Below are positions 1-47,469 of a stretch of 47,469 bases of DNA, piece after piece. The notes under the pieces were generated by a model. The model saw only the letters and a list, made by a program, of their open reading frames with translations, was not told the DNA's origin and searched no databases. Origin of the DNA: a virus; the IMG/VR virus record IMGVR_UViG_3300023174_000258, positions 1 to 47,469 of that record, one strand, 5' to 3'. A program made the translations under genes and the position numbers. Each line of letters begins with the position of its first letter. Position 1 is the stretch's first letter.

Positions 1-242
1 TCTGGTACATTTAATAATTTGAATAGTTTGCGTAGTTTAGCACTGACCATTCTGCCTGGTTGCCAACTAGCTTTGAAACCGCAGTTAAAGCAGTGATAGC
101 TAACAGTATCACCATCTTTGATTACACCCCCTCTGTTTCTTTTATCGTCACAGCAGACAGCATTAAAGCTGATCCATCCACTGGGAGTTTGTTTCTTTTT
201 GAGAGGCAGATAAGAAACTAAGGTATCAGAAATAAGTGTCAT
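1..242 (-). CDS. 61: DNA primase, N-terminal zinc-binding part (gp61-like), cut by window edge
   Basis: About 80 codons are visible, from an ATG at 242 to the window edge with no stop. The protein begins MTLISDTLVSYLP and carries a zinc-ribbon-like pattern: a Cys-Cys pair near residues 30-31 and HCFNCGF near residues 54-60. This is the layout of the N-terminal zinc-binding domain of T4-like gp61 primases, which lay RNA primers for lagging-strand synthesis together with the gp41 helicase. The catalytic TOPRIM part would lie left of the window. The start lies 8 bp after the stop of the preceding virion gene and has no clear Shine-Dalgarno, so it may be read through from upstream or have its own promoter inside that gene. 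The primase assignment is from the motif and the replication-gene neighbourhood; only the first domain can be seen. Confidence 0.75.
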   Translation of the reverse strand, partial: MTLISDTLVSYLPLKKKQTPSGWISFNAVCCDDKRNRGGVIKDGDTVSYHCFNCGFKASWQPGRMVSAKLRKLFKLLNVP

Positions 243-250
243 ACTGCATT

Positions 251-1075
251 TTACGCAGTTAGCATAGCATAGTCAACTGTTCCGGCAGTCTTAGTATATT
301 TGATTCTTAAATAAGTGTAATTGGTAACATCTATGTTGGTAAATGTTACTGGAGTGGACCTTGCCTGTGCAAATATTTGCGTTTGAATCGACGGACTATT
401 AAAAGCCTCGTGTCCTATGGTATCTTTATTAGTAGCCTGTATTTCAATGGTGCCAATAAAATTAGTTACGTTTATGGATAAGTTAACTGGCGTTGTGGGC
501 ACAGCCTGATAAAATTTTACAGGCATAGGGTCGCTGTAATAATAGGTGGTATGATTTAAATTAGTTTGATAGTTTGTTTCTGGCCTAAAGTTATCGTATT
601 TTTTACTCAAGTTAGGTTTGGTATTAATGCCGTTTAGCAGTTCAATTGTGCCTTTAGCCCCATAACGACTATCTCCGTACAACAGTTCATCCGGTTCTCC
701 TTCTGTCTGCATGTATACTGCAAAATTTAAAAATTGTGGATATAAATCAGCAATATCTTCAGCTGCCACAGTTACTCTAGCCAACCCCTTACCTGCATGG
801 CTGCTATCGTCTTCTAAATTAATAGCAGTGTAAGTATTAATTTCATTATTGGCTTGATCCATTATGATCATTTTAATAGTTTTTCCTGCTAGACTAATAC
901 GTTTTTGATCGTTATTTTTAACGTCAATTTCTAAGACGTTATCAATGCCTTTATAAACTTTTATTGTTCGTTGATACACGATACGCCACTCCACTTGATT
1001 ATTTGTCGACGACTCGTCCAAATTGGTAAGTACTTGAATACGATTTGGATATAAATAACTTTGAATTTTTTGCAT
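251..1075 (-). CDS. Putative virion structural protein (274 aa)
   Basis: A 274-aa acidic, beta-rich protein with no membrane segment or signal peptide. The first half (to about residue 150) reads like a phage beta-sandwich: YQRTIKVYKGIDNVLEIDVK, then short strands. The second half (from about residue 185) is another strand-rich domain ending in YLRIKYTKTAGTVDYAM. I recall similar proteins annotated as structural in marine T4-like phages but cannot verify that here. A perfect T4 late promoter box (TATAAATA, minus strand 1099-1092) sits about 17 bp upstream of the ATG, with AGGTGACCTAA as ribosome site. That agrees with late expression and a virion role despite its position among replication genes. 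Exact function unknown. Confidence 0.6.
   Translation of the reverse strand: MQKIQSYLYPNRIQVLTNLDESSTNNQVEWRIVYQRTIKVYKGIDNVLEIDVKNNDQKRISLAGKTIKMIIMDQANNEINTYTAINLEDDSSHAGKGLARVTVAAEDIADLYPQFLNFAVYMQTEGEPDELLYGDSRYGAKGTIELLNGINTKPNLSKKYDNFRPETNYQTNLNHTTYYYSDPMPVKFYQAVPTTPVNLSINVTNFIGTIEIQATNKDTIGHEAFNSPSIQTQIFAQARSTPVTFTNIDVTNYTYLRIKYTKTAGTVDYAMLTA
1050..1057 (+). promoter_or_regulatory. Possible late promoter box (TATAAATA) for the 125-aa gene
   Basis: The plus strand has an exact T4 late-promoter octamer, TATAAATA, 43 bp upstream of the ATG at 1101. It lies inside the first codons of the opposite gene. Transcription would start near 1064. In DNA this AT-rich, exact octamers are expected by chance several times per window, so the call rests on position and is tentative. 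Confidence 0.4.
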
Positions 1076-1088
1076 TTAGGTCACCTAA
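1076..1088. repeat. Short palindrome TTAGGTCACCTAA at overlapping 5' ends
   Basis: A 13-bp palindrome with 6-bp arms around one base. On the minus strand it supplies the AGGT ribosome site of the 274-aa gene and covers the expected start of its late transcript. On the plus strand it falls in the predicted leader of the 125-aa gene. It could be an operator or just a symmetric ribosome site. Confidence 0.4.
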
Positions 1089-1091
1089 CTT

Positions 1092-1099
1092 TATTTATA
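1092..1099 (-). promoter_or_regulatory. T4-type late promoter box for the 274-aa virion gene
   Basis: Minus strand TATAAATA, identical to the T4 late consensus, with the start codon 17 bp downstream at 1075. This spacing fits a transcript starting near 1086 with a very short leader containing AGGTGACC. It would be recognised by host core polymerase with gp55 (encoded at 43251-44072). Confidence 0.65.
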
Positions 1100-1100
1100 T

Positions 1101-1478
1101 ATGGCGAAGAAGCTGAAAGATACTACAGAAGAACAACTACCTTTTATTAGCGTAATCAATTACGGTGATCAAGAATATGTGGGAATTATCATCAATCAGG
1201 ATCAATTTGTAACCTGTTTCTATGATATTGACCTAATACATTCTGTTGAAGAAAAAAATCAATTTTTACTCATGGGCGAAACATGGTGGTGGGAAAGTAA
1301 TAGGCAAATACCCATAAACATATTTCTTAAAACCGAAATAGAGCCTTTCAAATATTGTATTAAGACATTCAATAGTAAGGGTGTTAGAATTGTTCTAGGA
1401 CCCACAGTAAACGTATTAAATCTCAGCCATAAAAGACCCAAGCGTAAAAGCGTAGAATTAATTAGACGGGTTATTTAA
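1101..1478 (+). CDS. Conserved-looking hypothetical protein (125 aa)
   Basis: A 125-aa basic protein starting MAKKLKDTTEEQLPF. Its first half is strand-rich (FISVINYGDQEYVGIIINQ) with a GETWWWESNRQIPI segment near residues 59-72. The C-terminus is strongly basic (HKRPKRKSVELIRR), which could bind nucleic acid, but no known fold is recognisable. It is the only plus-strand gene in the left 7.6 kb. It converges on the PolIII-alpha-like gene and overlaps its stop by 4 bp. The start is the first ATG after a possible late promoter at 1050; no good Shine-Dalgarno is visible. Function unknown. Confidence 0.55.
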   Translation: MAKKLKDTTEEQLPFISVINYGDQEYVGIIINQDQFVTCFYDIDLIHSVEEKNQFLLMGETWWWESNRQIPINIFLKTEIEPFKYCIKTFNSKGVRIVLGPTVNVLNLSHKRPKRKSVELIRRVI

Positions 1479-2038
1479 CCATAGTCGTAGCTAATACTTT
1501 CACAGATTAGATTCATCTGTACAACCACAGCCATAGCATAGGCAATGGCGTGTGCTTTCTTAAAATAATACTCGTTATTGTCAGGTTTCGTCCAAACTTG
1601 ACTCATGATCTCCGTCCATGACTTCCCAATCAAATGTTTTTTCGCCGGGCGAATCATAGCTAGGACGGCAGCTAATTGTTCCAAAGAAGTTGGGCAATTC
1701 ATCTTCAAAATTGAACTGTGGCCATTCAAATGAAATAGTAGATCCACAAATTCTTCTTGCTTGAGTAGGTCCCATAGTGGTTCAGTCTCCATTAAAGTAG
1801 TAAGATGATGTTCGTCTCTAATGTCTTTGTAAACACTGAGATTTAAAAAATCAATTTTAAAATAGCCTCTATTTTCCGCGGTTTTGTAATCTATACTGGC
1901 CGTATTATTTACAGGATCGTAAGGAATATGTTGTGCGTATATGCCTGTATTATGATGTGTATGATCCCTTCTTGCTCGTACATGAGCAATAATGTTTAAT
2001 ATTTTTTCTCTATCTGCAAAGTCTATATCAATATCCAT
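1475..2038 (-). CDS. Miniature DNA polymerase III alpha-subunit-like protein (family C polymerase relic)
   Basis: The 187-aa protein matches scattered core motifs of bacterial DnaE in the right order. MDIDIDFADREK (residues 1-12) matches the DnaE PDFDVDF strand carrying catalytic Asp401/403. HHNTGIYA (28-35) and GYFKIDFLNL (58-67) match the AGLVKFDFLGL segment with Asp555. PLWDLLKQEEFVDLLFHL (87-104) followed by PTSLEQLAAVLAMIRPA (116-132) matches the conserved finger/palm region ending RPGP. YYFKKAHAIAYAM (157-169) matches GFNKSHSAAYAL. Everything else of the roughly 1160-aa enzyme is missing: PHP, thumb, most fingers, clamp-binding and OB domains. An in-frame TGA closes the frame upstream, so the DxD strand is the true N-terminus. 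The start overlaps the preceding stop (TAATG). It lies in the same operon as gp62 and UvsW. T4-like phages replicate with a family B polymerase, so the role is unknown: minimal nucleotidyltransferase, decoy or scaffold. Homology is near certain; activity is not. Confidence 0.8.
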   Translation of the reverse strand: MDIDIDFADREKILNIIAHVRARRDHTHHNTGIYAQHIPYDPVNNTASIDYKTAENRGYFKIDFLNLSVYKDIRDEHHLTTLMETEPLWDLLKQEEFVDLLFHLNGHSSILKMNCPTSLEQLAAVLAMIRPAKKHLIGKSWTEIMSQVWTKPDNNEYYFKKAHAIAYAMAVVVQMNLICESISYDYG

Positions 2039-2202
2039 TAATGTGCTACTTCACTATTGAAAAAAATTAAGTTGGCATTTTTATGTAAAAATTCACAGTA
2101 TTTTTCAGCTTCTTCGAAAGTTTTAAAACCTTTTATTTGAACATGAATACTATTGTCATTCTCATCAAGCTCTAGTTCTAATTGTAATTTAGAGTGATTC
2201 AT
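2038..2202 (-). CDS. Small hypothetical protein (54 aa)
   Basis: A 54-aa reading frame starting MNHSKLQLELELDENDNSIHV with a helical middle (FKTFEEAEKYCEFLHKN). Its ATG overlaps the stop of the zinc-finger gene (ATGA) and its stop overlaps the start of the PolIII-alpha-like gene (TAATG). This double coupling is the main evidence that it is real. It is acidic, with no motif I can name. It could be a partner of either neighbour. Confidence 0.65.
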   Translation of the reverse strand: MNHSKLQLELELDENDNSIHVQIKGFKTFEEAEKYCEFLHKNANLIFFNSEVAH

Positions 2203-2876
2203 AAGTTACTTTCTTTAACCACATCTTTGACTAATTCCATATCATGTGTATGTGTTTTAAATTTCTTTTGCCAAAAAATTGGATCTATTGTAATACCTAC
2301 CGATGATAACTGTTCGTCATTTAAATTAGCCAATAGTTTTTTACCACTAATACAATTTAGAATTAACCAAGGACTTATTTTGCCATCTTTAATATCAAAA
2401 GTTGCTCTATTAGTGGAAACATAATCGAAGTAATGATTCCACACACTGTCGTTATTATTTGCCCATTCCAGCATGTGACTTATGGTTCTTTGCAGGGCTA
2501 CTTCAACTGGTTCATTTTTAACTAGATGTAATACATAGTCTTCATAAAGACCTTCACGACACCAATGATCTAATTTAACTCCACTTTTAACTACATAGTC
2601 TATGTATTGATCTGGATACAAAGGATTGACATTACTGACAAAACTGCCGAATTTAATAAATGCATTGTAATAAGGGCTTTGACTGAATTCCTCGTAAGTT
2701 TTTGTCTTGTCTTGTTTTTGATTTAGTTTATAAAATCTATCATAGGCCATGAACCCCATCTGAACATGTTTTTCATTTTTGGCCAAGTGTCTACGTTTTT
2801 GTTCGCACACATGCACCATTAAAGTTTTTTCTTTAACGAATTTACTTTGACAATGTTGACAAACAAAATCGCTCAT
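2199..2876 (-). CDS. C2H2-type zinc-finger protein of T4-like phages (225 aa), function unknown
   Basis: The N-terminus is one classical zinc-finger unit: CQHCQSKF then VHVC (Cys6, Cys9, then His22 and Cys24), followed by a basic stretch QKRRHLAK. The remaining 190 residues look mostly helical, with conserved-looking pieces YNAFIKFGSFV, DQYIDYVVKSGVKLDHW and DGKISPWLILNC. I recall proteins of this design beside replication genes in marine T4-like phages, but no activity. DNA binding is the natural inference from the finger and the operon. The start overlaps the gp62 stop by one base (TAATG). Confidence 0.65.
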   Translation of the reverse strand: MSDFVCQHCQSKFVKEKTLMVHVCEQKRRHLAKNEKHVQMGFMAYDRFYKLNQKQDKTKTYEEFSQSPYYNAFIKFGSFVSNVNPLYPDQYIDYVVKSGVKLDHWCREGLYEDYVLHLVKNEPVEVALQRTISHMLEWANNNDSVWNHYFDYVSTNRATFDIKDGKISPWLILNCISGKKLLANLNDEQLSSVGITIDPIFWQKKFKTHTHDMELVKDVVKESNL

Positions 2877-3340
2877 TAGAAATATTTCTCTATGTCTTTG
2901 TCTGACCAGCCTGAGTCCATGGCTAATTTTTTTAAATCTTTAATTGAGTTAATTGCCGCTAGTACTTCTAAATCTGAATCTTTAGCATCGGGGAAGTAGC
3001 ACTCAAGAAATTTCATTTTTTTGTTATCTGCTTTTTTCTTTTTAAATCCTATCCATTCGTGGAAATAATCTTGCTTTGTTTCGTATCCGCATACACACAG
3101 CAACTGCCACAACAATTTAGGATGTTTTCCTAAAGAATAAAAATGTTTATTAAAATATTCGTTCGTGGCCAATACATAGTGTTCTTGAACTTCCCTTTTG
3201 GATGATTTTACCGAGCTGACATATCTGTTCAAAAGAAAGAATTTCACGTCTTTCTTTTGTTCATCATCCAGTAAATCCCAAATATCTCTACCGCCTTGAT
3301 CAATGGCAGATAGTATTTCACTTAGTGTTATTTTGCTCAT
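2876..3340 (-). CDS. 62: Sliding-clamp loader small subunit gp62
   Basis: About 154 aa, MSKITLSEILSAIDQGGRDIW to the C-terminus DKDIEKYF. The pattern matches gp62 of T4-like phages: an N-terminal 'one AID + WDLLDDEQKK' helix pair, then FLLNRYVSSV, HYVLATNEYFNKHF, SLGKHPKLLWQLLC, HEWIGFKKKK and a C-terminal helix. It is shorter than T4 gp62 (187 aa). gp62 joins gp44 to load the gp45 clamp for the gp43 polymerase. The frame can be opened further by a GTG at 3349; I prefer the ATG at 3340, which removes three residues, though neither start has a strong ribosome site. It overlaps the 86-aa gene upstream by 23 bp. gp44 and gp45 are not in the window. Confidence 0.75.
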   Translation of the reverse strand: MSKITLSEILSAIDQGGRDIWDLLDDEQKKDVKFFLLNRYVSSVKSSKREVQEHYVLATNEYFNKHFYSLGKHPKLLWQLLCVCGYETKQDYFHEWIGFKKKKADNKKMKFLECYFPDAKDSDLEVLAAINSIKDLKKLAMDSGWSDKDIEKYF

Positions 3341-3578
3341 GATTGCCACTTAATTTATATATTAGTATAGCACGTTCAAGGGCTTTTTGTAAAGAGGGAT
3401 TGGTTTTCGCTGCTGCTCTAATTTCCTGCCAAAGCATAGTTTGTTCAGCTTCCTCGAGCAGATCACGTGCCCGTTCACTCATGGAGTGCAGTTTCTTTTC
3501 AGTAGATCCAAATGCTCTAGCGTAGATAGTTTCTCCTCCATCAGGGCTTTCATAAACGATTCTATCTTGATTCATCAT
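3318..3578 (-). CDS. Small conserved-type hypothetical protein (86 aa)
   Basis: An 86-aa protein starting MMNQDRIVYESPDGGETIYAR, followed by a predicted helical body (ERARDLLEEAEQTMLWQEIRAA) and a charged tail. The YESPDGG start is one I associate with small genes between uvsW and 62 in marine T4-like phages, but no function is known to me. The start codon overlaps the previous stop (ATGA); the second Met is an equally good start. Its 3' end overlaps gp62, consistent with one translationally coupled early operon. Confidence 0.6.
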   Translation of the reverse strand: MMNQDRIVYESPDGGETIYARAFGSTEKKLHSMSERARDLLEEAEQTMLWQEIRAAAKTNPSLQKALERAILIYKLSGNHEQNNTK

Positions 3579-4081
3579 AATATTTTGCTGATGTCTAACA
3601 GCTCGCTTTGTCTACTAACTTCTTTAACAAAGAATACACAATCTGGTTTTTCTTCAAAATCTAAAGGAGTCACCAATAAATGATTGTTACGCATTTTAGG
3701 AAAATACCATTTGACATCATTGTAGAAATTTACTATCTCAATCGGTTTATATTCAATTTTAAAACTGCTCAATGGGTTAAATGAAACAGCGTCAAAACCT
3801 CGATCATTCAAGCTAGTTAATGGCAATATTTCGGCATCTATATTACTGGTACTATCTCCCACAGCAATGCTCCAATCTATGGGCATGGTAATTTCTTTAT
3901 CGCCAATTCTTAATACAATTGCTGGGCTATTAAAACTTTCTAAAAAGATTAATGGTACAAAAAAGAAATCTGGATTTTTCGGATCACTGTTATCTAATAC
4001 AGCAAACCGAGTATTTTCGTCTACTTCAACGGCCAAGTTGTTTAATGAAAATAGTTTATTTTCTAATGTTAATATTTGCAT
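3575..4081 (-). CDS. Conserved-type hypothetical protein downstream of uvsW (168 aa)
   Basis: A 168-aa protein, MQILTLENKLFSLNNLAVEVDENTRFA onward, strand-rich with a Trp-rich middle (NDVKWYFPKMRNNHLLVTPLDF). No membrane helix, nucleotide-binding loop or metal-binding cluster is visible. The C-terminus FFVKEVSRQSELLDISKIL looks helical. It starts 3 bp after the uvsW stop and ends with an ATGA overlap onto the 86-aa gene, so it is co-expressed with uvsW and 62. That suggests a role in early DNA metabolism, by position only. Confidence 0.6.
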   Translation of the reverse strand: MQILTLENKLFSLNNLAVEVDENTRFAVLDNSDPKNPDFFFVPLIFLESFNSPAIVLRIGDKEITMPIDWSIAVGDSTSNIDAEILPLTSLNDRGFDAVSFNPLSSFKIEYKPIEIVNFYNDVKWYFPKMRNNHLLVTPLDFEEKPDCVFFVKEVSRQSELLDISKIL

Positions 4082-4084
4082 TCG

Positions 4085-5554
4085 TCATTTTTGCCAATCT
4101 ACTTTTTCCAAAGAAAATTCGTATTTGGCTTCCTTATAAAATTTTTTTCGTTCTGTGAGATGACGTTTGGCAAATTTGCAAGTGCTGGTAATATCCCAAA
4201 TTTTCACAAAGTCTTTGTCTTCGGCTCTTCTAATTCCTCTTCCAATGCTTTGAATAACTCGGACAAAACTTTTTCCTGGTTCCAAAAGGACCAGATTAAA
4301 AATCCTGGGTATATTAATCCCAACGGCAGCAACGCCATAAGTGGCCACGATAATTTTGTTGTCACTTGTTTTAATTTCGTCATATTCTTCTTTTCTATCT
4401 TTGGTCTTTACTTCACCAGAAATAAAAACGCTTTCTTCTATTTCGTTTGCTATAAATTTGCCTGAGTCTATTCTATTTACTAATACTAGAGTATTGCCTG
4501 AATCTGATATTTGTTTAATTAATTTAGTAATATAAAGCATTCTGTCTTCGTCAGTGACCAAGTACTTTAATTCGTCACTATACGCTTTAAATTCCGGTGT
4601 GTCAAGTAATTGTACAATATTAACATGGCAATTACTAAGTACACCTTTTTCTTGTAATGTATGAGCAGAAATTCCGCCAACCACTGGACCTATTGATGCA
4701 AATATGATTTCGCTTTCATGTTGTTCTTTAGGTACAGTTCCAGTTAATCCCCATCGTATGCAGGCATTATTTAGATTGCGTGTTAGTAAATTCTTTAGTA
4801 CTTCTGCTTTGGCCATGTGTACTTCATCGACAATTACTGCCTTAACACCGTCCAGGAATTCGGCCAAAGTTAGTTGTTCATCTACTGCACCTTTGCTCTT
4901 TTTTTCTAAAATATTGAGACTTTGCCAAGTACAAATAGTATGAGTTTTGTTTAAATCTTTACGATCTCCATAGTATACACCTACATCTAAACCTACATTG
5001 ATATAGTCTTCTTCTGTTTGCTCTACTAGACTTTTGTTAGGCACTATGGTAATCGTTCTACCATATCGTTCACATAATTGCGTTAATGTTGCTGTGGTAA
5101 TAGTTTTACCAGCACCAGTAGCAATTTCCTGTAAACTATGTGGATTCTTTAAAAAAATATTAATAGCATCCACTTGATAATCACGTAACATGATTGGTTG
5201 ACCTGCTAATTGATGACCTTCTGGCCATACCTTGCCTTGATCCTTCCAATACGTTTCTGTTATAGGTTCAAACTGAAATTGTGTAGCTGTTCTTTGGTCA
5301 TCTATGTGTGTAATTTCAATATTCATGCCGGCTAGCACTTCTATAATCTTTTCTATCTGAGATAGATAACCTGTACCACCGATGCCAAATAAACTAGTAG
5401 TGCCATCCCAACGTCCCAGTCTATAAGAAGGTTGAAAACGTGCATATGGAATCACATATTTAAAAGTATTGGCCAATTTACGACGTGCTTCAAGAGGCAA
5501 GCCTTCTAACTTAATGTTGACTTCGTCTTTAATGGTTAATTTACAGGATGGCAT
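4085..5554 (-). CDS. uvsW: UvsW-like DNA/RNA helicase
   Basis: A superfamily 2 helicase of about 489 aa, close to T4 UvsW (roughly 500 aa). The first 110 residues resemble the UvsW N-terminal wedge (YARFQPSYRLGRWDG, FGIGGTGYLSQI). Helicase motifs follow: MLRDYQVDA (Q-like motif), Walker A EIATGAGKT near residue 150, IVPNKSLVEQT (Ia), IVDEVHMAKA (II), WGLTGT (III), LVLVNRID (IV), VATYGVAAVGINIP (V) and RVIQSIGRGIRR (VI). UvsW unwinds branched DNA and R-loops and helps switch from origin- to recombination-dependent replication. The frame extends to a GTG at 5566; I choose the ATG at 5554, which overlaps the previous gene by 14 bp. Identification is secure; the exact start is not. Confidence 0.92.
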   Translation of the reverse strand: MPSCKLTIKDEVNIKLEGLPLEARRKLANTFKYVIPYARFQPSYRLGRWDGTTSLFGIGGTGYLSQIEKIIEVLAGMNIEITHIDDQRTATQFQFEPITETYWKDQGKVWPEGHQLAGQPIMLRDYQVDAINIFLKNPHSLQEIATGAGKTITTATLTQLCERYGRTITIVPNKSLVEQTEEDYINVGLDVGVYYGDRKDLNKTHTICTWQSLNILEKKSKGAVDEQLTLAEFLDGVKAVIVDEVHMAKAEVLKNLLTRNLNNACIRWGLTGTVPKEQHESEIIFASIGPVVGGISAHTLQEKGVLSNCHVNIVQLLDTPEFKAYSDELKYLVTDEDRMLYITKLIKQISDSGNTLVLVNRIDSGKFIANEIEESVFISGEVKTKDRKEEYDEIKTSDNKIIVATYGVAAVGINIPRIFNLVLLEPGKSFVRVIQSIGRGIRRAEDKDFVKIWDITSTCKFAKRHLTERKKFYKEAKYEFSLEKVDWQK

Positions 5555-6719
5555 GGGCTTTGGCACTCAAAGGTAATATGTCTGTGTAGTATACTATAAG
5601 ATCACATGCATTGCAATAGACTTGGCTGCGATTGTTTCTGAAATGATTTGTCAAGCTGATCACGGCATCTGGGTACCAATCAGTTTTTAGCATGAATTTA
5701 GGAACTTTGCCGTTGGAAATACCCACAATGTCAGTTTTGTTCGATAATCTATTATTGAAATTGTTATCGGCAATTAATTTATTAAAAATAAGACCTTGAT
5801 TTTTATTATTAAATCTAAAATAAATTCCTACTTGTGTTTCCTTTAGTTGTTCCGACACAAATTTAATATTATTTAGACCATCGATACAGTCAGTGGGTTT
5901 ATATTCATCAAAAACAAACAAAATTTTATGTCTTTTTAATGACCTTAATGATTGTATAATTTCTAATAGATCAATTTTATTTTTATCTATGAAAATTTTA
6001 TTAATTGCTCTGCTGGCAATTTTATAGGATAAAGTGGATTTTGTATTTTCTTCAAAATTTCTCAAAAAATGGTACTGATAACCGATTTTTTTGTCTAAAA
6101 TTAAAAGCTCATTATGGATGTCATCTTGGTCAATGAATTTTTTAATTTTGGTATTATAAAGGTTTTCAAAAAGAATTTTTTCTTGTGCAGCCTCTAAATC
6201 AAGTTTTTTAATTTTTTCTAAAATTTCCAAAAAATCGTCAGAAAATTCAAAATTTAGTGGTTCCAGTGCTCTATGTATATTGACACAGGTTTTTTCTTCC
6301 AATGAAAAAAAGATATGTTTTCCTTCATTGTACTTTTTATCAACTTGTGCAATTTTTTCTAGGCCTTTCAAAATTTTTATGATTTCACTGTCATAGGTAA
6401 AATACACATCTATCAAAAAATCCTTATTCGGAGCTTGGCAAACACTAACTTGTTTGATTACTTCTGGAATTTTGAATTTTTTCCGCCAAGTAGGATTTTT
6501 TATCGTATCAATCAAAGTAGGTCCGATAAAATTTAAATATTCTAAATTATTTTTTAGAATTTTTAAGACCAAGCTGGCTTGACTTTCGGTAATATACTCG
6601 TCGGACTTTAACAAAACTGGCATATTTTCCAATATGCGCCTATCCCTAGGGGGAAAGCATTCAGTTAGTTTTTCAACTCCGTGTTTGTCCAATTCAAAAA
6701 TGATATCATCTACATACAT
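5541..6719 (-). CDS. Hypothetical protein upstream of uvsW (392 aa), first gene of the early operon
   Basis: A 392-aa lysine-rich protein starting MYVDDIIFELDKHGVEKL. The middle (about residues 110-260) looks helical, with acidic/basic alternation (LEILEKIKKLDLEAAQEKI). A strand-like IKFVFDEYKP-type segment (HKILFVFDEYKPTD) follows near residue 265. The C-terminus has WYPDAVISLTNHFRNNRSQVY and CNACDLIVYY: a Cys pair that may bind metal with partners elsewhere. No complete known domain is recognised. Immediately upstream is a near-consensus sigma70 promoter placing the transcript start at or next to this ATG, so the message would be nearly leaderless. It is the promoter-proximal gene of the uvsW-62 operon. 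Its overlap with uvsW suggests coupled expression and perhaps joint function. Confidence 0.65.
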   Translation of the reverse strand: MYVDDIIFELDKHGVEKLTECFPPRDRRILENMPVLLKSDEYITESQASLVLKILKNNLEYLNFIGPTLIDTIKNPTWRKKFKIPEVIKQVSVCQAPNKDFLIDVYFTYDSEIIKILKGLEKIAQVDKKYNEGKHIFFSLEEKTCVNIHRALEPLNFEFSDDFLEILEKIKKLDLEAAQEKILFENLYNTKIKKFIDQDDIHNELLILDKKIGYQYHFLRNFEENTKSTLSYKIASRAINKIFIDKNKIDLLEIIQSLRSLKRHKILFVFDEYKPTDCIDGLNNIKFVSEQLKETQVGIYFRFNNKNQGLIFNKLIADNNFNNRLSNKTDIVGISNGKVPKFMLKTDWYPDAVISLTNHFRNNRSQVYCNACDLIVYYTDILPLSAKAHAIL

Positions 6720-6725
6720 GGGGTA

Positions 6726-6754
6726 ATTATATACGATTAAACTAGTTGTGTCAA
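6726..6754 (-). promoter_or_regulatory. Strong sigma70-type promoter of the uvsW operon, apparently leaderless
   Basis: On the minus strand TTGACA (6754-6749), a 17-bp spacer, then TATAAT (6731-6726): both hexamers match the bacterial consensus exactly. The expected transcript start, 6-7 bp past the -10 box, falls on 6719-6720, and the ATG is at 6719. The -35 box lies in the last codons of the upstream glycosyltransferase gene. It would be read by unmodified host polymerase right after infection. Confidence 0.85.
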
Positions 6755-7594
6755 CTTAACTTTACTTAATAATCTTTCTAAAGGTACGCCAGATGCAATT
6801 TCTTCCACGGTCCACTCGGTATGTACAATTTTTTCAAACCATTCAGATCTATCTGGAAGGATGAGTTCATTAATTTGGTCTAGGCTCGATGAAACTTCAT
6901 AGGCCAAACTGGAATGGTCGGTAAGTACTGGTGTGCCATTTAAAGCTGCTTGTACAGCAACACCACTATTATAGTTGATCACTGTAGAATAGTCAAAATC
7001 TAAGTTGTATTTGTCATAGGTATTGGCGATTTTAGTAGGCACGCTCATAAAGACGTTTTTTCCTGTAAAATTTCCAATATAAAATCTTGGATGTGGACGA
7101 ACTACAATAGGCCTATCAGTATGCTGTCTTATTTTTTCTATTTGTTCCGTAACCCAACCACGTACATTCAATGGCGATGTCCATTGTAGACTATTTTCAT
7201 GTTGTGCTGCAATTAATATAGGTGCATGATGATCAATTTTTTTATAAACTAACTCGATACCTAATTTTTTTGCTCTAGTTGGATCTAAATTTTCCTTATT
7301 GGCGTATTCACCATATTTTGTAATATTGTTTAGGGCAACTTTCCAAGTTCTTCCACGATCCAATGCACCTACTTCAATTATAAAAACAGGTTTTCCTTGT
7401 TTTCTGTAATGCTCGTAGACTAACTGATTTTTTTGCATCCTTCCTTGCCACAGTACGCTCCAAATTAAGGCGCAATCTGCTGTCATGCTGTTTTCTATAG
7501 GTATGATGTTAAATTTTTTGCAACTATCTAAAAAACTTTGCCAAATTGAGTGAGATTGTTGAGCAGTTTGATTGGGAAAATAGGATATATACAT
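6737..7594 (-). CDS. Capsule/Kdo-transferase-like glycosyltransferase (285 aa)
   Basis: A 285-aa protein with the two-domain look of GT-B type capsule polysaccharide enzymes (KpsC/KpsS-like). The N-terminal half has ADCALIWSVLWQGRMQKN and FIIEVGALDRG. The C-terminal half has ILIAAQHENSLQW, VTEQIEKIRQHTDRPIVVRPHPRF (the 'RPHPR' of this family) near residue 168 and INYNSGVAVQAALNGTPVLTD near residues 206-226, the usual sugar-nucleotide binding region. It probably transfers a sugar to phage or host glycan in the cytoplasm; the substrate is unknown. It is the leftmost of five glycosyltransferase-like genes and is divergent from the next one, sharing only 16 bp between start codons. An ATTAAATA box (7609-7602) just upstream differs from the late consensus by one base but would leave almost no leader. 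Confidence 0.6.
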   Translation of the reverse strand: MYISYFPNQTAQQSHSIWQSFLDSCKKFNIIPIENSMTADCALIWSVLWQGRMQKNQLVYEHYRKQGKPVFIIEVGALDRGRTWKVALNNITKYGEYANKENLDPTRAKKLGIELVYKKIDHHAPILIAAQHENSLQWTSPLNVRGWVTEQIEKIRQHTDRPIVVRPHPRFYIGNFTGKNVFMSVPTKIANTYDKYNLDFDYSTVINYNSGVAVQAALNGTPVLTDHSSLAYEVSSSLDQINELILPDRSEWFEKIVHTEWTVEEIASGVPLERLLSKVKLTQLV

Positions 7595-7610
7595 ATATTA
7601 TTATTTAATC

Positions 7611-8408
7611 TTGAAAATACCACCTTTTGAGGGAAAATTCCCTGACTCTGATGTTTGTTTTTATGTGGCTGCTGACGAAAATTATTTCAATCAGCATGCC
7701 AAGCCCTTGATTGGTAGTATTAGGCAATATTTTTCATATCCCATACATTTTCATTTATACAATCCTAGTGATGTATCAAAAAAATGGTGCGATGTTAACA
7801 ATATCAGTTACAGTTATGAAGTAGTTGACGTGAAAATTGTAGATCCTGCATTTGAGATTTATCGTAGTATGCCTATTGATTTAGAATTGCGTAGACGACG
7901 CAGTAAAATGATCAAGCCTGGTGAAAATGTTGAACGAATTCGTAATGAGTTGATGAAAACTTATTATGCCTGTACTAGATTTGTAAGATTGAGTGAATTA
8001 TTAATCAAACCCACTTATGTTATTATGTTAGACACTGATAGTTTGATCAGAAATCATTTTGAGTTACCAAGCAAAGAGTATGACATACATATTTACGAAA
8101 AAAATCATCGAAGTCACGTAAATTATATTCAACATCTTGCCAGTACTATATTTTATACTGGAACTGAAGGTAGCTTTCGTTTAATTCAAGATCATACTAG
8201 ATTAATCTTAGAAGAATACAGTAAAGACAGTTTATATTGGTTTTTAGACCAAGAAACGTTAGATGTTGCCATACAAAAATATGCTAAACAACCGTTATCG
8301 TTAAGTTATGTAGATTTCGACATGAAAGAAATCAGCAGTATATGGTGTGCTAAAGGGCCTAGGAAGAATTTGCCTGTTTGGTTAAAAGAAATTAAAAAAT
8401 ATGTTTAA
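7611..8408 (+). CDS. GT-A fold glycosyltransferase-like protein (265 aa)
   Basis: A 265-aa protein beginning with a TTG codon (MKIPPFEGKFPDSDVCFYVAADENYF). It has the pattern of GT-A transferases: an N-terminal strand CFYVAADENYF, HAKPLIGSIRQYF, then YVIMLDTDSLI with a DxD-type metal/nucleotide motif (DTD near residue 143). A C-terminal FLDQETLDVAIQKY segment resembles GT8-like enzymes. The only plus-strand gene of the island, it overlaps the next gene tail to tail by 4 bp. The start is uncertain: there is no ATG until the RSMPID segment near residue 85, which would remove the first strand. An AGGA lies at 7582-7585, so a rarer start codon nearer to it (7593-7599) is possible. Substrate unknown. 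Confidence 0.6.
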   Translation: MKIPPFEGKFPDSDVCFYVAADENYFNQHAKPLIGSIRQYFSYPIHFHLYNPSDVSKKWCDVNNISYSYEVVDVKIVDPAFEIYRSMPIDLELRRRRSKMIKPGENVERIRNELMKTYYACTRFVRLSELLIKPTYVIMLDTDSLIRNHFELPSKEYDIHIYEKNHRSHVNYIQHLASTIFYTGTEGSFRLIQDHTRLILEEYSKDSLYWFLDQETLDVAIQKYAKQPLSLSYVDFDMKEISSIWCAKGPRKNLPVWLKEIKKYV

Positions 8409-9310
8409 TCTCTTTCTATAAGATCAACTCTATTATGAGGCTGATATACCATTTTAAAAAATTTAGACTGTATACTATCCAAAGTGGCTACATTTAAATC
8501 TAAATTGTTAACTAACTCTTTTGCATAAAAATCTAATTTTTCTTTAAGGTCAACATCTTTAACTTGACTAAGCCACATGTCTGTTAAGTAATCAAAATCC
8601 CTCACATTATGATAATCCCAGTCAGTTAAGTTAGTCATGTAACAACCTTGCCTAGCACCCATCATGGCCCATAATCCATTATCAACATCACTGCCAATAT
8701 TACACCAAATCATTAATCTATGTAAGTTTTTCCAATGTACTCCTTCTTTTACAGTGACTTTGGTTAGCTTGGCTCCTCGATCAAGACTCATTTTTACGCC
8801 TTCCCTAAATCCTGCTCTCCATGCTTGAAAAGGTGTGGCATTGTTATGCACATCACTATAACAACCATTCATTTGAATATATTGGTTGTCCCAACAGAAA
8901 TCAACTTGCCCTATACTATCTTTAGGATCAGCATTTTCGTGTGTACGCATGTTCATGACAAAATCTACAGTCCAACACTTCAATCCGCCATTGCCATACA
9001 TTAGGCCATTGATAATATTATAACCACTCCAACTGATCACGCTGTTTTCTAAATTAGGATATTTGGCAATATCTATTTCTATGTTTAGAAAATCTGAACG
9101 AATTATATTGTCACCATCTACTGTGGTAAATCTTGGTGTTTCACTTAGTTGAGCACAAGCTTTGTGAGCACTATCACTACCTTTGACACCATGCACACGT
9201 TTAGCCCAAGGAACTTTGGTCAATAGGTCTGCATAATTCTTCTCTGCATTGGGTTCGTCATAACTGAGATATATGATATCATAATCGAGTGGTCTGAATA
9301 GTTTTGTCAT
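8405..9310 (-). CDS. GT-A-like nucleotide-sugar transferase family protein of T4-like marine phages (301 aa)
   Basis: A 301-aa protein. The N-terminus LDYDIIYLSYDEPNAEKNYADLL leads to KRVHGVKGSD, HKACAQLSET and RFTTVDGDNII, where DGD (near residue 66) is in the position of a GT-A DxD motif. The centre (VISWSGYNIINGLMYGNGGLKCW, then AFQAWRAGFREGVKMSLDRG-like text) and the LTDWDYHNVRDFDYL tail are blocks I associate with a conserved protein family of marine T4-like phages, often left as hypothetical. It is the last gene of a five-gene minus-strand operon and its start overlaps the previous stop (ATGA). Sugar-transferase function is inferred from the GT-A-like N-terminus and the neighbours. Confidence 0.55.
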   Translation of the reverse strand: MTKLFRPLDYDIIYLSYDEPNAEKNYADLLTKVPWAKRVHGVKGSDSAHKACAQLSETPRFTTVDGDNIIRSDFLNIEIDIAKYPNLENSVISWSGYNIINGLMYGNGGLKCWTVDFVMNMRTHENADPKDSIGQVDFCWDNQYIQMNGCYSDVHNNATPFQAWRAGFREGVKMSLDRGAKLTKVTVKEGVHWKNLHRLMIWCNIGSDVDNGLWAMMGARQGCYMTNLTDWDYHNVRDFDYLTDMWLSQVKDVDLKEKLDFYAKELVNNLDLNVATLDSIQSKFFKMVYQPHNRVDLIERD

Positions 9311-9972
9311 ATTTTTGTTCTAATATATTGATATTTTTCAAAGATTTTTCTTGCATACAAACTAACCCTGACTTCATCTTTATCTATTTGATCAAACGGT
9401 AATATGCAATAATAATTATTAATTAACTCGTTCATAGGAACTCGTAATGTCTTATAAAGTACGTTAGGGTCATTAAACTCTGTAACATAGATTTCATAAG
9501 TTTGATCAAAATATAATTTTTTATTACGTAATGATTGAGCTAAATTGCCGTTAATATATATTTTCCAACAAGTTTCTGCGTAATCTTGTATAATAGTAAT
9601 ATCATTCGTTGGATCATATTCTAACGGTATACTAGTGTCTATTAACGGGGAGAATTGAAATATTACATCATGAATGCTTTGTAATATTTCTTCCTGCTCA
9701 TCTAATCTTATAAATGTATAATCCTTAGCATCTGGACTAAAAATAACTTTATAGTTGTTTATAACATCCGAGCCTTCCAATAAACTTTTAACTTGACTAA
9801 ATGTTACAGTAACAGATGGCAATGTTTGCTCATTGGCCACATTAGATATACCTTTTATTTCGCCAGTATCAGGTTCATAAAAAACAAATCTAAAATCATC
9901 TGTTTGATTAATTTTATTACTGTAAGATTTTAAATCCTCTTCAGTAATGTCCCATTCTACTTGTAACAGCAT
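9307..9972 (-). CDS. Hypothetical protein in glycosyltransferase operon (221 aa)
   Basis: A 221-aa acidic, strand-rich protein. Near residue 30 it has FRFVFYEPDTGEIKGISN, a phrase that recurs in phage structural proteins. The middle has SVTVTFSQVKSLLEG and DYTFIRLDEQEE, and a C-terminal region (WKIYINGNLAQSL to VRVSLYARKIFEKY) looks like a small beta-sandwich. No catalytic motif is visible. It sits between two glycosyltransferase-like genes, abutting one and overlapping the other by 4 bp. It may be a virion or adhesin-like protein that is glycosylated, or a partner of the enzymes. This is a guess from position. Confidence 0.5.
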   Translation of the reverse strand: MLLQVEWDITEEDLKSYSNKINQTDDFRFVFYEPDTGEIKGISNVANEQTLPSVTVTFSQVKSLLEGSDVINNYKVIFSPDAKDYTFIRLDEQEEILQSIHDVIFQFSPLIDTSIPLEYDPTNDITIIQDYAETCWKIYINGNLAQSLRNKKLYFDQTYEIYVTEFNDPNVLYKTLRVPMNELINNYYCILPFDQIDKDEVRVSLYARKIFEKYQYIRTKI

Positions 9973-10815
9973 TTAAGTTATTCCTGTAATTTTTTCTAAT
10001 TGATTTATTATATGATCTGTTAAAAAACTATATTCTGTATAATGGAATAATCCCCGTTGTTGATAATTACCTATTTTAAGTTCACATTTTTTATCAAAAT
10101 ATGCACCAATACTATCCTGCCAAGATTCTGTAGGACTCTCCCAATTTTGAATCATTGGTTTCATATGCGTAAAAGTTATAGGTGAATTTTTATGACTAAC
10201 TTGGGTTTCGCAATCTAAAATTTTAGCAGCTAAACTAACAGTAACATCCATACTGGGCAACTTAGGGTAATTTATATTGACATACCGTCCATAAAACAAT
10301 TCCCAATTATTACTAATATCTTCGACCCAATTAAAGTATTCTTTGGCAAAATCGCTTTTTTTAAAATAAGCAGCACCAAAGTAAAAATTTGGTAAGTTAT
10401 TACTATCAAATGTTTTCCTGTAATATCTTCCAGTTACGATTTTTCCTCTGTAATCTAATACATCACTGGTTAAAAATAAATCATAATTTTTTAAATATTC
10501 CCACCAAATACTTAAGTCAGAAAACGCCAACATGTCTGCGTCTAATACAATGGTTTCGTCATATGGACTACAGTGATAGAGCTTCCATCTGTCTTCTGTC
10601 TTAAAAAACGTAGTTATTTTATTTCGATCACGCCACGGAACTGGAATAATTTGGTCGAATACTAAACGATATTTTTCAGGAATTTTATTGTCAGTAATCA
10701 AACTTATACTAGTGTCGGGCATATGATTTTTTATACTTAAGGCCAATGCATAAGCAGATCTTGTATATTTTTTTAACTTAGCATCTTCGGCAAAGATAAG
10801 AAATCCTTTAGACAT
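9973..10815 (-). CDS. GT-A fold glycosyltransferase-like protein (280 aa)
   Basis: It opens with MSKGFLIFAEDAKLKKYTRSAYALALSIKN, the strand-helix start of a GT-A fold, then SISLITDN. A DxD motif follows in YDETIVLDADMLAF (DAD at residues 92-94). NLPNFYFGAAYFKKSD, DVTVSLAAKIL and a C-terminal HMKP segment follow, as in GT8-like enzymes where a late His completes metal binding. The start MSKG-LI-A and the PYDET-VLDAD block are shared with the next gene (PFDETLVIDCDY), so the two are tandem paralogues. This one lacks the large insert. It overlaps the paralogue by 8 bp. Sugar and acceptor unknown. Confidence 0.65.
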   Translation of the reverse strand: MSKGFLIFAEDAKLKKYTRSAYALALSIKNHMPDTSISLITDNKIPEKYRLVFDQIIPVPWRDRNKITTFFKTEDRWKLYHCSPYDETIVLDADMLAFSDLSIWWEYLKNYDLFLTSDVLDYRGKIVTGRYYRKTFDSNNLPNFYFGAAYFKKSDFAKEYFNWVEDISNNWELFYGRYVNINYPKLPSMDVTVSLAAKILDCETQVSHKNSPITFTHMKPMIQNWESPTESWQDSIGAYFDKKCELKIGNYQQRGLFHYTEYSFLTDHIINQLEKITGIT

Positions 10816-12448
10816 TTAATTCCTCGTTTAATAGTCTGCTAATACTGAATTTATTCATCACATGTACATTGATACCCTTAGTTTTTATAACGGTATATTC
10901 TCCACGATATTTTTCTTTTTCAACTAAAAATTTCATCTCAGTATCAAAGTGTTCAAGTAGTATATCTTTGTCAATGGTATAGTACAATTTTCCTGGTAAA
11001 TCATGTGCCCATGTACCGCTTTGATAGCCATTCATAACATGTATAGCAATACTAAAAGCAAAATCATTCCTATATAATCCTTGCTCAATTTGATAGATAT
11101 ATCTATAATAATTCCAGTTTTCTTGTATATGACCTAAATAATTAAAAAAGATTTCTGTATTTTTATTTTTTCTAAAAAAGAACACAGTAGCCCAATAAAA
11201 ATCGATACTTTTATCACTTAAAGTAATTAATCTTGGATCGTGTCTATAACCACTAAGATCTACTGCTTGTTTATGTATTAAAAAATCATGAGGCTGTTGC
11301 CAGCAATATTTTAATATGTCATTATTAATTAAATAATCACAGTCGATTACTAATGTTTCATCAAATGGGCTCAATTCAAAACTTTTAACACGAATATCAT
11401 TTTTAAATCTTAGTTTTTTATGAGTCATGGCACCGTCAAAATATTGACGATATTGGGGGGTGGTATCATAAACTAAAAATCTTTCTTTGGTGTCTTCCCA
11501 TAAATCATATCTAATTTTATCTTTGTTATTTTGTGAGAAATCGTAATTAATTAATGACATCCATAAAACTCTTTCATGTAATATTATATCACCTTTGGTA
11601 AATTTGGTTAACTCTGTTAATTCTTTAATGTTTTTTAAAACAATATCATATTGATATGAACTGAATTCTTCTTTTTCTTCATATGAAGTATGACACCTAT
11701 ATAAAGTGTTCTCATGCCAAACGTGTTGTCCTACTAGATATGGTAGATCGGGATACCACTTGTCAATGTCAATACCTTCATAAACTCTAGTAAAATTTTC
11801 TTCAATTTTATAAGTTTTTTCAATGTCGATATTACTTTGAATATTACTCATCCATAAAGTACGATTAGATAGAACAATGTCTCCTTTGATTATTTCTTTG
11901 ATAAACTCACTATCTTGAACATTGTCGATTAATGAAATGTATTTGTCTTTACTAAAATTTTCTCCTTCATTATATTGTATTGCACACCTATATAATGTGT
12001 TTTCATACCAAACATGTTGACCTACCAAGTAAGGCAAATTAGGATACCATTTGTCGATGTCAATACCTTGATAAACTGGTTCGAAATCCTCTTGATTGAA
12101 AGTATAAGACTCTTCTACATGAAGTTCGACAACGTCAACAACGTCAACAACTTCAGGGCCCTCGTTAACTTTACACCATATGGTGCCGTTATAAAATGCT
12201 AAACTTCCCACAGGATATTGCCACGTTGGTGTCCAAGGAGCAACTTCTGCTTCTCGTACAACTTTTATAACCATATCAACATCATCTTTATAGTTAGGGT
12301 ATTGTTGGTACAACCAATCAGCACTGTCTGTGACTAAGGCCACAGGAATATCCAAATATTGCTTTACTCGTCTTGCAGCATTTAATGCCAATTTAGCATA
12401 GTCAATCTGCTCATTGTTTAGAGCATAGATTAAGACACCTTTGCTCAT
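10808..12448 (-). CDS. Glycosyltransferase with large inserted carbohydrate-binding-like repeat region (546 aa)
   Basis: The two halves of a GT-A transferase are separated by about 250 residues. Residues 1-65 (MSKGVLIYALNNEQIDYAKLALNAARR, VALVTDS) and 325-546 (YFDGAMTHKKLRFKN, LSPFDETLVIDCDYLINND with DCD at 369-371) match the smaller paralogue downstream. Between them lie five related short units with consensus G-x-x-[VAI]-x-x-x-x-x-[LIV]-[WY]: VGSLAFYNGTIWCK (80-93), VGQHVWYENTLYRC (142-155), KGDIVLSNRTLWMS (188-201), VGQHVWHENTLYRC (239-252) and KGDIILHERVLWMS (285-298). Units 2+3 and 4+5 form a 97-residue tandem duplication. The W/Y-rich pattern resembles carbohydrate-binding modules of the chitin-binding (CBM5/12) type. 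Binding the acceptor glycan is the likely role. The reading frame is intact throughout. Confidence 0.65.
   Translation of the reverse strand: MSKGVLIYALNNEQIDYAKLALNAARRVKQYLDIPVALVTDSADWLYQQYPNYKDDVDMVIKVVREAEVAPWTPTWQYPVGSLAFYNGTIWCKVNEGPEVVDVVDVVELHVEESYTFNQEDFEPVYQGIDIDKWYPNLPYLVGQHVWYENTLYRCAIQYNEGENFSKDKYISLIDNVQDSEFIKEIIKGDIVLSNRTLWMSNIQSNIDIEKTYKIEENFTRVYEGIDIDKWYPDLPYLVGQHVWHENTLYRCHTSYEEKEEFSSYQYDIVLKNIKELTELTKFTKGDIILHERVLWMSLINYDFSQNNKDKIRYDLWEDTKERFLVYDTTPQYRQYFDGAMTHKKLRFKNDIRVKSFELSPFDETLVIDCDYLINNDILKYCWQQPHDFLIHKQAVDLSGYRHDPRLITLSDKSIDFYWATVFFFRKNKNTEIFFNYLGHIQENWNYYRYIYQIEQGLYRNDFAFSIAIHVMNGYQSGTWAHDLPGKLYYTIDKDILLEHFDTEMKFLVEKEKYRGEYTVIKTKGINVHVMNKFSISRLLNEELNV
11549..12067 (-). 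repeat. Tandem 291-bp (97-aa) duplication inside the glycosyltransferase
   Basis: Two direct copies, 291 bp apart, encode GIDIDKWYP-[ND]-LPYLVGQHVW and then KGDI-[VI]-L units. The first 60 bp of each copy are nearly identical at the DNA level (compare 12000-12067 with 11709-11776), while the second part has diverged more. The second copy is cut shorter, ending near residue 300. This points to recent duplication or gene conversion of a binding module. Confidence 0.75.
12130..12151. repeat. 9-bp short tandem repeat within the glycosyltransferase insert
   Basis: About 2.4 copies of the 9-mer CAACGTCAA, encoding V-V-D-V-V-D-V-V on the minus strand. It lies in the linker between the first binding-like unit and the 97-aa repeats. 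In-frame expansion or contraction would change linker length without breaking the gene. Confidence 0.65.
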
Positions 12449-12792
12449 TGAGTCAATGCCTCTACACTTCTATTCTTTTTAAGTAATTGATAATCATTAT
12501 AATAACTGTTTGAAGCAATAAAATATTGATCAATCACATCATCTAAAAATTGTTGTAAATTACTTACTCTAACAGGCAAGTCATTGTCATCGATTACCAC
12601 AACGTCAGTGGTATTACCCATATCTATCAGAGTTTTAAGGAAAGTGATGAGGTCTTTAGTGATTGTAAACGTGCCACCGTTTTGGTAGTAAACACAATCA
12701 GTATGATATTTTTCTTTTAAAGCTCGTTTTTGATTGTTTAAAGTTACCATAAAATTGGCAAACTCTAGAGCCTTTTCCAGTCTTTCATCCAT
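12445..12792 (-). CDS. Conserved-type hypothetical protein (115 aa)
   Basis: A 115-aa mainly helical protein, MDERLEKALEFANFMVTLNNQKRALKEKY, then GGTFTITKDLITFLKTLIDMG, a strand pair VVVIDDNDLPVRV and a helical C-terminus. I recall close relatives in marine T4-like phages with no assigned role. It is first in the glycosyltransferase operon, overlapping the next gene by ATGA. GGGAG lies 6 bp before the ATG, a good ribosome site that fixes the start. Promoter elements in the 54-bp gap upstream are weak. Confidence 0.6.
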   Translation of the reverse strand: MDERLEKALEFANFMVTLNNQKRALKEKYHTDCVYYQNGGTFTITKDLITFLKTLIDMGNTTDVVVIDDNDLPVRVSNLQQFLDDVIDQYFIASNSYYNDYQLLKKNRSVEALTQ

Positions 12793-12846
12793 AGAAACTC
12801 CCGCAGTGTATATTAATTATCTGCTAAGAATCAAGGTTAGAAAATT
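12793..12846 (-). promoter_or_regulatory. Weak candidate promoter region of the glycosyltransferase operon
   Basis: The gap holds a minus-strand TTGATT (12834-12829), 16 bp, then TATACA (12812-12807), a poor sigma70 match. No T4 late box is present. The operon may instead be transcribed by read-through from the fibre genes upstream. Confidence 0.25.
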
Positions 12847-13734
12847 TTATGCTATTACTGAGCCGGTAATGGTGGGAGCAAGAACTTGTACATATGATCC
12901 TGTGGCACGATAATGTTGAACTCGACTAGTAGTTGTGCCATCGACGTTTTCGTCAGTTGTATTAAGTCCGGTATAATAGTTACCTGCGTCATTATAAGTA
13001 ATAGTGAGAGTTAAAACACTAGCCGTTCCTGTACTATTATTGGCCACATTACAATATGCTTGAATGCTAAAAATATTGTTTGTATAAGTAAGTCCACTAC
13101 TGGTATAAGTTAAAATTGTTTGATTTGAGCTAGTTAAATTATACCAACCTATGCTTGTTCCGCCTGCTCCTGCTGTTGTAGCAGCATAACCAAATTTTGC
13201 AGTGCCAACTGTGGTAAAAATACTATTCCAAGCATTGCCTTTAGTACTAGTTTGACCACTAATGCTAGGTATTACTCTTATTTCCCCGCCTGCATTAAAA
13301 AAGTATCTTGCATCGTTGGCTGAAGCAAAAGTTACTGTAACAGTATGAGTTCTTGCTGAATTCCATCCAGTCATTGTAGGTGCAACACCATCGATGGCAG
13401 TGGCTTGACTGGTACTTAGGGTAAATCTTGTGCCACTTAAACTAGTGGCTTGGCTAGAGTAGGTACTCCAATCACTGGCCGTAATGCTGCCCCCAGCAAC
13501 TACACTAGGTGCTGTACTGGCTGCATTATTTTGATGATAGGCAATTTTATCTAAGTCAGTTTTTAAATTTTGCATCTGACTGGCTGTTATAGTATTACCT
13601 ACTGCAACTTGCGCAGAGCTTACTGATTGACCGTACCCTGTATTACCAGACCCAACACCTAACACATTGGCCACATTCGTTTGAATTGTGTTATAATCCG
13701 ATGCTAAAATTGAATTACCAGTGCCAATAGTCAT
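12847..13734 (-). CDS. Putative tail-fibre or other virion protein (295 aa)
   Basis: A 295-aa Ser/Thr/Gly/Ala-rich protein without charged clusters. Its first 80 residues repeat one phrase: GNSILASDYNTIQTNVANVLG, then VGNTITASQMQNLKTDLDKI, then AGGSITASDWSTYSSQ, that is three [GN]-x-I-[TL]-A-S-[DQ] units. The rest is strand-rich with aromatic repeats (TLTITYNDAGNYYTG). This is the look of a small fibre tip or decoration protein. A perfect late box (TATAAATA at 13758-13751) and AAGGAAAGGA precede the ATG, so it is transcribed late on its own even though the large fibre genes lie just upstream. It could recognise the host surface. Confidence 0.6.
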   Translation of the reverse strand: MTIGTGNSILASDYNTIQTNVANVLGVGSGNTGYGQSVSSAQVAVGNTITASQMQNLKTDLDKIAYHQNNAASTAPSVVAGGSITASDWSTYSSQATSLSGTRFTLSTSQATAIDGVAPTMTGWNSARTHTVTVTFASANDARYFFNAGGEIRVIPSISGQTSTKGNAWNSIFTTVGTAKFGYAATTAGAGGTSIGWYNLTSSNQTILTYTSSGLTYTNNIFSIQAYCNVANNSTGTASVLTLTITYNDAGNYYTGLNTTDENVDGTTTSRVQHYRATGSYVQVLAPTITGSVIA

Positions 13735-13750
13735 TTGTTATTCCTTTCCT

Positions 13751-13758
13751 TATTTATA
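13751..13758 (-). promoter_or_regulatory. T4-type late promoter box for the 295-aa fibre-like gene
   Basis: Minus strand TATAAATA, 17 bp before the ATG at 13734, followed by the ribosome site AAGGAAAGG. It overlaps the stop codon of the preceding fibre gene. Confidence 0.65.
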
Positions 13759-15574
13759 ATACTATACATTCTACTAGTTTAACCCCGGCTTCAGTGTTAG
13801 TTTCTAATGCTATAGCAAAGACATCGGCATGATTACTAAATGATGCATGAGCTACTCCATTGACTCCTGCTACTAGTCTTTGCCCTTTAATGACGCTGCC
13901 GTTGACTTTAACTGGTACACGCCCTTTTAAAGCAACTGCTATACCGCCTTCTAATTCACTATTCATCAAGTAAGCTGGCTTTTCTGACACAACTCCTATG
14001 GCACGGAATCCTGGTTGTGTTGCTGTAACTTCTTTCTCTCCACCTACCATTAACACAGTGCCTACACTATATTCAGTATCTGGTAAATATTTTTCAGCTA
14101 GGTCTCCGTACTGTGCAAAAGTTGCTATACCATTAAAAATACCAGCAGTTAATGTGTTAGAATTTGGATTATATGTTAATGAATCGCTGTCGACAAGTAA
14201 GTTTCGAAAGCCCGATGATCCATTAGTAAAAGTAATATAATGTGTGGTATTTGTAATTTTTGTATCAGTAATACCAATTTGTGTGGCTTGTCCGGTATCA
14301 ATTAAACTAGTAAGGCTTATCCAATCTAAATTACCAGCATCGTTTATAGCCAATACCTGTCTGGCTGTGCCTGGAGATAAAAAAGCTGTGGTATTTGCGT
14401 CAGATTGATAAGGAATTGATTTAGCAGTTCCTCCGTTTATATTGGCTGCTCTAGTAGCAAGTCCTACAAATCTGTTTGCAGTAATATATCCATCAGCGTC
14501 CCTGGCTGCTACCGTGTTGGCTGTAGCACTTAAACTACCATTCATATAGGTGCCGCCAACATTAATTGTTTCAGCTTTACTAGCAGTACCATCTAAAGTG
14601 CCGTTGAATGTTTGAGCATAAATTGTGTTAAATTTTGCACTGCTAGACCCTATATTGATAGAATCAGATCCAGGTAAAAGTGAACTTCCTTGAATCTTTA
14701 ATGGAATTTTTTCAGCAGTACCTGACTCTACGGCTACTGTAGTTTTAAAAATAATAGGTGCATCAGCTGTTTGATTCTTAATTACAGAAGTTGAATTATC
14801 TATATAAACCTTAAGATCATTATTATTACCAACTGTAAATCCTGGGTCAAGGAATCTAACTAGATTAGAAAAAGAGCTGTTTGCTAGTTTAACAAAATCC
14901 GAGTCCGTGAATCCGTTTAATTTGGCAGCATTAGATGCTGTCCCCCAATAGATATAACCAGTTTCAGTATCAGTAACACCATTTGCATTAGTATCAACTA
15001 AGGTTAATCCTTTTTTAATTTCAAGGAATCCATTAACTGCATTATCTGTATCAGTGCTTACTGTAAACGCAGAATTGCTTATAATAAACACAACTTTTCC
15101 GTTTACTACTCCTTCGACAACTGGGCGGGGGTTGCTATTCACGTCAAGAATGCTAGTGCTTCTAACTTCAGTAGTTTGAGCATTTTGCACTGCCTGCGGG
15201 CCTACTAGTATAAATTCTGTTCCTGACCAAGCAAATAATTGATTAGTATTAGTATTATACCAAAAATCTCCAGTAGTTAATCCGCTGGGTTGCGTTGTGC
15301 CTATTTCTGCTCCGCCTGTAGTTCTAAATTTAACTCCGTCATAGAATTTTAATTTTTTACTTGCACTATCAAACCAAATTTGACCTGTAATTTTACGTGG
15401 GGGTTCGCTGGTGCCTGCAAAGTTTTCCAACATGTGAACCATGTTTTCATTTTGAACTTCACCGTACCCAGCATAATTTCTACCAATAAGTCTGACGTCT
15501 AAACTATTGTCTACTGTTCCGTCTTCTACGTTTGCTACCAGTGAACCATCATATTTGTTAATACTGTATGGCAT
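13754..15574 (-). CDS. Tail fibre protein with shared N-terminal module and G2-like C-terminal domain (606 aa)
   Basis: Residues 1-110 hold the module shared with the next two genes: LIGRNYAGYGEVQNENMVHMLENFAG, then ITGQIWFDSASKKLKFYDG. It probably attaches the fibre to the baseplate or forms its first repeat. A second phrase, GDFWYNTNTNQLFAWSGTEF, follows. The middle is a low-complexity beta region. It holds a DTNANGVTD loop (near residue 195) that looks like a calcium-binding DxNxNGxxD site, and triple-helix-like phrases (INIGSSSAKFNTIYAQTFNG). The last 130 residues (QYGDLAEKYLPDTEYSVGTVL to the end) resemble the C-terminal domain of many phage fibres related to peptidase G2, which can trim or trimerise the fibre. 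Transcribed from a late-box variant at 15601-15594 with AAGGA just before the ATG. Confidence 0.75.
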   Translation of the reverse strand: MPYSINKYDGSLVANVEDGTVDNSLDVRLIGRNYAGYGEVQNENMVHMLENFAGTSEPPRKITGQIWFDSASKKLKFYDGVKFRTTGGAEIGTTQPSGLTTGDFWYNTNTNQLFAWSGTEFILVGPQAVQNAQTTEVRSTSILDVNSNPRPVVEGVVNGKVVFIISNSAFTVSTDTDNAVNGFLEIKKGLTLVDTNANGVTDTETGYIYWGTASNAAKLNGFTDSDFVKLANSSFSNLVRFLDPGFTVGNNNDLKVYIDNSTSVIKNQTADAPIIFKTTVAVESGTAEKIPLKIQGSSLLPGSDSINIGSSSAKFNTIYAQTFNGTLDGTASKAETINVGGTYMNGSLSATANTVAARDADGYITANRFVGLATRAANINGGTAKSIPYQSDANTTAFLSPGTARQVLAINDAGNLDWISLTSLIDTGQATQIGITDTKITNTTHYITFTNGSSGFRNLLVDSDSLTYNPNSNTLTAGIFNGIATFAQYGDLAEKYLPDTEYSVGTVLMVGGEKEVTATQPGFRAIGVVSEKPAYLMNSELEGGIAVALKGRVPVKVNGSVIKGQRLVAGVNGVAHASFSNHADVFAIALETNTEAGVKLVECIVL

Positions 15575-15593
15575 TCCTTACACCCCTTTGAAA

Positions 15594-15601
15594 TATTTAT
15601 C
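15594..15601 (-). promoter_or_regulatory. Late promoter-like box (GATAAATA) for the 606-aa fibre gene
   Basis: Minus strand GATAAATA, one base from the T4 late consensus and fitting the relaxed NATAAATA form, 20 bp before the ATG at 15574 in the 31-bp intergenic gap. Confidence 0.55.
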
Positions 15602-15605
15602 AATA

Positions 15606-18518
15606 TCAAGCATTATCATAGACCCATCCTCTTGCATTGCCTGTATATACTAGACTAAATGCCTTGCCAGCAGTATTAATAGTAAGATTGCTAGCTACTG
15701 CATTAATCAAGCTGCCATTTCTAGCAATAATTAATGAATATGTTCCTAACCCAACCTGATCTATAAAATGAACTTCGTCGCCAACTGTTGGAGTTGCTGG
15801 CAATGTTACTGTAATATTGTTTAAACCAGCATTAATTAATAATCTATCTCCAGCTACAGCTTCATAGTTATTATTGAGCGTTTTCCATTTAGGAATAAAA
15901 TTACCAAGCACTTTAATTTTAGATGTACTACTACCTAAACTAATAGTTTCGTTGCCAGCGCCCCCTAAGTTTAATGTGGTTACGTTATTATTAAACACAT
16001 TTACAGTGGTGTTAGTTGAACTTATGATCCCCACTGCAGGATTGCCTGGGCCTATAGTTCCTGATACAGGAAAAGCTCCTGCTATGATTAATTCTTTCGT
16101 TATCTTGCCAGTTTCTATAATGGCAGTATTATCAGTACCTGTAAGTTTGCCACTATAAAATATATCTCCATTAACAATTAATGCGCCTGAGGAGGTACTA
16201 GATGTTCTTATAAAGTCTGATGATGCAAGACGATTATTAACATCTTTAAGCAATAATCCCGCACCGCCTATGCCACCTGCATTAGTATCCACATTTGGAA
16301 GAATTACATCATTAATTATCTTTAGATCATACTGAATAGTAACAGTACCACCAGTTTGATCATTGTCATCATCATAAGGTTTGCCTATATAGATGTATTC
16401 AGCAGTGGGTGCCACTGTTAATGTGGACAAATAGCTTGGGAAAAGATCGAATACTGTAGTATTTTGAGCAACTGAAAAAGTTCCTTTATTACTGGAATTT
16501 TTTCCATCAACAGTAATACTACCGCTAATAGTAACATTATTGTTAATTGTAGTATTACCTGTGTCGTTTCCTATCTCAATAAGTGATGCAGATTTTCCTA
16601 TAACAATAGAAGTAGCAACTTGGTTAAAAAGACTGGCACTGGAGTTAGTTGTTCTTAAGTCACCCCCTTTAATAGTCAAGTCACCTTCTACTACAGTATT
16701 AGGATTACGTATGTAAAAAGTTCCAGAAGCTATACTACCTGCTGTAATACTTGTGGCACTTTCGCCAAAATGTATAGTTCTTGCATTGGTATTATGTAGA
16801 TAGGCAACAGGGCCACTGGAATCAATATACGAAGGAGTTGATCCATCATAACCCACAACAAGCTTGCCATTAGCAGTTAAATCGTTATTAATATAAGTAT
16901 TACCGGACGAAGCGCCTATAGTGACTAATGTGGACGATTCTCCTATAGATAAATTTCTAACATTTACTGGTAAAAATTTAAAATATGCCCCCCCTGTATT
17001 AATATTAGTAATTATTGCTTCCCCGTCCACGTCAAATTTTAATTGGTTCTTTAAAATTAAATTTTCAGTAGCTTGTGTGTCTACTTGAAATTCTACTCTT
17101 CCGTTTATAGAGCTTAATATTAAATTAGCCAGTGTTGCAGATCCTGTAGATTTAATTATATTATCTGCTGTATTGACACTACTGACTTGTGATTCTTTTG
17201 TAACTGCTAAATTATTTTTAACTAGCGCATTATAATTAATGGTTGTTGTGCTGGCATTACTACCTAATTTAATGTCTGTTGCTGCTCCACCTAAATTAAT
17301 AGTAGCAACAGTAGTGTTAAGCAAATCAAAACTGGTTCTTGAAGAAGTTATCGATCCTCCATTGGCTCCGATATTTTTTAATGCATCAAGATCGCTTTTA
17401 ATTGTAGTGGTTCCACTAATATAACCTATTCCAACATTACTGGCGGCGCCGCCTATATTAATAGTGCTAACTCCAGTATTAAAAACATTAATTGAACTGT
17501 TATTGCTAACCAAATTACCACGTATGTTAACATCACCATTAATATCCAAAGTGGCCAATGGCGTTGATTCAAAAATGCCTACCCTGCTCTGACTTGCCTT
17601 AATGAAAATAGCATTATTTGTTGTAGACGAATCTTTAACTTGAATAATAAAATCATTACTGTTTCTGTTATTTTTAAGTATGGAACTAGTTCCAACAAAT
17701 TGAAATGTTAAATTATTTGAAGCTCCTAAAATCAATGGATTGCTATTTAAAATACTCAATGTGCCACTGAGGTAATTATCACGATTAGTTTGAACAAAGT
17801 TATTAACACTGATAACATTACCTTGAGGGTCTAGAAGATTTTCTGCATTTTTTGCTGTGATATAAAATTTGACATCTTCCCCGACTCGTGTATATACAGG
17901 AGTAAACCCTTTAACTAATGTAATACCATTGGAATCGGCTACGTTTGCTGCATCACGCATTCCTTCAGATTTAAGTAAAAGGCCTTCATTATTAGTATAA
18001 TTGGGTGTAAAAGATTCTTTACTAAAAACACCTAATAATGTATTTCCAATCTTAAGTTTAATTATAGTTTTATCTGCATTATTTGTATCTTTAACGGTGA
18101 CTATTTCATAACCAGTAACACCCTGTTGTTCTGAATAAACGGGACCAGCCAACCTTGTACCTTGCCCGTCATTAAAATACAGTTGTCTTCTATAGCTATC
18201 AATCCATAAATCGCCAGGACTTAGATCTGGTTCAATGTTACTGACCTGTGGTCTGTTTGGTTCTTTAAAAACACTGCCATTAAAAATTCTAATTTTTTCT
18301 TCACTAGTATCATACCAAAGTTGTCCTTTAATTGGATGTTTTGGCTCTGTTGTATTGGCAAAATTTTCTAATAATTTAACAAAATTTTGATTAAATTCTA
18401 ACCCATAATTTTGAGTACTTTTGCCCACTAGTGTCAAACTAGAAGATTTTTTATCAACACTATTGTCTAAAATATCTGTTAGAACAGTGCCATCAGTTTT
18501 AATTATAGTATATGGCAT
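15606..18518 (-). CDS. Long tail fibre protein with beta-solenoid-like repeats (970 aa)
   Basis: The N-terminal 110 residues carry the module shared with its neighbours (LVGKSTQNYGLEFNQNFVKLLENFAN, IKGQLWYDTSEEKIRIFNG). From about residue 345 to 875 the chain has at least six spaced copies of a strand pair of the form T-I-N-[IL]-G-G-A-x(4)-[IL]-G-x(3)-[GSN]-x-T-x-I. Examples are TINIGGAASNVGIGYISGTT, TINLGGAATDIKLGSNASTT, SIVIGKSASLIEIGNDTGNT and TLNLGGAGNETISLGSSTSK. Such repeats are typical of trimeric fibre shafts. The C-terminus (LINAGLNNITVTLPATPTVGDEVHFID) is a small beta domain that could be the receptor-binding tip. Its start overlaps the stop of the 608-aa fibre gene. Host receptor unknown. 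Confidence 0.75.
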   Translation of the reverse strand: MPYTIIKTDGTVLTDILDNSVDKKSSSLTLVGKSTQNYGLEFNQNFVKLLENFANTTEPKHPIKGQLWYDTSEEKIRIFNGSVFKEPNRPQVSNIEPDLSPGDLWIDSYRRQLYFNDGQGTRLAGPVYSEQQGVTGYEIVTVKDTNNADKTIIKLKIGNTLLGVFSKESFTPNYTNNEGLLLKSEGMRDAANVADSNGITLVKGFTPVYTRVGEDVKFYITAKNAENLLDPQGNVISVNNFVQTNRDNYLSGTLSILNSNPLILGASNNLTFQFVGTSSILKNNRNSNDFIIQVKDSSTTNNAIFIKASQSRVGIFESTPLATLDINGDVNIRGNLVSNNSSINVFNTGVSTINIGGAASNVGIGYISGTTTIKSDLDALKNIGANGGSITSSRTSFDLLNTTVATINLGGAATDIKLGSNASTTTINYNALVKNNLAVTKESQVSSVNTADNIIKSTGSATLANLILSSINGRVEFQVDTQATENLILKNQLKFDVDGEAIITNINTGGAYFKFLPVNVRNLSIGESSTLVTIGASSGNTYINNDLTANGKLVVGYDGSTPSYIDSSGPVAYLHNTNARTIHFGESATSITAGSIASGTFYIRNPNTVVEGDLTIKGGDLRTTNSSASLFNQVATSIVIGKSASLIEIGNDTGNTTINNNVTISGSITVDGKNSSNKGTFSVAQNTTVFDLFPSYLSTLTVAPTAEYIYIGKPYDDDNDQTGGTVTIQYDLKIINDVILPNVDTNAGGIGGAGLLLKDVNNRLASSDFIRTSSTSSGALIVNGDIFYSGKLTGTDNTAIIETGKITKELIIAGAFPVSGTIGPGNPAVGIISSTNTTVNVFNNNVTTLNLGGAGNETISLGSSTSKIKVLGNFIPKWKTLNNNYEAVAGDRLLINAGLNNITVTLPATPTVGDEVHFIDQVGLGTYSLIIARNGSLINAVASNLTINTAGKAFSLVYTGNARGWVYDNA
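15890..17480 (-). repeat. Degenerate shaft repeats in the 970-aa fibre
   Basis: Six recognisable protein-level repeats, centred near 17440, 17280, 16920, 16730, 16560 and 15950. Each encodes a strand pair with an I-G or F-G turn and a T-x-I strand. Spacing is irregular. DNA identity is low except for TTAATAGTGC/TTAATAGTAGC-type stretches, so the copies are old. Confidence 0.55.
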
Positions 18519-20344
18519 TAGGTTTTTCCGGTGTAAATTATATAATTCATCCCAACTGCTGGAACGTTATTTCTTAAATCTGGTATAATAAATTTTAAAA
18601 TTCCGCCGTCTGAAAAAGTTGTGCCGCCTATTATATTATAAAAATCTTGATATTCTTGTTTAGGCAAAGCTCTGCCATCGCATAAGAGATACCCTGGCGG
18701 AATTGAGGAAACGTTCGGCCATAGTATAACAGAACCGGGCTGTATAATAGACTTGGTGAAAGACGTGAGGAGTTGTGCTCCAGTTAATTTTACCAATGTT
18801 TGACTATTGTCATTGGGATCGTTGTTTGCTTTTCTACTAATCAATATTAAATCTGAATTTAATAAAGCCTTAGCAGTAGGAAAAGGCTTTTCATATACAT
18901 ATTGTGGATTTAAATTAGGTGCCAATGTAACAGACAAAGTTTCTGCTGTTCCTATAGTTACAGGAGACATTTGAATATCGTTTGAATTTATTGCTAAAGA
19001 TATGCCATTAGTCAAACGGGTTGCACTATTTGCAGAGATCGCATTTCCTTCAATATTTGTTGCATATATGGTATTAAACTTAAAACTCGGTGAGCCTATA
19101 TTATTAATATTATTTGAAGACGGTAAAATAACTGCTAGATCGCCTGTTGTTTTTTCTAAGGTAAGTTGACCTTTGATTATAACATTATTGTTTAAGGTGC
19201 TAGTACCGGTTACTGATAAATTACTACCTACACTCAATGAATAGGCTATTTTTGCTCCACCATTTGGAATAGATAAAGCAGGAATCTCAGGGCTAATTAC
19301 ATTACTGTCATTGGATCCTGTAATAATCAACGACCCATTAGTTTTTATATTTCCTACTACATCTAAGCTGGTTGTTTGATCCGGTGCTATATTGTTAATA
19401 CCTATACACCCTCTTTGTGGTATATTGCTTCTAGAATCAATAACCATTACATTTTTAATTTGATCATTGTTCTTTAATCTAAAAATTATATTGGATCCAG
19501 ACTTATTATTGTAAATTAAAGGACCATTAGTATTGGCATCTATACCTATGGAAAATGATAAATCAGTTCCTATGCTTAATCCATTATTATTCCTAACATT
19601 AATACCTTCTGATGTTGTGCTTACAGCATCGGCTCTTAAAAAATTAATTGCATTTACTGTAGTATCATTTACAATCAGAGCTTCTGCTTTTTCACTAGTG
19701 CCCCAAAATTTGTTTATTTTTGAAGCTGTTTGAAATTTTGTAGTGCTTAATGTAATGCCTTGTCTAATCGTTGTAAACCCATCGATTCCTGTCTTAGGTA
19801 CAAATTCTCTATCACTAATTATAGCTACCCTTTTTTGTTTAACAAAAAGAGTCAATACTAATCTGGGTTCATTGCCTAAATCATAAATTGTTTCAACTTC
19901 GGCAGTGGTTCTGTCAACAGCTTTGGACGGAGGTCCGATTAAAGTCCAAGCATTATCACCTAAAATATGTAATTGTTGGCTGACTGTGTCTACATAAAGA
20001 TCGCCATTTTTAAAAGGCAAGCTAGGTGAAATAGGAGGAGGATTGCCCCTGCCTTTTTTGATCACGCCCAACGGAATCCAGTTTGTGCCATCGAATACTT
20101 TTATTCCGCCATCTAAATTATTTTCTACAGAATTATACCAAAGTTGACCTTCAGTCGGTGTAGTAGGAGGTGTTGTGCTGGCAAAATTTTCTAACAGATG
20201 CAGAAAATTTTCGCCTATGATACTGCTATAACTTTGATTATAGTTTTTACCTATAAATGTTAAGCTAGTTTCTTGATTTAAATCCCCATCATCAACTACA
20301 ATTGATGGTTTTCCTGGATCAGAATGGCGTATATTATAAGACAT
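18518..20344 (-). CDS. Tail fibre protein with tail-collar domain (608 aa)
   Basis: The third member of the fibre family. The N-terminal module is present (FIGKNYNQSYSSIIGENFLHLLENFA, TEGQLWYN, IKVFDGTNW). The middle is beta-rich with one INNIGSPSFKFNTIYATNIEGN phrase that matches the 606-aa fibre (INIGSSSAKFNTIYAQTFNG). The last 75 residues are a phage tail-collar domain: QPGSVILWPNVSSIPPGYLLCDG, then YQDFYNIIGGTTFSDGG and FIIPDLRN. Collar domains occur at the tips of short tail fibres such as T4 gp12, and this may do that job here. It lies 1 bp after the 202-aa gene stop and is probably co-transcribed with it. Confidence 0.78.
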   Translation of the reverse strand: MSYNIRHSDPGKPSIVVDDGDLNQETSLTFIGKNYNQSYSSIIGENFLHLLENFASTTPPTTPTEGQLWYNSVENNLDGGIKVFDGTNWIPLGVIKKGRGNPPPISPSLPFKNGDLYVDTVSQQLHILGDNAWTLIGPPSKAVDRTTAEVETIYDLGNEPRLVLTLFVKQKRVAIISDREFVPKTGIDGFTTIRQGITLSTTKFQTASKINKFWGTSEKAEALIVNDTTVNAINFLRADAVSTTSEGINVRNNNGLSIGTDLSFSIGIDANTNGPLIYNNKSGSNIIFRLKNNDQIKNVMVIDSRSNIPQRGCIGINNIAPDQTTSLDVVGNIKTNGSLIITGSNDSNVISPEIPALSIPNGGAKIAYSLSVGSNLSVTGTSTLNNNVIIKGQLTLEKTTGDLAVILPSSNNINNIGSPSFKFNTIYATNIEGNAISANSATRLTNGISLAINSNDIQMSPVTIGTAETLSVTLAPNLNPQYVYEKPFPTAKALLNSDLILISRKANNDPNDNSQTLVKLTGAQLLTSFTKSIIQPGSVILWPNVSSIPPGYLLCDGRALPKQEYQDFYNIIGGTTFSDGGILKFIIPDLRNNVPAVGMNYIIYTGKT

Positions 20345-20345
20345 A

Positions 20346-20954
20346 TTAGATTCCCATTAGACCGGTTAAACTTTGAATTCTAACAGTATAATCTATTTGA
20401 ATAAGCCTATTCAAACTTTTTTGTACCGGATGGAATATTACATGAGTCAGTAACCTGCTCTGATTTGTATCACTATAAGATTTTAATCCTAATTCATCAA
20501 AAACATATTGAGCTTCGTTGTTGGTTGTATTATCAAATGCTTCTTGTCCACTAGGCTCACCATAGTCTAACAAACAAGTAATAAACACATCAGTATAATT
20601 AGTGCCAGTAACATGCCTGGTTTCTATGTAATTTCTTATAGGATCTTTATTGTTTACGCTTTGATCATCAACAACTTTAGAATAAGTTGGATTATAAAGA
20701 TCGGCATTAACTCCAGTGGTATTTGGCGTCAAGTATGTAATAATTCCTGTAGGATCTACGGCTGTACCACCGTTTCCAAAAGACATTTCATAGATATATC
20801 CTTGGCTGGAATTAGCTATACTTTTAGCTAATGCCACACTCATATTTTCATAATGTATGGCATTACGTTTATTGATATAGACTTCCTTGGAACTTGGGTC
20901 CCAAATCTTAATATGTCCTTCGATATGTATTCCACTAAAATCTTTGTTTTGCAT
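20346..20954 (-). CDS. Putative baseplate/virion structural protein (202 aa)
   Basis: A 202-aa protein, MQNKDFSGIHIEGHIKIWDPSSKEVYINKRNAIHYENMS onward. It has ALAKSIANSSQGYIYEMSFGNGG near residue 45, YTDVFITCLLDYGEPSGQEAFD in the middle and VIFHPVQKSLNRLIQIDYTVRI at the end. I know this layout from marine T4-like phages, next to the baseplate giant and fibre genes, where it is usually called a structural protein. Late box AATAAATA at 20981-20974. It could link fibres to the baseplate wedge (a gp9/gp11-like role), inferred from position only. Confidence 0.6.
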   Translation of the reverse strand: MQNKDFSGIHIEGHIKIWDPSSKEVYINKRNAIHYENMSVALAKSIANSSQGYIYEMSFGNGGTAVDPTGIITYLTPNTTGVNADLYNPTYSKVVDDQSVNNKDPIRNYIETRHVTGTNYTDVFITCLLDYGEPSGQEAFDNTTNNEAQYVFDELGLKSYSDTNQSRLLTHVIFHPVQKSLNRLIQIDYTVRIQSLTGLMGI

Positions 20955-20973
20955 GTTTATTTCTCTATCAAAA

Positions 20974-20981
20974 TATTTATT
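20974..20981 (-). promoter_or_regulatory. Late promoter-like box (AATAAATA) for the 202-aa gene and fibres
   Basis: Minus strand AATAAATA in the 27-bp gap after the giant gene, 20 bp upstream of the ATG at 20954. It differs from the T4 consensus only in the first base. Confidence 0.5.
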
Positions 20982-23900
20982 TTATCCGTTATCTAGTTTT
21001 CTTGGGGTAGTTTTCAAGAAATATGCTACTTCATTGGTTGATTCTGCTAGGTTTTTACCTAAGTCATTCCACGGTGTAAGAACTTTTCTAACAACCTGTA
21101 TTCTTATTCCCGGAGTATCTGGTATATGTTCTAATCTTACTTGAGAATTTATACCATCTACAGCAAAATCTGCAGGATAATCGATGTCACCCTCGGGACT
21201 CTCTGGATGCTCTATTGGATCGTGAAGTGTGTAAGCATCTTTTCTTTGTCTAACTCCACCCACAAACACTTCAATGCTATCTTTAGTTGGTATGAATGGT
21301 AATTCGATTAAATGTGTGCTATCTAACAGTGCATCAGGATATTCTTCAGGAGGCCATGTAATAACTTCCTCGCGATCTTTATAAGGAATACTTTCGTTGG
21401 GTCCAATATCTAATACTTTTTCTGATTTCTTATGCACATCGGTAATACCAGTTCCCCAAGTACCTCTTCTAAGTTGGCTTAAAACATTGCCATTTTTAAT
21501 AAAATATTCTATTCTTTCGCCATTTACGTATATGACTCCTGGCGCATTTGCTTCTATAACTGGTTCGTTTAATGCAGTGCCATCATCAACCGTTATTTGT
21601 TTATCATAATAGTGCAAATCTTCTGCTAAAATAGTAGTCCTATTTTTACTGATTCGTTTATAATGTGTTCTATTTAACATATCTTTGATTTGCATAAAGG
21701 CAATCGAATCTCTTACTATATTATTAGAAAAGGTTAGAATTGAAAATTTATCACTTTCTAAAGGGGAACTATTTACTATGATTTCTGTTTTATTATCTGA
21801 TAATATATAATCTATATTGGGTGTTAATAGAGTTTTATTTTTAATAACCCATGCGTAATTTGCATCAGCAATAGGCCTTTCAAGAGTAAAAATGCCAGCA
21901 CTAACTTTAACGGCATTTGCATAATAGATACTATCTTGATAACGATCTACATCAGGATAAATTTGATAATCTGTTCTTTGGATATCTAAAATATCATGAT
22001 TAAACATAGAGATAATTTCTATTTTAGTATTCTCTGGATAAGAATTTTTAAATTCAATATAGTTTACACGGTTTTCAACACCAATAGTATATTCGGCATT
22101 TTTAACTATAGTAACTAATAGTTTAGCATTTTCTATGTATTTGTTACTTTTAACTATTATTTTTGATTTTAATAAGTCCAAATCAAAACCATCGGATAGA
22201 TAAATTAATTGATTATCAACATAAACTTTAAAATCTGTTGATTCGTATTGATTAATATCATCTTTACCCAAAGGAATAATATACTCGTATACTTGATTTT
22301 TTAGTATAAAATAAAAAGAATCAACTGAATTTAATATCTCGTTTCCTACTTTAACAATAGCATTATATTCTAATGGTAAAAGATTACCAATAGGATTAGA
22401 AAGAGTATATCTGGACGCAGATTCTTTATATGTAATTGTTTCTTTTGAAACAATACTGGTGGTTTTGTTAGGAGTATCAAAAATTAAATAATTTATTAAT
22501 TGCCCGGGCATGACATCGAAGGCAAATCTTATACCTACCTTATTATCTATTTTGAATAAATTATAATTTTGAACAACCCCAGAGACCAACACTAACAAGC
22601 TTATATTATCTTTCCAAGGATAGTCCGTTATAATTTCGTTTGTTACAGTTTCTACTATGACATGATTAGTATCTGAAACATTTACTCCATTTAATCCTAT
22701 ACTAATAATAGAAACATATTTGTTAGCTTCTGGAATTTCGTTAAATTTTACTAATAAATTATCAAAATCTATAGTGTAGTCAACATCTATTTGAAGTATA
22801 ATTTGATCTAATTTTACTACAACAGCGGATTTACTATTAGGATATTGCCCTACTTTGAATTCAGAAATAACACCATCAGTTAGATAATTATCGCAAATTA
22901 CATTGCTGGAACCTGAACGATTGTCATCAAATACTTTTATTACTAGAGTGTCTACAACGTGTCCAGGAAGCATTTCTTCTGGGGCAGGGCTAGTTATTGG
23001 ACTAATAAACCTGTCTCCGTCTACAATAATATCTTCCGCTGTTAGACCTGTAGCAGTAGTATAGGCCATATTGCCGCCTTCTACTAGTGTATCGTAAATT
23101 TTATTTTCATTTCCTATAAGGTCCCACCCTTTATCACCCCAAGTATTATTTTCACTATCCCATGCCAAGGGCTGATTAAAGTTAATACCAACAATGCTAA
23201 CGCCTCCATAATCAATACCTGTCATTAACTGGGCAAAATCCTTACCAATCATTCCACTTTCTGGACTGTAATAATGTTTAATTCTGTCTAGAGCCGAAAG
23301 ATGGTGAAAATCTTTTTCGTATGTTATTGTTATAATAGTTCCCAGTCTGGGAGGATGTACAAAGGTTATTTGACCATAATAAACTGTATGACCTTTTTCT
23401 TTGGAGGAAGTTTTTACTATAGTATAATTTTCACTGATTTCGTCAATAGTAATGCCGTCAATAGTGTATTCTACTAAAAGTTTTTTAGATTCAGTATTAG
23501 GACTATATTTTAAATTAAAAGTGATAGTGGCATTATCACCAGTAAAAGTATCAATTTGTTCTAAAGGCAATATTTCTGATAATAATTTTTTATTATAACG
23601 ATCAAATTTCATAGCTATAAGATTGCTTCTAACAAGATCGTTTTTTACAATAGCAACTGCCTGTGCCTGAGTTCCCCCTACACTTAAATGGCCTTCTATG
23701 ACTATTTCAGGAGCTTTTAAATATCCTGCACCTGTATCTAAAATTTCGATATCTATTACTTGGCCGTTAGATATAAACGCTCTAGCCTTGGCTGGTCTAG
23801 TACAATTTCCTATAATTTTTACCAGTGGCCTTGATGTATAACCATGTCCTTCATTTGAAATAGTAATAGTCTTTATGCCAAATCCAATATTATCTCTCCA

Positions 23901-26900
23901 AAGTTTCCATGGATATTCATTTATAATATCGTCATAATAATATAATTCGTCATTTTTAATTTGGGTAGTAATAACTTCTATATTAGAATTGGTAATATAG
24001 GAAGGCAAGTCAAAATCAGTCACCATACTTTGTGTGTTATCCATGCTATTATACACACTGACAAATTCCCTTATTTTTGTACGATAAGGCTTAACTTCGG
24101 ATATATAACTTTCAAAATCTTCTAAATTATCATTGCTGTATGTTACTTTTTGTTTAAGTTTACCTACATTATGTAAGGCTTTGATAAAACTAGTTTTAAA
24201 TATCCAATCCAAATAAGGTTGCTCATATAACGCATATCTGATACTGAGGAAAAACAAATTCAAATAAAGTATTCTTCGATCATCTATTAGAATTCGATCT
24301 TTCAAACTGTTTAAAATTATACGTAATTCTGTGGTTCCGGCATTGTCAAATTTATTAGAATCATAGAGACCACTATCGTAACCCAACTTATTTTTAACAA
24401 AATTATAAAAATTAGTTGATAACTGAATAGATCCATTTTGTCTTCCTACAACTTTATAACTTTGAGTATAATCAATAGAATCTGCGTTGGCATATTTTAC
24501 CAATAGCATCCATCCCGAGCTACCTACATTATTAACTTTTACTGTTTGGCCTATTTCACTATCTTGTGTAAAAAGCTGATAAGTCCCATCTACTACATGA
24601 TCGATTTTGCTATATTGATTATATGTGTATTCCCTTCCTGTATCAGAGTCTATATAAGACCCATACCAGTCGATGTAATTCCAAAACGCAGTTACATCAT
24701 ATTCTTGAATTTTTATTTTACTCCATATTTCACCAACAGGATCATAAGCATAAATGGCCCAATTTCCAAAAATTGTACTGTCACTTCTAACTAACGCACA
24801 TAAAGGCCTTACAGATAAAGTAGTTGTTTCTTTGTCATAACCTTTACCACTATTTTTAATTTCAATCGGTAGTAATGCTCCAACAGAATTTACAGTAACG
24901 TCAATTGATGCGTTAATGCCCTTACCTATGATAGAAATTGTAGGACCTTTATACACATTTTGTTTAATTTGTTGTAGTGTTCCGTATCCATATCCATTAG
25001 AATCAATGTTGATTGAAACAATACTGCCGTTTACTATTACCAAAGATAATTCAGGCTTTTTAAATAATCTTGTGTTGATAAATTGTAATTCACTTTCAGT
25101 ATCAACGACATAATCGTATACCCCGGATAGAGTCGTCGGAGCAAGATCTTTTTTCAATAAATCAGTTAAATCTAAATTATCTATTTGAATTGTTTTAAAT
25201 TCGCTATTAATTCGTTCGATAACTTGCTTAACTGCTTCTAGTCTATTGACAAACATGCTTTGTCTAGGTTTAGATTCTATACCATATCTTTGTTTAGGAG
25301 GTAGTTTAAGATCTGGTGCCATTTTGCCATTTTCGTCAAAACCTACTAAACTATCAATCCATTTCTTTTCAATATGTTTAGGTATTTCAGTTTTTTCATT
25401 TTCACTAATAATTTTCCATTGACTATGGATATTAATTTCATGCTGTGGAATATTCCAATATTGAATAGCAAGTACTACATCACGATCCGATAGTAAATCT
25501 TTGACATTAGTTAAACTAAAACTATTTCTATCAGTAAATTCGATATATTTTAATGCAGCACCTTTGGGATTGCTAATAATGTTAGAAATATCAGCAGCTG
25601 AATTAGTTCTTCCAATAACGGTAGGAATTGTAGTTTTATTTTTTACCCAGAAATAATAAGTCGAATTAAACGACTTAGCCACTGTGTCATAGGTTCTTTT
25701 AATACTATAAACATCATCACCATATAGACTTTTTCCGCTAATACCTTGGGTAATTCCTTGATCCGTATCAGCTAATTTGTCCCAGGCGGAAGGCAAATAT
25801 CTAGACGAAACCCACTCGTAGACATCAATGCTGGCTGTTTCGTACAACGTATTCCATGTGGTATTTTTATAAACAATGTCACTAAGATGTGCATCTAAAA
25901 ATTTAGCCCTACTTAAATCCCACCATAAAGTACCAACTTCTACGTCCAACCAAGACATTCCATCGTCTACTATAACTGATATATCTGATGCAGCAGAACG
26001 GAATGAATACGTGGCCGGATCGTAATAAGTTTTATATTTGATCTGTTGTTCAGCAATTCCTGATATTTTACCCTGTGTAGGATCTATTATATCTAAGTAA
26101 GTGACTAATTGATTTGTTCGTTTATTATACAAGAAGATTTTTTTGAATACACTTAAATCTATTTTTGCTGTTTCTTCTTGACTAATTTTCCAACTATAAT
26201 TATTAGGGGTTCGTTTATGAGTGTAAATTGCACCGCTATTTTTATTATCATTCAACCCAGATGGTGCAGAAATTATTACAGTATTGTCTGAAACATCTAC
26301 ACAACTACCGTATTCCTCTGCTTGACTACTAACCACAGCCAAACTTTCGGAAAATATAAATTTATTGTCATAGATATCATAGATATCTGCTCTGCCTGAA
26401 TCACGTTTAATAATGTAGGTACTATCATCATGATGTGTAATACTATCATGATAATTCATAGTGCTATCATCATAATTGAACAAATCATTTTTTGACCCGT
26501 CACTAAGTCGGCTAAAAATTAATAATGTTTTTTCATTATTAACAAATTTTAAATATGTACCAAATTTTTCATTGCTATCACGATCATTATTTCTTTCAAC
26601 TAATGTCTGAAATAGATTATAATTTTTATAAACGTTTACTATTTGTTTACTATTTGTTTGACTTGATACGGCCAAATAAGTTCCATTATTGGATAAAGAT
26701 ATTGTCTGTCCAAAATTTAGTTGATTTGCTTTAGTTATTTCATGTTCTTTTGTAAATGTTTCATTATTCCTATGAAAAACTAAAACTTTTCCTTGACCAT
26801 TATGAGTTAATGATGTAGACAATGCCAATGTACTAGCTGTCTGATCAATATCGAATTCATAGGCAAATGGTTGATTTTCACAATCTACATCAGTTGGACG

Positions 26901-29900
26901 TATACTGGTTACAAACTGCCAAGTAGAACTATCGCTAAAGTTCTTGAAATAGTATATTATACCACTGATACTATTACCATCTGTGCTGCTAATAGTTAAG
27001 GAATACAACCCATCATAGGCAAATTTAATTTTGAATCCAAAATAAGGATCGGGATCAGAGTTTGTTAAAGTTGTAACAAACTCGTATTGTAAACTATCAT
27101 TTAATTGATATAATTCAATAACACCATTATTTGATGTAGTTACACAACCAATAGCTAACCACTTTTTATCATCACTGACTGCTAAAGTTTTAGCAAATGT
27201 TCTTATATCACCTGGCATAAGAATTGTTTGACGATCACTCCATCCTGAATCATTAGACCATGGTGTGTAGATATTCACTCTTTGTGATTGGTTCTGACCT
27301 AAGGCTACTACCATAATATCGCCAGCTGCATTAGTAACTAATTTTCTACCAAATTTATATTCATTCCCTAACAACGGGTCATATAATTTTGTCCTTGTAT
27401 AAACAGGATTATTTTGCCAAACTGCATATTTGTTGCCAAGTGAACGATTAATCCAGACAAGTTCACCTTTTTTAAGGTAATGGGGAACTACAATATCGTC
27501 TATGGTGTTAAATCTTTGAGGTAAAATTTTAAAAATTTTAGTAGTACTTAAAGTTTCAGAGTCAGGAGTTTTCCAATTGATCAGTCTGATATTGACCGTA
27601 ACAATTCTGCCATCTATTTCACTAATTTCAAAGAAGGAGTTAACTTTGTCGTAGTCAGATTTAATTCCAATTATTTGACCTACGGTAAAATCTATATCAT
27701 TAGCAAAGGATATAAACAGAGTATTATCGGTATATGACATTCCATCTACAACATAATCTGTTTTGGTAAATCTATATACATTCCAATCGTCATTAAATTC
27801 GTTTATTTTATTTTCAAATGCACACCAAATATAGTCGCCTGATGAAAAATTCTCTATGTCTTCGGCTAATAAACTGCTCTTTGAATCAACGGCTAGTTTA
27901 ATTTGATCATATTTGACAAAACCAGGTGTACGCAAAAATGGTTTATAATTACTGTTAACAGGCCATAAATTATTTTGATAAAATTTGGGTGTTAGATATA
28001 TGTCTTTTTTAGTTTGTCTAATAACAAAATCTACCAAAGTATTATCAACGGTACTGACTAATTCTATTGCCTGAGGATTAATTTTAAATTGGCTTTCGTC
28101 TAATATAAATTCTACTTCGTCAAAAGCATCACTGGCGCCATATTGCCCTGCTCTAATTGCCCATTCTTCGATAAAATCAATACTATCCCTATCATCTGCA
28201 CTGAGAACGTCAAATAATTTATTAAGAGAATTCACTGTGCCTTTTTCTTGGATCATTCCTTGATAAAACTTGAATTCACTAACATCGTTTTTAATAATGT
28301 TACTCAAGTATTGACGCTTTTGATAGCCTATTAAATGCTGAGCTATTTTTTGTTGACCTACATCAAAATTATCGCTGTCTAAATCATAAAAGTCTGTGAA
28401 TTGTAAGGCTTTATAGTCCCAATTAGGCAGTAGTTGACTGGTCGGTTTGCTGTCTAATCTTATCCATTTATTTTTATTGAATTCCTCTTGGCCTGGTAAG
28501 AATTCCATGGCTGAATAATAAAATTCTTTATATTTGACAATATCCCCTAGATGATAATCCATCCAAGGTTGCCAGTCATTGATATAGGCTCGATCATAGA
28601 TAAACCCAGGTGCGTCAAGACTTCCATTCCAGTTTAATGTTTTATATCCAGATACTTTAATTCTTTCTTGTCTATAACCTGTTTCTGGACTATAAATCAC
28701 ATCATTGAATTGTGTATCATTGTCAATGATTAATACATGTTCTTTTTGTATTAGGTATAAACTTGCGCCATATATACCAGTATTTTCATTTGTCGGTTTT
28801 AGTGAAAAAAGATTGTCATATCTAGAATAACTTAATAATTTAGGATCGTATTTTTGACCATTAGCTGAAAATATTTCATATGTGCCAATCTGCTCTCTTA
28901 AATCAGCAACAGTAGCATAATTTAAATTTAAATCTATGCCCAATGCTGCTGGACTCAAGCTTATTGCTGACGCCCCGTCTTGATTTAAGCCATCTAATTT
29001 TACATATAAATTAACATCAAAAAAAGTTGTTGTTGTATGATCTCTTTTTGATTTATAATAATCGCCATTGTAAAGAACAACCGACCCTGCTTTATAAAAA
29101 ATACCAAAATCCCATTCGGAATAATTTTCAGTGCCTGGACTCCAATTTTGCGTAGTCCAGAATAAAAATTCTTTCACGCTGGTTTCCCAACTAGCTACAG
29201 ATTTTAATGTTATATTATACTGGTCAAATGCCAATCCTTGATCTTTTAAATATTCTCCGTAACCTTGAAGGAAATCTACAACTTCTTGAATCGAACCTAA
29301 AGTAGTTCCATAATTTAAAAGAACAGGAATTCTTTCCCATTTTTTTCTAATTAGAGCTGTTGCTCCTCCAATTATAGGCAATGATGGTAATTTTTGTAAA
29401 AGATCTAAGGAAGGATTTTCCTCACTAACATGTGAAGTTTTTACTCTATAGAAAACATTATTAATCTCTATAATGTTTCCTACTACATATTGTTGATTGT
29501 TAGTCCATTTAATAAAGCTTTCGCTAATTCCGCCTACGTTAATACCATGTCCAGATTGTGTCCATACATAATAATAAAAATATGGGTTGCTTTGACTATA
29601 TCCTTTTATTTCATAACCTATGCCAGTTTTAGTCAATACTTTAGTTACAATAACACCACTATATAATATTTTTTTAATAGGACTACTAGTGTTTAAAAAT
29701 ATTTTATAATTTTCACTTGGCACAAAAACGCCCGATTTAGCTGCACTACTTTTGCTGTCTAAAATTAAATTATATTTTTCTTTGCTAGTAAATGCTGATA
29801 ATCTATGTGCAAGTTTATTGTTAATGGTTATTAAATCATTTTTATATGTGTCTAATGCCGTGGAGTTATCTCCTTGTAAATAATCTACAACATAATTGAC

Positions 29901-32900
29901 TAACCCCGCTGTTAATGTTCTAACATTATCCGATACAGTATTAGGTGTTAATAAATCTTTTAATCTCAATCGAACACCAGTTTCTGAATAGATTAATTGA
30001 TCATTTCTATTTTTAACTATCCTTGATCGATCTAAGTAACAACCTAATACTCGACCTGGCTGCATAAGAATCATTGTAATTAGTAAACTAAACGGATAAT
30101 AGCTACTTCGTCTCCAAGCTGTTTCTACAGGGCTTTGATCGCCAAAAACGTATGTAAATGATCTATTACTATTAAAAATTCCATGTGCTAAATTAGCTGT
30201 TAAGGGGTCTAATAATCGACCATCTTCTTTAACAGGAATATTTTTAAGTACAGGTCTTGCAAATTTAGGGTTTCTTGTTAAAGGTTTGCCAGGTTCTTTG
30301 ATTACACCATCTCGCAGATCCTGCCAAAGTATAAGATTATTAGATGTATAAGGTGCAGGCCCATAAGTACTTTCCCACCATTTTGGCTGAATACTAAATC
30401 CTAAACTCTCCCAAGGTGTTAAGTGTATGCGGTCTGTGTCAAAGTACCATTTGTAAATTCCACGCCAAAACCCCGGAACATTGTTTCCGTCTATGCCTAC
30501 TGCTTCCCTGTAGTTGTAAGTAAAAGGATTATTTGAATCATATTTCAAAGATTTGGTAAAATCTTTATCAATTAGTCCTGTCCATTGATAAAAATTAGGT
30601 GCAAGAATTTGATTGAATTCATCTATAGTATACTCAGTAGGTCTATTAGAATTGGGTATAAAATCATATATGTCTATAATATTTGGATCATATTTGACTT
30701 TAATATTGTTAAAAAATCGTTTTTCTAATTCTAAGATTATTTGATCTCTATAATCATTAAAAGCTAATACAATGCTGCCGTCATGCCCTTGAATTACATT
30801 TTGTGGCTCAAGTAAAGTAGTATCTAGATAAATTTTTGGCTCAAATTTTGGATATAATCCTAAACTTGTCGGGGTAGAAGGAATATAACATCCATCTGTA
30901 CTTTCATATTCATAAACTGTTATGACATCATCTTCTTTTATAGAGCACAATATTTCTACAAACCCATCCAAGCCAAATATATAATCTTTTTCATGTAATA
31001 ATTGAACATTATTCACATACACATTAACAGATTTATTACTTAAACTTTGTAAAGTAAACACTGTGGCTAAAGGATATTTTTTAACTCTATAATCTTGTAC
31101 AGTAAAATCTGTTTGTTTGGCTGCACCATAAGCTAACATATCACTAAAATAGTATGAAGCTTTTTTAGGTTTGCCTTGATTAATTTCAAATAAAATTAAA
31201 TCAACTGCTTGTTTAACTGTTATTTCACTATTTAAAACACCGGTATGATTTATAAAATTTCTTTTAAAGACTCCAAAGTCATCTCTGGCTTTTTCTAATG
31301 CTGTTATTATATTAGCATCTTTATTGGTCAAATGATATAATGCTAAATTTAAACTGCCACTATGTTGAATAAATTTAGTTCCATGACTACTAAGATTGCC
31401 TATATCCCTTAAATTATTTACTCCTGGATATTCCCCTTGGAAATTATCTAAATTATCTATAATAGAATCTACATGATCAATAACTTCACCTAGAGTAAAA
31501 TCATTAATATTATTGTTTAAAGGATTATTTTGTAAATTGATAGGAAATTCGTAATAACCATTATTGTTTTTATTTTGTCTAGCATAACATCTCAGTGTAA
31601 CTATATCAGTTGTGTTAGCATCTGTAATTAATACTACTTTTTTATAATTTGCAGCATCTTCAACTGAAAATAAACTTTTATCAATTCTTTTGCCATTTAT
31701 ATAAACTTTTACCAAAAGATCATTAAGATCAGTAATATCATTGTATACATCTATAGGAAAATTATTAACTAAAACAACTTTTGTTTTTATTCCGTTTACA
31801 AATTCTTCTACCGTTTCGTTTTTATAAATCCTCACAATAGGTTGAATATTTTTTAATGTATTTTTAGTCCACCCATTAATGTATTTTGAACCTAAATTAG
31901 AAAAGTTTTTAAGAAACTTATTATCTGTGTTTTCGGTAATTATGGACGCTTGTTGCTTGTAAGAAAAACTTTCTTGTAGTAAGTTATAGTTAAAAACAAT
32001 ATCCCCTACATTATTAATATTTTTATAACTTAATGCAAATCCTAATTCACTATCTACAACACCAGATCCAGTTTTATAAGAAAATAATTTATTTCCTAGA
32101 AAAGTAGTGCCTTCATATTTGGTCGAATCAGAAAGACTAACTTGATCTTTATCGAATAAATCAAATAATGGAGGTTGATTTTGATCTGTTTTTGATTGTC
32201 CTACTAGCCAGTTAGAACCATTAAACCATAAATGTTTACTTTTATATTGGACACCGTTTTTAATTAATACAATTTCTTCTAGTAAAGGATCACTATCTGG
32301 TTCTTGTACTAGATGTATTCTACGTTGTCCTGGATCATTGGCATCTGCATGAATAAGAATAAATTCTACTTTAAAAATTTTATTACTTACCAAGGGATCT
32401 TTATCACCTGTAAATAATATACGATGTCCGTCTAGTAATGAAACTCCATCGATATTATAGCTTAACGCTCCTTCTATTACAGAAAATACATCATTGGTAA
32501 AATCGTCAACTAAATCTACATCTTTTTTAGGACGTATTCCAAAATTATATAGTTTGATATTGGCATTAAACTCTATAATCGGTCTCTTGGCTCTTTGACT
32601 TTGGTCAAATACTGCGGGTACTTCGAAATGATCTGCTGTTTGTTGTATGACATCCTGATGGAACCAGCGATTATACCGGGTCCAAGGATTGCAATCTAAA
32701 CTAGCTCTATTAATTGTAATATAATCTTTGTCTGCTGCCGAGTATATAACATCATTATAAGGCAAGTCGTCGAAGCCAGTGTCATCGAAAGTTACGTCAT
32801 AATTTGTAGTATACGGAGCTACAATTTCTAATTGTTTTTCCGGAATAAGTTGAATTCTTTCACCTACTCCTTCTACATAAAAATCTCCTTCACTATAAGA

Positions 32901-33839
32901 ACTAGGAGTAACACGGCCTTTAAAATTAACTTTCATTCCATTGCTTAAAGATATTCCGCTGGGCAATGTGTACGTTTTTGCGTTTATGATTTCATTTTCG
33001 ACATCTATGGCTGTATTTTCTTTAATGTCAAATATTTTAATAATACCGGATGTATCTGCTGATATTTCGCTAGTATAATAAAGTACGTCAGGACTTTGTA
33101 AAGGTACTGTAAAAGTTATTGTGCCATTTTCTACAGCAAAATTATCTACATCTGTATATCTAAAAAAGCTGCCTGGTTCAAGTTCTGTTTTAATACTGAA
33201 AGGTTCACCCGGAGTATCAATTTCAAATTTATAAGTTTGTCCACGATATAAAGTTAATGACGGATTTCTAGTCAATCCGTTTGGTGTGAAAAGATATGCT
33301 CTATTGTCACCTTCGTCGGACAATGTTACTTTGAAAGTACGAGTTATTTCTTGTTGTTGTCCATAAATTGTTATGGTTTTAGGCCCGAATGGTAACCAAT
33401 AGTAATGTAAAAAGTTAACAATCTTATCCCAATCAATATGAGGTTCCCAACTGTAAAATTCCTGTTGATTTAGTACTTGATGATTGCTAGCTAATCCTCC
33501 TAATACATTTACACTATGTACATAATCTAAATAATCTTTAAAAAATGTCACATTGCCCAATGTATCTTCAATTACCAAGCTAGGTTCTAACTGATAATTT
33601 TGTCTTTCGTCTAACAGTTCTTCTAAAAAAACATCGTTACTTGTAACTGATTTTGCGTTTTGACGTCCAATGAATCCGTTAAGTCTTTTTACAGTTCCAG
33701 TCTGAACTAGCTGATCTATTGTGCCGCCGATGAATTTTTTATTACTATCAGTTCTGTAAATTCTAGGTAATAATGATTCGGTTTTTCTTTTTTGATTAGG
33801 ATCAATAGGAGGAGCATTTTCTGTTTGATTTTCAGACAT
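20982..33839 (-). CDS. Giant baseplate wedge-like structural protein (4285 aa)
   Basis: One uninterrupted 12.9-kb frame, about 27% of the window, in the place where T4 has genes 7, 8 and 10. The N-terminus (LLPRIYRTDSNKKFIGGTIDQLV, SWEPHIDWDKIVNFLHYYWLPFG) is of the type found in large structural proteins of marine T4-like phages. Visible parts: a block near residues 1225-1270 (FGDQSPVETAWRRSSYYPF, MQPGRVLGCYLDRSRI); three carbohydrate-binding-like segments near 1440-1485, 1575-1617 and 1753-1796 (for example YKAGSVVLYNGDYYKS); a beta-propeller-like region near 2160-2550 (repeated strands such as TLAVSDDKKWLAIG and TISLSNNGTYLAVSS); [GN]-x-GY repeats near 2940-3015 and 3320-3380 (NEGHGYTSRPLVKI, DTGAGYLKAPEIVI); and a C-terminal PGVIYVNGERIEYF / LSQLRRGTWGTG block near 4090-4125. 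The start overlaps the gp6 stop (TAATG). Probably a wedge-peripheral scaffold combining the gp7/gp8/gp10 roles. Confidence 0.75.
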   Translation of the reverse strand: MSENQTENAPPIDPNQKRKTESLLPRIYRTDSNKKFIGGTIDQLVQTGTVKRLNGFIGRQNAKSVTSNDVFLEELLDERQNYQLEPSLVIEDTLGNVTFFKDYLDYVHSVNVLGGLASNHQVLNQQEFYSWEPHIDWDKIVNFLHYYWLPFGPKTITIYGQQQEITRTFKVTLSDEGDNRAYLFTPNGLTRNPSLTLYRGQTYKFEIDTPGEPFSIKTELEPGSFFRYTDVDNFAVENGTITFTVPLQSPDVLYYTSEISADTSGIIKIFDIKENTAIDVENEIINAKTYTLPSGISLSNGMKVNFKGRVTPSSYSEGDFYVEGVGERIQLIPEKQLEIVAPYTTNYDVTFDDTGFDDLPYNDVIYSAADKDYITINRASLDCNPWTRYNRWFHQDVIQQTADHFEVPAVFDQSQRAKRPIIEFNANIKLYNFGIRPKKDVDLVDDFTNDVFSVIEGALSYNIDGVSLLDGHRILFTGDKDPLVSNKIFKVEFILIHADANDPGQRRIHLVQEPDSDPLLEEIVLIKNGVQYKSKHLWFNGSNWLVGQSKTDQNQPPLFDLFDKDQVSLSDSTKYEGTTFLGNKLFSYKTGSGVVDSELGFALSYKNINNVGDIVFNYNLLQESFSYKQQASIITENTDNKFLKNFSNLGSKYINGWTKNTLKNIQPIVRIYKNETVEEFVNGIKTKVVLVNNFPIDVYNDITDLNDLLVKVYINGKRIDKSLFSVEDAANYKKVVLITDANTTDIVTLRCYARQNKNNNGYYEFPINLQNNPLNNNINDFTLGEVIDHVDSIIDNLDNFQGEYPGVNNLRDIGNLSSHGTKFIQHSGSLNLALYHLTNKDANIITALEKARDDFGVFKRNFINHTGVLNSEITVKQAVDLILFEINQGKPKKASYYFSDMLAYGAAKQTDFTVQDYRVKKYPLATVFTLQSLSNKSVNVYVNNVQLLHEKDYIFGLDGFVEILCSIKEDDVITVYEYESTDGCYIPSTPTSLGLYPKFEPKIYLDTTLLEPQNVIQGHDGSIVLAFNDYRDQIILELEKRFFNNIKVKYDPNIIDIYDFIPNSNRPTEYTIDEFNQILAPNFYQWTGLIDKDFTKSLKYDSNNPFTYNYREAVGIDGNNVPGFWRGIYKWYFDTDRIHLTPWESLGFSIQPKWWESTYGPAPYTSNNLILWQDLRDGVIKEPGKPLTRNPKFARPVLKNIPVKEDGRLLDPLTANLAHGIFNSNRSFTYVFGDQSPVETAWRRSSYYPFSLLITMILMQPGRVLGCYLDRSRIVKNRNDQLIYSETGVRLRLKDLLTPNTVSDNVRTLTAGLVNYVVDYLQGDNSTALDTYKNDLITINNKLAHRLSAFTSKEKYNLILDSKSSAAKSGVFVPSENYKIFLNTSSPIKKILYSGVIVTKVLTKTGIGYEIKGYSQSNPYFYYYVWTQSGHGINVGGISESFIKWTNNQQYVVGNIIEINNVFYRVKTSHVSEENPSLDLLQKLPSLPIIGGATALIRKKWERIPVLLNYGTTLGSIQEVVDFLQGYGEYLKDQGLAFDQYNITLKSVASWETSVKEFLFWTTQNWSPGTENYSEWDFGIFYKAGSVVLYNGDYYKSKRDHTTTTFFDVNLYVKLDGLNQDGASAISLSPAALGIDLNLNYATVADLREQIGTYEIFSANGQKYDPKLLSYSRYDNLFSLKPTNENTGIYGASLYLIQKEHVLIIDNDTQFNDVIYSPETGYRQERIKVSGYKTLNWNGSLDAPGFIYDRAYINDWQPWMDYHLGDIVKYKEFYYSAMEFLPGQEEFNKNKWIRLDSKPTSQLLPNWDYKALQFTDFYDLDSDNFDVGQQKIAQHLIGYQKRQYLSNIIKNDVSEFKFYQGMIQEKGTVNSLNKLFDVLSADDRDSIDFIEEWAIRAGQYGASDAFDEVEFILDESQFKINPQAIELVSTVDNTLVDFVIRQTKKDIYLTPKFYQNNLWPVNSNYKPFLRTPGFVKYDQIKLAVDSKSSLLAEDIENFSSGDYIWCAFENKINEFNDDWNVYRFTKTDYVVDGMSYTDNTLFISFANDIDFTVGQIIGIKSDYDKVNSFFEISEIDGRIVTVNIRLINWKTPDSETLSTTKIFKILPQRFNTIDDIVVPHYLKKGELVWINRSLGNKYAVWQNNPVYTRTKLYDPLLGNEYKFGRKLVTNAAGDIMVVALGQNQSQRVNIYTPWSNDSGWSDRQTILMPGDIRTFAKTLAVSDDKKWLAIGCVTTSNNGVIELYQLNDSLQYEFVTTLTNSDPDPYFGFKIKFAYDGLYSLTISSTDGNSISGIIYYFKNFSDSSTWQFVTSIRPTDVDCENQPFAYEFDIDQTASTLALSTSLTHNGQGKVLVFHRNNETFTKEHEITKANQLNFGQTISLSNNGTYLAVSSQTNSKQIVNVYKNYNLFQTLVERNNDRDSNEKFGTYLKFVNNEKTLLIFSRLSDGSKNDLFNYDDSTMNYHDSITHHDDSTYIIKRDSGRADIYDIYDNKFIFSESLAVVSSQAEEYGSCVDVSDNTVIISAPSGLNDNKNSGAIYTHKRTPNNYSWKISQEETAKIDLSVFKKIFLYNKRTNQLVTYLDIIDPTQGKISGIAEQQIKYKTYYDPATYSFRSAASDISVIVDDGMSWLDVEVGTLWWDLSRAKFLDAHLSDIVYKNTTWNTLYETASIDVYEWVSSRYLPSAWDKLADTDQGITQGISGKSLYGDDVYSIKRTYDTVAKSFNSTYYFWVKNKTTIPTVIGRTNSAADISNIISNPKGAALKYIEFTDRNSFSLTNVKDLLSDRDVVLAIQYWNIPQHEINIHSQWKIISENEKTEIPKHIEKKWIDSLVGFDENGKMAPDLKLPPKQRYGIESKPRQSMFVNRLEAVKQVIERINSEFKTIQIDNLDLTDLLKKDLAPTTLSGVYDYVVDTESELQFINTRLFKKPELSLVIVNGSIVSINIDSNGYGYGTLQQIKQNVYKGPTISIIGKGINASIDVTVNSVGALLPIEIKNSGKGYDKETTTLSVRPLCALVRSDSTIFGNWAIYAYDPVGEIWSKIKIQEYDVTAFWNYIDWYGSYIDSDTGREYTYNQYSKIDHVVDGTYQLFTQDSEIGQTVKVNNVGSSGWMLLVKYANADSIDYTQSYKVVGRQNGSIQLSTNFYNFVKNKLGYDSGLYDSNKFDNAGTTELRIILNSLKDRILIDDRRILYLNLFFLSIRYALYEQPYLDWIFKTSFIKALHNVGKLKQKVTYSNDNLEDFESYISEVKPYRTKIREFVSVYNSMDNTQSMVTDFDLPSYITNSNIEVITTQIKNDELYYYDDIINEYPWKLWRDNIGFGIKTITISNEGHGYTSRPLVKIIGNCTRPAKARAFISNGQVIDIEILDTGAGYLKAPEIVIEGHLSVGGTQAQAVAIVKNDLVRSNLIAMKFDRYNKKLLSEILPLEQIDTFTGDNATITFNLKYSPNTESKKLLVEYTIDGITIDEISENYTIVKTSSKEKGHTVYYGQITFVHPPRLGTIITITYEKDFHHLSALDRIKHYYSPESGMIGKDFAQLMTGIDYGGVSIVGINFNQPLAWDSENNTWGDKGWDLIGNENKIYDTLVEGGNMAYTTATGLTAEDIIVDGDRFISPITSPAPEEMLPGHVVDTLVIKVFDDNRSGSSNVICDNYLTDGVISEFKVGQYPNSKSAVVVKLDQIILQIDVDYTIDFDNLLVKFNEIPEANKYVSIISIGLNGVNVSDTNHVIVETVTNEIITDYPWKDNISLLVLVSGVVQNYNLFKIDNKVGIRFAFDVMPGQLINYLIFDTPNKTTSIVSKETITYKESASRYTLSNPIGNLLPLEYNAIVKVGNEILNSVDSFYFILKNQVYEYIIPLGKDDINQYESTDFKVYVDNQLIYLSDGFDLDLLKSKIIVKSNKYIENAKLLVTIVKNAEYTIGVENRVNYIEFKNSYPENTKIEIISMFNHDILDIQRTDYQIYPDVDRYQDSIYYANAVKVSAGIFTLERPIADANYAWVIKNKTLLTPNIDYILSDNKTEIIVNSSPLESDKFSILTFSNNIVRDSIAFMQIKDMLNRTHYKRISKNRTTILAEDLHYYDKQITVDDGTALNEPVIEANAPGVIYVNGERIEYFIKNGNVLSQLRRGTWGTGITDVHKKSEKVLDIGPNESIPYKDREEVITWPPEEYPDALLDSTHLIELPFIPTKDSIEVFVGGVRQRKDAYTLHDPIEHPESPEGDIDYPADFAVDGINSQVRLEHIPDTPGIRIQVVRKVLTPWNDLGKNLAESTNEVAYFLKTTPRKLDNG
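26421..26483 (-). repeat. Three tandem 21-bp repeats inside the giant gene
   Basis: Copies start at 26421, 26442 and 26463, each near ACTATCATCATGATG, exactly 21 bp apart. They encode three heptads of the form [YH]-[DH]-D-S-[TI]-x-x in a loop of the propeller-like region near residue 2460. The acidic, His-rich loop could bind metal or be a length-variable spacer. Confidence 0.7.
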
Positions 33840-36800
33840 TATGCTGCTCCTTGACTTGTAATATTTTGTTGAGATATCACATAACTTGTAGAGTTAATAT
33901 TACCTTCGGCAGCAATTGTATTTGCTGTGATGGCTGTGATTATTTCAATGTCATCAGTGGTAGTGCCATTGATAAAAATTTGATCACTTTCGGCTTTGAT
34001 TTCAAACAAACTTCCAAAATACAAATCGGGTTGTCTAGGCACTATGACCATGTTAGACAAGAAAGGAGTTGTTCTAGACATAACATATGCTACTAGTTCG
34101 CTGAAATAAAAACTATCTCCAAAATCCCAATTTTCTAAGGCAAAAAATTCGTTAATAGCTGTTAGCACATTTGTTTTTAACTGATTATCACTGATGGGTT
34201 GCTCTGCATTTTTTATTAGTTTAAAGCTGGCCCTTAAATTCAAACTGGCTCTAGGTCCAAATAATACTTTATATTTTACCGGGTGAAAGATAATTTCATC
34301 GCTCATGGCTTTAATATTATTTAAAGTTGGAGACAATAACAAGCTCAATTGATCCGAACTTGGAGGCAATGGTTCTGCATCAAGATTACCTAATAGCCAT
34401 TTTCTAAATTCTAAATCGTATTGTTTGGTCAGCACATATAAATCCATGATATTAATCTGTCCTGGATCTATTCTTGCTTCATAGTCTGCGCTATGAACAT
34501 ACTGAAATTTTAAATCTTCTCTACCTTGATAGACTTTATAATCTAAATTAGCCACAAATCTTGCTAGTTTATTGTCCCACTGAGCAACTGTGTCTGTAGT
34601 AGTGAAATAAAAATATTGACCATCTACTTTTTCATTTAATAATACGTCATCGGAGCTAGATTTAATTTTAATTAAATTATCATTTTTAATATATCTATAA
34701 TCTAGTTGACCGTTAGTTGTTTCGTATCTTTGTAAAATTATATACTTTGATTGATCAGTACTAGGAGCCACAATAATATCAAAAATATCAGGATCATCAA
34801 CTACTCCGTCATCATTACTGTCATTGAAAGTTAATTCTATTTTTTTATTATCCACGTAACCGTCTGATCCTAAAAATTCTTTACTGACTTCCCAATCTAA
34901 ACTATAGCTAAAAGGATTAATACTGTCAGGTTTAGTATTAATATTAAGTACACTAATTTTATCTTTAACTACTTTATTACTTCTGCTATCGTATACTTTG
35001 CTATTAGCATCAAAATAAAATCTAATTTGACGATCACTTTCAAAAATATATTTTAATTTTTTTGACTTAACTGTATAGTATGCAGTGTCCGTGGAAAACA
35101 AAATTAACCAACTATTATCTAATTTTTGATTGCTAATATCTCCGGCTCTTCCAATATTAAACAATCCATTTATAGATAAATTTGCTTCGTATATTAATTT
35201 CCAATTTTTAGTATCTAAGTCATATCGTAGACCAAATGGCTTGTTAGAAAAAATTAAATCTATCATAGTAGCTATAGTGGCCGCATCCAAACTAGTACGC
35301 CATTTTGGAATAACTTTTACTAAGGTAGCTCCTGTTGGCACTTCTACATTCAGTGTAATAGGGCCTTGACCCGTGGTTAAAGAAGAAACTGCACCATTTT
35401 CAGTTACACTAACAACTTTAGCCCAAAGATAAGAAGTTGAGTTAGGCACAATTGTTGTGCCGGTAACCAAGGCATTTGAATTAGTTTTTAAAAATACTTT
35501 ACCTGTGGGAGGAACGAATTTTAATAAGGCACCCGGTTCTAAATGTTTTAAATCAGTTCCCGAATCGTATCCTGTAATTAAGTTTAATTGATTTTTAAAA
35601 TAACCCGTACTTTGATTAGTATCTTTTGTTACTTGATTCCAAGTATACGTTTCAGTTGTGGTAGATAATTTACCAAATTTATCATAATAAAAATTACGTA
35701 AATCAATATCTTTAATAATGTCTAAAACTTGATTATAAATCACTGCTTCAATATCAGTTTTTGCAACATAATTAAATCTAAAATGATCCTCGTATTCTTC
35801 TTTGTAAATTACACCGTCATCACCAAATAGATTGGTGCTACTATATTTTCCTGTGGGATCAGTTAGATCAAAATACCTACTAATACCACTACTGGTTCTA
35901 TTAATAGTTTTTATTTTGGCCACATCTTGGCTGATACTCAAGGGACTAATGTTATAATCTTCTGCTGTAATCATACGATTTTGTGTATAATATGTAGCAG
36001 GTGCTTTGGCTTTAATTTCGTCGTTGCTTTCACTCAATGCACTATTACTAATACTAGATTGTAATCCTAAAGTAATGCTTAAAGTTTCTATTTGTCCTAC
36101 ACCAGATACATAAGGAACGGAGATAGAAACATTTCTAATATTTTTAGGATTTATAGTATAACTAAGTCCATTACTTACACGATAATATACTCTAAAAGAC
36201 CCCAATGGCAATGTGCCAAATGTGCCATCACTAAATGTCAAACTGATTCTGTCTTCTGCTCTAGTAACAACTCCGTAGATATTTCTAATATTTTTCTTTA
36301 AACTATTATAGATTATGTTATTGCCTTCAAAACTGGAAACTTTAGCCCAATATTCTTGTTCTACACCATTAGAGTCTAGTTTATACAACCATACATCAGT
36401 GTCGTTAATATTAGTAGCATCGATATCGACAATTTCATTAGTACTTGGCTGGCTAATTGAAAAAGCGCCGGTGTTCAAGCTACCTTGTCTAAAATGTAAA
36501 AAGAAACCAGTAGTAGGACTGGCTGCTCCGCGACCGTCGTCTCTATAAAGGAACGCCAAGCTTTTACCTGCCTGCGGAGGGTCTTCCACAATATCCATTC
36601 CGTCTTTGATAATAGTACTGACTATTTCAAAATTCATATTCCTACCATCTACTACTTTGGTAAATCCATATACAGGAATATTACTACTAGCCGATTGAAT
36701 TCTATATTGTTCAGTAGGTATGCTATATACCACAGCTTTATTATCTGGATTACCAAATTGCTTGATAGCAGGCATAGAAGCATTGATAACTTTGATAAAT

Positions 36801-37264
36801 TGATCATACCAATTACTATTTGCGGTGTCATTCCAGATTATTTCTTGACCAGATAAATTTCTTCCATTACTATCTATTACTGCCTGCGTAGTAGAAATAC
36901 TGGTAAATTTTAACAAGCCGTTAGCTGCTTGGTTACGTTTGGCATTGTAACCTAGCATTCTAGATAATCTTAAAACACTTTCTCTACGTTCTGCTAGTTC
37001 TAAAAAGTTTTCACGAGCATTTAGGTCCACTCTAAATGCAATACTTTGTCCTAAAAAAGCAATCATATCTATCAATGCTAGATATTCACTGCTTTCAATA
37101 TAGTCGTTGAAGTCTTCAGGATAATTCTGTCTAAGGTAATCTACCATTACTCTGCGTAGATTTTCAAAATCATAACTTTGAAAATCAGCATTTCTATAGC
37201 TTTGATAAATTCTCCTCCAATCTTCAGCTACGAGTAATCTATTTTGTCTGTCGGTAGATGACAT
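33839..37264 (-). CDS. 6: Baseplate wedge subunit gp6, enlarged (1141 aa)
   Basis: The N-terminal 450 residues match gp6: NLRRVMVDYLRQNYPEDFNDYIESSEYLALIDMIAFLGQSIAFRVDLNARENFLELAERRESVLRLSRMLGY-type text near residues 40-110, then the YRVSNGLSYTINP and ALSESNDEIKAKAPATYYTQNRMITAEDYN blocks (about 350-440). The C-terminal 160 residues also match (INEFFALENWDFGDSFYFSELVAYVMSR, MVIVPRQ). T4 gp6 has about 660 residues, so roughly 450 are extra, lying mainly between 480 and 950. That part includes NDSNDDGVVDD, a calcium-loop-like DxNDDGxxD. gp6 dimers form the inner ring of the wedge with gp25 and gp53. A perfect late box (37290-37283) and AAGGA precede the ATG. Confidence 0.88.
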   Translation of the reverse strand: MSSTDRQNRLLVAEDWRRIYQSYRNADFQSYDFENLRRVMVDYLRQNYPEDFNDYIESSEYLALIDMIAFLGQSIAFRVDLNARENFLELAERRESVLRLSRMLGYNAKRNQAANGLLKFTSISTTQAVIDSNGRNLSGQEIIWNDTANSNWYDQFIKVINASMPAIKQFGNPDNKAVVYSIPTEQYRIQSASSNIPVYGFTKVVDGRNMNFEIVSTIIKDGMDIVEDPPQAGKSLAFLYRDDGRGAASPTTGFFLHFRQGSLNTGAFSISQPSTNEIVDIDATNINDTDVWLYKLDSNGVEQEYWAKVSSFEGNNIIYNSLKKNIRNIYGVVTRAEDRISLTFSDGTFGTLPLGSFRVYYRVSNGLSYTINPKNIRNVSISVPYVSGVGQIETLSITLGLQSSISNSALSESNDEIKAKAPATYYTQNRMITAEDYNISPLSISQDVAKIKTINRTSSGISRYFDLTDPTGKYSSTNLFGDDGVIYKEEYEDHFRFNYVAKTDIEAVIYNQVLDIIKDIDLRNFYYDKFGKLSTTTETYTWNQVTKDTNQSTGYFKNQLNLITGYDSGTDLKHLEPGALLKFVPPTGKVFLKTNSNALVTGTTIVPNSTSYLWAKVVSVTENGAVSSLTTGQGPITLNVEVPTGATLVKVIPKWRTSLDAATIATMIDLIFSNKPFGLRYDLDTKNWKLIYEANLSINGLFNIGRAGDISNQKLDNSWLILFSTDTAYYTVKSKKLKYIFESDRQIRFYFDANSKVYDSRSNKVVKDKISVLNINTKPDSINPFSYSLDWEVSKEFLGSDGYVDNKKIELTFNDSNDDGVVDDPDIFDIIVAPSTDQSKYIILQRYETTNGQLDYRYIKNDNLIKIKSSSDDVLLNEKVDGQYFYFTTTDTVAQWDNKLARFVANLDYKVYQGREDLKFQYVHSADYEARIDPGQINIMDLYVLTKQYDLEFRKWLLGNLDAEPLPPSSDQLSLLLSPTLNNIKAMSDEIIFHPVKYKVLFGPRASLNLRASFKLIKNAEQPISDNQLKTNVLTAINEFFALENWDFGDSFYFSELVAYVMSRTTPFLSNMVIVPRQPDLYFGSLFEIKAESDQIFINGTTTDDIEIITAITANTIAAEGNINSTSYVISQQNITSQGAA

Positions 37265-37282
37265 GTTTAATCCTTGTTCTGA

Positions 37283-37290
37283 TATTTATA
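37283..37290 (-). promoter_or_regulatory. T4-type late promoter box for gene 6 and the giant gene
   Basis: Minus strand TATAAATA in the 46-bp gap upstream of gene 6, 18 bp before the ATG, followed by AAGGA 6 bp from the start codon. Position, sequence and ribosome site together make this the clearest late promoter in the window. Confidence 0.75.
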
Positions 37291-37310
37291 GTGTGTAATA
37301 ATATGGTAGT

Positions 37311-37751
37311 TTATCCTATTAATCCGTTATCTTGATCAAACTTAAAACGCATAGATTCTGAAATGTTGTAAGGAAGATAAGTTAAGTCGCATTCGATTTG
37401 AATACCAGTTTCATAGGCAGTGATTGTAATATCATTAACTCTAACCCTGGGATCATAGTTAATAATGTCCTCGACATTTTTTATTATTAAATTTTTTAAA
37501 TCTTCAGTTAATGGTTCAAAAATTACATCCCAAATTATAGTACCAAATTCTGGATTCATTAATCTTTCACCTTGTCTTACGTGAAAGTGATTAAGTAAAT
37601 CTTGTTTAATTAAGTCCAAGTCATATAATGAGTATGATTCACTGTCAGTGCTTATAGTACTGAAACCTCTGTATGTTCTTGGTAACGGCGGTTGTGCTCG
37701 AGCATTATTGCCTTTAACAATAAGTTTTTCGTATAGTCTTTGAATAGCCAT
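37311..37751 (-). CDS. 25: Baseplate wedge subunit gp25
   Basis: A 146-aa protein (T4 gp25 is 132). The core RGFSTISTDSESYSLYDLDLIKQDLLNHFHVRQGERLMNPEFGT and IIWDVIFEPLTEDLKNLIIKNVEDII carries the gp25/gpW-like fold signature, including the conserved GER-MNPEFG segment (usually R-x-G-x-R in relatives). gp25 locks gp6 and gp53 into the wedge next to the sheath start. The start follows AAGGATTAAATATTTTT; the ribosome site AAGGA lies inside the end of gene 5, 8 bp upstream of that gene's end. It may therefore be translated by coupling. Confidence 0.88.
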   Translation of the reverse strand: MAIQRLYEKLIVKGNNARAQPPLPRTYRGFSTISTDSESYSLYDLDLIKQDLLNHFHVRQGERLMNPEFGTIIWDVIFEPLTEDLKNLIIKNVEDIINYDPRVRVNDITITAYETGIQIECDLTYLPYNISESMRFKFDQDNGLIG

Positions 37752-37759
37752 AAAAATAT

Positions 37760-39457
37760 TTAATCCTTTTTGCTCTTAGAAAATGTATCAATCGCCGTGG
37801 AGTATACACTCCAAAATTCAGGAACAGCAATGTCATCTTCTGCTTCTCTGTCTGTCATATCTGATTTAAAATTCAAAGGATCTAAATTTTCATGATGTGG
37901 CCACGGTTCGGCAGTTGGCACACGCTGCATGATAGTTTGTACAAATTCATCACCCTGCTCGTCTGGTACACTATGAGTTGACAAAGGATCTGGCAACTCC
38001 GCTTTTTCTGCCACTTCCGCTGTGGCTGCTTCTGGTGCAGCTGGTCCGTTAAGATTAATTGAGCTAGCACTAAGAACCAAGCTTGCACCTCCAATGCTAG
38101 TTGCGCCGCCGCCTGTCCATTTACTGGCTCCCCCACTTTTAATATCAAGTGCTCCACCGGCTGTGATCACATTGTTGCCGCCGGAGTTAAGTTCTGAATT
38201 ACCTCCAGCTGTTAATTTATTATTGCCATCTGTGCTAAGATCAAAGTTTCCTAAAATTGTGTGAAGATAGTTGCCCTCGAAAGTGGTATTAACATCGCCC
38301 TTGACATGGTTGGCTTGTAGGCCGTCGACTATTAAAGTCTGATCCTGCCCCACTTCGGTTTGCATATTTTCTGCCACTTTGACATTGAAATTGCGTCCAC
38401 ACTCCATATTGATGTCACGGTCAGCATAAAAATTAAAATCATTTCCAGTGTGTATGCTAATACTGTCTTGGGCAAAAATATCTATTTTGCCATCACTGGT
38501 TAATTCTATCCAAGTTGAGCCACGAGCATTACCAATATAAATCAAATCTTCACTGTTGTGCAGTAATATTTGATGCCCGGTTCTAGTTCTTAATCTTATT
38601 AATTCGTTATGAGGAATAGTAACATCGCCTTCTTCCCCTTCTTCTATACTGGCATAGTCTGGCGGCCCTTCGCTAGGAGTTGTTTTCCTAAGAAATTTAT
38701 CATCACCGTCATCCATGACAAAACTAGACCCCCCTAACCTACTAACAAAGGCCGTAGTTTCAGTTTCTTTTTTGCCTAATTTGCCTTTTGGTGCATCGGC
38801 TTGCTTGTCAACGGGTCCCGGTGTGCTAATACCAAAAACAGCACTGGGCCATTCTCTTCTAGCACTGCTACTAGTAATTCCTCTAATGTCATCCAGTAAT
38901 AATCCTTGTTGTTCCAGTATGGCGGCAAAAGGATGTTTTGGTTTTTTAGTTAGTGTTGTATCATTTCCTATTTGATCTTGTGCTGTTTTGTTGTACTCTG
39001 CTACAGGAATTCTTCCTGTACGTCCTTTAAGATCTGCATTTACGTTTTGATCATTTGTAAAAGTTGTGGCAGCATACCCTGGAATCATAAAATTCATGTC
39101 ATTGTCTTGTACGCAACCAATCCAATAACCTCTTTTAGGATCACCTTGTACAAATACCACCATGACTGTGGTGCCTACATCCGGCGGTATCATCCACATT
39201 CCATAACTTTTTTGTGTGTTTCCGTAATTGTCGTCTTTGCCGGCAAACTCAATGGCCGTGGCTCCCATAAAAGGACTTAGATATTTCACCTTACGTAACT
39301 GTGTTGCTGTTCTAGGAGTACTACCTACTTCGCTCAATAATTCCACTTCTAATGTGCCCATATATGAAGGGTCTAGATGACTGACCACTTTGGCCAACAA
39401 AACTCCTGTGTTATTTTCTGGTTGTTTACCTATAGGGGCTCTATTTTCCTCTGCCAT
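37760..39457 (-). CDS. 5: Baseplate hub/spike protein gp5 without lysozyme domain (565 aa)
   Basis: The N-terminal 130 residues form the gp5 OB-fold (NNTGVLLAKVVSHLDPSYMGTLEVELL, MWMIPPDVGTTVMVVFVQGDPKRGYWIGCV). Residues 270-470 are the intertwined beta-helix spike, with hydrophobic/hydrophilic alternation (DGKIDIFAQDSISIHTGNDFNFYADRDINM) and later a glycine-rich repeat ([GA]-G-[GN]-[NAS] every 7-8 residues, for example LTAGGNSELNSGGNNVITAGG). T4 gp5 has a glycoside-hydrolase (lysozyme) domain between these parts; here only a Lys/Pro-rich linker (about 165-260) is seen. A further tail of 90 residues follows the spike. The start overlaps nothing: 2 bp follow the upstream stop. Confidence 0.85.
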   Translation of the reverse strand: MAEENRAPIGKQPENNTGVLLAKVVSHLDPSYMGTLEVELLSEVGSTPRTATQLRKVKYLSPFMGATAIEFAGKDDNYGNTQKSYGMWMIPPDVGTTVMVVFVQGDPKRGYWIGCVQDNDMNFMIPGYAATTFTNDQNVNADLKGRTGRIPVAEYNKTAQDQIGNDTTLTKKPKHPFAAILEQQGLLLDDIRGITSSSARREWPSAVFGISTPGPVDKQADAPKGKLGKKETETTAFVSRLGGSSFVMDDGDDKFLRKTTPSEGPPDYASIEEGEEGDVTIPHNELIRLRTRTGHQILLHNSEDLIYIGNARGSTWIELTSDGKIDIFAQDSISIHTGNDFNFYADRDINMECGRNFNVKVAENMQTEVGQDQTLIVDGLQANHVKGDVNTTFEGNYLHTILGNFDLSTDGNNKLTAGGNSELNSGGNNVITAGGALDIKSGGASKWTGGGATSIGGASLVLSASSINLNGPAAPEAATAEVAEKAELPDPLSTHSVPDEQGDEFVQTIMQRVPTAEPWPHHENLDPLNFKSDMTDREAEDDIAVPEFWSVYSTAIDTFSKSKKD

Positions 39458-39459
39458 TA

Positions 39460-41859
39460 TTATGGACCTCCTACAACGTCTTCATATCCGTTAGGTTCTG
39501 CTGCGGCTTCTTTAGGCGAAGGCACAGGTGTATTTTTAATAGTTTCCACCAAGGTTTTGCCTTCTTTAGGTGCAGCGTTTTTGTCAGTGTCTTGATTAGG
39601 CATTTTCATTAGTTTAAGACTTTGTGTGAAAAGTCCATTATTAAATTCATTTTGCACTTCACCTACTCTATATAATCCACTAAATTGTGGAACTATTTTA
39701 CCTTGGCCAAATTCATATAAGCCTGTAGTATAATCAATGTCTATGGGATTCCTGAAATTCACTGTGATATAAACTTCTGTGCTTTGGCCGTCAATGGCTC
39801 CATCATTATTGATGCCCCTTAAATTGGTCTTTTGTGCTGAATAATTTCCCATATTACTATCGCCCAAGTAATAAGGATCGCCTAGGATTTTTAAATCTAA
39901 TTGCACCATGTCTAACATGGAATTTATAGCTTCGTTAAATGCTTTTGCAGCCAGTGTACCTGGGTCATCGTCCCCTGTAGGACTTTTATTACTGCCAATG
40001 CTAATGGCATCATTGATTACAGGTGCGCCATCTTTAGCCGGTCTTGCTTCAGTATTAGTAGTAGGAGGAGTTTTACCGCTGTCAGTTTTAGTTTCACTGG
40101 TTGCGTCACTGCCTGTTGTTGATTTGGTCAATACACCTTGATTTCTTTTTCCCATATCTACGGTTAATTGTTTATAGAATCCGTTATTAAATTCAATATT
40201 AAAATCTATGATGTCAATATTTTTTGAAGTATAGATATAGTTGTATTCTTTAAGAGCTACCTTTTTTAAATTTTCTATGCCTTTGGGTCTGTCTTCTGGC
40301 GGTAAAAATCTACTACTATGTATAGCCGACGGTATTACTCTATACACTGCCAAAGTGGCATAGTTTCCAGTTGTTGCTACATTTTCGTCGGAATCTAAAA
40401 GATATAGTTGAGTTTCCACTCTCCACCAAGGAACAAACCCATCATTGTCTACACTTTCCAAGGCCTGTCTTCCATATTGACTGACTAGAATTATTTGATT
40501 TATCATATTAGGAATATTACTGCCTTGGGCAAACTCTGCTACTCCCTGCTCCGATTCTATTTTAATACTGCCTCTTTTAAATACTCCTGCTTTGGAATCG
40601 TATACTTCGGCTTCTTCACCAAATGCCTGTTTGGCCCGTTGTAAATCGCCAAACCCCATAGTGGATGTGCCTATGGTATTGACATTGTCTATTTGAATAG
40701 GACTAACATCGCCTGATACACCTAACCTTTTATAAAGATTCTGATTAATTATTTTGAGATCAGCAGGATTTACTACAGCTCCTGGAGGTTTATTAATATC
40801 TTTATCACCGCCGTCACTATTAGAAGTTTTAGTATCTATGGGAAAAAGAATTAATATTTTATCTGCTACAGGTGTTTTTTTAGCATCAGCCTTGTCTTTT
40901 TCTATTTTGTTAAGAGTATACTGTAAACTTTTTGGACCACTCTGTAACATTTCCTGAACTGTTTTTCCTTCTATAGTAACTTGACTTTTGGCCGTGCTTA
41001 TGGCTGTGCTATAAGCACGTTCGTTCCATGGTATAGCAGTACAATCATAAGTACAGCCATTGCCACTGACCTTCATGCTTATATTCATAATTTTTAAAGG
41101 AAAATATTTGGTAGCTTTGGGCACTTTGACATTTAACTCGTATTGATCTTTATGTCCTGTAAACTCCAATCTCAACATTATAGGCACGTTATTCCAAGAC
41201 TTAGATCCTGATTTATAAACTGCTGCCTGTAGGGTTTGAAAGAATAATCCCAAGCTATAAGGTTCTATAACTTTAAAACTAATACTATTAGCGTTGGTGT
41301 TTCCTGTATTTTTATCTAGTCCTATCAGTCCGCCAATACGAACATTGTCTATGAAAAAGTCAAATTTACCAGAAGGATTTGATGTTTTACTTTTGTAATT
41401 AGTTAGGGGGATTCTATTATCAGGTTCTCCGCTGCCACTTTTTAATATGATATCTCCTGTAACACCTTTTCTATAAGTTACATCTGGAAAATTCAAATCA
41501 TAAGGACGTAATACCCACATGGTCCAGATATAGTTGTAGCTTGCATATTGATTTAGTATGTTTGCAAAAGGAGGCTTTTCTTCTATTTGTGCAATACTAG
41601 TACCTTGTGCAAGACTGCCAAGTATGTCTTGTTTTTGAGCCTGGGTAGAATAGTCAATAATTTGTTGAAATTGGCCAGGGATTCCTGATGTTAAATCTTT
41701 AAGTAGGCCGCCGGCTCCGGATAATAGTTTATTTGCCACACCACTTAATAGTGATCCAGCTTTATTTTGTAGCCCACTAACTAATCCTGAACTACTTAGA
41801 CTTTTATTCACCGCCGAACTTACTAAATTAGTAGCAGCACTACCTAGGTCAAATCCCAT
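39460..41859 (-). CDS. Baseplate hub-like structural protein (799 aa)
   Basis: A 799-aa protein. The N-terminal 65 residues are Ala/Ser/Leu/Gly-rich helices (SAATNLVSSAVNKSL, LLSGVANKLLSG), similar in character to the gp48 start. Then PFANILNQYASYNYIWTMWVLRP begins a structured region. The C-terminal part has VYITVNFRNPIDIDYTTGLYEFGQGKIVPQFSGLYRVGEVQNEFNNGLFTQSLKLMKM-type text. The final YRV-x-V-x-x-x-F-x-x-G-x-F-x-Q-x-L-x-L pattern is typical of contractile-tail hub proteins (gp27/gpD family). Ser/Thr/Lys-rich linkers lie at 335-355 and 590-645. Adjacent to gene 5, as a hub partner should be. I therefore infer a gp27-like role, but the length (T4 gp27 is 391 aa) and lack of clear identity leave room for another baseplate function. 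Confidence 0.6.
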   Translation of the reverse strand: MGFDLGSAATNLVSSAVNKSLSSSGLVSGLQNKAGSLLSGVANKLLSGAGGLLKDLTSGIPGQFQQIIDYSTQAQKQDILGSLAQGTSIAQIEEKPPFANILNQYASYNYIWTMWVLRPYDLNFPDVTYRKGVTGDIILKSGSGEPDNRIPLTNYKSKTSNPSGKFDFFIDNVRIGGLIGLDKNTGNTNANSISFKVIEPYSLGLFFQTLQAAVYKSGSKSWNNVPIMLRLEFTGHKDQYELNVKVPKATKYFPLKIMNISMKVSGNGCTYDCTAIPWNERAYSTAISTAKSQVTIEGKTVQEMLQSGPKSLQYTLNKIEKDKADAKKTPVADKILILFPIDTKTSNSDGGDKDINKPPGAVVNPADLKIINQNLYKRLGVSGDVSPIQIDNVNTIGTSTMGFGDLQRAKQAFGEEAEVYDSKAGVFKRGSIKIESEQGVAEFAQGSNIPNMINQIILVSQYGRQALESVDNDGFVPWWRVETQLYLLDSDENVATTGNYATLAVYRVIPSAIHSSRFLPPEDRPKGIENLKKVALKEYNYIYTSKNIDIIDFNIEFNNGFYKQLTVDMGKRNQGVLTKSTTGSDATSETKTDSGKTPPTTNTEARPAKDGAPVINDAISIGSNKSPTGDDDPGTLAAKAFNEAINSMLDMVQLDLKILGDPYYLGDSNMGNYSAQKTNLRGINNDGAIDGQSTEVYITVNFRNPIDIDYTTGLYEFGQGKIVPQFSGLYRVGEVQNEFNNGLFTQSLKLMKMPNQDTDKNAAPKEGKTLVETIKNTPVPSPKEAAAEPNGYEDVVGGP

Positions 41860-41860
41860 A

Positions 41861-42160
41861 TTAGGCTCCTAAAACTTTTATTAGACTAGACTTTTTTGGT
41901 ATATAAATTTGTATTCCTGGTATAAAATCAAATACAGGATCTTGTAATACATCTAGATTACGCTGTATAAAAACCCACCAAAGATCCGGAGTTCCGTATA
42001 AATCATAACTTAATAGATCAGGCCTATAACTGTATTGACTTTCTATGGTGTAAAGGAAGTCGTCTGCTTCGGCACTGACTGGCCTGATGCTCAACAAGTC
42101 AAGATAATTCTTATTAGTAGGTGTGTTAAACCAAGGGCTTGTTGAACTATATTCAGCCAT
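41861..42160 (-). CDS. 53: Baseplate wedge subunit gp53 (short form)
   Basis: A 99-aa protein (T4 gp53 is 196 aa). The block YSYRPDLLSYDLYGTPDLWWVFIQRNLDVLQDPVFDFIPGIQIYIP-type sequence, residues 43-88, is the conserved gp53 core, which includes a LysM-like terminal strand. gp53 clamps gp6 and gp25 in the wedge. Its ATG shares a base with the gp48 stop (TAATG), so the two are coupled. Confidence 0.85.
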   Translation of the reverse strand: MAEYSSTSPWFNTPTNKNYLDLLSIRPVSAEADDFLYTIESQYSYRPDLLSYDLYGTPDLWWVFIQRNLDVLQDPVFDFIPGIQIYIPKKSSLIKVLGA

Positions 42161-43173
42161 TATAGATATCCTTGCCCAACATATCCACCTTTGATAAAAG
42201 TGTTAAGACTGAAATTTCTAATTTTTTCTCTACTATATACCGGTCTAAGATTTACGGTTATTGAACTATTAGTAGGAACATGGGATTCTCCAGGACCACC
42301 TGGCGTTCCTGCACTGCCTTTTGCACCACCCCCAAGAGCGGATACAGCACCTACAAGAGCTGCTCCTGTTTTTACTAGATTAGCTGCTTTGGTTTGTCCA
42401 AATGCACTAAGACCTGTTGACAATAAATTGGCTGTTTTAGACAAGTTATCTGCTCCACTTGACCCACTACCACTAGTACTACTATTTTTTGCCAAGGGAT
42501 TTACAGCAATATAATCAACTTCCTTGCCTAATTGTATATTAAAATTTGTAACTACTACAGGAACATTTTTAAAAACAAAATCTCCGTATGCACTAAAATT
42601 TAATATGGGAGGCGGGTTACCTGGGTTAGAATCCCCAGTATTTCCAGTATACATCTTGGTCACACTTCTTAAAAAATGTAAAACAGCAAGCCAATATGCT
42701 GCCTGATCAGAATCTTCTACAGGAAAATCTCCCACTACACTAATTTCATTTACTCTACTGCTCTGATAGTAAACAAATTGATAGTTAGAATGAGTCATAG
42801 CTTGATCACTGTAACCAGCTGAACTACCTATGCTTATAGTGGGAGTATAGGGAAATATCAAACCCCCTGTCTGTTTAATCGGTGCAAGAATCGGTGCATT
42901 ATCAAAAAACGATGTATCAAGTATGTTCAATCTTGCTCGCCAATCATTGTTAGTATCGGCCATCTTGGCCGTTGCCATTGGACTATCGGATTTAACTTCT
43001 CCGCCTTTGGGTAAGTTGAAAGATCGAATAGTACTCATTACTTTACTAGGATTTGATAAATTATTAGCAATAGTACTCAATTTATTGACCGTATTGAGAC
43101 CGTTTGCTATAGCACCAAACGTACTCGATGACTGATCCACTGCCGATTTTACACTGTCAAAAAAACTAGGCAT
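42160..43173 (-). CDS. 48: Baseplate tail-tube cap protein gp48
   Basis: A 337-aa protein from the ATG at 43173 (MPSFFDSVKSAV). The central block (NILDTSFFDNAPILAPIKQTGGLIFPYTPTISI-type, SNYQFVYYQSSRVNEISVVGDFPVEDSDQAAYWLAVLHFLRSVTKM-type) is that of gp48/gp54 tube-initiator proteins. These start tail-tube assembly on the hub. A Gly/Ser/Ala-rich helical stretch (235-290) precedes the C-terminal strand SSITVNLRPVYSREKIRNFSL. T4 gp48 is about 364 aa. The reading frame opens further up, but AAGGAG at 43186-43181 lies 7 bp before this ATG and only 1 bp before the ATG at 43179, which fixes the start. Confidence 0.85.
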   Translation of the reverse strand: MPSFFDSVKSAVDQSSSTFGAIANGLNTVNKLSTIANNLSNPSKVMSTIRSFNLPKGGEVKSDSPMATAKMADTNNDWRARLNILDTSFFDNAPILAPIKQTGGLIFPYTPTISIGSSAGYSDQAMTHSNYQFVYYQSSRVNEISVVGDFPVEDSDQAAYWLAVLHFLRSVTKMYTGNTGDSNPGNPPPILNFSAYGDFVFKNVPVVVTNFNIQLGKEVDYIAVNPLAKNSSTSGSGSSGADNLSKTANLLSTGLSAFGQTKAANLVKTGAALVGAVSALGGGAKGSAGTPGGPGESHVPTNSSITVNLRPVYSREKIRNFSLNTFIKGGYVGQGYL

Positions 43174-43180
43174 AATCATG

Positions 43181-43186
43181 CTCCTT
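43181..43186 (-). promoter_or_regulatory. Ribosome binding site deciding the gp48 start
   Basis: AAGGAG on the minus strand, 7 bp upstream of the ATG at 43173. It rules out the longer in-frame starts at 43179 and 43191, since the latter would place the ribosome site inside the coding sequence. Confidence 0.8.
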
Positions 43187-43192
43187 GGCAAA

Positions 43193-43200
43193 TATTTAGT
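43193..43200 (-). promoter_or_regulatory. Late promoter-like box (ACTAAATA) for the gp48 operon
   Basis: Minus strand ACTAAATA lies 20 bp before the gp48 start and next to a good ribosome site. It differs from TATAAATA at the first two positions but keeps the essential TAAATA. It abuts the -35 box of the gp55 promoter on the other strand. Confidence 0.45.
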
Positions 43201-43228
43201 TGACTTTTAAAAGTACGTATATTATAAT
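43200..43228 (+). promoter_or_regulatory. Sigma70-type promoter of the gp55-gp47-gp46 operon
   Basis: TTGACT (43200-43205), 17 bp, TATAAT (43223-43228): one mismatch from full consensus. Transcription would start near 43235, leaving a leader of about 16 bp that contains the TAGGAG ribosome site. It allows host polymerase to make the late sigma factor before late genes are on. Confidence 0.8.
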
Positions 43229-43250
43229 AATTCTGACCTTAGGAGTCTTA

Positions 43251-44072
43251 ATGACCACAAACTATCTTAATAATCGAGATCTGCTAGAGGAAATTCATAG
43301 AAGTAAAAATTCTTACTCTAGCTATACTAAACCAGAATACCATCAGTATGATATCATACTACCCAATGTTGAAAAAATCAATATTAGAACTGTGGCTGAC
43401 GCCAAACGCAGTCGTGCCAAAAGAATAGGCGACGAAAATTATTCAAGAAGAAAAGCCGCAGGAGAAAAAGTCAAAATAGCTGATTGCGAAATTGACTACA
43501 AAAAAATTCCAAAGATTGATTTGGTATTCAGGATCATGACTTATGAACATATTCCTGTGAACAAAACAAGAAAAAAAGTTCAAAAGTCCGAAGCTGATGG
43601 TAGAGATAAAGTGAATTTTCCTCCTTTCCAACATTGGAAATTTGACGAAAACGATGAATTAATTTGTGTAGGCCGTAGTCACTGGAAAGGCACTGTAGAC
43701 AAAGGACGATTTAGCAAAGATCATGGACAGATCACTGACACCCTAGCACGTATGTATATCAAATTGTGTGAGCGTTATGCTACCCGAGGCAACGTGAGAG
43801 GCTATACCTACAACGATGAAATGCGAGCACAAGCTATTTTACAACTGACACAAGTGGGTTTACAATTTGACGAATCAAAAAGTAATAATCCTTTTGCATA
43901 CTTTACTGCCGCAGTGACTAACAGTTTTGTACGTATTATCAATATTGAAAAGAAAAATCAAAATATCAGAGATGATATTTTAGAAATGAACGATATGGCG
44001 CCTAGTTATACTAGAACCAGTAACGCTGAATACTCAGCAGGACTACGTAGATTTGAACGTGAGGAAGAATGA
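43251..44072 (+). CDS. 55: Late-transcription sigma factor gp55
   Basis: A 273-aa protein from MTTNYLNNRDLLEEIHRSKNSY. The block GQITDTLARMYIKLCERYATRGNVRGYTYNDEMRAQAILQLTQVGLQFDESKSNNPFAYFTAAVTNSFVRIINIEKKNQNIRDD-type text, about residues 165-250, is sigma region 2-like and diagnostic for gp55. T4 gp55 is 185 aa. Here an N-terminal arm of about 150 residues precedes it, with a basic DAKRSRAKRIGDENYSRRKAAG segment. gp55 directs host core polymerase to TATAAATA promoters, several of which are present in this window. The frame extends upstream to a TTG at 43200, but AGGAG lies 6 bp before the ATG at 43251 and that TTG is the promoter's -35 box, so the ATG is the start. Confidence 0.9.
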   Translation: MTTNYLNNRDLLEEIHRSKNSYSSYTKPEYHQYDIILPNVEKINIRTVADAKRSRAKRIGDENYSRRKAAGEKVKIADCEIDYKKIPKIDLVFRIMTYEHIPVNKTRKKVQKSEADGRDKVNFPPFQHWKFDENDELICVGRSHWKGTVDKGRFSKDHGQITDTLARMYIKLCERYATRGNVRGYTYNDEMRAQAILQLTQVGLQFDESKSNNPFAYFTAAVTNSFVRIINIEKKNQNIRDDILEMNDMAPSYTRTSNAEYSAGLRRFEREEE

Positions 44073-45082
44073 CAAATCTTTTTAAACGTGTGGCCTTATT
44101 CACAGACATACACTTTGGGCTTAAAAGCAACAGTGCCACACACAATCAAGACTGTGAAGATTTTGTAGATTGGTACATTAGCAAAGCCAAGGAGTTAGAC
44201 TGTGATGTTGGGATTTTTATGGGCGATTGGCATCATAACCGTAATAGTCTTAATATTACAACCATGGATTATAGTCTTAGAGCCTTGGAAAAACTAGGAC
44301 AGGCATTTGATCAATTCTACTTTTTTCCTGGCAATCATGACTTATACTACAAAGACAAACGCGATATTCACAGCGTAGAATTTGGCAAGTATATCCCGGG
44401 CATTACTGTAGTACACAAGCCCATGACAGAAGGCAATGTGACCATGTGCCCTTGGTTAGTGGGCGACGAATGGAAGAGCATAGGTAAACGAGGTGGCAAA
44501 TATATCTTTGGTCACTTTGAATTGCCTAGCTTTTTTATGAATGCCATGGTACAGATGCCAGATCATGGCGAAATTAAATTAGAACATTTTCAAAATTACG
44601 ATCTTGGCTTCAGTGGACACTTCCACAAACGTCAACAACAAAAGAACATGATCTATATTGGCAATGCATTCCCGCACAATTACGCTGATGCTTGGGACGA
44701 TGATCGTGGCATGTGCGTATTAGAATGGGGAGGGCAACCAGAATACTACAGCTGGCCTGATCAACCTACTTTTAGAACTATTAAACTTAGCGAACTGATT
44801 GACAACGGCGCTAAGATTATCAAGCCCAAACAACATCTTAGAGTCACATTGGACATTGATATTAGCTATGAGGAAGCCAGTTTTATTAAAGAAACTTACT
44901 TGGCAGATTATGCCATTAGAGAATTGACCTTGATTCCAGAAAAACGTGAAGTAGAATTGACCAGTGACACTGATATTAAGGCATTTGAAAGCGTGGATCA
45001 AATTGTGACCAACCAATTGATCAGCGTGGAAAGTGACACTTACGACGTAAACCTTCTATTAGACATTTACAATAACCTATGA
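44069..45082 (+). CDS. 47: Recombination endonuclease subunit gp47 (SbcD/Mre11-like)
   Basis: A 337-aa calcineurin-type phosphoesterase, the same size as T4 gp47 (339). Metal-binding motifs in order: LFTDIHFGL (residues 10-18), IFMGDWHHNR (49-58), FFPGNHDLYY (88-97), YIFGHFELP (about 150) and LGFSGHFHKRQ (about 185). With gp46 it resects double-strand ends to start recombination-dependent replication. Its ATG overlaps the gp55 stop and its stop overlaps the gp46 start (both ATGA), so the three are made together. Confidence 0.95.
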   Translation: MTNLFKRVALFTDIHFGLKSNSATHNQDCEDFVDWYISKAKELDCDVGIFMGDWHHNRNSLNITTMDYSLRALEKLGQAFDQFYFFPGNHDLYYKDKRDIHSVEFGKYIPGITVVHKPMTEGNVTMCPWLVGDEWKSIGKRGGKYIFGHFELPSFFMNAMVQMPDHGEIKLEHFQNYDLGFSGHFHKRQQQKNMIYIGNAFPHNYADAWDDDRGMCVLEWGGQPEYYSWPDQPTFRTIKLSELIDNGAKIIKPKQHLRVTLDIDISYEEASFIKETYLADYAIRELTLIPEKREVELTSDTDIKAFESVDQIVTNQLISVESDTYDVNLLLDIYNNL

Positions 45083-46857
45083 TTCGTATTAAAGATTTAA
45101 CTGTTAAAAATTTCATGAGCGTGGGTAATCAAACTCAAGCTGTAGATTTTTGCAAAGAACAACTGACCCTGGTCTTAGGTGAAAACTTAGATCAAGGCGG
45201 CGATGACAGCGGCAGTCGCAACGGCACAGGCAAAACTACTATTGTCAATGCCTTAAGTTATGCCTTATTTGGTCAGGCTCTTACTAACATTAAGAAAGAT
45301 AACTTAGTCAACAAGACTAATAATAAGAACATGATTGTCACACTGAATTTTGAAAAAAGTGGTGTGAGCTATAAAATAGAACGTGGTCGCAGACCTAATA
45401 TTTTTAAATTTTTTATCAATGGCGAAGAACAGGACACTGACAATATTGATGAAAGTCAAGGCGATGTTAGAGAAACTCAGCGTGATTTAGATGCACTGTT
45501 AGGCATGAGTCACGACATGTTCAAACATATTGTGGCACTTAATACCTATACTGAACCATTCCTCAGTATGCGAGCCGCTGATCAAAGAATGATCATTGAA
45601 CAATTACTGGGCGTTACCTTGCTTAGTGAAAAAAGTGAAAGCCTGAAAGAATTAGTTAGACTAACTAAGGAAGAAATTAATCAAGAATCTGCCAATATCG
45701 AAGCTACTAAAAAGAGCAATGACCGTATTGAACAGAGCATCACAGGCTTAGAGACCAAGCAACGAGCATGGCGTAAACAGCAAAAAGATGATTGCGAAAA
45801 GGTTGCTGAAAAGATTTTAGAACTACAAAACATTGACATTGAACAAGAACTGGCACAACACGCTCTACTAAAAAGTTATGATGAGTTGTCAGCTAAAATT
45901 CGTAGTCTCAACAAGGAAAAATCCACTTTAGAAACTGCTGTTGGGCAGGCTGAAAAGTCTGTGAACAAGTACAAAAAAGAAGTGGAACAGCTTGCTGATA
46001 AAACTTGTCCTGCTTGTCAACAACAGTTGTTGGATCATAAACATGGCGAAATGACTGAAACTGCCTTGGCTAATTTCAATGAAGCTAAAGAATATTTCAA
46101 AAAAACTTCGGCCAGTTTGAAAAAGATTCAAAAAGAAATCAAGGACATTGGTGATATTAATGGCCGTCCTGAAACATTTTACGACACTGTAGAACAGGCC
46201 TTAAAACATCAAAACAACTTGACCAGTTTGGAAGAAGCACTTGTCAAACGTAATGATGATGTGGATCCTTATCAAGAACAGATCGACGAACTACGCAACA
46301 CAGCCATACAGGAAGTAAGTTGGGATCATGTTAACCAACTAAACAAACTAAAAGAACATCAGGAATTTTTACTTAAATTATTGACCAGCAAGGACAGTTT
46401 TATTCGTAAGAAAATTATTGATCAAAACTTGGCCTATCTCAATAATAGACTAACTTACTATCTAGACAAAATGGGACTGCCACATGTTGTTAGATTTCAA
46501 AATGATCTCACTGTGGAAATTACACAGTTGGGTCAAGACTTGGATTTTGACAACTTGTCACGTGGCGAACGTAATAGATTAATCTTAGGTCTAAGCTGGA
46601 GTTTCCGTGATGTGTGGGAAAGCTTATATGACAATATTAATTTATTGTTCATTGACGAACTTATTGACAACGGATTAGATGCTAGTGGAGTAGAGGGTGC
46701 GCTGGCTGTACTTAAAAAGATGGCACGTGAACGTAACAAAAATATCTACTTGATCAGTCACAAGGATGAATTGATTGGCCGTGTAAACAATGTGTTAAAG
46801 GTCATCAAGGAAAATGGTTATACTAGCTATGCCAATGATTTGGAGGTAGTAGAATGA
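45079..46857 (+). CDS. 46: Recombination endonuclease subunit gp46 (SbcC/Rad50-like ATPase)
   Basis: A 592-aa SMC-type ATPase (T4 gp46: 560). Walker A is in SRNGTGKTTI (about residue 50) after the typical N-terminal IKDLTVKNFMSVGNQ. A Q-loop-like region follows, then a long coiled coil (about 180-450) whose tip has the zinc hook CPACQQQL (near residue 312). The signature LSRGERNRLILGLSW (about 492) and Walker B LLFIDELIDNGLDASG (about 525) are present, with a His switch in LISHKDE. The partner of gp47 in end resection. All key residues are present. Confidence 0.95.
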   Translation: MIRIKDLTVKNFMSVGNQTQAVDFCKEQLTLVLGENLDQGGDDSGSRNGTGKTTIVNALSYALFGQALTNIKKDNLVNKTNNKNMIVTLNFEKSGVSYKIERGRRPNIFKFFINGEEQDTDNIDESQGDVRETQRDLDALLGMSHDMFKHIVALNTYTEPFLSMRAADQRMIIEQLLGVTLLSEKSESLKELVRLTKEEINQESANIEATKKSNDRIEQSITGLETKQRAWRKQQKDDCEKVAEKILELQNIDIEQELAQHALLKSYDELSAKIRSLNKEKSTLETAVGQAEKSVNKYKKEVEQLADKTCPACQQQLLDHKHGEMTETALANFNEAKEYFKKTSASLKKIQKEIKDIGDINGRPETFYDTVEQALKHQNNLTSLEEALVKRNDDVDPYQEQIDELRNTAIQEVSWDHVNQLNKLKEHQEFLLKLLTSKDSFIRKKIIDQNLAYLNNRLTYYLDKMGLPHVVRFQNDLTVEITQLGQDLDFDNLSRGERNRLILGLSWSFRDVWESLYDNINLLFIDELIDNGLDASGVEGALAVLKKMARERNKNIYLISHKDELIGRVNNVLKVIKENGYTSYANDLEVVE

Positions 46858-47108
46858 TTCCGAGAGATGAAAAAACTCATGACGAACTCATGGAAGCTTT
46901 TAGAGAATATTTTAAAGCTAATCAAAAATGGATGGACAGAGGTTCACGAAGAGCCGGCATGGATACTAGGTTATGGCTGTTAAGAATTTATAATATAGCA
47001 CGTAATCGAAGACATGCTATCATGGATTGGCGTAAAGAATTAGATCAATTAAAGGCACAGAAAAAATTTCAAAAGGCACAGGCACAGGCACAAAAAGACG
47101 CTATATAG
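46854..47108 (+). CDS. Small basic hypothetical protein after gene 46 (84 aa)
   Basis: An 84-aa protein, MIPRDEKTHDELMEAFREYFKANQKWMDRGSRRAGMDTRLWLLRIYNIARNRRHAIMDWRKEL-type, rich in Arg/Lys and Ala/Gln and helical throughout, ending in a QAQAQ tail. It overlaps the gp46 stop (ATGA) and is therefore part of the gp55-47-46 operon. The basic helices suggest nucleic-acid binding or a small partner of the nuclease, inferred only. Confidence 0.65.
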   Translation: MIPRDEKTHDELMEAFREYFKANQKWMDRGSRRAGMDTRLWLLRIYNIARNRRHAIMDWRKELDQLKAQKKFQKAQAQAQKDAI

Positions 47109-47111
47109 TTG

Positions 47112-47469
47112 ATGTCATGGTATTATGAAAATCAACTAGTCACAGAAATATCAGAAGATTACATAGGCTTCGTTTACATCATAACAAACTTAACCACAAA
47201 TAAAAAATACATAGGCAAAAAACTAGCCAAGTTCGCTAAGACCACTTATAAAGTTGTCAAGTTGAAAAACGGCACAAAGAAAAGAAAAAAGATTCGAGGC
47301 AAAATAGAAAGTGACTGGCAAGAATATTATGGCTCCAATGATGAACTCAACAAAGACGTATTAAAATTAGGCAAAGAAAATTTCAGGCGAGAAATTTTAT
47401 ATTACTGCAAGACCAAAAGCGAATGTAGTTACATAGAGGCAAGAGAACAATTTTCAAGGCGTGTATTAG
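47112..47469 (+). CDS. GIY-YIG-like endonuclease family protein, partial at window edge
   Basis: 119 codons are visible from an ATG three bases after the previous stop; the end lies outside the window. GFVYIITNLTTNKKYIGKK (about residues 19-37) is a GIY-YIG-type start with GFVY and KYIG in place of GIY and YIG. It is followed by a basic stretch (KLKNGTKKRKKIRGK), SDWQEYYGSNDEL, LGKENFRREILYYC and YIEAREQF, the later helices of the fold. I recall this as a conserved small gene behind 46 in marine T4-like phages. It may be a housekeeping nuclease rather than a mobile homing enzyme. The catalytic Arg and Glu cannot be assigned with certainty. Confidence 0.65.
   Translation, partial: MSWYYENQLVTEISEDYIGFVYIITNLTTNKKYIGKKLAKFAKTTYKVVKLKNGTKKRKKIRGKIESDWQEYYGSNDELNKDVLKLGKENFRREILYYCKTKSECSYIEAREQFSRRVL

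Follow-up and report, generated by a model that had tools for sequence, protein, structure and literature searches.

A predicted phage GT-A glycosyltransferase with an in-frame array of CBM5/12-like modules in its hypervariable loop, and the same module pair in neighbouring genes of related phages

The window, which is the whole 47,469 nt stretch analysed here (IMG/VR record IMGVR_UViG_3300023174_000258), contains a predicted glycosyltransferase, GT1, whose catalytic fold is interrupted by an in-frame array of five modules resembling the CBM5/12 class. The insertion falls in what is known in GT-A enzymes as hypervariable region HV1, an extended loop running from strand beta-3 to helix alpha-C and contributing to acceptor specificity (PMC7185993). 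In related phages, pairs of the same modules are found in other genes of the same operon. Sequence comparison thus suggests a portable targeting part, either built into the target-choosing loop of GT1 or carried by its cluster neighbours in relatives.

Architecture of GT1 and its insert

GT1 has a two-part GT-A fold, broken after residue 63 by approximately 254 in-frame residues. The gene order of its operon is conserved: small ORF, GT1, GT2, gene 3, gene 4. The features of the operon in the window are:

12445..12792, (-) strand: conserved 115 aa ORF (MDERLEKAL), preceding GT1 in the operons inspected
10808..12448, (-) strand: GT1, 546 aa, predicted GT8-like transferase of GT-A fold, interrupted by the module array
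12260..12448, (-) strand: GT1 N-terminal part, residues 1–63, with strand 1, helix 1 and strands 2 and 3; boundary from the insert-free L120, L017 and L103 and from the AF2 model
11498..12259, (-) strand: GT1 in-frame insert, residues ~64–317, five CBM5/12-like modules
12149..12241, (-) strand: GT1 module 1, single, residues ~70–100 (W72...GSLAFYNGTIW)
12129..12155, (-) strand: 9 bp in-frame tandem repeat, 3 copies, giving the linker VVDVVDVV
11786..12076, (-) strand: GT1 pair 1, 97 aa, residues 125–221, modules 2 and 3
11498..11785, (-) strand: GT1 pair 2, residues 222–317, modules 4 and 5
10811..11497, (-) strand: GT1 C-terminal part, residues 318–546, with the DxD motif and the C-terminal His
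11336..11344, (-) strand: GT1 DxD motif, D369-C370-D371, both Asp invariant
10862..10864, (-) strand: conserved C-terminal His of GT1, H529 of HVMNK
9973..10815, (-) strand: GT2, intact paralogue of GT1, 280 aa; pairs lie between strand 1 and helix 1 in L142, L230, L246 and others
9307..9972, (-) strand: gene 3, 221 aa, of no family; homologues carry 1–2 pairs in L183, L204, L158 and others
8405..9310, (-) strand: gene 4 of the conserved operon (LSYDEPNAEKNYADL), in which pairs are never seen

Units of the form G-x-x-V...N-x-[LI]-[WY] are located at residues 81, 143, 189, 240 and 286. The last four make up two pairs, one beginning at residue 125 and the other at 222, hence 97 aa apart, which agrees with the split transferase and 97 aa duplication described in the first-pass annotation. 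The insert had been placed at about residues 70–325. That it is an in-frame insert holds, but its ends are at about 64 and 317 when judged by insert-free homologues (L120, L121, L017 and L103), which as GT1 orthologues give a sharper boundary than the paralogue GT2. The nearest of these are L120, at 62% identity, and L121, at 59%. By comparison with these two, the insert lies between 'VDMVIKV' (residue 63) and about residue 318, where 'EDTKERFLVYD...' aligns with 'KDNQQYRSVVLD' of L120. Default MAFFT misplaces the short loop of insert-free chains against insert-bearing chains, and a split-fragment alignment was used instead. The insert-free homologues and the structural model both locate the site in the loop that follows strand 3 and leads to the helix preceding the DxD motif.

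Scanning IMG/VR with the C-terminal half of GT1 identified at least 538 relatives. In the 80 of these examined, those outside the close clade of the window are 282–298 aa in length and have no insert, and the same is true of L017 and L103. Since most homologues are without it, the ends of the insert could be mapped and it should be seen as an addition, its units being neither an integral part of the GT fold nor common to all homologues. The same architecture is present in more than 10 further IMG/VR contigs from different samples, therefore it is not an assembly artefact. No signs of an intein or intron were found in the insert; the frame is open throughout and Pfam gives CBM_5_12 and no splicing domain.

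The number of pairs within GT1 follows a 0-1-2-3-4 series across the relatives. There is one pair in L113, two in the window and in L001, L003, L008 and L016, three in L005, L009, L011 and L013, and four in L007. In a tree of the units, the first, middle and last pairs cluster by position among close relatives, indicating that copies of the pair arise through tandem duplication or loss. Within one enzyme family, relatives thus represent every stage of a natural series in which a single loop holds anywhere from none to nine binding-type modules in tandem, and this could reveal what these uncultured phages glycosylate. The acidic-hydrophobic linker ahead of pair 1 also differs in length among close relatives, its 9 bp repeat being present in 3 copies in the window and in 6.4 perfect copies in L013 (L013:6294-6351).

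Comparison of the window with L001 and L003 gives dN/dS values of 0.12–0.14 for the insert and 0.02–0.04 for the GT core (0.03–0.04 for its C-terminal part). The insert is therefore translated and under purifying selection, although it evolves faster than the core. In L004 an in-frame stop codon is found inside module 1 (L004:6229-6231), which is either genuine or a sequencing error.

Fold classes of the transferase and the modules

A direct profile search of PDB sequences found no match to GT1, Pfam matched it to no useful family, and neither Pfam nor PHROGs could usefully name the products of GT1, gene 3 or gene 4. Kinship with known GT8 enzymes is reached only by way of GT2. The GT2 profile matches glycogenin from strand 1 through the DxD motif (E 7e-6), and the GT1 and GT2 profiles match each other with a probability of 99.7 (E 1e-26), as expected from the earlier reading of GT1 as a GT-A enzyme whose halves align to the paralogue next door. 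In the AlphaFold model of the full chain the GT core is mostly at pLDDT 75–91. By fold this model best matches LgtC, UGGT and glycogenin; phage tail chains are matched too, and no match has E<1e-3. A Rossmann strand (364–369 in the model) ends in the DxD motif, and D369-x-D371 is invariant in all homologues; N461, D462 and H529 are likewise invariant, including in the insert-bearing members. GT1 is therefore predicted to be a GT8-like GT-A enzyme on support that is indirect but consistent, with its activity being a prediction. Strand order, DxD and C-terminal His are shared with GT8 enzymes, whereas the missing direct sequence match and the replacement of the HV1 loop by ~254 residues of binding-type modules set GT1 apart from them. 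Whole-chain prediction was informative for the core but not for the insert, where pLDDT is only 25–66, and the model thus gives no prediction of the array being placed above the active site.

Pfam CBM_5_12 is matched by 10 of 11 GT1 homologues (best E 2.4e-9), the sole exception being a homologue without the insert. In the window the match is at residues 134–156, with E 4e-4 and 20.8 bits, under the 26.2 cut-off. A profile of the unit detects pairs in 24 records, mostly at E 1e-20 to 1e-39. A single pair, modelled with 60 diverse relatives aligned, has a mean pLDDT of 87. Its best matches in the PDB are Agrobacterium phage 7-7-1 tail fibres and phage Milano receptor-binding chains (9rkv, 8fqc), a chitin oligosaccharide deacetylase from Vibrio, and the domains by which chitinases C, B and A1 bind chitin. 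The probabilities for the ChiC, ChiB and ChiA1 domains are 0.77–1.0, yet E is 0.07–0.8, and all of the PDB fold matches have E above 1e-3. Against predicted viral proteins E falls to 1e-5, with several of these named as chitin-binding. From the matches to chitin-binding domains and viral proteins, each pair is best read as two CBM5/12-like modules, modelled as a small beta-hairpin fold, and the earlier description of the units as carbohydrate-binding-like is borne out by both Pfam and the pair model. Evidence from hhalign that the two half-units of a pair are homologous is no more than suggestive (E 5e-4, probability 32%).

Across 61 pairs from all host genes D132, W134, Y135, G143, Q144, H145 and F165 are invariant and W147 is nearly so, although this is partly a product of ascertainment, the scans having been seeded with D.WY and GQH patterns. 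The pairs of L142 and L183, found via GT1 rather than the seed patterns, show the same residues. CBM5/12 domains bind chitin or cellulose through an exposed Trp, which in ChiA1 is the chitin-binding W687. No Trp is conserved at this place in the 61 pairs, whose invariant residues are at other positions, the alignment to 1ed7 stopping just before it, and other aromatic residues such as W147 could serve. With no evident counterpart to the ChiA1 Trp, the fold does not imply carbohydrate binding. The pair thus shares its fold and the core motif W...Y..G..V.yn..Y with CBM5/12 domains of ChiA1, ChiC, ChiB and the Vibrio deacetylase, and differs in having two modules per unit and the GQHVW signature. 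The Milano and 7-7-1 chains are virion proteins, whereas the GT1 modules are inserted in an enzyme.

The pair in neighbouring genes, at a second locus and in virion proteins

GQHVW-type pairs are present in frame in GT2 of other phages (13 distinct ORFs, with two pairs each, right after strand 1) and in gene 3 homologues of other phages (55 distinct ORFs). When whole records were scanned with the pair profile, strong matches were confined to GT1, GT2, gene 3 and a second locus, with weak matches in the 4–5 kaa giant virion protein of several phages. A tally was made of 132 operon entries, three of which are copies of the window. No pairs are found in 76 of these, while 13 have them in GT1 only, 31 in gene 3 only and 12 in both GT2 and gene 3. 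Pairs in gene 4 were never found among the 132, and GT1 pairs were in no case accompanied by pairs in GT2 or gene 3 (0 of 132), an exclusion that rests on few independent clades. In the GT1 tree the phages with modules in GT1 form one clade, adjoining insert-free phages, and those with modules in gene 3 form another, with insert-free phages between the two. Modules in GT2 require at least two gains or losses, inside the gene 3 clade. An architecture that had been considered unusual is indeed absent from most homologues, but it is less isolated than was thought, because related phages have this module in two genes neighbouring GT1. The proposed search for the insert in other phage proteins was productive, with the pair found in GT2, gene 3 and the second locus.

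At the second locus of L209, L218 and L254 a protein with one C-terminal pair is followed by a gene with one N-terminal pair. The product of the downstream gene is one more transferase-like protein and has either an LDADM or an LDCDM motif. In L218 (L218:3884-5068) this represents a further transferase-like family, with its N-terminal pair and LD(A/C)DM motif, that has no Pfam or PHROG match. L212 and L241 have a single ORF in place of the two genes, and the switch falls within the pair, close to GQHVW. The fused form is 98.7% identical to the two-gene L252 up to the switch, over 4.3 kb. It follows that copies of the module can recombine, fusing or splitting proteins. The fused ORF is at L212:3386-5068 (also in L241), for comparison with L252:3386-4279 and L218.

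The module had also been suggested to be traded with virion proteins. Distant kinship is seen in the giant tail ORF 20982-33839(-), of 4285 aa, which matches Pfam CBM_5_12 over the cut-off (E 4.6e-7, 30.2 bits) with modules at about residues 1444–1792:

28508..29510, (-) strand: three CBM5/12-like modules of the giant tail ORF, residues 1444–1475, ~1575–1611 and 1748–1777 and on

The virion ORFs of the window do not contain a significant GQHVW match (E 0.06), and recent exchange of units with them is not supported. By sequence, the GT module is a distinct GQHVW family, different from the CBM5/12 modules of the giant tail ORF. This ORF also has an FG-GAP-like repeat, and its homologues in related phages are 4.3–5.3 kaa.

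Possible role of the array

There is about an even chance that the array is a targeting arm in the acceptor loop. Favouring this reading are where the insert sits, the retention of catalytic residues, the fold, and the fact that the module recurs in enzymes of one operon. GT1 is a predicted GT8-like GT-A enzyme of a tail-proximal operon, with its HV1 loop replaced, in one clade of uncultured large phages, by an in-frame CBM5/12-like array that grows and shrinks through tandem duplication. The array would bind the substrate of the operon, either a phage surface component or a glycan on it, and would in this way bring the active site to the substrate, perhaps a virion tail protein. GT2 and gene 3 captured the same module separately in other phages, so that what matters would seem to be that some member of a co-encoded set, whose products may act jointly, carries it. 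Because other phages have it in adjacent enzymes, simple deletion of the module would be enough to test what it does.

GT-A enzymes are thought to change acceptors through expansion of hypervariable loops. Both GT-A enzymes with binding domains and HV1 loops of differing length are already known. HV1 expansions, such as that of MGAT2 (GT16), are at the same place as the GT1 insert, from strand 3 to helix C, and are said to set acceptor specificity (PMC7185993); those loops vary between families, whereas GT1 has tandem domains of a known binding fold, with 0–4 pairs in one family. GalNAc-transferases (GT27) and MGAT4A are likewise transferases with a carbohydrate-binding-type domain, by which they are steered (PMC4432651, PMC9296478). 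There it is a separate lectin domain, on a flexible linker in the GalNAc-transferases (PMC5716993), whereas the GT1 modules are of another CBM class and lie inside the catalytic fold. Neither a graded CBM5/12 array within HV1 of a GT nor the acquisition of one kind of pair by adjacent genes was found described in the literature searched, and nothing was found there on tail-fibre glycosylation.

More tentatively, and with clearly less than an even chance, the pair may belong to a portable CBM5/12-derived adapter family (two-module pair, D-x-WY...GQHVW) known only from uncultured phages. Such a family would be captured in frame, time and again, by several enzymes belonging to a single phage glycosylation operon, would spread and fuse genes through recombination between copies, and would redirect GTs to a phage-specific acceptor as a natural plug-in retargeting system.

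The main rival to the targeting arm, possible although it would be the less probable of the two, is that the pairs are assembly modules without sugar recognition, binding another protein or each other and so holding together GT1, GT2, gene 3 and a virion part. This would account for the same module being in different genes of one operon, and for the second locus, where the pair ends one protein and begins the next and where L212 and L241 have these joined in one chain. It is also consistent with the apparent absence of the canonical chitin-binding Trp and with CBM5/12-like folds being common in phage structural proteins. However, no other operon member has the pair where GT1 does, making pair-to-pair contact between different products impossible in those phages.

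It is improbable that the array is a passenger, in the sense of a repeat prone to recombination that got into loops able to tolerate it and stays there without a role. Differing pair numbers among close relatives, the 9 bp repeat linker, unit-to-unit recombination and an insert dN/dS above that of the core could all be explained in this way, but the insert dN/dS is far under 1, residues are invariant across pairs only 25–35% identical and in different host proteins, and vertical inheritance within each host gene has been long. It is equally improbable that the GT-like proteins are virion parts retaining a GT fold with the array as a receptor for host glycans: the operon genes are directly after tail-fibre-like ORFs and the pair resembles the Milano and 7-7-1 receptor-binding chains, but the catalytic DxD, ND and His motifs are kept at dN/dS 0.03, most homologues have no binding module, and a trimeric fibre or baseplate-binding domain was not detected.

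The phages carrying the module are probably large myoviruses, with the window being an uncultured relative of the Atu_ph07/PA5oct group, as the baseplate wedge ORF 33839-37264(-) shares 33–37% identity with its counterparts in the jumbo phages Atu_ph07, PA5oct, MIJ3 and Phosso. In INPHARED there was no match to GT1, to an insert-free GT1 homologue or to gene 4, one weak match to GT2, and chance-level matches only to the unit (E 3 or more), leaving no phage record there with the module. A bacterial origin of the module was rejected following a scan of 84,980 genomes, in which only two identical stretches were found, both carrying the same phage operon. These two (L346 and L347), identical over the compared stretch, come from two contigs of a single Marinimicrobia MAG, RS350, possibly a phage binned with the MAG or a hint as to the host.
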